From Papaver somniferum (lineage: Eukaryota > Streptophyta > Magnoliopsida > Ranunculales > Papaveraceae): 64,000 nucleotides of DNA. The position numbers and the translations under genes are program-made. Under the pieces are notes generated by a model. That model searched no databases. It was not told the DNA's origin and worked only from the letters and a program-made list of their open reading frames with translations. The stretch spans positions 67,166,256-67,230,255 of the forward strand of contig NC_039364.1 in NCBI RefSeq assembly GCF_003573695.1, read 5' to 3'. Position 1 is the first letter of the stretch; each line of letters starts with the position of its first letter. Of the stretch, positions 1 to 64,000 are shown piece by piece.

Positions 1-2554
1 TTTTTCGTAATGAAAACCCTAACATAGCTTTAGAAATGAATGCAAATCGGATTGATTCCGGACTCAACCAAGCTAACAATCAAGCCATATGACAATATAA
101 ACCATGAATCATAAACAATAAATTATTGAGACAAAAATAATGCATTGAATCAAATATCATGTTGAGAAATCAACTTATTATCCCATAACCAATAATTGAA
201 TTTAGCTACTCATAGCTTTTGAGTTCATCATAATCAATAATAGAAATGAAGAAGATGAAACATAAAAATGAAAGCAAACCCTAGTAGAATCGCCGCTCTC
301 CTCCAAAGCTCCAAGTAGAAAAAATACGTCATCCCTAAAGAAGTAGAAACTTTCTCCTTTTATACTTCTCTTCTTTCCAAAACTAGGTCATAACTTCCAA
401 AGCCCGTAAGTCCTCCAAGTCCATAAAATTCATGTGTGAAAATAGCCCAATGTAAATCCCTGAAAATAGCCCAATGTAAATCCCTGAGTCTGAGTAGGAA
501 CTGAGTCGAGATCTGAGTGACCTTGGCCTAGGCCATTTGCAGTTTGCACAGGCCATGCCTCAGACGTGCGCCATGATTGCGCACCATTCTTTCTAAGCCT
601 TCAGGTATGCAGTTCTTCACAGCTGCAACTCCAGACATATCAACACACTGTCACAGACTCACATTCCTTGAGTGACTTCATAAGCACCTTGCTTCAGCTA
701 ACAAAAACCATTCTGCACATGCAATTACTCAGCATTTCAACCCCTGCTCTTGACTGCAACAGTCATAACTTGCAGTTCAACTCCATTGCAGGTACCAAAT
801 GCTCCATTCATTCCATTGCTCCAACTCAGCTGTAATGTATCAGCATCACTGCCTGCATCTCAATCATTCACGACAAGCCATAAGAACCATGAACAGCACC
901 TTGACCAATTCTCAGCTCTCAACAACTGCAATTCAGCCAATACACCTGAACTGCTCATTACTTGCACTTTCTGTAGCTCCTCCAGTTTTTAACAAATCTG
1001 CAACTCACATACACAGCCTAAGCATACATCTAGCCTTCTTTCATCCATGATAGTGCTTTGCGAAACCACCTACAATCTCTCTTCCGTACTCAGTGCCTCT
1101 CCATTTCAACCATTTGCACCATCAGTTCTGCCTGCAATACCCATTTCAGTCCAGAATATCACCACCAGAACCACCTGACCTGTAATGCCAACTGCAATTT
1201 AGCCATTCACCACTCCATTTTGCAGCTGCTACCATCTCCAACAGCAAGTTTGTCTCGTGATTTCAATCCACACCTGTAGCTTCAGCTCAAGAATGAGCTC
1301 TTAACCTTTCAAACACCAACTCCAGAGCATTAACAGCAACATCTTCCTTCCAGGCCACTGCTTATCAACATCATACTTGTGCCACCAACAACTACATAAC
1401 ATAACTGCAATTTCCAGTTTTTCTTCTTCTCAGTTCAACCATCTTCATTTTCATAGCATCACCAGCTACCTCAGTTGCAACCACTGAGCAATTCTGAGAT
1501 CAATCATTCACCCTTGCCTCCAGCCCATGACCTGCAATTGCAGTTCACAAACAACAACACCACCAGACTTCAGCTGCAATCAGCATTCTCTCCCTGTATA
1601 TCAGTTTTCCTAACATTCATCTAAAGTCAGGACCATTAAATCAATCTCCTTCTTCATCTGATTTCTTTAGTTAAGTTCTTTCCTGAGACTCATAAATCAA
1701 ACCCATTATTGCAGCAACAGTAACCACCCATCAAATTCAATAGAAACCCTAACTTCATCTTCTTCTCCCTGAGTTCTTCACTTCTTCTCAACCACCAGCT
1801 AACTGCAACGGCAGTTCTCCATCTGCAGCTCTAGCTCAATCTCAAACCTCTCTCAATTTCAGCCATCAACATCAGCTGCTCCTCTGATTCTCGATGCAAA
1901 CAAAACCCAATCTTCTATTGTACTCATCTCAGTTAATTTCAGCTTCATTAACCTCTAGAACTCATCAAACCCATCTCCTAAATCAAACCAATTTCTCCAC
2001 CAACAGAAACTCTCGATTTCAATCTCCTCCTCAGTCTCAGATACGAATTAAACAGTGTCATCACCATCATCTTCTGTGTTGTTCACTCAAACACTAGCAG
2101 AAACAAATCCTCTCTCAATGTCCATCAATTTCCCTGAGAAGCTGTGCCTCTGTTTCCTCACATCTCTAATTTTGACAAACACGATAATGATAAGAGAAGA
2201 TATTTCTTTAGGTTTTAGAGTTGTGTAGGAAATAGGAATTGATATCGACACCCCACTTTAGTGGTTAAGGGGGTAACCATCTCACACATGGCCTGTCAGT
2301 TATGGGAAACTGACAGTTCATTCTCCATCTCTTCCTTGCACAACCTAGTCTGCTCCAAGAATGACTCGCCTGTGAATCAAATGGATGTTGTTTCCTTCTA
2401 TGCTCCAAATGGATGTTGTTTCCTTCTTTTGCTCCAAATGACTCCACAGTACCTAAACACTCAAAAGTGAACATAAGATACATATTTTACAAGAGAAATG
2501 ACAAAGAAAGCATAAACAATAGATATAAAATTAGGTGTTTTACAACACCTATCA
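1..2554 (-). repeat. D 3' LTR (partial at the window edge)
   Basis: Direct repeat of 7411-9940. It ends in ...cacctatca, giving the TG...CA terminus on the minus strand, and is followed at once by a purine-rich tract on that strand. A TATA-like TATAAAAGG on the minus strand lies at 357-365; the matching site in the other LTR is changed. Short plus-strand reading frames conserved between the LTRs (for example 750-992 and 8161-8403) look fortuitous: they are low in complexity and have no recognisable domain. Confidence 0.85.
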
Positions 2555-2592
2555 AATTCCCCCACACTTAGACTTTGCTAGTCCTCGAGCAA
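2555..2592 (-). promoter_or_regulatory. D polypurine tract next to the 3' LTR
   Basis: On the minus strand this reads as a gagga-containing lead-in, then taagtgtgggggaatt directly against the LTR start TGATAGG. A polypurine tract primes plus-strand DNA synthesis in LTR retrotransposons, and this one is in the correct position. Confidence 0.8.
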
Positions 2593-4360
2593 ATCAAACA
2601 AAACTTATTCTAAAGGATACAAACAACTCTCGTGAGGGTTTACTAGAGATATACCCACAAAACCTTCATTTCCAACTTAATAGTTCTCCGTAAGATAACA
2701 TCCAACGCGCTAAGAAGACAGAGATTCTGCACACTAGTCATAAGAAGTTAGACACATATATGAACATAATCTCATCCTTAAAAGTTGAGAAAGAAATAAC
2801 CATCCCTTATCGAAAGAAATTCGGGTTCGGAGTGATCGAAAGTCTCAACTCTGCCTCACAAGAAAGGGTTTTATGAAGTTTCTCTCAATAATAAATAAAT
2901 TTTGATGGGTCACACATGTGTCCAGGTAGGAATAAAGAGAGAATCTTGCGACACGTTGAATGGTAGGAAGGAAAAAACCCTCCGAATTGTTTTGAAAACA
3001 CACATCTTTTATTCATTTTGAAAACCCTTTTTTCTGACGATCTCTAAGAAAGGAAATCAACCACTTAACGAAGGTGGGAATATCCTTACTTACCTCGTTA
3101 TCCGTTCGGCGTGCAGTTAGCACCACTCTCACATCATCCATAGAAACGTCTTCGGTCTTCAATCCTTGCCTTCATCTTCGTCTTCGGTCTTCAACTCTTG
3201 ATGATGAAATCTTGAACTTCGTAGAATCTTGATAATGTAACTCTTTTCTCTAATTCCTTGTTGCCTGAAACTTCATTATAGATATTCCTTCTTTCCATTG
3301 GCTTTATTGAAAGAACAAAACTAAAACAAACTATACAAACCCAAAATATAATACAATGAATTTTTTCTGTCTTTTTTTTTTTTTTTTTTTTTTTTTGTAA
3401 GATGCAAGATAAATAAAGTAAATACAAAATGAAAACAAACAAAATATTAAAACTAATGATGAACTTAATAAGATTTTCTCTTGTCTCTTTTTTTTCCTTT
3501 ACAATTTTTTTTTTGAGACAAGAGAAAATAAAATACAAATTAACAAATAAGATACAAATGCAAGTACAAAGGCCATGGTGTAAGTACTTTACCGCTTGAT
3601 TCTTCACAACTTGTATGTCTTGATATCATAAACTTCTCGAACTTTCATCCTTGATAATCTTCGCTCTTGTACATAAAGTCTTCAACTTGTAAAATTCGGC
3701 TACTTGTCTTGTTGCTTTACTTGAATCTGAAATCTGCTCAATTCTGTACCGTTGCTTGTAAACCTTGAACGTCTTCAACTTTCCTTCGAATTTGTGATGC
3801 TCCTCTTGTTGATGATGATAGTGTTTCTATGGACCTGTTGTGTAGAGAGAGATAAAGTGGATGGTGCTAACTGCGAACAAAGATTACAAGTGGTATGTAA
3901 GTTAGCAATTCGATGTCACCATCATGATTGATAAAATAACACTCAAGATATCAAAATAGTGCTTCTATTGGTGGGAGGTTGGGTAGCTCACCATTCTACC
4001 CGGAATTAACGTACGGTGACACACGCTCTAAAAGCACATATTTAGACAGGTACAAAGAATTGAAGGTCGGTGCCTCACATTATGTAACATAGGTAGTCTC
4101 CACTATAAGGGACCACAATTCTAATACCGAATTCATTCTGCACCTCATTTCCACTGGCATGGTTAAATCCAACTTTAACTCTCATATAAGTAAGAAACCC
4201 AATCATGTTCTCTGTCATCTCTAAGTTCAGTCAATCTTATGAGAATCTCGATGTAATCTTAGCGACATGTATACTATGTGACTTTAAACTAACTACAAGT
4301 TGGAGTTTTTTTATTCACTAATTTACACAAAAGTTGAAAAATTTACAATGCAAATGCTTA
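2593..4360. other. Non-coding 3' interior of D
   Basis: No supportable gene. The stretch holds long T tracts (3370-3397 and 3482-3515), a large inverted repeat (3113-3874) and CTT-rich sequence. In autonomous Athila elements the polymerase and env-like region would occupy this side of the protease; nothing resembling either is visible. A minus-strand frame at 3191-3607 consists mostly of translated T tracts and is not credible as a gene. Confidence 0.6.
3113..3874. repeat. Nested inverted repeat enclosing T tracts
   Basis: GCAGTTAGCACCA at 3113-3125 is matched exactly, in reverse complement, at 3862-3874. A second inner pair, CATAGAAAC at 3139-3147 and its reverse complement at 3823-3831, is nested inside. 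This could be a fold-back insertion or the degraded ends of a small inverted-repeat transposon. No target duplication is evident. Confidence 0.55.
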
Positions 4361-4404
4361 ACCACTCCCCCGCACTTAAACTTTACATTGTCCTCAATGT
4401 AAAT
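4361..4404 (-). promoter_or_regulatory. Internal polypurine-tract-like motif of D
   Basis: On the minus strand this reads ttgaggacaatgtaaag followed by tttaagtgcgggggagtgg. It shares the order gaggac, aaagt, taagtg, ggggga with the tract at 2555-2592. It includes a perfect 9-bp stem (tttacattg / caatgtaaa) with a 4-base loop. It lies about 200 bases past the end of the protease frame. It may be an internal plus-strand priming site, or the original end of a shorter element. Confidence 0.5.
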
Positions 4405-4606
4405 TGAATCATCCAAAGTAAGTCAAGGTGGGAAATCCTACATGATAATGTGACGAGAAATCATAAAAAATAAATGCAAGACAAGAAAAAACTAAAAACA
4501 AGACAAGAAAATAAAAATAAGACAATAAATACTCATCCTATGAGTTGCCTCCCATTTAGCTTTGGTTTAAAGTCGTCAGCCCGACTATCTCCTTGCTTTC
4601 TGCGCC

Positions 4607-5470
4607 TTAGCCAGCTTCCAACACATTATAGAAATCTGATTGAATGGTACTTGGGTGTTTCCTCGCCTCAAATATGTTGAAGTGTATGACTTCTTCATCA
4701 AACTCCATAGTCAAGGTGCCATTGTGGACATCAATCTTCGTTCTAGCGGTACTCAAAAATGGTCTACCCAACAGTAAAGGTGTATACGAGGATGAATTCA
4801 CATCACTCATGTCTAAAACGTAGAAATCCACTGGAAATATTAGTCCTTTTACCTGCACCAAAACATCCTCAAAAATCCCTTTCGGGTAAACATTAGATCT
4901 ATCGGCAAGTTGAATAACTACGCCGGTTTTCTTAAGAGGACCAAGGTTTAAAGCATCATAAATAGAAGTAGGCATAACATTAATGGAAGCTCCTAAATCT
5001 AACATAGCTTTTGTAAACCTCGTTTTACCAATTGTGCATGCAATTGTGAAACTACCGGGATCTTTCAATTTAAGTGGGAGTTTCTTTCGAAGATACGCCG
5101 AAGCATTCTCCCCCACACTCATTACCTCATTACCCGTTAGCTTGTGTTTGTTAGTGCATAATTCCTTTATACACTTTGCATAGCGAGGAGATTGCCTAAT
5201 TACTTCAATGAGTGGTATATTCACTTGGACCTTCTTAAAAACATCCAAAATATCCCTATCTTGTTCCACCTTCCTATTAGATTTAGCGAACCTGCCAGGA
5301 AAAGGTAAAGGGGTAACATAAGTAGACACAAGATGTTTAAGCTTAGATTTATGTACCTCGGAAGTTTGGGGGAAATCAACATCCTTTTCCTCCAAAACTG
5401 ATTCCTTTGGGGTTTCTTCTTTACCTGAATCAATAATTTCAGGTTGCACAAGTTGTGTACCACTTCTCAA
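4607..5470 (-). CDS. D retropepsin-like aspartic protease segment of the Gag-Pro polyprotein
   Basis: Open frame of 287 residues encoding the C-terminal part of an Athila-type Gag plus protease. The catalytic motif DLGASINVMP is near residue 158, within the usual hydrophobic context, and LLGRPFL near residue 233 is the second conserved flap/core motif of retropepsins. The segment before it (PLPFPGRF, then IPLIEVIRQSPRYAK) is characteristic of Athila/Tat polyproteins. There is no true start: the sequence ITLRSGTQL runs upstream in the same frame to a stop at 5507-5509, so this was once continuous with gag. The enzyme would cleave the polyprotein inside the virus-like particle. Coding ends shortly after the protease and no polymerase follows. 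Confidence 0.8.
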   Translation of the reverse strand: MRSGTQLVQPEIIDSGKEETPKESVLEEKDVDFPQTSEVHKSKLKHLVSTYVTPLPFPGRFAKSNRKVEQDRDILDVFKKVQVNIPLIEVIRQSPRYAKCIKELCTNKHKLTGNEVMSVGENASAYLRKKLPLKLKDPGSFTIACTIGKTRFTKAMLDLGASINVMPTSIYDALNLGPLKKTGVVIQLADRSNVYPKGIFEDVLVQVKGLIFPVDFYVLDMSDVNSSSYTPLLLGRPFLSTARTKIDVHNGTLTMEFDEEVIHFNIFEARKHPSTIQSDFYNVLEAG

Positions 5471-5506
5471 CGTAATAGCATTGGCACCCTCTACTGGTTT
5501 AAGAGG

Positions 5507-6737
5507 TTAGGAAGGGAGTTTCTCACCATTCTGTGCATGCAACTGATTAATCTCCTCGTCCATTGAACCAACTTGTGTTTGCAAGTCCATGACCGCACCC
5601 TCCGTTCTTTGCATAAAATATTTCAACAACTCTTCCATATTGGACCCTTGATTTTGAGGTTGTTGTTGTTGCTGTGGTTGACCAACTTGTGCTTGCAACT
5701 CTCTAATTACATTATCCGTTTCTATTGATTTAATTTTGCTAGTTGTTGATTTTGTTGTACCACAGACATTAGATCCTCCACCAAAGTAACCATCTTCAGA
5801 ATTTTGGGCTTGTTGCGGTTGTTGCGCTTGTTGTTGGAACTCATTCGGATGGTCGTAAACAGAACTTGTACTTGCAACTTCTCGCAAGTGTTGGAGTAAA
5901 TACCATACGGCTGAATTGAGAATATAGCATTGACATGCTCTACGTTCTCATAAGCTGGGCGTGATGGTTTTACAACCACTGCTGCAATTTGTTGCATCAT
6001 TGCCATCATATTGCTCATTTGTTGACGTAATTCAATAATCTCATCAACTTGATTAACTCCCTTGGTAGACGGTTCTGATCCATGACTTGAAAATTGTTGA
6101 GAATTTTTTTCCATACTCTCAATCAACACTCTAGCATGTGTCACTGTCTTTTTCATAAGTGCATCACCACTTGCAGCGTCAATAAGATTCCTATCACTTG
6201 CTTGGAGACCTTCATAGAATTATTGGATAATCATTGCGTCACTAAATTGGTGATGAAGGAAGCTTGCTACCAATCTCTTGTACCGTTCCCAACATTCATA
6301 CAACGATTCCCCCACACTTTGTTTCATCCCACAAATCTCCTTGCGAATTTGAGTCGCTTTCGACGCAGGAAAATATCTCTCCAAGAAAAATTTCTTCAAC
6401 CCATTCCATGTTGTAATACTACTAGGCCGTAAGTAATATAACCAACCTTTAGCTACATTGAGTAAAGAGAAAGGAAAACCACGCAACATTCCTTCATCTG
6501 CATTAGCCCCATTAGGTATATGTTTGTCATCAACCATTGAAACTCCATAAGATGCTTGTTCGGATCTTCCCATACACATCCATGGAACTTTGGTATTTGA
6601 CTGATCAACCCTGGATTGATATGAAAAGTGGAAGTTGCTTCAATACACCATTGTTGTTGATCAATCTTCTGAGAAGCTAGCTCCTTGAGTGTACGATTAG
6701 CATCACCCATTGCTTCCCTCGGTTTGTATTTCAGCAA
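5507..6737 (-). pseudogene. D gag, broken
   Basis: The N-terminal piece (6453-6737) has RTLKELASQKIDQQ and IPKFHGCVWEDPNKHL, matching Athila-type capsid proteins. A frameshift near 6500 leads to a 6220-6579 piece with the Retrotrans_gag core (GWLYYLRPSSITTW, FFLERYFPASK, GESLYECWERYKRL). An in-frame stop near 6220 interrupts FYEGL. The third piece (5722-6156) is methionine- and glutamine-rich. After another shift the last piece (5507-5887) contains the EELLKYFMQRTEG region and ends at a stop just before the protease frame. No intact zinc knuckle is visible. At least two frameshifts and two stops make this copy inactive. Confidence 0.8.
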
Positions 6738-6804
6738 GGTACTTGAAACACAATTCTCAAAAAGAAATTAAAAACAAAATAAGAATAAGAAACCAAAACA
6801 AAAT

Positions 6805-6820
6805 AACAACAGCGGCGCCA
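6805..6820 (-). promoter_or_regulatory. D primer-binding site, tRNA-Asp type
   Basis: The minus strand reads TGGCGCCGCTGTTGTT, five bases inside the 5' LTR end. The first eight bases match the complement of the 3' end of plant tRNA-Asp as I remember it, the usual primer of Athila-like elements. The remainder is only partly complementary. Confidence 0.75.
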
Positions 6821-6825
6821 AAATT

Positions 6826-9800
6826 TGATCGTTGTCGTATGCGTCAAAAATAATTTCACTTTCTCACTCTACTAATATAAATGAAGTATGTGGTAAGAAA
6901 GAGTTTGTTTCCACAGTGAGACAATTGTTGTTATGTAATTTTCAGATTCTTAACCAAGGGGGGATTTTGTTTATCAATGCAATAAAAATAAATTGAAAGC
7001 AATAAAATATGAAAATAATCAATAAGAGGAAAATATTGGTCACGGGATAGTATCATTCACAAACATGTAGTTTCATCAATGACTAGAATTGGTATTTTAA
7101 TATCTCATTTACTATAAGTCCTAGGATACCTTGATCGCAAGTATATCCCGCTAATTCCCTGATTTCATCACAACCACATTAAAAGATGCAAATGTGAATT
7201 CTTCCTAGAAAGCAACCTAAAGTGTAAAAGCACAATTAAGTTTAACTCCCTAAAAGATTTAACTTTTATGGAATAAGACTAATCAAGGCAATCAAACGTG
7301 TAAAAGCACTAATTCGATTTAACCAAGGTTATGATTCATTTGTGACTAGTAGGATATATCACTACAAGCACTACCCACAATTATGCTACTTAGAATCAGG
7401 GATAAACAACTTTTTCGTAATGAAAACCCTAATATAGCTTTAGAAATGAATGCAAATCGGATTGATTCCGGACTCAACCAAGCAAACAATCAAATCATAT
7501 GACAATATAAACCATGAATCATAAACAATAAATTATTGAGACAAAACTAATGCATTGAATCAAATATCATGTTGAGAAATCAACTTATTATCCCATAACC
7601 AATAATTGAATTTAGCTACTCATAGCTTTTGAGTTTCATCGTAATCAATAATAGAAATGAAGAATATGAAACATAAAAATGAAAGAAAACCATAGTAGAA
7701 TCGTCGCTCTCCTCCAAATCTCCAAGCAGAAAAAATACGTCATCCCTAAAGAAGTAGAAACTTTCTTCTTTTGTACTTCTCTTCTTTCCAAAACTAGGTC
7801 ATAACTTCCAAAGCCCATAAGTCCTCCAAGTCCATAAAATTCATGTGTGAAAATAGCCCAATGTACATCCCTGAAAATATCCCAATATAAATCCTTGAGT
7901 CTGAGTAGGAACTGAGTCAGGATCTGAGTGACCTTGGCCTAGGCCATTTGCAGTTTGCACATGCCATGCCTCAGACGTGCGCTATGATTGCACGCCATTC
8001 CTTATAAGCCTTCAGGTATGCAGTTCTTCACAGCTGCAACTCTAGACATCTCAACACACTGTCACAGACTCACATTCCTTGAGTGACTTCATAACCACCT
8101 TGTTTCAGCTAACAAAAACCATTCTGCACTTGCAATTACTCAGCATCTCAACCCCTGCTCTTGACTACAACAGTCATAACTTGCAGTTCATCTCCATTGC
8201 AGGTACCAAATGCTCCATTCATTCCATTGCTCCAACTCAGCAGTAATGTATCATCATCATTGTCTGCATCTCAATCATTCACGACAAGCCATAAGAACCA
8301 TGAACAACACCTTGACCAATTCTCAGCTCTCAACAACTGCAATTCAGCCAATGCACCTGAACTGCTCATTACTTGCACTTTCTGTAGCTCCTCCAGTTTT
8401 TAACAAATCTGCAACTCACATACACAACCTAAGCATACATCTAGCCTTCTTTCATCCATGATAGTGCTTTGCGAAACCACCTACAATCTCTCTTCCGTAC
8501 TCAGTGCCTCTCCGTTTCAACCATTTGCACCATCAGTTCTGCCTGCAACACCCATTTCAGTCCAGAATATCACCACCAGAACCACCTGACCTGTAATGCC
8601 AACTGCAATTTAACCATTCACCACTCCAGTTTGCAGCTGCTACCATCTCCAACAACATGTTTGTCTCGTTATTTCAATCCACACCTGTAGCTTCAGCTCA
8701 AGAATGAGCTCTTAACCTTTCAAACACCAACTCCAGAGCATTAACAACAACATCTTTCTTCCAGGACACTGCTTATCAACATCATACTTGTGCCACCAAT
8801 AACTACATAGCATAACTGCAATTTCCAGTTTTTCTTCTTCTCACTTCAACCATCTTCATCTTCATAGCATCACCAGCTACCTCAGTTGCACCCACTGAGC
8901 AATTCTGAGTTCAATCATTCACCCTTGCCTCCATCCCATGACCTGCAATTGCAGTTCACAAACAACAACAGACTTCAGCTGCAATCAACATTCTCTCCCT
9001 GTATATCAGTTTTCTTAGCATTCATCTAAAGTCAGGACCATTAAATCAATCTCCTTCTTCATCTGATTTCTTCAGTTAATTTCTTGCCTGAGACTCATAA
9101 ATCAAACCCATTATTGCAGCAACAGTAACCACCCATCAAATTCAATAGAAACCCTAACTTCATCTTCTTATCCCTGAGTTCTTCACTTCTTCTCAACCAC
9201 CAGCTAACTGGAACGACAATTCTCAATCTGCAGCTCCAGCTCAATCTCATACCTCTCTCAATCTCAGCCATCAACAACAGCTGCTCCTCTGATTCTCGAT
9301 GCAAACAAAAACCTATCTTCTACTGTACTCATATCAGTTAATTTAAGCTTCATTAACCTCTCGAACTCATCAAACCCATCTCCTAAATCAAACCAATTCC
9401 TCCACCAACAGAAACTCTCGATTTCAATATCCTCCTCAGTCTCAGATCCGAATTAAACAGTGTCATCAGCATTATCTTCTGTGTTGTTCACTCAAACACT
9501 AGCAGAAACAAATCCTCTCTCAATATCCATCAATTTCCCTGAGAAGTTGTGCCTCTGTTTCCTCACATCTCTAATTTTCAGACAAATACGATAATGATAA
9601 GATAAGATATTTCTCTAGGTTTTAGAGTTTTGTAGGAAATAGGAATTGATATAGACTCCCCACTTTAGTGGTTAAGGGGGTAACCATCTCACAAATGGCA
9701 TGTCAGTTATGGGAAACTGACAGTTCATTCTCCATATCTTCCTTGCGCAACCTAGTCTGCTCCAAGAATGACTCGCCTGTGAATCAACCTTTTCGGCCTC

Positions 9801-9940
9801 TACGTTCCAAATGGATGTTGTTTCCTTCTTTTGCTCCAAATGACTCCACAGTACCTAAACAAGATACATATTTTACAAGAGAAATGGCAAAGAAAGCATA
9901 AACAATAGATATAAAATTAGGTGTTTTACAACACCTATCA
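6826..9940 (-). repeat. D 5' LTR, complete (3115 bp)
   Basis: Bounded by TGATC (plus strand) at 6826 and ATCA at 9940, which gives inverted TGAT...ATCA ends. The right part (7411-9940) repeats 1-2554. The plus strand is rich in CT and CA, with almost no G runs. The position matching the TATA box of the left LTR reads TTGTAC (7771-7776), so the TATA motif is lost in this copy. Confidence 0.85.
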
Positions 9941-10690
9941 GCAGTGCGGTTGAGGGCTGCAAATATGTCTTGACGCTGCGCCTTGGAGAAATATGGAATC
10001 TCACATGAATGTTTCATCATAGACTGCACGATTTTGTGAAGTCCCCAGAAATCATGCAGATCCTGACGGGAAGAGGGTCTCTGTGAACTCAGGAGGGTTG
10101 CTGATTTTCTTTGCCTCGATTTTGGAGAAGTCGTTCCTGATCTTCACGTGTGATGAAATTGGATTGCTGATTCCCTTCAACTGGGGTTTCAAGAGCAACG
10201 CGAGCCTCTTCATCTATAAACACGCGTCCTTCTGAAGTGCCTGCGTCAGATGTTAAAAGTATTCCTTGTCATCTCATCTGGGGTTAACGTGACTTTTGTG
10301 GTGGTCGCTCTGTTAGTGCCTTGAGGAAAATAGGTATCTCTTTCTGAGTTGTAGCCATGTATGTCTGAGCCTTACGAGAACCTTTTGTCTTTCCGTCAAA
10401 TCAGCAGTGGTAAGAGGAGGTCGGCTTCTTCTGGCTCCTCTAGTCTCTCGTCCTGATGGTGGAGTAGCAGCGGCTTTGGTGAAGGTTGGAGCTGTCACAC
10501 TTGAAGAAACGTTGGGGGTGGCGGCATCGGCTCTGGTGATCGGGGGTGTAACATCTGAACGGACATTTTCTGCGCCGCTGGTGTTGGTAGGTGGTGTATT
10601 AATGCCACTGGAAGGAGCGTTAGTACCAGGGATGATTTCAGCGCTAGTGTTCTCAGGGTTTGTTGCTGATCCGGACCTGAGTTCTACCAT
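9941..10690 (-). pseudogene. E gag, N-terminal part and linker, truncated
   Basis: The frame at 10313-10690 begins MVELRSGSATNPEN, comparable with MDGLRSGLVTGSNTN of element C, and continues as a Ser/Thr/Pro-rich N-terminal region. In another frame, around 10110-10170, the minus strand encodes SNFITREDQERLLQNRGK, matching SNFITREDVERLLENRGK in C. At 9941-10029 it encodes CEIPYFSKAQRQDIFAALN, matching CELLYLSKAQRGDMFTALN from C's gag-protease linker. The capsid core between those two matches is missing, so gag was internally deleted before or when D inserted. Confidence 0.75.
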
Positions 10691-10754
10691 CTTGAGATCG
10701 GGTTGAAGATGAAATCGGGAATTGGAAATTGATATTGTAACCGAGAGATTAATC

Positions 10755-10771
10755 TCCCACTATGGTCGCCA
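10755..10771 (-). promoter_or_regulatory. E primer-binding site
   Basis: The minus strand reads TGGCGACCATAGTGGGA, two bases inside the LTR end. It differs by one base from the site of element C (36129-36145). TGGCGACC-type sites are used by Tat/Ogre elements and are usually ascribed to tRNA-Arg; that assignment is from memory. Confidence 0.7.
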
Positions 10772-11149
10772 ATTGTTTCTGGGTGAAAATTGTTTCTGCT
10801 GATTTTGGTAATTTCGAGTGTGTGGGTGAGAAACAAATCTAAACCCTAAACAATGTACTGCACGGGAGTACTTTTGATTCGAGAGATAAATCTGTACAAT
10901 CCTGGCCTAAACCAAGAAATGGCCGTTCCAGGCTTGCTTCGGTCACAAAGTGAAGGAGAAGGGTTGGTCTTAGGGAAGGAAGCGAAGAAAGTATTGAAAC
11001 CAGAATAGTTGATTCTGGAAGTGTGGGTGTTTCGTGACTTGTATCAGAAATTCGAACTGGCTAGCTGAATGAAAAGCTATCAGATGATTTCTGGATGTTG
11101 TATTTTTCTCCTGACCAAAACCTGTTTTTTGGTGGAAAATAGGTGAGAC

Positions 11150-11159
11150 CTATTTATAC
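11150..11159 (-). promoter_or_regulatory. E LTR TATA box
   Basis: The minus strand reads TGTATAAATAGG, a strong plant TATA box about 375 bases before the LTR end, suitable for starting the element transcript. Confidence 0.55.
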
Positions 11160-12287
11160 AAGTTGTAACAAAACGTTCCCTAGTCTGGCGGGAAGTGGAA
11201 ACGATTGAGTTGTGGAAGAAGGGAGTAACGGGTAACGCCTGGAATTTATGTTTCCATAATGAAGGATACGTTTATACCATTATTTCTTGCCATTACTAAC
11301 CTCCCGCTATATGACACTTTATGTAACGGGCGTATTGCACGCCGCATGCTGTAAACCGCCAGACCAATACCCTGATGAGTATACCCAGTTTGTGACATGT
11401 TTTGATGTCTCGAATGTTTTCGTTGAAAACATGTAGCACTTTTCTACGTGTGGAAAGTTTAGAATTGAGAGGCTTGCCGTAGGTAAATAACATACGTGAT
11501 GCTAGGCTCGTTTTTGGCTAATTGCTTAAAACTTGTCACAAGCTGAACGGCTCGGTGGAGAATTCCGATGGCTGAGATTACATCTCATGAGGAAGAGTGG
11601 TCGTTGATTATGGACGCATCGTGTTACATAGCAAAGTGGCGCCATTGGTATAGTAGTGCATGGTGGCATGCCAGTGGCCGCGGCAAGGCGGCATGCCAGT
11701 GGTCGTGGCATGACGGCATGGTGATATGCCAGTGTCCGCGGTATGGTGGTATTCCGGTGGTCGTGGTGTTGTAGCATGGCCAGAGTTTAAGATTTGGCTC
11801 TGTGACTAAAGTTAAGGCTTGGCGGCACGGCCAAGGTTAGGGCTTGGCGCTGTGGCCAAGGCTAGGGCTTGGCGTGGCCAAGGCTCCGTGGAAGAATTCG
11901 TCGTGGAAGAATTAGGGCTTGGCGTGGCCAAGGCTCCGTGGAAGAAATTCGTCGTGGAAGAATTAGGGTTTGGCGTGGCCAAAACTTGGCGCTATGGAGA
12001 CGGACCCACATGTGGAAACATTGGCCCTGTTTCCACGCCAATCTCTTTGCTTTGGGAAACGTTATTTGGCTTTGTTAGAAATTTTCCCAAATTAGGGTTT
12101 GGCATGTTGAAACCCTAATTAGTGCACGTGGCATGCGGCTGCAGCATGGCGCCACTTTTGTGCAAATAGCGCCATGGCTATGACAAAGGAACCATGGCAG
12201 GGTCATAGGGTGGAGACGACCACAGGAGTAAGAATTGCCGTGGGTGGCTATTTATGGGAGGTTGCCACGAAGTTGCATGTTTGCGAG

Positions 12288-12390
12288 GTAGCATGTTGGC
12301 ATGCTACCGCGGTAGAGTGGCATGTTGGCATGCTACCGCGGTAGAGTGGCATGTTGGCATGCTACCGCGGTAGAGTGGCATGTTGGCATG
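12288..12390. repeat. 29-bp tandem repeat with perfect palindromes in the E LTR
   Basis: About three and a half copies of a 29-bp unit built from gtggcatgttggcatg followed by ctaccgcggtaga. Each full unit contains the 12-bp perfect palindrome CTACCGCGGTAG. Confidence 0.85.
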
Positions 12391-13238
12391 CCGACCAATA
12401 TGTTGTTGTGGCAGGGCGCGTTTGGATTGTCGGTTTAGCATGGTGGCGCGACAGGGTGCGTTTGGTCTTTAATGTATGGTGGCAAGTTCAGAGCAACTTG
12501 ATTGGCCCAAAAGGGGGCCGACCAAATGTAGTGCGCGACTATACTTCTGGTGAGAGTATGGCGAGTTTAAAGCGACCTGATTGGTCGAGAAAATAGGGTC
12601 GGGGCGTGGCCAATGGCGCTAGCTGGCCTCAGGCATGGACGCGCCTCTTTTTGCTGTTGTGGCTCCCTGTTTTTCCTTATTCCGAGCTAGGTTCTGCACC
12701 TATTAATCCATGGCGGATTAATTACTTAGTTTGCTTAGGATTAATTTTAACAAGCAAGGTCTGGTATATTGCGCGAGGCACGAAACCCTAACTTCTGCAG
12801 GTTAGTCAGGACGATTGACTGAATTCCATGTGTCGATACAGAGTTCTTTTAAGTTCGTTGCCAGAGAGCAGCATGCTTTTCTGATTGAATACCTTATGCA
12901 GAGATCTTATTCTTGATACTTGGAGATTCGTGCTACTCTGCTGCGAGTGAACACGAATCGTCATGCCATATCAACATTAAGAGTTCAGCCGGAGAACATA
13001 GCATAGAAGGCATTCAGAGGAACTTATATTAAGTGAATATACCCGAGACGCCGAAATTTACAGAACATCTGGGATTCGCCAGTCTGGATAAATTTCATGT
13101 AAGTATATTGAGCGGCTCAATGAATATGCCAGTGGAGAGGATAACACACGTGGCTCTATTTCCTTGTAGAGTGACCTCATATCGGATGTAAGGTTTTACG
13201 ATTTTAACCCTAAGCTAAAAACCACCATCAACACCTTG

Positions 13239-14120
13239 ATATGCCACAAGTATCTCACACATGTTCAAAAACAAATAACACTACGTCCTCAAAAAGGCTA
13301 AAAATCTATGCGTTTGCTTCTTCCTTGATAGTCATAAACCCTAAAAATTACATTAGACTTTTCGAAAATCTGGCCTTTGCCAAACAGGATAGTAAGATGA
13401 AGGAAAAACTTGATCTATTTTATTATACATGAAATTATCCCATAAATTTGGATTAAGAATTAACTTTGCACCATATCTCCCGACTGCACATTCATATGAC
13501 AATGGAAGCGTGGGTTTGAAATCCCGACATCACTCACACAATGGGCAGGAACATGTTCGATGAAGCTTGTACTAATACTAATCATAAACATCAATGCTTC
13601 TAAATGGTAATGATTTTCTTAATAATATCTCAACTGGTATGCTAAAAAAAACTCCCAATCCTGTCCTTGAACTTACTTAACATCAACAATACTAAAAAGA
13701 AATAAGTATAACGGGAAATAAGTAATGATTTTGTCGAGATTCGTTCTTATTCTAAAGTAAGCCCCGAAAAGTCCTCCACACTTGCATAAGAAATCAACAG
13801 ACTCTGTGATTCGTTAGGGATTTTTCTTTTCGCTAAAGAAGATGAGATGTGTTTTTTTAACATGTGTGAAGATGACGTGAGTTAGTAAGGATATTTTAGG
13901 CCAACATAAAAAAAACAAAAAAACAACAACAGAGTTCCCTCTAGTTAGTGAGTTGACTACGATTTTTGCACTCCTCGGATCACATTTTTCTCTCCCTTTA
14001 ACAAAAATCTACTCAGTATCCGCGACTTTTTACACGGAAATTAAGTATCCGTTTTTTTTTAGTTTTACCGTAAAATTTTCCCTTTTCACTATTTTTTTTA
14101 CTAAAAATATTGTTTACCTA
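13239..14120. other. Unassigned AT-rich DNA
   Basis: I see no gene and no clear element here. The segment 14013-14063 forms an imperfect inverted match with 16680-16752 (both contain acggaaa and atccgttttt-like words). The Mutator-like element may therefore have landed inside another, poorly preserved inverted-repeat element. Confidence 0.4.
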
Positions 14121-15087
14121 TTATATCTAGTGGTAATTATACAATTTTCCCTTGTTTTGATGGACTTCACAAATACCCTTATCACACAATAAATATACCT
14201 CTCTCCATTTATAAGTCCATCAGGGGTCCATTAATATCTCTTTTGTTTCCATATTTACCCACCTCACACAAAATCACTTTCATTATTTTCTTTTCAAATC
14301 TAAATATTTTCTCTCTGTCTACTACTTCCTCCGCCATCACCAAACCTTCAACCTCTTCACTTCTTCATCGCTGCTACCAGAGTACCACCACCATCTCTTA
14401 CGCCACCACCGCAACCAACACCATTAGCACCACCATTTCCATCGTCACAACCATCACCATATTTTCTCCACTTCCTAATGAATTGATCAAATCGATTTTC
14501 ACCCAAGTCAGTTTCTGCCGCCGTGAGTGAATTCAATCCACCGTCTGCACCACCACCTCCTAAATTGATTATAGATCGATTTTCCATTTTTTTAGCTGCA
14601 GAAATTCATTATGGTAACGAATCGGAGAGAACCTAATTTTCAAATCCTAGTCTTGGTCATAAAAACATCAGATTCATTCCTATTTTAGTTGATTTCATCT
14701 TGAAGAACCTGAAATCTATGATAACGATGTGTATCAATTGGGAAGAGACGATGAAAATATTCATCAATAAGTATACCTGGAGATTCAATCATGATAAACA
14801 AATTAAAAGATAAGTTTGATCTCTGGTTTTGATTTTTTTTGGTGTTGGTTCAACATGATTCTTTTATTTATTTCGGTTTTAATTGAGATCTTGATTGTGA
14901 TTCATTTTTGAAACAAGCAAATGGTGTTTGTTTGTACTAGTGAGATTGGTGGTGCTGGCGGTGATAGAAACATTGGGTATTGGTGTTGTTGTTGCTATGG
15001 TGGTGGTGGTGGAATGTGGTGGAAGGTGTCGTTACATCGGTAGTGGTGGATTTTATTTTATTAGTGAAGGTGGTGACGTATTTTTTG

Positions 15088-16240
15088 TGGATCAACTATT
15101 GTTGTTGATCCCGTTTATGAGATCAACTCTTACTGTTGACACCATTTTTATGGGATCAACTAGTGTTGTTGGTATTAGTGTTGTTGTTCTTCTGTTAGTG
15201 GTGGTGGAAGGTGGTGGAAGGTGTTATTACAATGGTGGTGGTGGATGTTTGTTGCATTGCAGGTGATGGTGGTGGTATTTATTGTAGTAGTGAAGGTGGT
15301 GGCTTATTTTTTTTAAGGGATCTACTATTGTTGTTGACACCACTTATGGGATCAACTCCTTTTACCGACCCCATTTTTATGGGATCAACGATTGTTGTGG
15401 ATCCCAGTTATGGAATCAACTCTTATGACAACATTAGTATAGTCAGGCTTGTAGTTTAAATCAGGTTTGTTAAAAAAATTAGATATTTTATATTACGAGT
15501 ACCTAACATGCTCTTCATATTGCGTATTGCCTCTATTACATCAACATTATAAAGACTAGCGTGCTAATGAATTTCGTATTTTGATGGGTGTGGTACTGGT
15601 TGTGTGGTGCTAGTAGTGGCGATGTTGGATTGGTGGTAACGTTGGAATTTGATGATTTTGTTGGTTTGCGTATTGTTGTTTGACTGATGGTACTTGTTGT
15701 GTCTTTGGATTTTATAGATGTAAATTCCTTCGAATGTTGAATTTGTGGTGCAATGGTAGCATGACTGACTCCACGTCAGATGATGCGTGTTCGAATCACG
15801 CCAAGTTCACTCATTCTTATATGTCATTTCATTTTTTTGTATCAAAGATGGTTGTTGCAGAAATTTTTGTTACTCTTGTGTTTCTTAAGGATATGTCAGT
15901 TTGCAGGTTCCAGGTTTATTGGTTTTTAGAGTAAACAAACTCGTATAAATGCTATCAACTCTAACTGTTGATCCCAGTTTTTGTGGATCAACTTCCGTTG
16001 TTGATCCCACTTAATGAGATCAACTTCAATTGTTGATCCCACTTAAAGGGATCAACTTTGGTTGTTGACACTATAATCTGGAAACATTGTTCATGGGTTC
16101 CACCTTTTTGTATCAACTTTGGTTGTTGACTCCATTCACTGGGATCAAGATTGTTGACGCAAAAAATAACTGGAATATTAGTTAGTAAAGTTATTTTTGA
16201 ACTTTTGATTTTTGGATCAACTTCAGTTGTTGACACCTAA
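15088..16240. repeat. Arrays of GATCAAC...GTTGATC dyads and GGT/GGC microsatellites
   Basis: Two clusters (about 15088-15435 and 15955-16240) contain repeated palindrome-like units of the form GGATCAACTT-n-GTTGTTGATCC, each 25-35 bases long and separated by short T- or A-rich spacers. The tRNA-like gene lies between them. Trinucleotide GGT/GGC tracts occupy 14990-15250 and 16245-16435. The same units occur in the second copy (63270-63310 and 63668-63960). Confidence 0.8.
15739..15809 (+). tRNA. tRNA-Trp(CCA)-like gene inside Mutator-like copy 1
   Basis: A 71-base sequence folds as a complete cloverleaf. The acceptor stem is GAATTTG/CAAGTTC (seven pairs, one G-T). The D arm is GTGC...GCAT with AATGGTA, the anticodon loop CTCCACG (anticodon CCA at 15771-15773), and the T arm GCGTG-TTCGAAT-CACGC; the discriminator is A. 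The B-box core GTTCGAATC is intact and T runs follow at 15831-15837. Against plant tRNA-Trp as I remember it, two acceptor pairs have changed from C-G to T-A on both sides. Odd points are an A-A opposition at 27-43, C rather than a purine at position 37, and a four-base variable loop. It may be a transcribed tRNA-like RNA or a structurally preserved pseudogene. Confidence 0.6.
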
Positions 16241-16626
16241 TTTTGATGGCGGTGGTGGTGGCGGCGGCGACGATGGTGGCGATAGCAGCGATGACAACAT
16301 CGTCAATGATGGTGGTGGTGGAATATCAGTGGCGGTGGTGGAATATTGGTGGTGGTTGTAGTTAGTAAATGGTGGTGGTGGTGGTGGTGGTGGCGGCGGT
16401 GTTGCTGGTGGTGGAATGGTGGTGGTGGCTGTCAAGTATTAGAGAGAAAAATTGTTAAGGGATAAGGTTTTTATATCAAAAATAATATTATAAGTGAGGG
16501 TAATAAAGTAATCTAATTTTTAATGGATAAGGTTTTAAAATAATAGGGGTATATTTATTGTTGTATAAGGATATATTTGTTGGGTGTCAAAATTAAGGGT
16601 ATTTAATTAATATGCCCTTATATCTA

Positions 16627-18019
16627 TTATATATCCTTGTTTTACTCTTAATTATCTTTCTTTACCTCAACAAATATATTCCAACGAAAAAATGGGAAGA
16701 AAAAAAACGGAAATTGAGTTTTCCGTTTCACACTATTTACACGGAAACTCAGTTTATATGTCATGTAGGGAAAGGATAAAAGAGCACCATAGTGAGGCTG
16801 CTTTGTGACCCTCATTCCTTCGTGAGGGATAGGGAAGCGATACCCTGCATCATAGTGCTTGGCCTCACTATACAACACGTAATGTGTTGTATGAGCTTTG
16901 CTCCTAGACAGTTTGTTGGTACAAAACTTCTTTTTTTTGGATGACACTTAAAGTTGAGCTTTTTTTTCTTCTTTTTTTGTTGCTTGGGACCACACTTAAA
17001 GTTCGGTCCACTGCTACTTCCTTATAGACATACCTAATTTTAGTGTCCTACTGTATTAAGTTAAAATAAGCTCACTCGATAGTAGAAAGAAAAAACCCAT
17101 GTGCAATAATTTTTTATAATGGAAAAATTGTTATTGTTTATTAAAAACATACCTAGTTTCAAGTGATAATGAAGCACGAAAATGACAGCCGAACTTCCAT
17201 TTATGAAGAACAATACTAAGTTCGGCTGATAACTTGTCAGCCAAACTTAGGTATGTTTCTAAAATAACCTAGGTTATATTAAAATACTAAATTAAAAGAA
17301 TTAAGAAAATAGAAATAAGATTTTTAATAAAAAAAATAATTATCTTTTTTTAAATAAAAGTAAAATAATAAATTAATTAATTAGAAATTGGTAAGTAAGT
17401 ATTTTACCTATAGGACACCCATTATCACCATTCCTGGTATATGGTTATCAATTTGTACAATAGAAAAGTTTTAGGTATGCCCCAAACACGGTTCATTTTG
17501 TAACTTAAAATTTTGAAGACATTATTGGTCGATTACTAGCTTTCCTTAATTTTATTAATTAAAAGTTTGAAAACTTAAATTAGGCGGCTGTTTTATTAAT
17601 TGTAATTTGTAAGTTTGAAAGCCTCAAAGTGGGTCAAATGTTTTTGGTTCTCTGCCGTATAGCCTTCACCTCTTCTATAATACAAAGTGGAAACTCTCAT
17701 TTAAGTTGAAAGGGATGAAGTGTTAAAACACTTTATCTCATAGCCTTACTAGAATAACGCTATCATATATTTTTCCATTAATTGACTGATGAACACTATC
17801 GGTTTAGTTTTAGATTCCAGGTTTTGTTTACATATCCGCGATTTTAATTCCGAAAACAAGATCCATCGACTTGTTTCTAAGAAACACTGCCTCGCTCCTT
17901 TAATATTCTAAGGGACATAATTTGCAAAACCATATGATAGAAGATGTTCTTAGCCCATAACATTCTTTCAAATCCCATGAGCGGAAGTGTAAGGAGTGAT
18001 TTTTAATAGTGGTATAACC
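16627..18019. other. Unassigned AT-rich DNA with a small inverted repeat
   Basis: No gene supported. A perfect 10-bp inverted repeat, agccgaactt at 17187-17196 and aagttcggct at 17218-17227, could form a hairpin. The word acatacct recurs nearby (17027 and 17146), which hints at a small decayed MITE, but ends and duplications cannot be fixed. Confidence 0.35.
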
Positions 18020-18636
18020 ACCGTGTAAGTTTGTTTAGTTAGAGTGTTAATCCATTATCGTGTTTTATCTGTGAACGGCTTTTTGGTTTACTTTTATTTC
18101 TTGGATTCCTCTCGTTAGTATGAGTTTTATATAAAGCTATGCGACCACTCTCTTTGATCAATGATAACTATTCTTAACTTCTTTATAAGTTTTTTTTATG
18201 GTATCAGAGCTAAAAAGTGCCGTACATCCATATTTTTCTTTTGGTTTTTCATTTCCGCTATTAAAACCTATAAATCAAAGCTTTTTTCTTATCTAAAAAT
18301 GTAATCAAACATTTCAAAGGTCCCTCTCAATAGAATACCTACTATAGTTCCAAAAAGGCTCCAAGATCACAATTATTTGACTTGGAAAGTTGTCTTCCAT
18401 TATAGTAGAATTTCAAAGTTTCATTATTACTTGTACTGTTAAATAAATCCTCCTCAATACACCATGCATGCAAATGAAAACAATGGAGTTGTGAATCCTG
18501 CTCACTCATAGTGGAACGAGGAAGATCAAAATTTTCTTCCATGGATTCAAAGCACAATATATTTTTGGAAGTGTTATATTTTATGTTGCTCTACTGCATA
18601 TTATGATTTTTGGAAGTCCGTATTAAAGAAATTTTT
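18020..18636 (+). mobile_element. Copia relic: LTR end, primer-binding site and gag start
   Basis: TGGTATCAGAGC at 18199-18210 is the classic copia primer-binding site for initiator tRNA-Met. Before it lies LTR-like sequence with TTATATAAAG near 18128. After it, from about 18295, plus-strand frames encode a broken copia Gag start: a segment with DHNYLTWKVVF, then after a stop NEEDQNFLPWIQSTIYFW, matching the 'NYxxW' and 'D..L..WI.STI' pattern of copia Gag. The piece stops at 18636, where different LTR-like sequence begins. The LTR start near 18020 is a guess. Confidence 0.6.
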
Positions 18637-18861
18637 TGTAACACCCCGAATTTTGGGCTTGGAATTTTTCTCGAAATCCAAAGTCTAAAACACGAATAGT
18701 CACATAAGCATCTTGCTCTACACCTGATTTACGCAGTTCCAAGTTCATTAAATAAAATATACAATAAATTAAAATTATCATACTTTCATTATTTATTTTT
18801 GAAGTACAACTGATAGTAGTCCTTCTCGCCCAATCAAGTATATCTTGTGGGATATAGTCTG
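18637..18861 (+). repeat. Gypsy LTR-like fragment
   Basis: Starts TGTAACACCCCGAATTTTGG, a common beginning for plant chromovirus LTRs (from memory), and is cut by the insertion of element A at 18862. No coding content. Confidence 0.35.
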
Positions 18862-20598
18862 TGTTAGAGCATTGCTCGGTCGAACTCACAAGTGTTTCTA
18901 TATCAAGCTTGTTGTCAAATTTAGTTACCAAAACTAAATCTTGATTTCTAGTCTACAATTAGTTAAGTCTCGGTATAGGATAGTGGAGTTGAAAACGAAC
19001 CAGTCATCATTTGTGTTCTACCATTTGAAGGCGAAGATCAACTGAAGCTTTTAGAGAACTTCATCAACAAAAGGTAAGTGAAGACTGAACCACCTATTTC
19101 TCAAGTTATATTCACTTTTATATCTTGAGAGGATTGTCGCATAACTAACTAAACTAGCTTGCATAGACAAGAATTTCGAATCGAGAACTAATTATTTAGT
19201 TTACGAATTTCTCGAAATATAATGACTAAGCTTAATGAACATTTGTTCATACTTGATCAAATTCGGTGGAGAAAAATTTATTGTTCTGAACCAAACCATG
19301 ATTCAAGTTAATCGTTCGAAAAATATCCTGGAACAGTGATATGTGTCATTGTTGTTATTCAGGAATGTTTCGGATCGATTTAGAGAAATATAGAACTACT
19401 ATATTCAGAATTTGTCTGAAACCGCATTACATGTATTCGTACACGTAGCGGAGTAGCTATATATCGACTTTTAGATTTGTGTGATATGCATACTTGTATG
19501 TACATCATGGGAAAATCTGTTTGTTTCATGATCCCGATAGGTACGTCTATTCGTATACAAACCATTGTGGAACTGTGGTAAGGGAAGCGGATTAAAATAA
19601 TCTAACCGGTATGCGAGCCAAAATAGTTCTATGTTCTAGAACCAGTTTAGTACCCAAACCGGTACGTAAACTGAACGTTCTATGAACTCCGAAACCGACA
19701 AAGGTCCAAAGTTTGCAAATTTGCAAACCGGTACGTGAACTAAAAAGTTCTGTAGACTCTGGAACTTTGAATTAGTTCAAAGTTTGCAAACCGGTACGTG
19801 AACTGAAAAATTCTGTAAAAGTCCGGAACTCGGTGACTGCATAAGTGTGAAAATCGGTTTATGAACTGAGAAGTTATATTGACTCGGTCATTGCATATAA
19901 GTTTGCACACCGGTCCACATACTATGACTCAGCCGATTCACAAACAGTTCAAGTACTTGTGTTGTGTACATTTACAAACTATGTCGATTGTCATTCAATT
20001 GCGATTAAATTATTTCCTTGAAATAATTTGCATTTGATCAATTCTCTAATTAATACTAGACTCAGTTGATCACATGATTGTGACTTAATATTAATGTCTT
20101 GTGAACATGAAAATAAGTGTTAAGCTTTTAAGTTCAACAGGCTAGTTTCGGCTAACCATATTGAACGTAGTCTTTATACACGGTTTGGTTACTGTTTACC
20201 TAACCATAGTGTATATCTTGTATATGTGAATAATATTCAAAGCTTTCATCTTATGGTGAATATTGTTTGCTTGGTTCCAAAGCTATCTTAGCTTAAACCT
20301 ATAACAACCTAGGCTTTGAAGTCTATATAAGGGGAGCTCTTGGCAACTGGGATCTTTGAATCTTAACACTACTTTTTGGTATATCCTAGTTGTATATAGA
20401 GTCATCCTCTCCAGAAACCCTTTTATGGTTTAGCGACTACAAAGAATTCATTGGGATTTGTGAAGCTAGGTCCAGTTATCTTTTATCTTGATAACTTGAG
20501 TATCCTGATCTTGATTGTTTGTAGAGCCTTGCTCCACCGATCAAGATGGATAATAATCAACAAAGTCTCTTCGTGTCATACTTTGTTGATTCCGCAAG
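18862..20598 (+). repeat. A 5' LTR, first part
   Basis: Begins TGTTAGAGCATTGCTCGG, as does the 3' LTR at 49839; the same start is read on the minus strand at 59126 in the solo LTR. The segment 19600-19930 contains degenerate repeats of about 60 bp built on GCAAACCGGTACGTGAACTG, also seen at 50580-50900 and 58200-58440, placed as U3 enhancer repeats would be. Interrupted at 20599 by element B. Confidence 0.85.
20322..20332 (+). promoter_or_regulatory. A 5' LTR TATA box
   Basis: TCTATATAAGG is conserved at the same place in the 3' LTR (51300-51310) and, on the minus strand, in the solo LTR (about 57711-57724). Conservation in three diverged copies supports a real core promoter. Confidence 0.65.
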
Positions 20599-21068
20599 TG
20601 TAGTTGCAGGAAATCCTACAGTACACCCCTCATATGATTTCATTATTACTCAACTCATTTTTTAGATTTACACTCTTAATTTTATTGATCAATTTTTGAA
20701 TATTCTTACAAGTAAAGATAAAGGAATCAAGAATGACCTCTGCTCTAGACTTTCTCTCTCCTATTTACTTGTTTCTTACTCAAAAAGATCTCCCTCTTTC
20801 TTTACAACTGAACGACTATTTATAGGGAAATACATAGTGGATGACAGCTAATCTGTCCTTTATTTTCGGAAATGACTTGCGATATTCTCGCAACCTTACA
20901 AATCTTAATCTCGCAAACTCTCTAATTTTTGCAGGACCATCACATCTTTCTCATGATTTTAGTTGACGTCGTTTATTATATCATTTCTGAAATTGTTCTG
21001 CGACGCTGTTGTGTTGTGTTGTTGATAATTTCGTTAAGATATTATTGTTGCGAGATTCTGATCCTACA
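20599..21068 (-). repeat. B 3' LTR
   Basis: Direct repeat of 29443-29913. On the minus strand it is preceded by the purine-rich tract atgagaagaggcaaga (21069-21084), a plausible polypurine tract. In plus orientation this LTR lies upstream of the antisense gene and could help drive it. Confidence 0.85.
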
Positions 21069-21427
21069 TCTTGCCTCTTCTCATATCTTTTCTGCGAAGT
21101 AGAGAATGATGTGAGAAATGCCGCAGCTGTTCATTTCTTCATATTCTGCATTTATCACACGTATTCTTTCTTCCATCTGTTTCTTGACACGTCTTCTGTA
21201 ACCGCTGCTTTTCAACCGCTCACGTCTTTTCGTCTTAATGATGTTTATTTCTTCGAGTAAAAAAAATCTCCTTTATATACTCTTCTTTCCACTTTCTTTT
21301 TACTTTCTCTTCTCTTTTTATTCTCTCATCTCTGCAACTCTGTTATTATTCTGCAAGTTCTGCTACTGTAATTTTTCCCCCTTCAATCTTCTTACTTTTC
21401 ATTCGTTCCCATACTCTATATTCAAAT

Positions 21428-24136
21428 ATGCCTCCAAGTGGTCATAGACATGAGAAGAATTTAAAAGATGTCCAAAAAGATCTTGCTGAGAAAGGTTTCA
21501 CACTCACTACCATTCCTGGTGAAAGTGCCAAGTCAATTCTTTCTGTCAAATTTTTCTCTGAGCAGTATTGTGATGATCAATCAATCATAATTTCGCTAGG
21601 TCATATTCTCGCAGGTCTCCCCATTCCTCTTTATGACCCAGATATTCCTCTATTCTATGAAATTCTCGCTCACTCGGGATTTTCGCGAGCTATCTTCCAA
21701 CTGAGTGGGGACTGCATCCGTCTGATGCTAGAGTTCGCTAACCGTGGTGCTGGTAAAGGATCTCTGTGTTCCAAAGAACTTAGGGATCCTAAATTCGCAG
21801 ACCTAGAGATAATTGCTGAGAAATATACAGCAGCGAGTTTCTTTGAGAACTATGAACTGATCTCCATGAAGAAAGAGAATACTCGCTGGGGTATTCGCTT
21901 AAAAAGGAAAGATGACATTGATGAAGCTAAAATTCTCATGCAAGACATTGACTGGCATTATGATAAGAACACAACTCCTCGCCAATCCAAAGATGATAAA
22001 TGGTGTGTTTTTCCTTTAATGCTAAAAGGACCTTACATTGCTGGGTCAAATGTTCTTCCTGCGAATCTCGCTGCTTATCAACCTTGGGTTTTCTATTGGC
22101 CCGAGAAGGAGAAAGAGGTATGTTTCTTCCCGTTTAGCTCACTTTATATTTCTTTATTTGTCTTTATTATTTTGTTCGCTAACTCTTGCGACATTCTGCA
22201 GATCCAAAAACTGAAAGATAGTTATAACAAGACTGGGAAAGCTACTACTCTGTTAGCTCTTCACTCATACACAGATGAGGTAAGAAATTTTCTCTTATGA
22301 TTTTAAACAGTATATTGTTGCTTCCATTTCTTATTTCTATCTGTGTGTGAAGATTATTGCTGAAATAGAAGAGCCTGCTGATGTTGCGAAGACTGGTGAT
22401 AAAGGTAAAGGTGCTCTTCGCAGAGAAAAATCAACTGCTCCTCCTTCAAAGAAAAGGAAAGTCCGTTCTTCTTCTCCTTCAAATATTCCTCCTCATGAAA
22501 ATTCCGAAAGTGACAAGGATGATGAGGACAATGATGATCTTGCCGCAAGTGAAGATTTTCCACCTGAATCTTCTATGGCTAAGCTCTCTGGCCTCTTTTC
22601 TGATTCTCTGCAAGGAATGGAAGATAGCCAGTTCTCTAACACCTGCAAGGCTCTCGCTACAATTTGTGATGTCCCTTTGCTGGATGGTGATAGTTCTATT
22701 CGTGGAGTTTCTAGATCAATAACTCCCGACTTCTTGCATTCCCTCAATAGTCTGGTATATTTTTATCCTTTTATTTCTTCATTGTCATAACTCAAAATTT
22801 ATTTCTATATTAATATTTTTTATATTTTCTCGCAGGCTGGAAAAGCTTCTTTCGCTGTTACCTCAGATCTAGAGAGGAGACGCGAAAATCTTGAAAAGAA
22901 GAATCTTTAATTTCGCACAAAGAATGAAGAATTGGAAGCTGAAGTTAAAGGTCTTCGCGAGAAAAATAGACAACTAGAAATTGATTCTTCTTCGTATAAG
23001 AACAAAATCTCTAGTCTTCAGCAAGCTAATTATCAGCTTTATGGTATGTTACTTTTCTCTTTTCCCTTCATTCATTTATACTGTTGTTTTATCTTATTTA
23101 AATAATCCTTTTTGCAGACATTTATGGTCTTTCTGATGAAGCTACCCTTCTTCGTTCATTCCTAATGCCTTGGATAATGATACCCTTCTCGAGCGTCTTA
23201 ACAATTCCTTAAATAGTTTCTCAAATGATAGAATTTCATGTCTTTCTCTAAATGAGCTTAGATCTAAATTTCGCCTCTTAGAAATTGACCATAGATCTAG
23301 TTTAGGCTTAGCCAACCGATTTAAGCGTCTCTTTCTTGATTCTAAAGAGAAAACCAATGAGTTAAGAACCAAAATTAGCGGTCTCATAGATGATAAGGAT
23401 TGCATCTCTGATCAAGGTGCTAAGGCTTTGGCGAAATTCCAAGAGACTCTTCTTGAAGTTCAACTTGAACGAGATGAAGCTAGCCGCAAGAACATCGAAC
23501 TCTGCGAAAGGGAAAATCAAATTCGTTCTCGTCTTCTTATAAGTAATGAGGATGAATTTTTTTGGGCTGCGAAAATCTTAGATGATGCCAGAAAAGATTT
23601 AGGTGTAAATGTTAGTCTCCAAGTTGTGCATACAACCTTGATTAGAGATATGATTTCTGACAGAGAAGGTTACTAACTGCTCATCTTTACTAATCTTTTG
23701 CTTCTTATGAATTTTCATCAAGTTAATAATTGATTGTCTTTTGCTCGCAGATTCTGAAAGTAGATATCGTGAAAAGATTGAGGAACTCGAAGCTGAAAAG
23801 GAGGAACTCACAAAGAATCTTTCTTCTCCCAACGACAAGTATTCTAGATTAAAGAATCAAATCAAGATCACTGTTGCGACTTTTAAGAATGATGCTATGC
23901 ATTTTCTCAATCAAACTATCCAAATGGTTTGTGACGATCATAATATCCCACATTCTGATTATCCTTGTCTCTTGGAAGAAATCCCACAGAATACTCTCAG
24001 TCTGATTATCTTTGATAGCGAAGCTGATAATGAAGAATCTGATGGTGATGAAGGTTCTGATGGTGATGAAGATTCTGAAGCAGACGAAAAAGGGAACAAG
24101 TCTGATGAAGATAATGAAGGATCAACTAAGAAGTAG
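21428..24136 (+). pseudogene. B antisense multi-exon gene: 'putative gypsy type transposon'-like protein with coiled coil and acidic tail
   Basis: Inferred exons: 21428-22117, 22202-22279, 22353-22754, 22836-23043, 23118-23668 and 23751-24136. All introns have GT-AG ends (donors gtatgt, gtaaga, gtatat, gtatgt, gttact; acceptors such as ttctgcag and tgctcgcag), and reading phase is kept across them. Residues 1-230 (MPPSGHRHEK...) contain ILAGLPIPLYDPDIPLFYEI and a WxxR-like core, resembling Transposase_28-type proteins found with plant retroelements. Exon 3 is Lys/Ser-rich with a PPSKKRKVR nuclear-signal-like stretch. Exons 4-6 are strongly coiled coil and end in an Asp/Glu-rich tail with GDE and SD repeats. 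Defects are an in-frame TAA at 22908-22910 and a one-base frameshift near 23160. A TATA-like ctttatatact lies about 155 bases upstream of the ATG. Function is unknown. Confidence 0.65.
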
Positions 24137-25669
24137 TCTTTGTTTCTTTCTTTGATTCTCTGTAATACTTGTACATTTATTCCTTCTTTCTGTATATTTG
24201 TGTTTCTTTCATTTTGACATGCATTCATTAAAACAATTCTTCATTGCAATACAGTTAATCAATATAATCATTAATTTTTGAATCTTTCAGTAAATCTATC
24301 ATATGGAGACAAATAACATTTTCTAGTTTCATTCATTCCCATACTTGTCTCTGTTATTTGTATCCAAATGAGAGATTTTATGAATTTTTCTTATTTTATG
24401 CCTCAATTTCGCAGTTAATTATGTATAATTTCGCTATCTTATGCGAAGTGAATTTTGTTCTTTTCAAAATTTCTTTCTTGTGTGGTCTTATTTTGCCTTC
24501 CTAATTAAAGGTCTTATTATGCCACCTCTTGTCATTGCGACAAAATCGCAGGACGTCCTTGCACTTTCATGCAAAAACCCATTGATCTTGCCTTAACTTT
24601 TTCTTTTGTATTGTGGCCTCTTCAGGAATATTACGACAATATGACAGGCCTAAATATTCTTGCGATCCCCATGACATTGTCATCTTGCGACGAAATCACA
24701 GGACGTCTTCGCACTTTCATGCGAAAACCCATTGATCTCGTCTTATCTTTTTCTGTTGTATTATTGCCTCTTCAGGAAATATGACAAGCCTTAATACCCT
24801 TGCGAATAAAAAGCCTCATGAAATTTGCGTCTTAAGACACTTATCAGCTCCCTAATGGAGGGTGCCGCCCTTATCTCCCCCTGGTTGCCCCTTCAAGGAG
24901 GCGTACTTCTACCATACAAGATTAGCTCCTCCCATCCAGTCTTAACAACAACCAGTTGTTTTCGCAGCCTCTTATCCCTTTTACCTATAGGGCTTATAGT
25001 TACGAGACTGCACCCTAAGTGGGGTTTCTTCAGGCCGAGTGCAGTATAAGCCAAGACTTGTCAAAAATGGAAAAGTACGCTTCAAACGTCCCTGGCACTC
25101 TTGACTCAACCGTGTACCTCGGCGCCTTGATCAGATATGCACTCCTTGGGAGAGTCCTTATTACCTTAGTCGCCCAACCTAAGTCATATGCTTAAGCTGA
25201 GAATCCAAGGTGCCTCTCCCGGATGGGTTTTATTGACCCCAAATCTCCATGACTCAGGTTCCGGTGGCGTTGTAGCCTTTCCCTGAGCCATGCAACAGGT
25301 ACCCCCTTATATGACGTACTTTAGGTCTTACATTTTCCTCTTGCGAAATTGTATTCGCGAACTAGGGTGTACGCCATAAAGGTTCGCCTCTTTCTCTTTT
25401 GTCATTTTTCTGTGATTATCTTCTGTAAAATTCATTATCTCTGCGAGAGTCTCGTATATCATCATATTGTATTTGCATTTCGCAGTCTCAATTTTATCAT
25501 TCAGTAAAATGTATTCTTGAGAATTTTACTTATTGCGAGAGTGTCGCAACAACTTAATCATTCATACATTTCTTGTTTTTATTACCTTTGCCATCCTCTG
25601 CTTCTTTCTTATTTTCTACTATTACTTCCTTGGTAGTGGTATGTTCATCATTTTTATTCTGAGCTAGCA
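24137..25669. other. B spacer between the antisense gene and protease
   Basis: No gene. Two tandem copies of a roughly 145-bp unit (about 24533-24660 and 24680-24790) share gacgtc, gcactttcatgc and aacccattgatct words. A GC-richer segment at 24850-25330 has no coding signal. The words TTCGC and TGCGA are unusually common here and across B. Confidence 0.5.
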
Positions 25670-26160
25670 TTAGTTTCGCAACATCTCTTCTTCTTTTCTT
25701 TCGATTGCATCCACCATCAACCTCTCACTTCTCTGTGTATCTTTGATTTTGTGTCGCCAGTTTTCCTTCTTGTTTGCTCTTCCTTCGCAAGATTCTATCT
25801 CAGTTTCGTAACACCTCTTTCCTTCAACCCAATCTCCCTTTATGATTCCTACACCACTGGGGTGAGGGAATTTGATGCACTGGTGGAAAGTTGAAGCTAC
25901 ACCTAGAATCCCATGTAGCCAAGGTCGACCAATTAACGCATTGTAGGGTGATTCTACATCAATGACACTGAATAAGATTTCAGAAGATATTCCCTTCAAT
26001 GGAATTCGCATAGTAACCTCCCCTTTAGGCTTGTTAGCAGTACCATTAAAACCATATATCTTATATGTTGATGGTATAAGATCATCATCTCTTCCTCCCA
26101 TAGTTTTATAAGTATGATAAAATAAGATGTTCACAGAGCTTCCAGTATCGATTAGAATTC
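25670..26160 (-). pseudogene. B retropepsin-like protease segment
   Basis: On the minus strand the sequence encodes RILIDTGSSVNILFYHTYK, the aspartic protease active site (D-T-G-S at about 26125-26150), then IYGFNGTANKPKGEVTM and, about 65 residues on, YNALIGRPWLH, the second conserved motif. The upstream join to gag (about 26225) is frameshifted. A charged tail (KKENWRHK, KEEEMLRN) follows and ends at 25670. The role would be particle maturation by polyprotein cleavage. The catalytic motif is intact, but the polyprotein frame is broken. Confidence 0.75.
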
Positions 26161-26256
26161 TATTAATTGCCCATGAATCTTCAGCTTCATCATCCTCATC
26201 TTCTTTCGGTTTTGGATTAATTTCTAAATTACTACCAATGGATTATCATGCACCTC

Positions 26257-29200
26257 TTATCCTTCGGGAATTTCTTCTGCGGTAAAAGAAATGATATGTT
26301 TCTGACATTCCTCTAGTGGCGATATTTTCGCAATATTCATAATTTCTCTTCCATCGTTATCTCTTGCAAACACTCTACTCAAAACATTGTCATGAAAATC
26401 TTCAATTGTCTTATATGAATGTACGATAGAGTGACAGAATAGAATTTTTTCTTTTGCACCAACTTCTATGAAGAATGTTTCCTTCTTTTTCATCGTGTTC
26501 ACTTTGTGATGCTCTGGTGGTGGTGGTAGTGGTTGAGATTGTGGGTGCCCTACCAAAAAGTGATTTAGTTTTCCTTGATCTATCATTCTCAAAATAATTC
26601 TTTTTACATTTCTGCAATCATTTGTTGTATGTCCATGAAAATGATGATAAGAACAAAACTCATGGCTTCTGTGGTTTGGAGGTGGTTCCGTTCCCATGTT
26701 CCATGGTGTTGGTATATTCTCCATCAAAATTATAGCTTCCCATATTTTCTCCACACTTTCATTTAGAGGTGGCATCTTGATTTCTTCCCATACTACCATG
26801 TGACCTCCTTGTCCTCTATTATAGTTTTGTCTTTGACCTCCATAAGTTTCTTGTGGTTGATCGAGTCTTTGAATCTTGTTATTTCCACCACGATTGTAGA
26901 AATTTCTTTCTCTTTCATACTCCTCTTGATCTCGGCTTCCCATAGACACTAGTTTCTGTTGACTGTTACCCGTCACCTTCTCTTGTTGTACTTGCGAAGT
27001 ATTCGCTACTGTATTTATTAGCTTGGGTAATAAGCTTGCATTCGCTGTTTGTGAGTTGGTGTTCGCAACTGGATATGATTCAATATCATTTTGCCTTTCC
27101 TCTAGAGCAATGTATTCCTCTTGAAGTTCTCGCAATTCAATCATTGTTATCGTATTCTTGACTCTGAAAATTTGGACATACAATAGGTTTGTTGCAAACA
27201 TAGCATTGATAAATGATAATATAAGATATCTCTCATCTACACGGCCATCCATTTCGCTACACATAGTTCTCCATCTTTTAGTCAGGTGTTTCAAACTTTC
27301 GCCAATCCTCTGTTTTAATCCAATCACATCTTCTATACCAAGTCGCGAAGAATTATTACTTATATATTCCCCTAGGAATGTAGTCTGCAAATGATTGAAG
27401 GATGTTATTGTATTCTTTGGTAGACCTTCAAACCATTTTAACACCTCTCCTGTTAAGCTGGATGCGAAATATTTGCACAATACAACATCATGATTTTCCC
27501 ATTGCAACATGCACCTCACATAGGCTTTAATATGTTGAATTGCACAAGTTGTTCCATCAAAAATGCTGGTTAATGCGGGCAAATTTCATTTCGGTGGTAT
27601 TCCTCCTAATTGTACTTCCCTTGTAAATGGAGTTTTCGCAGCTTCTTCTATTGCTTCATCCAATTGTCTTCTGCCTACTTCTCCTCTGTTATTTAGCATT
27701 CCTCTCATTTCTTCTAATTCTTTCAAGATTTGTTTATTTACACCTGAATTTTGATACATCAGTCTTTTTAATTTCGCCTCTCTTCTTCTGCGTTCATGTC
27801 TTTCTTCTCTCGCGAAATTTTGCATTTCTTCTTCATTATCTTCATATCGTCTTCTTCTGCGAGTTTCTTCTTCACCCCTATCTTGAATTCGCAAGTGATT
27901 ATGTCTCTCATTTTCCCCTTCATGATTTTTTTCATTCCTTATTAATTCCATTCGCTGCCTTTCAGCCATTCTCTTTATTCTATCGTACTTTTCATTGATA
28001 TTACCGTTATTCCGGTTTTGTGTAAGCTTTCTTTCTCGATTGTCGTGATTGTTCTAACGAATTGTCTCCTGAAGCTCTTGTTCTTCCATTTCCGCTCTCA
28101 ATCTTTCACGTTCGCAAATTAAACGCGCTTGTACATCATAATGTCTTTCAATTTCTTCTTCAATCGTCTGTTGATTTCTTTGAGTTTCTCTTTCATGTAA
28201 AATTCTTCTTCCTTCCTCTCGATTTCCTTCGTCATCTTGGTCATTTCTTCCCTGACGTTGTCCGTTCCCTTGATTTCTGCCATTTTTCCCATCATCAAAA
28301 GTTTCATTTTGTGGAACGTAACGATCATCAGCTCTTTCTCTATTTTCGCGGTATTCTTCATTAGGATTTGATATTTCTTCTTGAATATTGTTTCCAACAT
28401 TGATTGTGGGTGAGTTTCGCCCCATTTCTCTTCTAGTCGATCTTGAATATGATTTTGTAATACTTCTCGATCTTATACTCTGTAGTTTCATATTGTCCAT
28501 CCTCAATTCGTGATTTTGCCTTGTTAGATTTGCATGTTCTTCTGCCTCAGCTCTTCTTTCTTCATGTATTCTTCGTCTCAACATTTCTAACGCTCCATTT
28601 CTTCATCTCCATGAGTTTCGCCCCATTTCTCTTCTAGTCGATCTTGAATATGATTTTGTAATACTTCTCGATCTTATACTCTGTAGTTTCATATTGTCCA
28701 TCCTCAATTCGTGATTTTGCCTTGTTAGATTTGCATGTTCTTCTGCCTCAGCTCTTCTTTCTTCATGTATTCTTCGTCTCAACATTTCTAACGCTCCATT
28801 TCTTCATCTCCATGAGTTTCGCCCCATTTCTCTTCTAGTCGATCTTGAATATGATTTTGTAATACTTCTCGATCTTATACTCTGTAGTTTCATATTGTCC
28901 ATCCTCAATTCGTGATTTTGCCTTGTTATATTTGCATGTTCTTCTGCCTCAGCTCTTATTTCTTCATGTATTCTTCGTCTCAACATTTCTAACGCTCGAT
29001 TTCTTCATCTCCATGAGTTATTCCTTCATCTGCTTCTTGATTTCTCTCTGCATGTCTATAGTTTCTGGTTTGTTGCTCTTCTTCTACTTCTTCTGCCGAA
29101 TTTGATTGCCAAGTGTGTATACTCACCCTATCATAATCTGTATTCCTCCCTTGTACTAGTGTTTGTTGAATTGGTGGTTGAATTTTATTTTCTCTATTAC

Positions 29201-29306
29201 TTCTCATTCTAGTAGATTCTCCTGTTTCACTTCTTTCTCTCCCAGCAATTCTATTGCTTCTTCTAACAGTAGTCGGTTGTTCAGATGTATTTCTTCTTCT
29301 AGCCAT
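26257..29306 (-). pseudogene. B gag, broken
   Basis: The N-terminus is at 29306 (MARRRNTSEQPTTVRRSN, basic), stopping at 28989. Arg/Glu-rich coiled-coil pieces follow (28054-28584, 27586-27969). The main part (26257-27582) contains the Retrotrans_gag core (HIKAYVRCMLQW, ALKWFEGLPKN-type motif, GESLKHLTKRW) and a zinc-finger-like CSYHHFHGHTTNDC motif followed by LRMIDQGKLNHFL. The join at 27586-27588 is a single in-frame TGA. A frameshift lies near 28989, and the region between carries a 201-bp tandem triplication with TGA codons at its junctions. The capsid part would assemble the particle. Confidence 0.8.
28406..29010 (-). repeat. 201-bp tandem triplication within B gag
   Basis: Three nearly identical 201-bp units encode a segment starting MLRRRIHEE at 28584, 28785 and 28986 on the minus strand. 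The period equals 67 codons, but each added junction reads RNSWR followed by TGA, so the expansion stops the frame. Near-identity of the units implies a recent event. Confidence 0.9.
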
Positions 29307-29423
29307 TTCTTCAACGTTAATAATATTGCAAGAAATTATGTAAAATTCTTAATCAATCACTCTAAATCTTCACAAATCACAATATTAATCTTCAATTTTT
29401 TCTAGAATAATCTTCAATACGTC

Positions 29424-29440
29424 CCTGTTTCTAGCGCCAT
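29424..29440 (-). promoter_or_regulatory. B primer-binding site
   Basis: The minus strand reads TGGCGCTAGAAACAGGG, three bases inside the 5' LTR. TGGCGCTAGAA-type sites occur in plant Tat-like elements (from memory); I do not assign the tRNA. Confidence 0.6.
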
Positions 29441-29442
29441 TA

Positions 29443-29913
29443 TGTAGTTGCAGGAAATCCTACACTACACCCCTCATATGATTTCCTTATTACTCAACTC
29501 ATTTTTTAGATTTACACTCTTAAATTTATTGATCAATCTTTGAATATTCTTAAAAGAAAAGATAAAGGAATCAAGAATGACCTCTGCTCTAGACTTTCTC
29601 TCTCATATTTACTTGTTTCTTACTCAAAAAAGATCTCCCCCTTTCTTTACAACTGAACGAATATTTATAGGGAAATACATAGTGGATGACAGCTAATCTG
29701 TCCTTTATTTTCGGAAATGACTTGCGATATTCTCGCAACCTTACAAATCTTAATCTCGCAAACTCTCTAATTTTCGCAGGACCATCACATCTTTCTCATG
29801 ATTTTAGCTGACGTCGTTTATTATATCATTTCTGAAATTGTTCTGCGCTGCTGTTGTGTTGTGTTGTTGATAATTTCGTTAAGATAGTATTGTTGCGAGA
29901 TTCTGATCCTACA
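29443..29913 (-). repeat. B 5' LTR
   Basis: A 471-bp copy of 20599-21068. The minus strand has a TATA-like CTATAAATAT at 29661-29670 (CTATAAATAG in the other LTR at 20816-20825), about 240 bases from the LTR start, and can act as the core promoter. Confidence 0.85.
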
Positions 29914-29918
29914 ACAAG

Positions 29919-30745
29919 TTTTATACTTGTGAGGTGAATAATAATCTAGGCTGCACTTCGGGTTGCATCAAGTCAGTTCTGCTTCTTCGGATTTTGAGGA
30001 TAGCCAGACTTTTGTCTAAGTTGCTATCGATTTCCATCACCTGGATCTATCGGTTGATCCGATCATTCGTTTAGATCGTAAATCAGGAAATCAATAAATA
30101 GGCTTAATCTGTGGGAGGCAGATTTGGTTTAAAGTCTTCAGTTGAGTTGAAGCAACTTAGTTGAAGTGAGACCATCTAAGGAAATCAATTGCGCAGAATC
30201 CTGCTGGGACTCAAGAGACGTAAGGAGCGCGACTGTACCTGAATCAGTGGGAGACTGAGTTCGGGCTCAACTACATTCCAGGCCGAAGTTAATTGGTAGT
30301 AGGATAATGTATGTAGCGGCTTAATATAGTTTGGTGTTCAATCTGGAATAGGTCCCGGGGTTTTCCTGCATTTGCGGTTTCCTTGTTAACAAAACTTCTG
30401 GTGTCTGTGTTATTTTTTTCCCCGCATTATATTGTTTATCTTTATAATTGAAATATCACAGTTGTGCGTTGATCAATCACAGTAGATAGGTCCAATCTTG
30501 TTAGTTGGAAAAAATACTTGATTGATCCTTGGACATTGGTCTTTGGTACCGTCGAAGAACTCCCTTTGTAGTTAGGTTCACAGATATAATTCTGTAAACG
30601 TTGTAACAACTTGAGAGAGAGAGAGATATATAACACTAGGCACTTTCCTTGATTAAGTTTCTACTCTCGGAGTTGTGTTGAGTTTGTCCATACAGATTGT
30701 CTAAGAAAAAGTTGGTGGTGTATTTTGGTACCTCCGGCATTTTCA
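29919..30745 (+). repeat. A 5' LTR, second part
   Basis: Resumes the LTR of A after the B insertion (ttttatacttgtgaggtg, as at 51575) and ends TTTTCA before the primer site. The 3' LTR matches only to about 51927, so the last part of this segment has no partner there, but it matches the solo LTR at 56578-57420 in reverse. Confidence 0.8.
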
Positions 30746-30747
30746 GT

Positions 30748-30759
30748 TGGCATTAGAGT
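30748..30759 (+). promoter_or_regulatory. A primer-binding site, degenerate
   Basis: TGGCATTAGAGT corresponds to the initiator-Met site TGGTATCAGAGC with three changes, followed by atgcaaacacg. Its position directly after the LTR end supports the call. Confidence 0.65.
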
Positions 30760-30814
30760 ATGCAAACACGTTAAGACCTAACAAGTCTGTCTTTGAAGTG
30801 GTCTGATTATATGG

Positions 30815-31970
30815 ACAGAATCGAAATCTCTAATAAACGCGCAACAGTTTAAATGAAATAGTTTCTAAGGATCCTGTAAAAGAGTGTGACATGTCAAACT
30901 CTTCTAGAGACGAACACTGTGATTCCATACAACAGTCGGATATTGATAAGTGTCGTTCCCACTGTTATACATATGGGTCTGACTCTGAAGTAGAACGGGA
31001 AGAAACAAACAAAAAGTTCTGAGATTTTCAAGTGTATAGAATTTCAAAAATATGAGTTACTTCGGCTTCGACAAAAAGTCAATAGTCTCATTGGTATTAT
31101 TTCTAAATATGATTCCAAGACGAGGTTGTCTCGTGAAGATAATGCCTTGAAGATCGCTCAACCAATGAGTAAGATTTCTGCTCCAAGTTACGATAGCGAA
31201 TCCAAAGAAACTACCATGATGACAAACTACAAAAAGTAAGAACAAATTCTGTTCATGATATTCTAGCAAAATCGCAGTCAGAAACTAATGATCAAAGCAC
31301 TGCTTGATAGGAGCTGATCAGTTGAATTTCTATGATAAAACTGTGTCTCCAAGAAGAAAAAGCTCTTTACGAAACAAAATTGTCAAGACTACCCATTTTG
31401 ATTTCATTGAAACTCGGAAACTGTGCTTCTTTTGCAACACTAAAGGTCATGTTAAAAGAAAGTGTAAACTGAGATTGAAAAGCTTTCAGTTTGACTGTCT
31501 TCAGGACACCTTGGACTTAATTCTAAAAGGTGTTACTGATATTCTGATGTCTAAACCTCTTGAGGTAAGACCACATTCAAGCAATTCTTCCTCCAGAAAT
31601 GCCAGCACTTTATGGTCCACGAATATTCGAACAAACCAAAAGGGTAGTGTACAAAATCTATTCAAAAAAGAATCTTGTGAAACCTTCTCAAATATGGGTT
31701 CAAAAGAATACATATATACCTCCGAAAAGGGTGGAAACATTTGAAGCAGCTCAACAAGCTAACTTGAATTTCATCATTACAGGATATAAAGACCTTATCG
31801 ACAAACTCTCCATTTCAAGACAAGGAACTTCAGGTAAGAGCTCCAATCATATTTCTTATTTTGATGACAGTAATTTCTATGATCATTTTCCACGTTTCAA
31901 AAGAAAGAGCAAAAGAAAACAACAATATTTTTCCAATTGTGAGTATACGACTAACCCTTGTGCAAACTAG
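30815..31970 (+). pseudogene. A gag remnant with zinc knuckle
   Basis: Plus-strand frames with several stops and shifts. Around 31040-31180 they encode YELLRLRQKVNSLIGIISKY, a coiled-coil segment. At 31304-31744 the frame includes LCFFCNTKGHVKRKC, a CX2CX4HX4C zinc knuckle that would bind element RNA. After a shift, 31599-31970 encodes IWVQKNTYIPPKRVE, typical of the linker before copia protease, but no protease follows. An antisense frame at 31057-31269 is a shadow. Confidence 0.7.
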
Positions 31971-32483
31971 GCACAGGTCTTGGAGCCTTATCCGTAAAAA
32001 TCCTGTTGGATAAGGATCTCCATGTAACAGGTATACTATTTGCCTCAAGTAGTATTTTTTTGATAAGCAACAATCATTTCATATTACAACGTCTTATGAG
32101 TTCAGTCATATTTGAACTTTAGAATTCTTAAGGTGACATTCTCTGACTAAAATCTTCTCATGATTATTGTTTTCTTTTGCTCTAAACTTATGTTTGTTGA
32201 GATAAGAAGACATTCATACTCAAGGAAGTATATTGTCATCACAAAGAACAATGGTTGCAGTTTTGATAAATTGTTGTGCGCTCTTTAAAAATAAACATAA
32301 AAATTGTTTTCTACCCTCATTTTTTTGTTTTTATTTTTTTTCCAAAACCCATTGGTTTGACCGGTCCCGCACTTTCAAAAGGTACACGTATCTTTCCATT
32401 GACTGTGTGAAACCCTAATACCTAAAATAAAGAGGGTCACGAACCGTCGTTCATTCCAGAGAATATCCCTTCCTTTATATACC
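31971..32483 (+). other. A interior up to the C insertion, with a TATA-like site
   Basis: No coding support. The last 80 bases, when joined to 48047 (C removed), read aaaataaagagggtc, then ttcctttatatacc, and lead after about 60 more bases to the ATG at 48097. This looks like a core promoter and short leader for A's second reading frame. ATACC at 32479-32483 is one copy of C's target duplication. Confidence 0.5.
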
Positions 32484-35400
32484 TGTATATGGTGGATTTT
32501 CGACAAAGGGTAGAATTTCAAAATTATACTCCAGATTCGGCAACCAGATGAGTATTGAGACTCATGTCTCTCATTAAAGCATGAAAGCTCATGTCATAAA
32601 TCTCTGACTGAGAAGGATGTCTCTCAGAGTACGTGTAGATGTGTAGTCTCTCAGCTGAGGCCACGACACATCTCATGAATACTAAGCAATTTCAGTAATT
32701 ACTCCGGATCTGGCAATCAGATGAGTATCGAGACTCATGTCTCTGTGCATGAAAGCTCATGCCACCTCTGATGGAGAAAGTCTCTCAGAGAAGATGAAGA
32801 TGTGCAGTCTCTCAGCTGAGGCCACGACACATCTCATACTGTATAGAATCGAAAGATTGGGCGGCTCCTAGACAACATGTCTGCTAGTATAGAGCGACAA
32901 CGTCTTCGAGATGTAACCAGATTTTCCCCGACTATGCAAGAGGAATATGACACTCTAGCAAGTTCATATTGCTCAACCCTCAGATAATTAATGCTCCTAG
33001 ACAGGAAGCCCTTGTAGTACAGAGCCAACAATTAATATCTTAAATCGTCTGAATATCCAGCAACATTCTACGAGTCGTCAATTAATCGCCTGAATATTCA
33101 GCAATATTCTACGATTCCTCGGTATATTTCGTTACTTCAATTTGTGGTTCTTCCCAGCAGAATTCCACAGGTTAGTAATAAATATTCAATGAAACAGGCA
33201 TCTGGGCATCGAATAAGCCCTGACAAAATGGTACAAGTGTAATTAGCATATAATACACAGACCAGCATTTTGAATGCACGAACGAGCATTTTAAAAATAC
33301 GAACGAACGAGGAACCTATGCAAAATAGGAAGGGAAAGTAATAATAATAAAATATTAAACAATATCGCCAGGGGACTAGGCTCACCAGCCGACCAGTCAT
33401 GCCGTGACTAGTCCCGCGCCCAATTTTATATTTTACCATATTTTTACTATTTTCACGATCTCATGAAAATCCTCTCGTTCGAGCAAATTTCCTTTATTTC
33501 AAAGAAATTATCTAAATCACATGATTTTATCAAAAATAATAAAATTAGGGAAAGGTGTCGCGGGACCGAGCACCAGCCGGCCATGTCTTGGCCTGGCGTG
33601 GCCGGTCCCACACCTCACGTCTCCATTATTTTATTATTTCTCTCAAATTATGAAAATTCCTTGATTTTATGAATTTTCCCTAAAATCATGAAAATTACCT
33701 AATTTCATGTATTTTTATCTAAATCACATGATTTTATCAAAAAATAAAAATTAGGGAAAGGTGTCGCGGGACCGCCGGCGCGGTCATGCCTTGGCCGTGG
33801 CCGGTCCCACACCTCACGTCCCATTATTTATTATTCCTTCTCAAATTATGAAAATTCCTTGATTTTATGAATTTTCCCTAAAATTACCTAATTTCATGTA
33901 TTTTCTCTAAAATCATGGAAAATATTAAAAAAATTAGGAAAACTTGTGGGACCGGGCTCTAGCCGGCCGGCCATGCCCTAGCCGGTCCCACACGCCCATT
34001 ATTTTATTATTATTTGGTGTTTGGTTTCCTGATTTCATGAAAACTCCCTGATTTCAACAAAATATCTTGGTTTTCAACAAATCCCTTTGATTTTATGAAA
34101 AATTATCTAAAATCATCAAAATTACATAAAATTGGGAAGAGTGCCTTGGGCCCGCCCCATTGGCCGGCCGGCCATGCCACGGCCATTGCCGGTCCCACAC
34201 TCCCATTCCCTATTTTATATTTTAATTTATGTCTCTCATCTCATGGAAGTTCCCTAATTTCGCCAAACTCTCCAGTTTCATGGAATTTCCCTTAAATCAG
34301 AGAAAAATACATAAAATCACATAAAACTGGGAAAAGCATGTGGGACCGCGTGTCAGGGCCGGCCATGCCCTAGCCGTGGCCGGTCCCACACTTGTGATTC
34401 CTTGTTTATTTATTATTTTCATCATCTCATGTATTTTTGCCGGTTTCAGCAAAACCATGGATTTTGCATATTTTCTCCAAATGTTGCTCAAACGTGCATC
34501 AAAAATATCAAAATTCTCAGGACTGAAGCACGGACACTATGGTGACACGGGCACATCCCCTTGACCGACCAAGGGTGACCCTGAGGCTTGCAAACAGCTG
34601 GTCCCGCATGTTTTAATGATTTTAACCTAATTTGCTCAGTTGCTCATATTAGGTTCGAACTCTTTCCAAACAATTGGAAGTTCGCTCAAACGACCATCTA
34701 CTGGTCCCACGACCATCAAGAGCCGGTCTCATGACCTCTTGGTCCCCTCATATTTTCTACATCAGGTTTTATGATTTGTTGCTCACACGAGCATTATTTC
34801 AGTAAATGATTAAACCAGCATTTAATCATTCTTTCACCAACTGGTCCTCAAGAGACTTTGGTATTTTTGCTCATTCGAGCATCTGGGCGTTATATGGTGA
34901 ACCCGTCATCCCATGTAGCCGGTCCCGTGTTGATTTGCAATAAATCATCATTTCGGTAAAATTAGGGTTTTGAATCCAGAGCTCTGCAGAAACGTGATTC
35001 TGTGCAGATTCGAACACTCTGATAATTTTATGTTGATTCCATGATTGATATTCATATTTATTTTGCTCGACCCAGCAGTCAGTAACTTAAATTAATATTT
35101 TATTTGGTCCAGCTACCAACAATTCATCAAAAGAACAATATTTGCTCGAACTAGCAATATTCGCTCGAACCGGCAATATTTATTCAATTAGCAATATTCG
35201 CTCAGACTAGCAATATTTGCTCAAATCAAAGAATATTGGTTCAACTACCAATATTCAACAATTTAGCAACACAGTTTTGCTCGTCTTAGGTTATAATGAT
35301 ACCTCGTCTCAGCAGACACATTAAATTCATGAGTTTCGAAACATTTGCTAATCATGTTCAACTCAGCTACATGGACTCATCGTCCCATAAAGTCAGCAAC

Positions 35401-36125
35401 TGACTCCACAATCACGAGATTTCAATCGTGTCACATGGGGGGATATTAACTAGGGTTTTGGTCTGGGTCTACGGCACGTGTGTTCACCCACGACGAGAAT
35501 GTGAGCAAGTCGTGCAATCAGTTGGAAGAGTCAGCAAAGTAGTGGGTGGAAAGTTAACCAAGTCTCCGCACGATGAGTAATTGGTTTTAACACGATTTCC
35601 CCATTTCCCACTCTCTGATTCCAGCAACTGTCACACTTCATGGGATCATGGTGTTTTCAACTCCGGCATTATAAAATGTCTCTGAATCCTGATTGAAAAA
35701 AGGTTTTTCGAACAATCGAACAACATTCGCCAAAACGAGCAATTTCTCATCAAAGTTCATACAGACAATCTTTCGTCTACACGAACTCACAGAAATTACT
35801 CTCAATTGAGCAAAATTCAATCATTCAGAGCATTTTCACGCTGAATTCACAACACACCTACAATCTCAGATCACCATTGATCTCACGCATTTCTCAGCTT
35901 CCCTCCTACAGATCAACCCATCCTCTCTTGTGACCGAATTGACTCTGGAACGACCATTGTTCTTGGTTTAGGCCGGGGTCTTACAGATTGATCTCTCGAA
36001 CTTAAAGCACTCCCTTCTTGCAGTGCATCTGTGTGAGGTTCAACATTTCGCTCGGTTCAAGGAGTCTCCACACGGTCGACTCTTCAATTCCGTAAAAACC
36101 AGCAAATCGTTTTTCCCCACTCACA
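32484..36125 (+). repeat. C 5' LTR (3642 bp)
   Basis: Starts TGTATATGGTGGATTTTCG and ends CCCACTCACA. It contains, in order: duplicated modules with ctctcagctgaggcca (32600-32840), six GC-rich hairpins (33366-34397), and clustered aatattTGCTCgaactagc units (about 35130-35270). A likely TATA box, attataaaatg, lies at 35667-35677 (near 47590 in the other LTR). Confidence 0.9.
33366..34397. repeat. Array of six GC-rich hairpins, about 195 bp apart, in C LTR1
   Basis: Each unit has a dyad with gtgggaccg on the left, a GGCCGGCCATG-like centre and cggtcccacac on the right, set in AT-rich spacers full of aaatcatgaaaatt words. Units begin near 33366, 33556, 33761, 33945, 34140 and 34338. The same array is present in LTR2 at 45288-46317. 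Confidence 0.85.
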
Positions 36126-36128
36126 GAT

Positions 36129-36145
36129 TGGCGACCACAGTGGGA
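36129..36145 (+). promoter_or_regulatory. C primer-binding site
   Basis: TGGCGACCACAGTGGGA, three bases after the LTR end. Same type as in element E (one difference). Confidence 0.75.
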
Positions 36146-36182
36146 GGTTAATCTCTCGGTTGCAATCTCACGATTTCACAAG

Positions 36183-37504
36183 ATGGATGGTCTTAGGTCT
36201 GGGTTAGTTACAGGTTCCAACACAAACGACGCTAGTACTAGCAACAACAACAATGACAATCAGAATATCCCGGAAACGATTCCGGCCTCCAACACTGATG
36301 GTGGTGACATTACTCCTCCTCACGCTGAAGGTCATCCCCTGTTCGGTCGACACCCTGAAGAAGTCAGAGGAAATCCACCACCTACCATTGATCTTATCAA
36401 AGTGCAGGAGACTCTCGCAAAGAATCAGACTGACATGGCTGCTACACAGAAGGAGCTGTGTAATTATCTCAAAACTCTTACTGATAAGATGACAGAGAAG
36501 ACTCAAGAAAAGGGAAAAGAGAAGGAGAAATCCTCAGATGTTGCTGATCCTGAAGTAATCCCAATCCATACAGTGGATGATGATGAAACTGGCAAAGTTG
36601 CAGATTCGTCAGCAAAGGAACCATCAAATTTCATTACTCGGGAAGACGTGGAGCGCCTTCTGGAGAACCGTGGAAAAGACAAGACATCACATGTCCATCG
36701 TCACCAACCTCCTTATCCTGCCGCTACGCAGAGGATTCCCCTTCCAAAAGGTTACATTTCTCCAACTTTACTCTGTATGACGGAACTGGCAATAATGCTC
36801 GAGAACATGTCTCTCGTTTCCTCGAAGCCTTGGGAGAGCATGAACATAACCATGTTGTTCGCCTCAAGGAGTTTTCAAAATCCTTGAAAGGCAGAGCATA
36901 CACCTGGTACAACAACATCGCACCGGGGACTATCAACAATTGGGGAGAAATGATCAACGCCTTCTACAGGAAGTACTTTTTCGTGTCAGAGCAAGTCACT
37001 CTCTCTGATCTTGGAAGAATGTTCCAGAGGGTCAGTGAAAATCCCAATGATTACGTGAAAAGATTCAGAGTCCAGGCCCTGGACTGTCATGACCCAAATG
37101 TCACAGAGCAGCAGCTGGTAGATTTGTGTATCAACGGCATGCTCCCGGTTTACAGAGCTCTATTGGAGAATCTTCGATTCCAGACTTTCTCAGAGCTTCA
37201 CGAAGCCGCGAAGAGATCAGCAACCACTGCACCTGCCCTGTTAGAAAGAGCAAAGTCCACAAAGACTGAGGAATCACGTGACACTCGAGGAAAGACGCCT
37301 GATCAACAAGCAGTACAACCTGCATCCTCTGCAAACGCTGCTGAAGGGAGCAAGCGCAAGGGAATCCCCGAACAAGCATATGCAGCTCCTCCAAAGACGC
37401 AAAAGAAGGACAAGCCAGAGACACAGGCTCCTGGCCACGCACAGAAGCTCCTGATGATGCACCTGATTTTCCTCTCCCCATTGGAGAAGTGCTCGAACTA
37501 TTAG
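36183..37504 (+). pseudogene. C gag, one frameshift
   Basis: Starts MDGLRSGLVTGSNTND at 36183. The N-terminal 180 residues are low in complexity and charged, with SNFITREDVERLLENRG. Near 36760 a one-base shift moves the frame. The second part, traced by similarity from about 36765, contains FTLYDGTGNNAREHV, then the Retrotrans_gag core (LKEFSKSLKGRAYTWY, NAFYRKYFFVSEQVTL, NPNDYVKRFRVQALD, LVDLCINGMLP). A basic, Lys/Pro-rich tail follows, and the frame overlaps the next segment at 37489 in another frame. The product would be the capsid protein. Confidence 0.8.
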
Positions 37505-38280
37505 ACACCTGGATCCAAGATGGTGCAATCAAATTGCCATATGTCAGGAGAGACCCAACTGAGGAAGACATGGAAAATCCTCGTTACTGCCGATTCCACA
37601 GGTTCGTCAATCACCCCACAAGTAGCTGCAAAGTTTTGAAACGCATATTCAGAGAAAAAGTTGAGTCAGGAGAACTTAACCTTGGAGCCGAAGGAGTACA
37701 CAGAGATCCTCTTCCTGTCAGGACTTTCTCCATTTCTGAAGCACCAGTCAAGGAAGCGGTTCAGTCATTGATAGAGCATGTCTGTGAATTGCTCTATCTG
37801 TCAAAAGCACAAAGGGGAGACATGTTCACAGCTTTGAACCACATAGTGACTGGGAAACGCCTATTGATTCCAGAAGTACCTCCTGAACCTTCAGCCACCG
37901 ACAAAGAAATGTATGACTGGGGACTGCTCACCACCGTGCATATTAAAGGAAATGAGTTCAAAAGAGCATTCGTTGATGTCGGCACCGCCGTCACATCATC
38001 CCTTTGAAAACTCTCAGAGCTGCTGGCATTACTCGACAAGAGGCTACTCATGCTCCCATAGCAATCAGGGACCACGAAGGAATCTCCAGAGATGCATACG
38101 GCTTCATCATTCTCAAAGTCACAGAGAATTTGGTCTGCACTGAGACCAAGTTTTACATAATTCGAGAAGATCCTGGATATATGATCCTTGGAAGAACTTG
38201 GATTCATGCTGGAAGGGTAATTTCAAAGCTTTCAACACGCTCTGTCGTCGACAAAGACTCCAAGTTGGAAGAGGAAACAG
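37489..38280 (+). pseudogene. C Gag C-terminus and aspartic protease, frameshifted, DVG active site
   Basis: 37489-38007 encodes the zinc-finger-like CRFHRFVNHPTSSC motif, followed by KVLKRIFREKVESGEL and CELLYLSKAQRGDMFTALN. The protease starts FKRAFVDVGTAV; the catalytic triad reads D-V-G instead of D-T/S-G, and a one-base loss follows at once (near 38000). The frame from 38004 continues KTLRAAGITRQEA, then YMILGRTWIH, the second conserved motif. The first Asp is present, but with the Val and the frameshift activity is unlikely. Confidence 0.75.
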
Positions 38281-38582
38281 AGGACACCCCACCGTTCGAG
38301 CATCTGGAGGAAGTAAAAACCTTGATGGGACTTACGCAAGAACCTGGGGAAAATCCACATACCTTTGTCAAAAGGTTTCGAGCTCAGGCAAGTCTTATTC
38401 CTTTTCGTGCTCCAATATTACCAATGTTCAAATATGATGCTTTGATTCAAGGACTTCTCCCTACAAACGATTTAGCAATTACCAAAAGTTATGAATGGAC
38501 AACTTCACCCCGCCAATATTATACCCAATGGTTGGGTTCAGATTCTCCAAGTCGGTCATTCTATCAAGAGGTTTATTGCTGA
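38281..38582 (+). pseudogene. Second gag-like segment downstream of the protease in C
   Basis: Continues the protease frame and encodes ENPHTFVKRFRAQASLI and, 20 residues later, DALIQGLLP. This parallels ENPNDYVKRFRVQALD...LCINGMLP of C's own gag but differs in sequence. A gag piece does not belong after a protease, so it was probably acquired from a related element during the deletion that removed the polymerase. Frame ends at 38582. Confidence 0.6.
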
Positions 38583-38885
38583 AGACCTGGCTAAGCACGA
38601 CAGACAGTATGCTGGGTACTCTCCTCTACATGAGTGCCCATACGTGCCACAACCATGGAATCACAAAAGATATTCAAGGCGCGAACTACTAAGCCGAACA
38701 AATTCGAGGAAGGGAATTTGGTTCTCAAGGCGGCTAAACGAGATCTCCACTCCGCAAGGAGCTCCAATTGGGAAGGACCATTTATGGTTGCTAAGTCCAT
38801 AACTGGAGGATACTACAAATTGGTCAACACGGATGGCAGAACCCTGCCAGTAATTCACGAGAATTGGCTTAAGGCGTTTGTCTGA
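38583..38885 (+). pseudogene. C integrase C-terminal fragment
   Basis: The frame 38634-38885 encodes KARTTKPNKFEEGNLVLKAA, then SSNWEGPFMVAKSITGG, YYKLVNTDG and HENWLKAFV. This order (R..KP..F..GDLVL, NWEGP, Y.L...dG, N...L) is that of the integrase C-terminal domain in Tat elements, which contacts target DNA. The zinc-binding and catalytic DDE domains are absent. It marks the downstream edge of the polymerase deletion. Confidence 0.7.
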
Positions 38886-39267
38886 AATTATTGGGTATTT
38901 GAGGTACTGAGCGTTTGAGCACTCATGATGTCTGGATTTGGCATTTAGGATTTTCTTTCATTGTATTTCAATTCCTCCAAAACGTTTGCAATACTTGCAA
39001 TCAGTATTTGAATTCAGCAATTTATCAAAAATTCAGTTCACTTTACTTAAAGGAAAATCTCAATCAAATCCAAAAGAAAATCCTTAACCATCTAGCAATC
39101 CAAAACCAGCTAATATCAAAACCCAAATGAAAACCTCACATCTCTCAGAAGTTCAGAAATTCATGGGATTATGGAAAGGAAACTAAAGAAAACCATCGAA
39201 GAAAGATTTTGCTCCTCTGCCTCCTCCAAGACTTTCAGAGCCGCCTTTTCCACCTCCAGCTTCCTGG

Positions 39268-42200
39268 TTAGATCACAACTTCATTCATCTTCTTCAACAC
39301 GGCATCACTGGTAGGGAAGGGAACATCGCCCTTTACTGCTTTCCTGATAACTTCAAGTCTTTGACGGAGCCACTTCAGATTGAAGCCAAGATCTTCAGCA
39401 TTCTTCAAGTTGTATTCCCAATCAAAGAGTACATCTTGAGTAACAACATTTCTGGCAGTAATCCGGATATCATCTATGACACGCAAGATAGCCTCCACTT
39501 GTTTCGTCAGAAAATAACTGCGTTCTGGATCCCGAGTGACAACAATGTGTCCATACATTTCCCACAGTTCCTTGTACATAGCAGCATATCCGATAGGAAC
39601 GCTAAATCCTCCAACAAGCTGGTGATACGGGAGTAACTCACCAAATTGAGGATCAAAGGAAATCCCTGCAGTCGGATACTCATGCACTATCATCTGGTTC
39701 TCAACTACTGGAGCAGCATCGGTGATCATAGAGACAATTTCAGAAGAAGTAGCTTCCGCTATTTCGGGTTCGGGTTCCACCGTCTGAGGCACAATTAGAG
39801 TTTCTTCTACCTCCACGGCATCAACGACCAGCGCTTCATCATCTTGAGGCACAGATATGGAAGTCTTGTCACCGAAACTCCTGGATTCCCAAACCATCAT
39901 TACTGGATTCATAATTCCCAACTTCGTTATTCGGCACCTAATGCGAAGATTACATGGGATTAGAATGATTCAAGGATGGAAATCCAATACGATTATAAAA
40001 TTAAGAAAGTAAGTGAACTAACATCATCTAAGTTCCTTATCATGCATCTAAGACGTGTACAAGTAGCATCAAAGTCATGAAACACGTTTTCAAAGAAACT
40101 CAGCTGAAGAAATTTTACACTGCCCTGTGTTCAATGACGAACTGGGAGCAATTGGTAGATATAGAGTTGGGTCATATACCATTCTCTTCGTATGGAAGTC
40201 CTCACAACATGTCAAAATTTCATGGCAATTGGGCGAACGAGCTAGGAGCTGTGGTCAAAACATCGGGCAACATGCAATCTGAAAAAGTTCTGAAAGTCTC
40301 CTGGAAGTTTACTATTTCGTTTTTCAGGCCCTAAACGTGCTCAAAACTTAAAAAGCTTCTTTAAAGCTTGGAAATTTCCTGGGCTTGAGGATACATATGC
40401 AGATATTGAAAATCCGACTCCAGATGAAGATTTTACGGCGTTTTTGGTAAAAAACTGGGTTCTGAATTTTCTGACGACGAAGTTCGACCAAGTTTTTTCA
40501 TATATACACATAGATTCTCATTCATTCATTCACAAATCAGCACTTTCATACTTCTATGAAGAGGGTACAGGGTATATACTTACTTTGGAGGTCTCCGAAG
40601 TACTCGAGGAATTATGATCGTCCGTATTAACGACAAGGGGTTCATTACTTCTATTTGGCTCCGAATCTTTGGAAGCGCCTTCATCTATATTCTCAGAGGA
40701 AGGTCGAACATCAGCACTTTCCGCCTCCATGATGACATCCTCCTGGACATATTATCAAGTAATTAGCATCTTCACATGAAACTTTTATGTCCGATGGTAA
40801 AGGAAATTACTCACGGCGACTTCTTCTTCAACGCTCAAATCAGAAGTCGTCTGCAGCAGCAGAGAATCGAAGACCGTCAATACTAGACGGAGCAAAGTCC
40901 TGTAACCAAATAACAAATATTGGTTTTGAGATCCTGATAATGCGGATGGAAGAAGTCACAGCGGAAAAATATCAACAACTCACCAAAAAGGCGACTGGGG
41001 ACTTTATGGTGTTGGGCAACAACTTGCAATTCTTGCTCCTGCCTTCTCCACCGTGGGCAATTGCCTCCGCCTCTGAGAAATTCACTTCAATTCGAGGTCT
41101 CACAGCACGACCCTCCTGCAAAAGAAATTGATGTAGTAATTAAAGACGATTATACGAGTTGTATGAGGAATATGCAAAAGAATACATACCGGTGAACCTC
41201 CTGGAGATGTCTTTCGTTTGTCACCACCAGAAATATTCCTTAGTCTGGGACGAGAGGCACTCATCTCAGAAGAAGGGGGATCCTTCACTAAAGGTTGGGA
41301 GGCCGTCACATAATCATTAAGACGCTCAAGCTGCTGATCCCAGAATTCCATGTAACCTGGAGTCACGTACGTGGTTCGATCAATACAAGGGAACCAATAG
41401 GAGCTCCCTTCATCATGTGTGTGATCTAAACAAGTCTTAAGTTGTTCCACTGATGGTCTTCTCCTTCTGAAGGTTGGAACACATTGGTCCATACCCATCT
41501 GACGGGCGGTTCTGTCAATATTATACTCCTCCACCGAAAAATCTCCATACGCTGCTGATATTATGTGACCGGGAGTACAACTCAGCATGAAAGATCTTTC
41601 GCCATCACTCAAATCAGCACCGGATTTCAAATACTTACTTTCTCCAGCATTGAAAGTCTTCAATTGAGAAACGTGAGGAGGAACCACCACCCAAGGACGG
41701 AAGTTGAACTCAGACTCGTCATCTAATACGTCGATGAAGCGTGTCTTGGACTGAATTTGCTTCGTAGACCAGCGCATAATCCTAGCGTTGTCTTTCTCAT
41801 GGAAGATACGTCGAGCATCAGCAGAGTTCAGACTTTGTAAGACACTACGGGGAATGGGTGCATAGTTTCCGAAACGCTCCCACATCAGAGCTTGGAGGAA
41901 CATCGTATTGGCGTAGCATTCAATCTTCATGAAGCCGTTCGAAACACTGGAGTCTACGACTAAAGAGTCCAGGTTAGAATATAAAGAACCCAAGAATAAG
42001 CTACCGAGCGGAAGTTGTTCACCTTGAGCCAATTTAATAGCGAAAGGAATTACAAACGGCTTCAACAAGGTACCAGCATCTTCAAACACATCTCTGGACA
42101 GCCATAAGCAGAAAGCAGCAATAGACAACATACCGTCGGGTTCATCAAGAGGGGCGTCTCGTGGCCACCAATGTGTCAACCAATGAGCGTAACAACCTTT

Positions 42201-42878
42201 ACCAAAAACCTTGTTGATTCTCTCCATCTCAGCTGTTAAAGTTTTGGAAACTGCTTTCTCTTCCGCCGTCCAAAGTTCTTCAGGAAAGTTACCTGTAATT
42301 GGAAGATGCAACAAAGCAACTACATCTTCCAAGGTAATAGTGAACTCTCCCCAGCTGCATATAAACGTATGAGTTGGGATGCACCAGCGAGCAAGAAGAG
42401 CTACAATACCTCGTGGTCATGAAAGATATACAAATCTCCAGATGTTTGAACGGCCCTGGTAATTTGTGCTCTATCCAGCATAGCTCTAACACGAGGAAAT
42501 CCCAGCATGTGTCTAGACCATCCCGAGAACTTCTCTAAAGGGCGTCGAGAAAGCTTGAATTCAATCATTGAAGCCTGGAATAATCCTCGTTCAAGACAGA
42601 ACCGAATAGCAGCACGAGGAGTCACCAATTTCTTTTGAGTGACCGTCCTGGGATTGATCAGAAGGCGATATACCGGGGACTTGAGACGATTTTCGGGCTC
42701 CTGAACCTCAAAGAAAGCGTCATCTATGTTTGGGACATTCTTGACTCCAGGTGTTTCGTCTTCCTCACCAACGGAAGTCTCATCCGTGCATGTTTCCTCT
42801 ATGGAGATATCATCATCTGCACACCTTTCATCTCTGGAAGCGTCATTGGCTGGAGAATCAGACATCCTCGCAAAGCTG
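39268..42878 (-). pseudogene. C antisense gene: plant mobile domain (PMD) protein, multi-exon
   Basis: On the strand opposite to element C. ATG (MSDSPAND...) at 42865; its exon begins at 42878 after an acceptor tttcacag. Inferred coding exons: 42878-41191, 41113-40984, 40899-40815, 40742-40584 and 39937-39268. Donors are gtatgt, gtgagt, gtgagt and gtaagt; acceptors include ttttgcag and ggttacag. The acidic N-terminus is followed by the PMD: ALLARWCIPTHTF, GEFTITLEDVVALLHLPITG, ILSIAAFCLWLSRD-like core, and CVPTFRRRRPS. The last exon has the MYKELWEMYGHIV motif and helical segments. PMD proteins include Arabidopsis MAIL1/MAIN and occur in transposons. Frameshifts near 42400, within exon 40899-40815 and near 39890 break this copy. 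Confidence 0.75.
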
Positions 42879-43205
42879 CTGTGAAATCCACACAATGTTT
42901 CAGTCATCCGCGAATTCAATAAGATGATGGAATCATGCAAATTAAAACGCCGGTGTCTACAAACGGTAAATCTTGAACTCTTACCTCTTTCAATTTCACT
43001 AACAATAGTGGTTGCAATACAAGAGTTAACACACGAAATCAATTCGTTCCTTGAAACCTGCAATAACGAACAACACTTCATTAGTTCATGGAAAATGATT
43101 TTCATAAAATCATGTACATAATTTTCATAATGTGAACATTCACACAACTGAACTATGATATTTACAATAAGACATGACTTCATCACAAATAAGTTGTATA
43201 GTTTG
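42879..43205 (-). other. Probable 5' non-coding exon and intron of the PMD gene
   Basis: On the minus strand a strong acceptor ttcgttattgcag lies at about 43059, an exon follows, and a donor gaaagag|gtaagag occurs near 42980. This gives a plausible 5' untranslated exon before the ATG exon. An open frame runs through (from 43186) but has no recognisable domain upstream of MSDSPAND. Confidence 0.45.
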
Positions 43206-44323
43206 AAGGTTACTCAAAACCCATGTCTTGATTTTACAAAACAATAATTAATGCAATTTGTTCATATAAATTTTCAGAATTTATCTAATAAGAAAAATCC
43301 ATGTGAATAAAATACGTCATCATGTTTCACATAAAATATGTCAAGGCTACATGTAAAAAATAAAAATCTATTTTCCTTCGTATTAGTGTTTTATTAAAAA
43401 CCAAGGTTTATGCTAGTTTTGTGGAAGCTCACACCTATTGTGATAAAATACCGACTCTCATGAAAGCTCATAAATAAAGTTTTATCACTGGACATAAGTT
43501 TACATACATAAAAATATATATGTATATTTTCCTCGAATAAACATTATCCTTTAAAACGTAGTTTATTTCGGTTTTGTGAAAGCTCACATCTATTAAGGTA
43601 AAATCTTGGTTCACATGAAAGCTCATACACTAAGTTTTATCACTGGACCAAAGTCCACATATATAAAAAAAAATCTCTCATAAATCAGGGATTTTTATTA
43701 GTTTTCAAAACTAACGATCGAACGAACATACGTTTGATAAAACAAGGGTTTTTCTACAAAACTCACATCAACATATACACATGTATAGAATTTGTACATG
43801 GTGAAAGCATGAAACACTCATGGAATCATCAAGCATCTAAAAAAAAAAATTGGACGCACCTAGTCGGTGCCGGCCGGAAGTTGGTCGGACGGTGCTAGCT
43901 CCTGTTGGACGGACGGTGACGCTCCGGCGAAGATCCTTCCTGCTCCCGTCAAGCTCGGAGGTGAAGGTGATGAAGAGGATGGTGGTCGTGGGAAGGAGAA
44001 TAAAAAAAAAAGAGAGAGAATTAATCCCTTTTATACCTAATTTTATTTCCAAAACCTAATTCCATAAGGATTTCCCTTTTGGGCCCGACCCGTGAATCCT
44101 AAACCAACCAAGGTTCCACCATCGAACCAGCGGTTCTACACGGTTTTATGTTCACTGGATGACGTTCTATTATTCCATAGAGGTTTCCGCTCAAACCATG
44201 GTTAGCTCATTCAGTCGAAATTCGGTAATATCTTATCTTATGACTAAGTTCAATTACTTATTTTTATTTATACCTGGAAAATCACCATTAAATGCTGACT
44301 GAGGAACATGACTGTTCCTCACT
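43206..44323 (-). promoter_or_regulatory. Putative promoter region of the C antisense gene
   Basis: On the minus strand ggTATAAAAGGG (44025-44036) is a strong plant TATA box, followed by a CT-rich patch (44004-44020) typical of plant core promoters. Downstream, 43407-43540 and 43560-43690 are a diverged tandem duplication with the word CATGAAAGCTCAT (43459-43471 and 43614-43626), which is also found twice in each LTR of C. Short open frames at 43837-44059 have no recognisable domain. Confidence 0.5.
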
Positions 44324-44338
44324 AAGAAGGGGACTTAA
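44301..44338 (+). promoter_or_regulatory. C polypurine tract with an upstream hairpin
   Basis: aagaaggggacttaa (44324-44338) directly precedes LTR2 and is a polypurine tract of Tat type. Just upstream GAGGAAC-atgact-GTTCCTC (44301-44320) is a perfect 7-bp stem with a six-base loop. Confidence 0.75.
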
Positions 44339-47300
44339 TATAGATGGTGGATTTTCGACAAAGGGTAGAATTGTAAAACTATACTCCAGATTCGGCAACC
44401 GGATGAGTATTGAGACTCATGTCTCTCATTAAAGCATGAAAGCTCATGTCATAAATCTCTGACTGAGAAGGTTGTCTCTCAGAGTACGTGTAGATGTGTA
44501 GTCTCTCAGCTGAGGCCACAACACATCTCATAAATACTGAGCAATTTCAGTAATTACTCCGGATCCGGCAATCGGATGAGTATCGAGACTCATGTCTCTG
44601 TGCATGAAAGCTCATGCCACCTCTGATGGAGAAAGTCTCTCAGAGAAGATGAAGATGTGCAGTCTCTCAGCTGAGGCCACGACACATCTCATACTGTATA
44701 GAATCGAAAGATTGGGCGGCTCCTAGACAACATGTCTGCTAGTATAGAGCGACAACGTCTTCGGGATGTAACCAGATTTTCCCCGACTATGCAAGAGGAA
44801 TATGACACTCCAGCAAGTTCATATTTCTCAACCCTCAGATAATTAATGCTCCTAGACAGGAAGCCCTTCTAGTACAAAGCCAACAATTAATTATATTAAA
44901 TCATCTAAATATCAAACAACATTCTACGAGCCATCGTCTGAATATCCAGCAATATTCTACGAGCCATCGTCTGAATATCCAGCAATATTCTACGAGTCGT
45001 CAATTAATCGCCTGAATATTCAGCAATATTCTACGATTCCTCGTTATATTTCGTTACTTCAATATGTGGTTCTTCCCAGCAGAATTCCACAGGTTAGTAA
45101 TAAATATTCAACAAAACAGGCATCTGGGCATCAAATAAGCCCTGAAAAAATGGTGCAAGTGTAATTAGAAGATAATACACAGACCAACATTTTGAATGCA
45201 CGAACGAGCATTTTAAAAATATGAACGAACGAGGAACCTATGCAAAATAGGAAGGGAAATAATAATAATAAAATATTAAACAAAAGCGCCAAGGGACGGC
45301 TCACCAGCCGGCCAGTCATGCCGTGACTAGTCCCGCGCCCAATTTTATATTTTACCATATTTTTACTATTTTCACGATCTCATGAAAATCCTCTCGTTCG
45401 AGCAAATTTCCTTTATTTCAAAGAAATTATCTAAATCACATGATTTTATCAAAAATAATAAAATTAGGGAAAGGTGTCGCGGGACCGAGCACCAGCCGGC
45501 CATGTCTTGGCCGTGGCCGGTCCCACACCTCACTTCTCCATCATTTTATTATTTCTCTCAAATTATGAAAATTCCTTGATTTTATGAATTTTCCCTAGAA
45601 TCATGAAAATTACCTAATTTCATGTATTTTTATCTAAATCACATGATTTTATCAAAAAATAATAAAATTATGGGAAGGTGTCGCGGGACCGCCGGCCGGC
45701 CGGTCATGCCTTGGCCGTGGCCGGTCCCACACCTCACGTCCCATTATTTTATTATTCCTTCTCAAATTATGAAAATTCCTTGATTTTATGAATTTTCCCT
45801 AAAATTACCTAATTTCATGTATTTTCTCTAAAATCATGGAAAATATTAAAAAAATTAGGAAAACTTGTGGGACCGGGCTCTAGCCGGCCGGCCATGCCCT
45901 AGCCGGTTCCACACGCCCATTATTTTATTATTATTTGGTGTTTGGTTTCCTGATTTCATGAAAACTCTCTGATTTCAACAAAATATCTTGGTTTTTCAAC
46001 AAATCCCTTTGATTTTATGAAAAATTATCTAAAATCATCAAAATTACATAAAATTGGGAAGAGTGCCTTGGGGCCCGCGCCCATTGGCCAGCCGTCCATG
46101 CCACGGCCATTGCCGGTCCCACACTCCCATTCCCTATTTTATATTTTAATTTATGTCTCTCATCTCATGGAAGTTCCCTAATTTCGCCAAACTCTCCAGT
46201 TTCATGGAATTTCCCTTAAATCAGAGAAAAATACATAAAATCACATAAAACTGGGAAAATCATGTGGGACCGCGTGTCAGCCGGCCAGCCATGCCCTAGC
46301 CGTGGTCGGTCCCACATCTTGTGATTCCTTGTTTATTTATTATTTTCATCATCTCATGTATTTTTGGCGGTTTCAGCAAAACCATGGATTTTGCATATTT
46401 TCTCCAAATGTTGCTCAAACGTGCATCAGAAAATATCAAAATTCTCAGGACTGAAGCACGGACATTCTTAGGACTGAAGCACGGACACTATGGTGACACA
46501 TACACATCCCCTTGACCGACCAAGGGTGACCCTGAGGCTTGCAAACAGCTGGTCCCGCATGTTTTAATGATTTTAACCTAATTCGCTCAGTTGCTCATAT
46601 TAGGTTCGAACTCTTTCCAAACGTTGGAAGTTCGCTCAAACGACATCTACTGGTCCCACGACCATCAAGAGCCGGTCTCATGACCTCTTGGTCTGCCCCT
46701 CATATTTTCTTCATCAGGTTTTATGATTTGTTGCTCACACGAGCATTATTTTACCAACTGGTCCTCAAGAGACTTTGGTATTTTTTGCTCATTCGAGCAT
46801 CTGGGCATTATATGGTGAACCCGTCATCCCATGTAGCCGATCCCGTGTTGATTTGCAATAAATCATCATTTTGGTAAAATTAGGGTTTTGAATCCAGAGC
46901 TCTGCAGAAACGTGACTCTGTGCAGATTCGAACACTCTGATAATTTTATGTTGATTCCATGATTGATATTCATATTTATTTTGCTCGACCCAGCAGTCAG
47001 TAACTTAAATTAATATTTTATTTGGTCCATCTAAAAACAATTCATCAAAAGAACAATATTTGCTCGAACTAGCAATATTCGCTCGAACCGGCAATATTTA
47101 TTCAATTAGCAATATTCGCTCAGACTAGCAATATTTGCTCAAGTCAAAGAATATTGGTTCAACTACCAATATTCAACAATTTAGCAACACAGTTTTTCCC
47201 GTCTTATGTTATAATGATACCTCGTCTCAGCAGACACATTAAATTCATGAGTTTCGAAACATTTGCTAATCATGTTCAACTCAGCGCTACATGGACTCGT

Positions 47301-48046
47301 CGTCCCATAAAGTCAGCAACTGACTCCACAATCACGAGTTTTCAATCGTGTCACATGAGGGATATTAACTAGGGTTTTGGTCTGACGGTCTACGGCACGT
47401 GTGTTCACCCACGACGAGAATGTGAGCAAGTCGTGCAATCAGTTGGAAGAGTCAGCAAAGTAGTGGGTGGAAAGTTAACCAAGTCTCCGCACGATGAGTA
47501 ATTGGTATTAACACGATTCCCCATTTCCCACTCTCTGATTCCAGCAACTGTCACACTTCATGGGGTCATGGTGTTTTCAACTCCGGCATTATAAAATGTC
47601 TCTGAATCCTGATTGAAAAAAGAGGTTTTTCGAACAATCGAACAACATTCGCCAAAACGAGCAATTTCTCATCAAAGTTCATACAGACAATCTTTCGTCT
47701 ACACGAACTCACAGAAATACTCTCAATTGAGCAAAATTCAATCATTCAAAGTATTTTCACGCTGAATTCACAACACACCTACAATCTCAGATCACCATTG
47801 ATCTCACGCATTTCTCAGCTTCCCTCCTACAGATCAACCCATCCTCTCTTGTGACCGAATTGACTCTGGAACGGCCATTGTTCTTGGTTTAGGCCGGGGT
47901 CTTACAGATTGATCTCTCGAACTTAAAGCACTCCCTTCTTGCAGTGCATTTGTGTGAGGTTCAACATTTCGCTCGGTTCAAGGAGTCTCCACACGGTCGA
48001 CTCTTCAATTCCGTAAAAACCAGAAAATCGTTTTTCCCCGCTCACA
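44339..48046 (+). repeat. C 3' LTR (3708 bp)
   Basis: Repeat of 32484-36125, including the hairpin array (45288-46317), the aatattTGCTC repeats (about 47040-47190) and the TATA-like site near 47590. Its first bases TATAGATGG differ from TGTATATGG of LTR1. It ends CTCACA followed by the duplication ATACC. Confidence 0.9.
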
Positions 48047-48096
48047 ATACCATTACCTTGATTGAGAAACTCTCATCCAAGGTTCGGCAACCAAGC

Positions 48097-48495
48097 ATGT
48101 CTCGAATTCTTGAAAGCATGGAGAAAGCCCTTAATCGCGATGGTATTGAAACAAGAGGAAAGAAGAGAACACTGGTTGATGACGAAGTTTTTGATTCATC
48201 TGAGATTCCGTCTGATGTGAACTGCTACCTTGCTTATGATCATCATGATGTTGAACAAGAAGAAATGATTTCTGCTGATGTTGTTTATGATTTCCATAAA
48301 TAATTTGAAGAAGCCAAACTAGAACTTGTTGAAACGCTAAAGAGTTTGGACATGTTAAAAACTGAGTTGAAAAAGGTTTCAGCTGACCTTGTTCTCATGA
48401 AATCTCATGTTCGTGAACTACTGAATGAGGATATTTTCTCTGAAGAGCTCGTAGATACAGTTGATGACAAATTCAAGGGTCTCAAAACTGATTAG
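48097..48495 (+). pseudogene. A second reading frame, coiled-coil protein, one stop codon
   Basis: About 132 residues starting MSRILESMEKALNRDG, with an acidic middle and a heptad-rich coiled coil at the C-terminal half (LVETLKSLDMLKTELKK). One in-frame TAA at about 48301 (DFHK-stop-FEEAK) is the only interruption; the frame ends at TAG 48493-48495. With C removed, a TATA-like tttatatacc lies about 70 bases upstream. I do not recognise the family. It may be a detached part of gag or an accessory protein of the A family. Confidence 0.5.
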
Positions 48496-49838
48496 GAGTC
48501 TGGAAAAATCTAGTTTGTTTTGTTTCTTTCTTATTTCGGTATCTAGAAAACTTCTTTTGAGGATTTTTTTATTGAGAAGGATAACTAGGGTTTGGTATAA
48601 CAAAGATTGTGATTACACATAGCTACTTCCAACGTTTTTCATCTTGCATGTTTTTATATTTATTTATTTAAATTCTATAGTTATTAGAAGATGAACTTGC
48701 AGTATGTAATCATTATTGGTTTAATTATTGCAAAAATTCTTATGAAGTATTTGTGCCTTTACGTTCTCGTGAATCGAGCTAATATTTCATATATGCTCAG
48801 AAGTTAAATCTATTATGTTTTTATAAGCGGAAAATAGAACAAACTCTTTGAGATTTTTCTCACAGTATTGATCTTTTTGTGGTCACACTTTTCTGTTTTA
48901 CTGCTTGACACACTCCGTAAGATTCTCTTATGTTGAAGTAAAATCGAGTAAAATTGTCTCGTTGTTCGTAACTGGCCTTGAGATCAATTTATGTTGATAT
49001 TATGGATACAAATCCTTGTGATTTTTTAATGTCCAAAATCCTTCTTTTTCACGAAAGTAAGGTTACTCATGTTGTTCTCTGGGGAATGACATTTTATGGG
49101 GGAGATTTCTTAAATGAACTTGTGCTTATATGTTATATCTTTGTGGGGAGTGTGGCTGTGGAATTATAAAGGGGATGCTTGCATCTTTTTAATCTCCTAG
49201 GATGAGCGCTAAGTATTTATTACTGTGTGAAATCATCTAAAACAAGTTGATATGAGGAGTTACATTTCAACTATGTTATTATGTAGTATCTTCATCTTCC
49301 TTAAAACTTGAGATTTCTTTTGGTTGTATTCATTACGATCCCACGATTTTTGTACCTTTGTTAATTTTATTGACAAAAAGCGGGAGAATTATTTAGTAGT
49401 TTCATACTACATACATATGGTTTACGTATAATTATGTAAGGGGGAGTGAATCATTTAAGCAATGGGTTTACCTATTAAACAAAAGATGTAAGTAATGATT
49501 AATGGGGAGAAACATATCACCATAGTATTACTTCAGATTTTAGATATAACTGAACTTTGGAGAGAAAATAATAATATTATGTTTCTGTATAACAACAATT
49601 GAGAATATTTGTTTTCAAAAGGTTATTATCGCTATGGAATCGGTTATTCAACAACAATGATGCTGAGTTGAACACGTTCAAAATCATTGCAACTTGAAAT
49701 AATGAAGAGTTCAAGGAGAGTTAGAGAAACCAAGGAAATCAAGAAGACATGGTGGATCGAGAAGTTTTTTCAAAACTTTATTTTTGTTATCCATATGTAT
49801 TAAATAGTTTTGTCACTAAAATTGACAAACGGGGAGAT
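48496..49838 (+). other. Non-coding 3' interior and polypurine tract of A
   Basis: AT-rich, T-rich sequence with no gene. Several ggggag and tgggggag purine runs occur (49100, 49440, 49505). The last, aaacggggagat (49827-49838), directly abuts LTR2 and is the polypurine tract. Confidence 0.65.
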
Positions 49839-51927
49839 TGTTAGAGCATTGCTCGGTCGAACTCACAAGTGTTTATATATCAAGCTTGTTGTCAACTTTA
49901 GTTGCCAAAACTATATCTTGATTTCTAGTCTAAAATTAGTTAAGTCTCGGTCTAGGATAGTGGAGTTGAGAAACGAACCAGTCATCATTTGCGTTCTACC
50001 GTTTGAAGGCGAATATCAACCGAAGCTTTTGGAGAACTTCAACAATAAAAGGTAAGTGAAGACTGAACCACCTATTTCTCAACTTGTATTCGCTTTTCTA
50101 TCCTGAGACGATTGTCGCATAACTAATTAGACTAGCTTGCATAGACAAGAATTTCGAGTCGAGAACTAATTATTTAGTTTACAAATTTCTGAAAATATAA
50201 TGACTAAGCTTAATGAACATTTGTTCTTACTTAATCAAATTCGGTGGAGAACAATTTATGGTTCGGAACCAAACCATGATTCAAGTTTATCGTTCGAAAA
50301 ATAGACTGGAACACTGATATGTGTCATTGTTATTATTCAAGATTGTTTTTAATCGATTTAGAGAAATATTGAACCACCATATTCGAAATTTGTTTGACCT
50401 CGTATTACATGTATTCGTACACGTGGCGGAGTAGCTATATATCGACTTTCAGATTTGTGTGATATGCATACTCGTATGTAAATCATGGGAAAATCTGTTT
50501 GTTTCGTGATCCCGATAGGTATGTATATTCATATACAAACCATTATAGAACTATAGTAAGGGAACTGGATTAAAATAATCAAACCGGTATGCGAGCCAAA
50601 ACAGTTATATGTTTTAAAAACAGTTTAGTACTCAAACCGGTACGTAAACCGAAAATTCTGTGAACTCCGGAACCGGCAAAGGTCCAAAGTTTGCAAACCG
50701 GTACGTGAATTAAAAAGTTCTGTAGACTCCGGAACTTTGAATTAGTTCAAAGTTTGCAAACCGGTATGTCAACTGAAAAGTTCTGTAAGAATCTGGAACT
50801 TAGTGATTGCTAAGTGTGCAAACCAGTTTATGAACTGAGAAGCTCTGTTGACTCCGGAACTCGGTCATTGCATATAAGTTTGCAAACCAGTCCACGTACT
50901 ATGACTCATCTGATTCACGAACAGTTCAAGTACTTGTACTTTGTACATTTACAAACTATGTCGATTGTGATTCAACCGCGATTAAATTATTTGGTTGAAG
51001 TAATTTGCATTTGACCAATTCTCTAATTAACACTAAACTCAGTTGATCACATGATTGTGACTCAATATTAATGTCTTGTGAACATGAAAATGAGTGTTAA
51101 ACTTTTAAGTTCAAACATGCTAGTTTCGGCTAACCATATTGAACATGGTCTTTATACACGGTTCGGTTACGGTTTACCTAACCATAGTGTATATCTTGTG
51201 TATGTGAATAATATTCAAAGCTTTCATCTAACGGTGAATATTGATTTCTCGGTTCCAAAGCTATCTAAGCTTAAACCTAAAGCAACCTAGGCTTTGAAGT
51301 CTATATAAGGGCAACTCTTGCCAACTGGGATCTTTGAATCTTGACACTACTTTTTGGTATATCCTAGTTGTATCTAGATTCGTCCTCTCCAGAAACCCTT
51401 TTAGGGGTTTAACGACTACAAAGACTTCATTGGGATTCGTGAAGCCGGGTCCAGTTATCTTTTATCTTGATAACTTGAGTATCCCGATCTTGATTGTTTG
51501 TGGAGCCTTGCTACATCAATCAAGATAGATAGTGATCAACAAAGTCTCTTCGTCTCATACTTTGTTGATTCCGTAAGTTTTATACTTGTGAGGTGAATAA
51601 TAATCTAAGTTGCACTTCGGGTTGCATAAGTCCGGATTTTGAGGATATGCAAACTTTTGTCTAAGTTTTTATCGATTTCCATCACCTATATCTATTGGAT
51701 GACCCGATCATCCATTTAGATCGTAAATCAGGAAATCAACAAATAGGCTTAATCTGTGGGAGACAGATTTGGTTTAAAGTCTTCAATTGAGTTGAAGCAA
51801 CTCTTAGTTGGTGTGACACTGTCTAAGGGAACCAATTGCACAGAGTCCTGCTGGGATTCAAGAGGCGTAAGGAGCGCGACTGTACCTTAATCGGCGGGAT
51901 ACCTTTTAGGGATCAACTACATTCCGG
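49839..51927 (+). repeat. A 3' LTR, truncated
   Basis: Begins TGTTAGAGCATTGCTCGG and follows the 5' LTR, with many single-base differences, up to actacattccgg (51917-51927). There it is replaced by LINE sequence, so about 450 bp of the LTR end is missing. The U3 repeats and the TATA box (51300-51310) are kept. Confidence 0.85.
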
Positions 51928-54300
51928 TCCAGTGAACATAACATTCTTGTTCATTTATTGACTTAACTAAGACCTCACTATCAGACTCTAGGATAATACA
52001 TTTGTAACCTCTATCAATTGCCAACTCCGTTGCAATCTTCATTGCAAGACACTCTAGTTGCTCCACCTCCTAATCAGCAATCATTATTCCTCCATTGATG
52101 AATTTTCCTATAGCTCCAAGATATTTTCCTACAAAATCTCTCACTATTAGTCTAATTCCTATCGGGAAAAGTTTGCATCACAAAAGAGGCATGAATACTA
52201 ATTTTAGTATAGTTCATATCTGGAGGATATCGTTTCTGAACCTGCAACAGTAGATTGGCATTAGAAACATTTGTATCTGGCCTAGGCCTACATGTATCAA
52301 CCATTGTATGAATTCTGCTAATTGAAATCATTCTGTTAGGCTTAATATTTTGGAATATTAGTGCACATCTATTCTTACAGATAGTCCATAATGCAACCAT
52401 AAGCAGATTTAGTTTATACTCTTTTTCAGGAAGAGATACACCAGCTTGATTGTTTCTTGCATCAAACCAACTTATAATCCAGTGCATTAAGTCACCATAA
52501 TCAGTTAGGATACTACTAACATTTATATTGACACCGAGCCAGAAAGACCTAGCATAAGAGCAGTCTAGAAAGAGATGCTCAGCAGTTTCAAGATTAACAT
52601 TACAAACACAACAATGGGTATCAATGTCCTGCTTGTATCTAAATATTTTATCTTTAGTTGGAACAATATTCTTTAGAAAATTCCAAACAAAAGCTTAACC
52701 TTATGGGGAGATTTACACTTCTGAAGAGCTTTCCAGAAAATATTGGAAACATTTTAGTTTACATCATTACCAGTACTGTACCTACTTAGAACATTATATG
52801 CACTTTTGATAGAAAAGATGCCCTTTCTGTCAGGAAGCCAGATAAGAGTATCTGATCCATTCATAGACACCTGCATAGCTAAAATTTTAGTAGCTGACTC
52901 ATGAGAGAAGGAATCATAAATGAGATGAATATTCCATTCTCTGGTTCCTAGCAAAAATAGATCATTCATTGAAGTCAAATTAGAAGTAGTAGACATACCT
53001 ACAACGGATCTGGAGGGTAATCAAGGCCTATCACGCATTTATCAAGAAAATTCTATATTTGGTACCACACCTAACAGACCAAAAACTGTATTCTTTAATT
53101 ACCTCAATAATTCTATAGATGCCCTTTCAAATCCAAGAGCTATTGTCATTAAGTTTAACTAAGTGAAGATAATTGTTATTGCTAAAATATTTGGCTTCAA
53201 GAATGTTAATCCAAAGTTCATCTTCCTGAGAACTAATTTTCCAAGATAAAATACTTTGTCTTTAAGAATGAAAGTACCGAGTATTATTATCCATATCAAG
53301 GGGATGCCCGTCTCTTTATTTTTCCTTATATAAGCTTGTTTGAATATTGTACCAGTTTTCAAGATCTTTAGTAACGACCTTAACTCTCATAAATTGACTA
53401 TGAGAACTAACCTCTTTCTGGACAGAGTTTAACTAATTTTGGGTATTAGTTATATTTTGTTAAATGTCACCAAATTCAAGCCTATTCCGTTAAGATGGAA
53501 TCATTCTAGTAATTTGTAATTTGTGATCACATTTATGAGAAAGACTATCGATAACATTAACATTCCAAGAATTTTCCATTTGTTGACTAAAAGAGTCATG
53601 ATGCATCCAAGTGCTAATAACTTAAAAGGCCTTTATAGTTTCCTAGAAAGAGAGTCGAAGATTAACAAAATAGGGCAATGGTATGAAGAAACATGGTTCA
53701 TGTTGAGAAATTTGGCCTGAGAAAAGTGTAAGAGCCAATCATTATTTCCTAGATCTATATCTAGTCTGGCTTTCTTAGTACCTGTACCATAACTATTACT
53801 AGTCCAGGTAAAAATCTTTCCCTTCATAACATAGATCTATAAGACCCGAATCTCTAACAATATTTTGAACCCAAGGGTCCAAGCTATCTCCATTCCTAGT
53901 TAAATGGAAATTGAGTTCACCTATAACTAGCCAAGGTTGATAGACATCTTTACTTAGTTCATGGAGAAAACTCCACTGTTTCTTTTTAGGGGCATAAACG
54001 AAACTAAAACCTCAGGTTTACTAGGATCTTGTTTGATGAGAGCATGAATTATCTTATCTGATGTACTGACAATAACACAAGTTATTCCATCTTTCCACAT
54101 AAGAATAAGACCACCACCATAACTAATTTTGTCAATGTAAATATAGTTATGATAGTGAGATTGAGGTCATTATGGGGATGTCTACTTTAGTTTCACAAAG
54201 GAAAACAATATCAGGACTTTGAGTTTTGATTAGGTTAAGAATACCTAGCTTAACCTAATTTGAGATTAACCAATCTCATTAAAGACCCATCAGAGTTAAT
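51928..54300 (-). mobile_element. L1-type LINE fragment lacking the RT core
   Basis: Minus-strand remnants in the right order. The apurinic endonuclease (about 54290-53640) has PDIVFLCETK, GGLILMWKDGI, KIFTWTSN and YHCPILL-type motifs. NNTRYFHS, the segment before RT, is at about 53280. Post-RT sequence ELWINILEAKYF follows at about 53190. The zf-RVT region (about 52996-52500) has LIWLPDRKGIFSIKSAYNVL and CCVCNVNLETAEHLFLDC. The RNase H-like end (about 52080-51930) has AIDRGYKCIILESDSEVL. The RT catalytic palm is missing between the pre- and post-RT pieces. Many stops and shifts make it a dead copy. No poly(A) tail is visible because its 3' end abuts A's broken LTR. Confidence 0.75.
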
Positions 54301-56572
54301 TAGCAACTGTAATTTATAGAAAATTCATGAGCAACTCGAATTAAGATAACAAAGTCACATATCATGTTGTAATCACTTGTGTTGAACCGCCAAGCGGCTG
54401 CCTACGTATCCAAGGGATCAAACACGATCGTAGTTCATCAAGAAATGCCCATCTATAAGCCAATCACCCTGGATAATCCCAAAACTATTAAAGACACCTT
54501 TACTTATAAAGCTTGTTCAAAATATTATAATATTGCTTGACCTCTATGAGTCTACTAATACCTTGAGAAATGCCGCTTGCACTTTGGAAAGATGTTTAAA
54601 TAAACAAATAAAATCCACATGGGTTTAACAATCATACATGAAGCAACATCAACTCCCGATGATCTTCATGCGGTTCAGGGAAAACAAACATCTCCAGAAA
54701 CATTTTGGGATTGCTGCCCAAGAACCCTCGTCCCATAGGATAATTCGTATCCCGCTAACCAGGAATATTTAGGGATTTTTGTCCAAGGACCCTCGTCCCA
54801 TAGGATAACTAGTATCTTGTTAACCAGGAATATTTATGGATTACTTCCCAAGGACCCTCGTTTTATAATCATATGCATACACAATATATCATTAGCATAC
54901 ACAATATATCATTATCATGAGATACTAGTAAAGTTAAAGAAACAGATCAACAATAAGGCATACAGAGAACAAGGTTTAGGCTTCCAAACATGATAAGAAT
55001 CTCATGAAATTATTACCATACCTTACCAAAATCGTATTTAATAGCATGTAATCATTTCACATCAATTCGATAAACACATAAAAGGATAACAAAAGTTGCA
55101 CGTAGATGTATACAAATTCTGTTTTGCAGAGTGTGGCCTTAGTTTCACCAATATTTGTAGTGGCAAATGACACTCGATACTCTTGAATTTTTTTACGGTA
55201 TACTGATGTATCATGGGACCACAACACACTCACAATTCATCAAATTTTAAAGGTTCATTTAAGATATCCTACAAAACTTATCTAGGATAATCTTATACTT
55301 TGAGGAAAATACGATGATGATATCCTTATAAAAAGTGATTAACATATCAATAAACAAATTCCTGCTTGATTAGGTGTAAAGTGGACTATTCGTTATTTGG
55401 AATACAATCATAGTAAGTCTATTATTTTTGGAACTTAACCATGTCCGATCATCATCAAATTTTTACCGAACTTTCATGACTTAGTAAAGAACAACATACT
55501 GAAAACTCATAATGTTCCAAGTCTGGATTTTAAGATATGAATGTTATGAAAATTCATATTGATAAGTACCCTATTGAAAAATTTACAAACTAATTGATGA
55601 TTTATATTAAAACCCAATTTCCGTTTAAAGGCCCTGATTTTCAAAATCTGAAACAAAGCTTCAAAACATGCAATGTAAAATGTTTACCAACTAGCCAATG
55701 TTCTAAATCAATAAAACTTCAATAATCCAAGCTTAATTAACGCAAAACAGCATCAAACTCAATTAGAGAAAGATTTAGTAAAACTAAAAATAGATGAAGG
55801 AGGTCTCTACCTCTAACACAATCAACACCCAGAAAAGTAGCAACGAATCCAACGATTTTCTATTCTCCACACCTCTAATTTGTCCAAAGAGTTTTCTAGA
55901 GCTCTCCCCAAAGAGAATCCCCTTGTGGTGACTAATAATGAGAAAAACATAGATTTGGGGAAAGAAATTCGTCTAAGATCCTAATATACCCGTAATGGGC
56001 CTAAAAAGGTATTTTGACCCCAATTTTGATATGTTTCACCATTTTGACCACATCTTAAGCTTTGGACTTCGAATTTGGGTGGTTCAAAAGGCTATTGACT
56101 CATTACACATGCTTATATCGTTTTTCGCAGGGTAAAACCGAATCCAGGCTCAAAGTTTTGATTGTATCTCATCCCCAATGGGCGTAATAGACTTTATTTT
56201 TATATGATGATTGATATTCTTCTACACGACCCGAGTCATATTAGTTTAATGAATTTTTGCCATTAAATATGAAAATTTGAGGATTTCATGGAGCATCAAG
56301 AAGACACTCTAATAAACTGAATTTATATAATAATCTTGTTACGAGAATTATAAAATACCCATATGAAATGACATAATGACGTGGGTATTCCAGTTTTGTT
56401 GATTATCTTCTACTCATGATATTCAATAAGTTAATAACGAACAAAATCATCGACTATCAAACAAGGTAACACTTCAATTGTTATTTATTTGAGTAAGTGA
56501 AAGAAACTTAGGAAATATTTATCTGTTGTTGGATCCAAAATTACTGATAATGAGATTCTAGTTTGTGATTTG
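54301..56572 (-). repeat. LTR-like remnant, not securely classified
   Basis: No coding support. The phrase ggctgcctacgtatcc (54394-54409) is one I associate with plant gypsy LTRs. 54700-54860 holds three copies of a roughly 60-bp unit (aaggaccctcgtcccatagg), and acacaatatatcatta is duplicated at 54890-54915. The minus-strand region around 55800-56050 resembles a transcribed LTR leader. No second copy or clear ends are in the window. Confidence 0.3.
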
Positions 56573-56577
56573 AATGG

Positions 56578-59126
56578 TGAAAAAGAGGGGGTCTAACAAA
56601 CATACCCAATATTTAGTTCGGGAATCTGTATGGACTAACTCCAATATGATTCCAAGAGAATCAACTAGACAGTCAGACTCAATCAAGGAAATATATCCAA
56701 GAGTTATATCTCAATTTCTCAATACAATATGCAATCGAGCAGATAGAGATTTGTGAGCCTGATTGATATGAGAAATAACTTGAACGGTACCAAAGACCAA
56801 TGTTCAAGTGTCAATTAATTTTATCGACAACCAAATATTGGATTTACCAATTGATAAACTACCCACAACCTGTGATATTTCAATTATATAAACAAATATA
56901 ACGCGGAAAAGAAATAACACAAATACCAGAAGTTTTGTTAACGAGGAAACCACAAACGCAGAAAAACATCAGGACCTAGTCCATATTTGAACACCATACT
57001 GTACTAAGCCGCTACAGACACTAGCATATACTACAAGTTAACTTCGGACTGGAATGTAGTTGAGCCCTAACCAAGTTTCACACCTATTAAGGTACATTCG
57101 CGTTCCTTACGCCTCTGAATCCCAGCAGGACTCTACGCACTTGATTCCCTTAGCTGATCTCACCCACAACTAAGAGTTGCTACTACCCAAAGTCGAAGAC
57201 TTTATAAACAAATATGTCTCCCACAAAAAGGTCTATTCTAATAGATAAATCTGTCTCCCACAGAAATACCTATGAATTTTTTGTTCCGTAGTTTGATAAA
57301 TCAAGGTGAACAGGAACCAATTGATAATCCAGTCTTATATTCCCGAAGAACAACCTGGAAATAACAATCACCTCACAATAACTTAACTATATGGTAGTAT
57401 AACAAGTTATTGTGGAATCACAAAGAATGAGACGAAGAGATTTGTGATTACTTTTTATATCTTACCTATCGAAGATAAATCTCGAGCCAATCTTAGAGAA
57501 GATAATACTCAATATGACAGAACAAGTAAGTTTAGAACATGCAACTACAGAGAAAATAGTTGGGTCTGGCTTTAGAATCCCAAGGAAGTCTTTAAGTCGT
57601 TAACCTATAATGGTTTTAGGAAAAACCTAGGTTAAAGGATAATCAACTCTAGTGCACAACTAGTACCACACATGAGGTGTGGGGATTAGGTTTCCCAGTA
57701 GCTAGCGTTCTCCCTTATATAGTATTCAAATTAGGGTTTGATAGCTTTGAAACAAAGCAATCAATATTCATCTTTAGATGAAATCCTGATTTAAGATTCA
57801 AGCTAAGTTTGCTTAAAACCAAAGCAATATCTCTCCATCGTTAGATAGTCTTAGCTTGTTACACACAAATGAAATATACCTTCATTTATATACGGGTAAT
57901 CGTACCTAAACGTGTATATTGAGTTGTCTCAACAATAGTAAACCGGAGTTAGCCATATGAACACTTTTGTATTAACCACATTCATCCAACACTTCTAGAT
58001 CAAATGATAATCAAATAAATCTAATTGTGTTACTCATAGAGTTGTTCAATTTTTTATATTCTTATAGAAGTATGCAAGACACAATTGAAACAAAATCGGA
58101 TTTGATGCAAGAGAATCAATTCATGACATGGTTTGCAAAGATTGCATTCCTTAATTTATAAATGTATTTGTTCATGAGTATGAAATCATACTTAACCGTT
58201 TTAGAACTTAAACCAACTCAGTTTGCAAACGGGTATGCAAACTTAAGTTCCGGACTTTGATCTTGTCCGACAGTTCGCAAACCGGTATGCATACTGTCAT
58301 CCAGGACCTAACTCAGGTAGAACCGTTCGCATACTGGTATGCAAACTTGGTTCTCGGACTTTAACAATTAAAACCGTCCGCAAACTACAAACTTGGTTTC
58401 CGGACCTGAATCGTACCATAACAGTTTGCATACTGGTATGCATACCGTGCTATATCCAGACAACGGTTAATTGTTCTAAACTCCCATTTCAATCATTGAA
58501 ACATCCTTGGAAGACGACAATAACTGTCTCACGCAAACTATTAGCTTATAAGTAATTTTCAAGTGATCGAATGATCAATACGAAACATTCCGAGTCGACG
58601 TCAAATGACTGTCTCACACAAATCATGTAAGATGCTTCAAGGCAATTTTCACATGATCATCTTTTGACATATTATTTAGTTTCCAACAAATAAATTGTTT
58701 CCAACTAAACTCGTCAAGAAAATGACGAACGTAGCTAAAGCAAAAATCTTCCAACACATATTTTGAGAAAGATATAATCGAGTTAAACTCAAGCTCGAAA
58801 TATCAAATGTGTATAATGTAAAAGTCTATATAGCTATACTACTTATTCTCAATAGGAGATAGAATAGAATAGACTTCTGAGTGACAGATAAGTTTTAGTC
58901 TCCACATACTTTTTGTTGATGAAGTTCCTCCAAGCTCTCCTCAGTAGATATTCGTCTTCAATCGATGAATGTCGTGAAGTCTAAATCTCAACTACACATT
59001 CTATCCTAGTCCGAAATATAGCTATAAGTAGACTAGAAATGAAGACTTATAGTTTTGATCACCTAAACTTGACAAACAATCTTGAGATAGCAAAGGTTGC
59101 GAGTTCGACCGAGCAGTGCTCTAACA
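56578..59126 (-). repeat. Solo LTR of the A family
   Basis: On the minus strand it begins TGTTAGAGCACTGCTCGG at 59126 and ends TTTTTCA at 56578, matching A's LTR over its full length (2549 bp against about 2564). Perfect 5-bp duplications AATGG flank it (56573-56577 and 59127-59131), so it arose by recombination between the two LTRs of one insertion. It keeps the TATATAAGG site (minus, 57711-57724) and the CCGGTATGC-type repeats (58200-58440). Confidence 0.9.
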
Positions 59127-59131
59127 AATGG

Positions 59132-59955
59132 TTTATGATCTGATTTTGATTCTTTTTCCACTGTTATTCTTATGATTCATTTGTGACTTTAGAAGAACCA
59201 AACGATCTATTAACCGGTGTGGAAATCATCCTTAATGAGAATATGAATAATGTGATTCAACCAGAAGAATCTATGGCTTTTGTTGCATTTCGAGTTAATA
59301 GTCTTGATTTCTCTTATAGACCTTACTAAATCTAGAAGAATCCAGATTTAATCATGATAATCAATCTCAAACCTCATGTATTTCCCCTAATTTGAGTCAG
59401 TATGATCGAAACGTTTTTAACTATTATCTTGTGACTTCTTTCGCTTTATCATTTTTAATGAAGCCTCGTATCTACTAATTAAAAAATGTGTAGTTGGCCC
59501 TTGTTGATGCTGGTTTTCTGATACGGGCGAAAATTATAAACTTTATCTTGATTGGAGTCAGAAATATATAAATATACACAAAGCTTTAGTTTTTCGAGAA
59601 AATTGAAGCTTATAGACTTTCTTCAGGTAAATGGTGTATCTCTACTGACTCCAAGAGCCTGTTAATATAGTAGAGCTTCATTGAGATGAACTCTCGATAT
59701 CTGTATATATATTATAGAATCAGTATCTATATAATATTTCATTATAAATTTATTATTTTAAAAAGTTTTAATGATTAAGGTCTACTACAAAATTTTGGTT
59801 GGCAACCTAGCAACAAGCTGGGCTTTAACTCCCTTTTGAATAGAAATACCTAATCTATGAAAAATAAAACTATTAAAACCACTACTGGCATCATTGCTAA
59901 CTAAATAATTCTTCAGACACTTGAAAAAATATAAAGTGTCTTGATCGAGTTCCCC
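59132..59955. other. Unassigned AT-rich DNA
   Basis: No gene supported. A short open stretch at about 59175-59330 encodes EEPNDLLTGVEIILNEN on the plus strand; I do not recognise it. This was continuous with DNA left of 56573 before the solo LTR inserted. Confidence 0.35.
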
Positions 59956-59958
59956 TAA

Positions 59959-60511
59959 GAGCAACTGCAGTGGTGCGAGTATAACCAAAGACCAAAGAGG
60001 AAAAAAAAGACCAAATTTTGGGTTTAATCTGGTGTGTGACCCTACGGTGGAAAAACTAAATTTGGTCAGACGGACATTATACCAACGCCTGGTGTGGGGC
60101 GTAGAATATACCAACGCCTGGTGTGGGGCGGGGAGTATACGTTCGCCCGGTGTAGAAAAAAAAAAGAAAAAAAAAGAAAAAAAAGTGGGGCGGATGTATT
60201 ATGCCCGCCCCATGCATTTGAAGTTTGTAAAGAGTGGGGCGGAGGTATTAAGCCCGCCCCACACAAAAGATTAAAAAAAAAAAAGATGGGGGTGCATTAT
60301 ACGTCCGCCTGGGGTGGGACGTGGACTATACGTCCGCCTGGTTATGGGGCGTGGACTATATAAACGCCCGACTATATTTGGATTTGGTCTTGGTCGCAAA
60401 CCAAATTTGGTCTGGATTTTAGTCTTTGATCAAATTTTGATCGATGGCCCGTCCCACTACGCCTATCAACTGGACACTATATTTGGGTTTAGTCGTCCAT
60501 TGTGGACGCTC
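59959..60511. mobile_element. PIF/Harbinger-like MITE with GC-rich minisatellite
   Basis: Flanked by TAA on both sides (59956-59958 and 60512-60514). The ends are imperfect inverted repeats: GAGCAACTGCAGTGG on the left, and on the right the reverse complement reads GAGCGTCCACAATGG. The 553-bp element has no transposase. At 60070-60370 it contains units of about 30 bp with tatac, cgcctggtgtggggcg motifs, some inverted (cgccccac), plus A-rich tracts. Translations through it are repeat artefacts. Confidence 0.7.
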
Positions 60512-60514
60512 TAA

Positions 60515-62176
60515 GGTACTATATAATTGTTTTGCATAATGCAACATTTAAGCCTGTACTAAATTCTTTATTAACTGGGCTTTCTCAGAATATCACTGGT
60601 ATTGAATGCTCATTTGTTGAACTCCTTCAGATGTTATTTGACTAATATAAACTGATTTAAACTTGTTCTAGCTAGTGCGATACATTCCACGATTGAATTC
60701 GTTGAACTTGTTATATATGTCAATATTTATGTTTCTGTTCCAAAAATATTGACTATACATACAATATCTTTATTCTAGACCTTTAGTACCCGAATATATA
60801 GTCATTCACTAGAATGAGGAGCCACTGAGACTATTTCACGCATGCTCTTTATTGAACTGTATGAATTTATTCATGTGGGGATTAATACAAAATATTTACA
60901 CATTCACTTCATCAAATTGATACCAATCTCAAACATTAGCGTCAAAGATGATGTCATCAAGGTTGGCACCACCAAGTAATGCTAACAAGGACACCATCTA
61001 CTAATCCCTATCAGGGAAACACAACCCATTAACATCGCCAAATACTACTAGTGATGGTAGCACCAACAAACGTCAACGCCAACACTTGTATTAGCACACT
61101 AGCGTCAAGGCCAGTGTCGTTGCTAGTCTCTTTGACATTGTCCATGCTGGCGCTGGTGTTGTTTCTCTTGCGCCAACGTCTCCATTCTTATTTGCTCCTT
61201 TTTGAATGATACATGCCTTGATGGTGTAAGCTATCAATATTCGACAATTAAGTGCTTTAATTATATATGCCAATGCTTGGAATCATCAACGAGTAAGGTC
61301 TATTGACGCCAATAGTTAACATGAAAATGTTTGGCATTGTCACTGAGGATTGATACTAATGTCTGGAACTATCCACAAGAGCAGTATCATTGATGCCAAT
61401 ATACTGCAGTCAGCTTCTACATCTCTTAGATGTTTATATTAAGTTTTTACTGATGCCGACACCTCCAAAATCCTTCATGTTCATTCGTCATATCACATTG
61501 ATGTCATGAAGTGCTAACGTTGATGATGCGCACCCTAGCTTATTCAACGTTGATGTCTGGCATCATTCACTGGCAGAGGCGTCATATGCTAATACCATCA
61601 ACCAGAAGCACCAATTGATGCGCATGTATGACATCATCAATTGGAGTGCCACTTAAGCTCAGTGCTCACATAAATGTGTCGAAACTTGATGTGGACCTAG
61701 TCAAGTACGTACTCTACTTGACTCATTGAATTCATTCAGTCTCTAATAGACTTGCCGGTCTCATTAGGCTCGATATTCATCAGTTTGATTAATTTTCATG
61801 TCACACAACGAGTCTTGTCTGAACTGCTTGACCAAGGAAATCTCTATTTAATTCATATAATTTAATGGTTGTAGCGCTCCACTCTACAAGATCAATGTAG
61901 CTACAACTATTATAAATAGGTCCCTCAACCCATTTGGAAAACGGTTCTTGATAAGACACGTCTAATAGTCTTTGGAATAGTAGTTTCATACCAAGTCCAA
62001 AAGCTTCACATCAGCTTAACGACAACCACATCGCAATCATAAAAAACTCATTGATCTCACTCTTTCTTTGTTTCCTTTCCCAAGACCAATCCTTCTCCTT
62101 AAATTGAGACCAAAACATCGCTTGAACAATCATTTGGTTGATTTAGGCGAGCGATCATTCTTTTTCAACTTACCCT
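60515..62176. other. Unassigned DNA with degenerate GATGCCAATG repeats and a TATA box
   Basis: No gene supported. 60930-61640 is built from loosely repeated words such as gatgccaat, gtcaacgcc and ggcatcatcaa in both orientations. TATAAATAGG at 61911-61920 is a strong TATA box, with CT-rich sequence at 62055-62090. This might be the promoter part of an LTR or a displaced promoter, but no following gene is visible. Confidence 0.35.
61911..61920 (+). promoter_or_regulatory. TATA box without an assigned gene
   Basis: TATAAATAGG preceded by gctacaactat and followed by a C-rich start-like region. Typical of plant core promoters and LTRs. No partner gene identified. Confidence 0.4.
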
Positions 62177-62455
62177 TCACTTTCTTCTTACTCGTTTTGC
62201 CCTCAAAACAACACCATCAAAAGCTTTTTGGACATGTCTATTTGAACTCCTAAATCTCCTATTTTTCATTTGTTCCTCTTTTATAAGAAGGCACCATCTC
62301 ATGTTAGATACCTGCCCAACAGATAAGAAAGTTGATCGAAAAAGAGAAATTATCTTATCCAAAATAAGCTTAATTCTATCTGGCAAGAGTTTAGAAATTA
62401 GTTTATACATAGTGCACAAACCGCCAATTGGTATGAAATTATTTATCCCTTTCAA
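62177..62455 (-). pseudogene. LINE reverse transcriptase fragment
   Basis: A 92-codon minus-strand frame with NFIPIGGLCTMYKLISKLL, RIKLILDKIISLFRSTFL and, further on, VQKAFDGVV. This is the N-terminal finger/palm region of L1-type RT (F.PI.L....YK...K.L..R.K.......Q..F and KAFD.V). The preceding and following domains are missing; the upstream side is cut near the Mutator-like copy 2 at 62468. Confidence 0.65.
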
Positions 62456-62467
62456 TCATTTTCTTCT

Positions 62468-64000
62468 GTGGTAATTATATAAATGTCCCTTATTTTGATG
62501 GGCTTCACAATTACCCTTATGATACAATAAATATACCCCTTCCAATCTAAAGCCCATCAGGAATCCATTAACATTTTTTTCTTCTTTCCACATATACCCT
62601 ACCTTTTTTAACCTTCAATTCCGTCTCTTCAAACATCCAGAGAAAACTAAATCGAAACGCTCCACCACCATCTCCACCACCACCACCACCATCTCGGCCA
62701 CCGCCATAACCAACAGCACCAACACCAACACCACCATCTCCATCGCCACCATCATCATTTTCTTCTTCACAATCAATAACAATCGATTCCACTGGTATCC
62801 AACCTCCACCACCGCAACCACAGAATCATCGACAAACCAATCGGAAAATATTTATTAGGTTTAACTTGATTTAGAGTGATATAGCATGAAAAACCTAAAT
62901 CGAATATTTAATTTACTGTAAATAAAAGAGAAAAATTTATGAGATTCATAATTTGAAGAATTCATCTTCATAAACGATTGAACAGGTAAGTCAATCGAAA
63001 GTTTAATTGATTGATTTTCAGATCTGAAATTTCTGAAACTAATTTTAGATTTTTAAAAACTTCTGATTGAATTAATATGGATAATAATGGTGGTGGTTTG
63101 TGTTTGGTCCTGGACTGGTGGTGGGTGGTGATGGTGGTGTTGTTGCGGCTATGGTGGTTGTTGGTGAATGCTATTCTTTGTTGTGGTAATGGGATTCAAT
63201 ACTGTTCGAGATCCATTTAACATGTACGGTTCTTAGGTATTAACTTCCATGGTCGAAAGGTCTCTGGAATTCAGTTTTTATGGGATCAACAACTGTTGTT
63301 GATCCCATTTATGGAATAAACTCATGTGTTGACTCCTATTGTTGACAACATTTCCTTGGATTAGTATAGTCATGAGTGTAGTTTAAATCATGTTTGTTAA
63401 AAGAATTAGCTTAATTTCCTGCTAGTTTGTGTTTGTGTACCGTTGTTCGACTAATGGTAGTGGTTGTGATGTTGGATTAGTATTTGTTAACAACATTTCC
63501 TTGGATTAGCATAGTCATGTTTGTAGTTTAAATCATGTTTGTTAAAATAATTAGCTTAATTTCCTTGTGAAAATCTTCAATAGTTGAATTTGTGGTGCAA
63601 TGGTAGCATGACTGACTCTACGTCAGATGATGCGTGTTCAATTCACGCCAAGTTCACTCATTCCTACATGTCAACTCTAACTGTTGATCCCATTTTTTGT
63701 GGATAAACTTCCATTGTTGATCCAACTTCATGGGATCAACTTCAATTGTTGATCCCACTTAAATGGATCAACTTTGGTTGTTGACACTATAATCTGGAGA
63801 CATTGTTCCTTGGTTCCACCTTTTTGTATCAACTTTGGTTGTTGACTCCATTCACTGGGATCAACTTCGATTGTTGACGCACAAAAAAAACTGGAATATG
63901 TATTAGTAAAGTTATTTTTGAACTTTTATTTTTTGGATCAACTTCGGTTGTTGACACCTAATGGTGACGGCGGTGGTGGTGGTAGTGGCGGCAGCATTGG
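62468..64000. mobile_element. Mutator-like element, copy 2, right end outside the window
   Basis: The left TIR GTGGTAATTATATAAATG onward matches copy 1 (14130), including acaataaatatacccc. The interior keeps the CCA/GGT tracts (62650-62820, 63080-63170), the GATCAAC/GTTGATC dyads and the tRNA-like gene, but lacks some internal parts found in copy 1. The nine bases before it (62459-62467, ttttcttct) should be one copy of the target duplication. Confidence 0.8.
63586..63656 (+). tRNA. tRNA-Trp-derived gene with anticodon CTA in Mutator-like copy 2
   Basis: Same 71-base cloverleaf as 15739-15809, with an identical acceptor stem (GAATTTG/CAAGTTC), D arm and T stem. Two differences are seen: the anticodon is CTA (63618-63620) instead of CCA, which would read UAG, and the T loop reads TTCAATT, which weakens the B box. 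Probably a pseudogene by simple mutation, but its stems are fully intact. Confidence 0.5.

Follow-up and report, generated by a model that had tools for sequence, protein, structure and literature searches.

Evidence for an antisense, intron-bearing PMD gene under purifying selection in a pol-less LTR retrotransposon family of Papaver somniferum

A non-autonomous gypsy-type LTR retrotransposon family of Papaver somniferum carries, with a probability that we put near 0.85, a real accessory gene for a plant mobile domain (PMD) protein that lies antisense to the element, is spliced, has its own TATA promoter and is kept under purifying selection. A gene that passes through an RNA copy normally loses its introns. 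Antisense introns escape splicing of the element RNA because they read CT-AC there, and an antisense gene escapes intron loss; a retroelement can therefore carry a fully regulated, spliced gene. The initial annotation had argued that antisense introns survive reverse transcription. The argument is sound, and the copies retain their introns with few exceptions; these introns would persist owing to their antisense position relative to the genomic RNA.

The window, the whole 64,000-nucleotide stretch analysed here, contains one copy of the element. It has paired LTRs (97.7% identity over 3595 aligned sites, K2P 0.024), a target-site duplication and gag, the features of an LTR retrotransposon. On the minus strand, opposite to gag and between the pol remnant and the 3' LTR, lies a gene of seven exons and six introns (approximately 44003-39268), whose PMD product would have some 890 residues. 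A PF10536 search matched the minus-strand ORF 41103-42416 with E 6.4e-39 and 134.5 bits against a curated cut-off of 34.9, so that the PMD gene claimed in the initial annotation is indeed present and in the proposed antisense orientation. The 10-mer TATAAAAGGG upstream of it, previously read as a TATA box, is the sole one in the whole window on both strands, and a pyrimidine run of 19 nt begins at 44020.

Introns 3-6 come from aligning the Papaver protein P0010 in a splice-aware manner. With GT-AG borders imposed the alignment scored 929, and all of 60 random other dinucleotide pairs scored lower (best 897), in line with the GT-AG introns first suggested. Without any dinucleotide requirement the score was 944 and some borders shifted. 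Intron 1 was delimited with a second database protein, the relative P0023 (source tag 'lgn'), which presumably derives from RNA and in which exon-1-like residues run straight into exon 2 with no intron 1. Alignment of P0023 to 8 of 18 aligned family copies requires a single intron of 794-1054 nt ending at the expected TTGCAG; the exon-1 match itself is short (E 0.004).

Table 1 Positions of the element and of its antisense PMD gene in the window
Feature	Position	Strand	Basis or remark
Whole gypsy-type LTR element	32484-48046		paired LTRs, target duplication, gag
Target-site duplication ATACC	32479..32483		second copy 48047-48051
5' LTR	32484..36125	+	pairs with 44339-48046
Putative primer binding site TGGCGACCACAGTGGGAG	36129..36146	+	read from sequence
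gag ORF	36587..37504	+	PF03732, E 4.4e-11
Protease-like region, frame-broken	37900..38370	+	motif recognised by eye
Integrase C-terminal-like tail	38634..38882	+	recognised by eye
Exon 7	39268..39937	-	stop codon 39270-39268
Intron 6	39938..40583	-	GT-AG, P0010 alignment
Conserved non-coding core within intron 6	40240..40560	-	up to 86-87% identity between subfamilies
Exon 6	40584..40742	-	
Intron 5	40743..40814	-	GT-AG, P0010 alignment
Exon 5	40815..40850	-	36 nt
Intron 4	40851..40983	-	GT-AG, P0010 alignment
Exon 4	40984..41115	-	
Intron 3	41116..41189	-	GT-AG, P0010 alignment
Exon 3	41190..42878	-	contains PMD, ATG at 42865
Intron 2	42879..42984	-	from P0023 and copies
Exon 2 (5' UTR)	42985..43057	-	P0023 vs copies
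Intron 1	43058..43859	-	P0023 vs copies
Exon 1 (5' UTR)	43860..44003	-	start estimated from TATA box; P0023 N-terminus
TATA box TATAAAAGGG	44026..44035	-	
3' LTR	44339..48046	+	first bases uncertain by ~5

We compared the window with 17 further copies, giving 18 rows in two subfamilies that are about 72% identical to each other. All 17 are collinear with the window, with gag antisense to PMD and no pol core between the two. The TATA motif occurs in 16 of 18 rows, in one of them as TACAAAA. The promoter, with the gene on one side and the 3' LTR on the other, is presumably active, and the PMD gene would be transcribed from it. Intron positions, which the initial annotation had proposed to compare, are kept as well: intron 3 falls at a shared alignment position in 16 rows and intron 6 in 17, while introns 4 and 5 do so in all six rows of subfamily 1, window included. 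The splice dinucleotides are shared to varying degrees, namely the GT (17/18) and AG (16/18) of intron 2, both borders of intron 5 (18/18 each), the acceptor AG of intron 1 (16/18, with a donor that aligns in just 7/18) and the acceptor of intron 4 (6/18, differing in subfamily 2); in one copy intron 3 is largely missing. Since all 18 rows also have in common 19 of the 112 intronic GTs elsewhere and 18 of the 79 such AGs, conserved dinucleotides are only weakly above background and were rejected as proof by themselves. The conserved core of intron 6 lies in an intron that found no match in Rfam. Intron 1 looks internally duplicated. The motif TGAGCTTTCA has seven exact minus-strand places, all within LTRs or intron 1, and in view of this apparent duplication it and similar short repeats of the LTRs and intron 1 were set aside as binding sites.

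Selection on the protein is seen in the antisense frame, where dN/dS between the subfamilies is 0.164 (72 pairs, mean 807 codons) and that of the PMD exon 0.118, both well below 1. Shifted frames gave 0.93-1.97 except in exon 6, which shows little constraint (0.61 in the proper frame against 0.67 and 0.85 in the shifted ones). Gaps in multiples of three make up 86% in the coding part of exon 3 (42865-41190) and in exon 5, 28% in exon 7, 0% in exons 4 and 6 (few gaps) and 0-18% in the introns; apart from exon 5, the exons other than exon 3 show no preference for such gaps. Together with the GT-AG controls and the conservation in copies, the dN/dS values led us to reject a chance exon pattern. 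Should the antisense RNA matter instead of the protein, it would pair with the genomic RNA and feed siRNA control. The initial annotation had suggested that antisense transcription towards gag could form double-stranded RNA; the stop codon lies 1.8 kb from the gag ORF, though a sense RNA of full length would be able to pair with the PMD mRNA along the entire gene. PMD genes of tea give 21-nt phasiRNAs according to the available text of PMC10673657; RNA pairing leaves the low dN/dS unexplained, however, and we consider this reading improbable.

The window copy itself is damaged. Two frame disruptions, at ~42416-42413 in exon 3 and ~39890-39873 in exon 7, make it unable to produce a whole PMD protein, and its gag frames are broken too. 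An intron at the break near 42410 was rejected, as homology is uninterrupted in five of six relatives spanning it; in the sixth, P0005, the break is bridged by a longer intron. Many copies are likewise damaged, with an open stretch of at least 556 residues in 8 of 18 rows, in a set where 16 of the 19 places chosen for retrieval were rows without in-frame stops. Such lesions would fit a host or foreign PMD gene that is passively carried and has no function for the element. Against this stand a dN/dS between subfamilies far below that of most wrong frames (near 1 or higher) and the lesion count of the window copy: LTR divergence after insertion predicts by chance some 8 frameshifts together with 1.3 nonsense mutations, whereas the copy shows 2 frame changes and has no in-frame stop. 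Passive carriage thus appears highly improbable. Because the lesions are fewer than LTR divergence predicts, the element probably inserted with an intact PMD frame, and the window copy would have lost its protein through frame disruptions after insertion. The description of the gene as self-sufficient suits the PMD gene of the family and fails for the broken window copy and for the element.

The element has no copying enzymes of its own that we could detect. Scans of its ORFs detected no domain of reverse transcriptase (RT), RNase H or the integrase core, nor was one found between the protease region, which found no support in Pfam, and the integrase-like tail, which had no match in Pfam or PDB. 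The pol-less junction (38250-38700) recurs at 98-100% identity in all 40 places listed out of 2834 first-look candidates; among these listed matches, 37 including the window are end to end and the other three match to within 2 bases. The 17 further copies align with the window across this same junction. The promoter with exon 1 gave at least 40 matches, the 40 listed out of 3942 first-look candidates; one of them is the window, and the remaining 39 are 94-96% identical. Junction and promoter lie 6.03-6.10 kb apart on opposite strands in seven places besides the window (6.09 kb) and 4.8 kb apart in an eighth further place. With the pol core missing from all 17 further copies and the pol-less form amplified, the element is a member of an abundant, non-autonomous gypsy-type LTR family. 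RT and integrase would be supplied in trans by a related autonomous element.

The Tat/Ogre lineage is defined by RT/RH/INT phylogeny and a second RNase H (aRH) between RH and INT; a tRNA-Arg primer site is a further criterion. The element yielded no aRH or other lineage-defining RT/RH/INT domain. Its assignment as Tat-type is plausible from PMD, long LTRs and the putative primer site TGGCGACCACAGTGGGAG, which may be tRNA-Arg-like.

What the protein does can be approached through its host relatives. Two AlphaFold2 models had mean pLDDT of 44.9 and 46.9, too poor for fold searches; a PDB sequence search gave weak matches only (best E 0.01), and no relatives were found in viral_contigs and genome_contigs. 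Available parts of PMC7156037 and PMC5418596 report that Arabidopsis MAIN and MAIL1 are required for TE silencing, and those of PMC7156037 that expression of other genes also depends on them. By analogy with these PMD proteins we tentatively propose a nuclear factor that sustains the family's own transcription; the initial annotation had supposed that the gene might counter host silencing of the element. The silencing role could also be read as restraint, the PMD protein being a self-limiting factor that aids host silencing; yet MAIN and MAIL1 are also needed for continued expression of other genes, and a restrainer would be less easily maintained by element-level selection, which makes restraint unlikely. 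Somewhat less doubtful is a part in the copying cycle, be it in the particle, in nuclear import or in integration, rather than in transcription; this would agree with the constraint on gag-protease and, in the accessible text of PMC7264820, with the nuclear location of the Grande gene23 protein and the likening of antisense ORF proteins to retroviral accessory proteins. Our preferred proposal of a transcriptional factor extends, with still more reserve than the factor itself, to a spliced antisense regulatory gene that replaces the copying enzymes, combining a selected nuclear PMD factor, control sequences in introns and promoter, and borrowed RT and integrase. If true, this would be a retroelement that owes its survival to control of its own transcription and not to replication functions that it encodes itself.

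Earlier work had already described PMD genes carried by Ogre elements, and likewise antisense genes with their own promoter. According to the available portions of the sources, PMD eORFs occur in 57% of Ogre (PMC6317226) and PMD-A1/A2 are Gypsy-only clades (PMC5418596); like the poppy family, these place a PMD protein in gypsy-type LTR elements of flowering plants. The poppy family differs from Ogre in its antisense gene with six introns, its conserved TATA motif and its lack of an RT/RNase H/integrase core, while orientation and introns of the Ogre ORFs are not given in the available text of PMC6317226. Grande gene23 resembles the poppy gene in being antisense, in having a promoter of its own and in lying downstream of pol and before the 3' LTR, and its nuclear protein parallels the location proposed here; the available part of PMC7264820 mentions neither introns nor PMD in it. 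Retand has antisense TRP28 ORFs and some non-autonomous elements, but TRP28 is a different domain (PF04195), and the accessible text of that study (PMC11963269) counts ORFs, with introns and splicing unmentioned. Surveys of antisense genes based on ORFs can miss multi-exon genes. The anti-silencing VANC proteins of VANDAL DNA transposons, an element class unrelated to the poppy family, offer a model of how a protein encoded by a TE might act on silencing (available text of PMC10398659 and PMC5735166). Within the literature searched, the combination of conserved introns with a pol-less architecture looks new. In a family that lacks a polymerase of its own, conservation among copies documents an intron-bearing antisense gene, a concrete system for two questions, the role of transposon-borne PMD proteins and the origin of host PMD silencing factors.

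The minus-strand open reading frame at 41103-42416 matches the plant mobile domain (PMD; PF10536, E 6.4e-39), which confirms the PMD assignment of the initial annotation. The sense strand of its host element is set by primer-site-like sequence at 36129 and by gag (PF03732, 4.4e-11), and the PMD gene runs antisense to it. Three protein searches returned 27 distinct relatives (25, 2 and 0 new), 21 of them named Papaver somniferum. Splice-aware alignment of one relative, P0010, placed four introns, all in phase 0 and with GT-AG borders, in agreement with the GT-AG introns of the initial annotation. These borders are the ones read by eye from the sequence, save for the acceptor of intron 4, which had been put 49 nt upstream. 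Two further relatives, P0026 and P0027, give identical borders for the last intron, P0007 also gives intron 3, and P0005 concurs on a single donor and on two acceptors. Extra introns appear in some of these and in other protein models, and several of these extra introns look like artefacts of prediction. With GT-AG required the alignment scored 929, and random other dinucleotide pairs scored lower in 60 of 60 trials (best 897); dropping the dinucleotide requirement raised the score to 944 and shifted several borders.

Coordinates of the elements and gene features in the window
Feature	Position	Strand	Remarks
PMD element	32484-48046	plus (sense)	LTRs 3.6-3.7 kb, K2P 0.024; 5-bp target duplication
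PMD gene	~44003-39268	minus	seven exons, six introns
Intron 1	43859-43058	minus	
Exon 3	42878-41190	minus	PMD exon
Intron 4	40983-40851	minus	
Intron 6	40583-39938	minus	
Antisense multi-exon gene in second element	~21428-24136	plus	TTTATATACTC at 21272, pyrimidine-rich leader
Older element, LTR pieces	18862-20599 + 29916-30279, and 49839-51925		K2P 0.094 (larger piece)

The 5' leader contains two further introns. P0023, a protein of 267 residues that derives from a contig of 1034 bases (source tag 'lgn'), joins exon-1-like residues straight to exon 2. These two parts are 0.8 kb apart in the genomic copy with the best exon 1 match to P0023 (E 0.004). Aligned with the window copy and 17 further family copies (18 rows), P0023 yields one intron of 794-1054 nt with the same TTGCAG end in eight rows, and two introns in the window row, the second ending at TTGCAG. 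In the remaining rows exon 1 was not found (five) or another acceptor was given (four). Within the window by itself, exon 1 shows modest similarity.

The family copies come from the 2.7-Gb poppy genome, where the PF10536 search gave at least 149 matches; it scored 109 of its 22,762 first-look candidates. Dozens of places there carry a second class of PMD, in which the domain falls into two pieces and the open frames are mostly ~600-770 residues long. The 20 stretches taken comprise 17 family copies, one copy continuation (L022) and two stretches without an element match (L026, L035). Five copies group with the window's subfamily and 12 form a second; most aligned identities between the two are 0.68-0.73, with 0.61-0.63 for a single rearranged copy. 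Each of the 17 copies is collinear with the element, running from gag-protease through a short integrase C-terminal-like tail to the antisense PMD gene, and two keep only the later part of the gag-protease stretch. Of 40 listed places that match the pol-less junction (38250-38700), 37 cover its whole length and three reach to within 2 bases of it, all at 98-100%. Pairing these with 40 listed matches to the promoter (TATA region plus exon 1) gave, among the matches listed, 13 pairs within 30 kb, every one on opposite strands: the window, seven pairs that span 6.03-6.10 kb, a further one of 4.8 kb and four otherwise arranged. Because the junction is near-uniform and the copies are collinear, the amplified form is, on sequence evidence, the pol-less one.

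The TATA box proposed earlier, TATAAAAGGG at 44035-44026, is unique within the 64 kb, both strands counted; the motif is kept in 16 of 18 rows (once as TACAAAA) and absent from two. GT donors are found in 18 of 18 rows for introns 3-6 and in 17 for intron 2, and AG acceptors in 16-18 rows for introns 1, 2, 3, 5 and 6. The intron 4 acceptor is AG in only 6/18 rows, and the intron 1 donor aligns in 7/18. Since the rows also have many further GT and AG pairs within introns in common, this conservation is weak evidence alone; the aligned intron places from P0010 against each row are stronger. By that measure introns 3 and 6 take the same place in 16/18 and 17/18 rows, and introns 4 and 5 in 6/6 subfamily-1 rows; the very short exon 5 was resolved in only 1 of the 12 rows of subfamily 2. 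The non-coding core of intron 6 (40240-40560) is the best-conserved part of the gene between subfamilies, at 86-87% in two 120-column blocks, with the longest near-invariant run (24 nt, 40481-40458) and no match in Rfam. Intron 1 holds an internal duplication (43400-43630) with repeated TGAGCTTTCA, found exactly elsewhere in the window only in the element's LTRs.

The PMD exons are constrained, with an inter-subfamily dN/dS of 0.164 (72 pairs, mean 807 codons), a rough ratio because dS is partly near saturation (mean 1.34). By region, it is 0.067 and 0.118 in two parts of exon 3, 0.24 in exon 4, 0.61 in exon 6 and 0.30 in the C-terminal part of exon 7; shifted frames give 0.93-1.97, and 0.67 and 0.85 in exon 6. 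On the opposite strand of the main exon pN/pS is 1.19 and 1.44 in two frames and 0.36 in the third, a value that we take to reflect the antisense codons. Gap lengths divisible by three make up 86% in exons 3 and 5, 0, 0 and 28% in exons 4, 6 and 7, and 0-18% in introns. Within subfamilies, dN/dS is 0.37 and 0.31, post-insertion decay included. Gag-protease is also constrained (0.18-0.23). At synonymous sites the PMD exons (39268-43057) differ more between subfamilies (mean 1.34) than gag-protease does (0.65-0.75), and seemingly more than introns 1 and 6 differ; recombination may have given these parts different histories.

The window copy has a frame break at ~42416-42413 according to five of six relatives spanning it, the sixth bridging it with an intron, and a second net frame change at ~39890-39873 (P0010, P0026, P0027). 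At the latter place no frame change is present in several further copies, drawn from both subfamilies, and some copies are broken nearby. Neutral decay at the LTR divergence predicts ~8 frameshifts and 1.3 nonsense changes in 2.67 kb, a rough figure, since the number of indels varies with the alignment. The two frame changes and absence of in-frame stops are fewer lesions than this, and the PMD frame was therefore probably intact when the element inserted.

Both younger elements are nested in an older one (18862-51925), the PMD element in its interior and a second element (20599-29913, K2P 0.030) in its LTR. The second runs in the opposite direction, with gag (PF03732) on the minus strand; RT or integrase domains were not found in the ORFs scanned. 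In its antisense gene five GT-AG introns were read by eye; the gene also has a frame break and one or more in-frame stops, and two of its exons have no Pfam match up to E 10. This element may repeat the design of the PMD element with another protein.

Overall, these comparisons demonstrate, at the level of genomic sequence, an antisense multi-exon protein gene that is under selection and whose TATA motif is conserved, within a pol-less family that has been amplified. In genomic RNA the PMD introns would read CT-AC and so would not be spliced out, which would explain their retention. In Arabidopsis, MAIN and MAIL1 are required for TE silencing (PMC7156037, PMC5418596) and also for the continued expression of other genes (PMC7156037). 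On this basis the protein would most likely be a nuclear factor that regulates expression of its own element. Alternatively, it might have a restraining role or act in the copying cycle, or the gene might act at the RNA level. In the open literature searched we found no antisense PMD gene described as having conserved introns, although such a description may exist in Steinbauerova 2011 or Gomez-Orte 2013. Among known systems, PMC6317226 gives a PMD in 57% of Ogre elements, and PMC5418596 describes PMD-A clades borne by Gypsy elements alone. Antisense additional ORFs are covered in a review (PMC7264820), including that of Grande with its own promoter, and antisense ORFs appear for Retand in PMC11963269.
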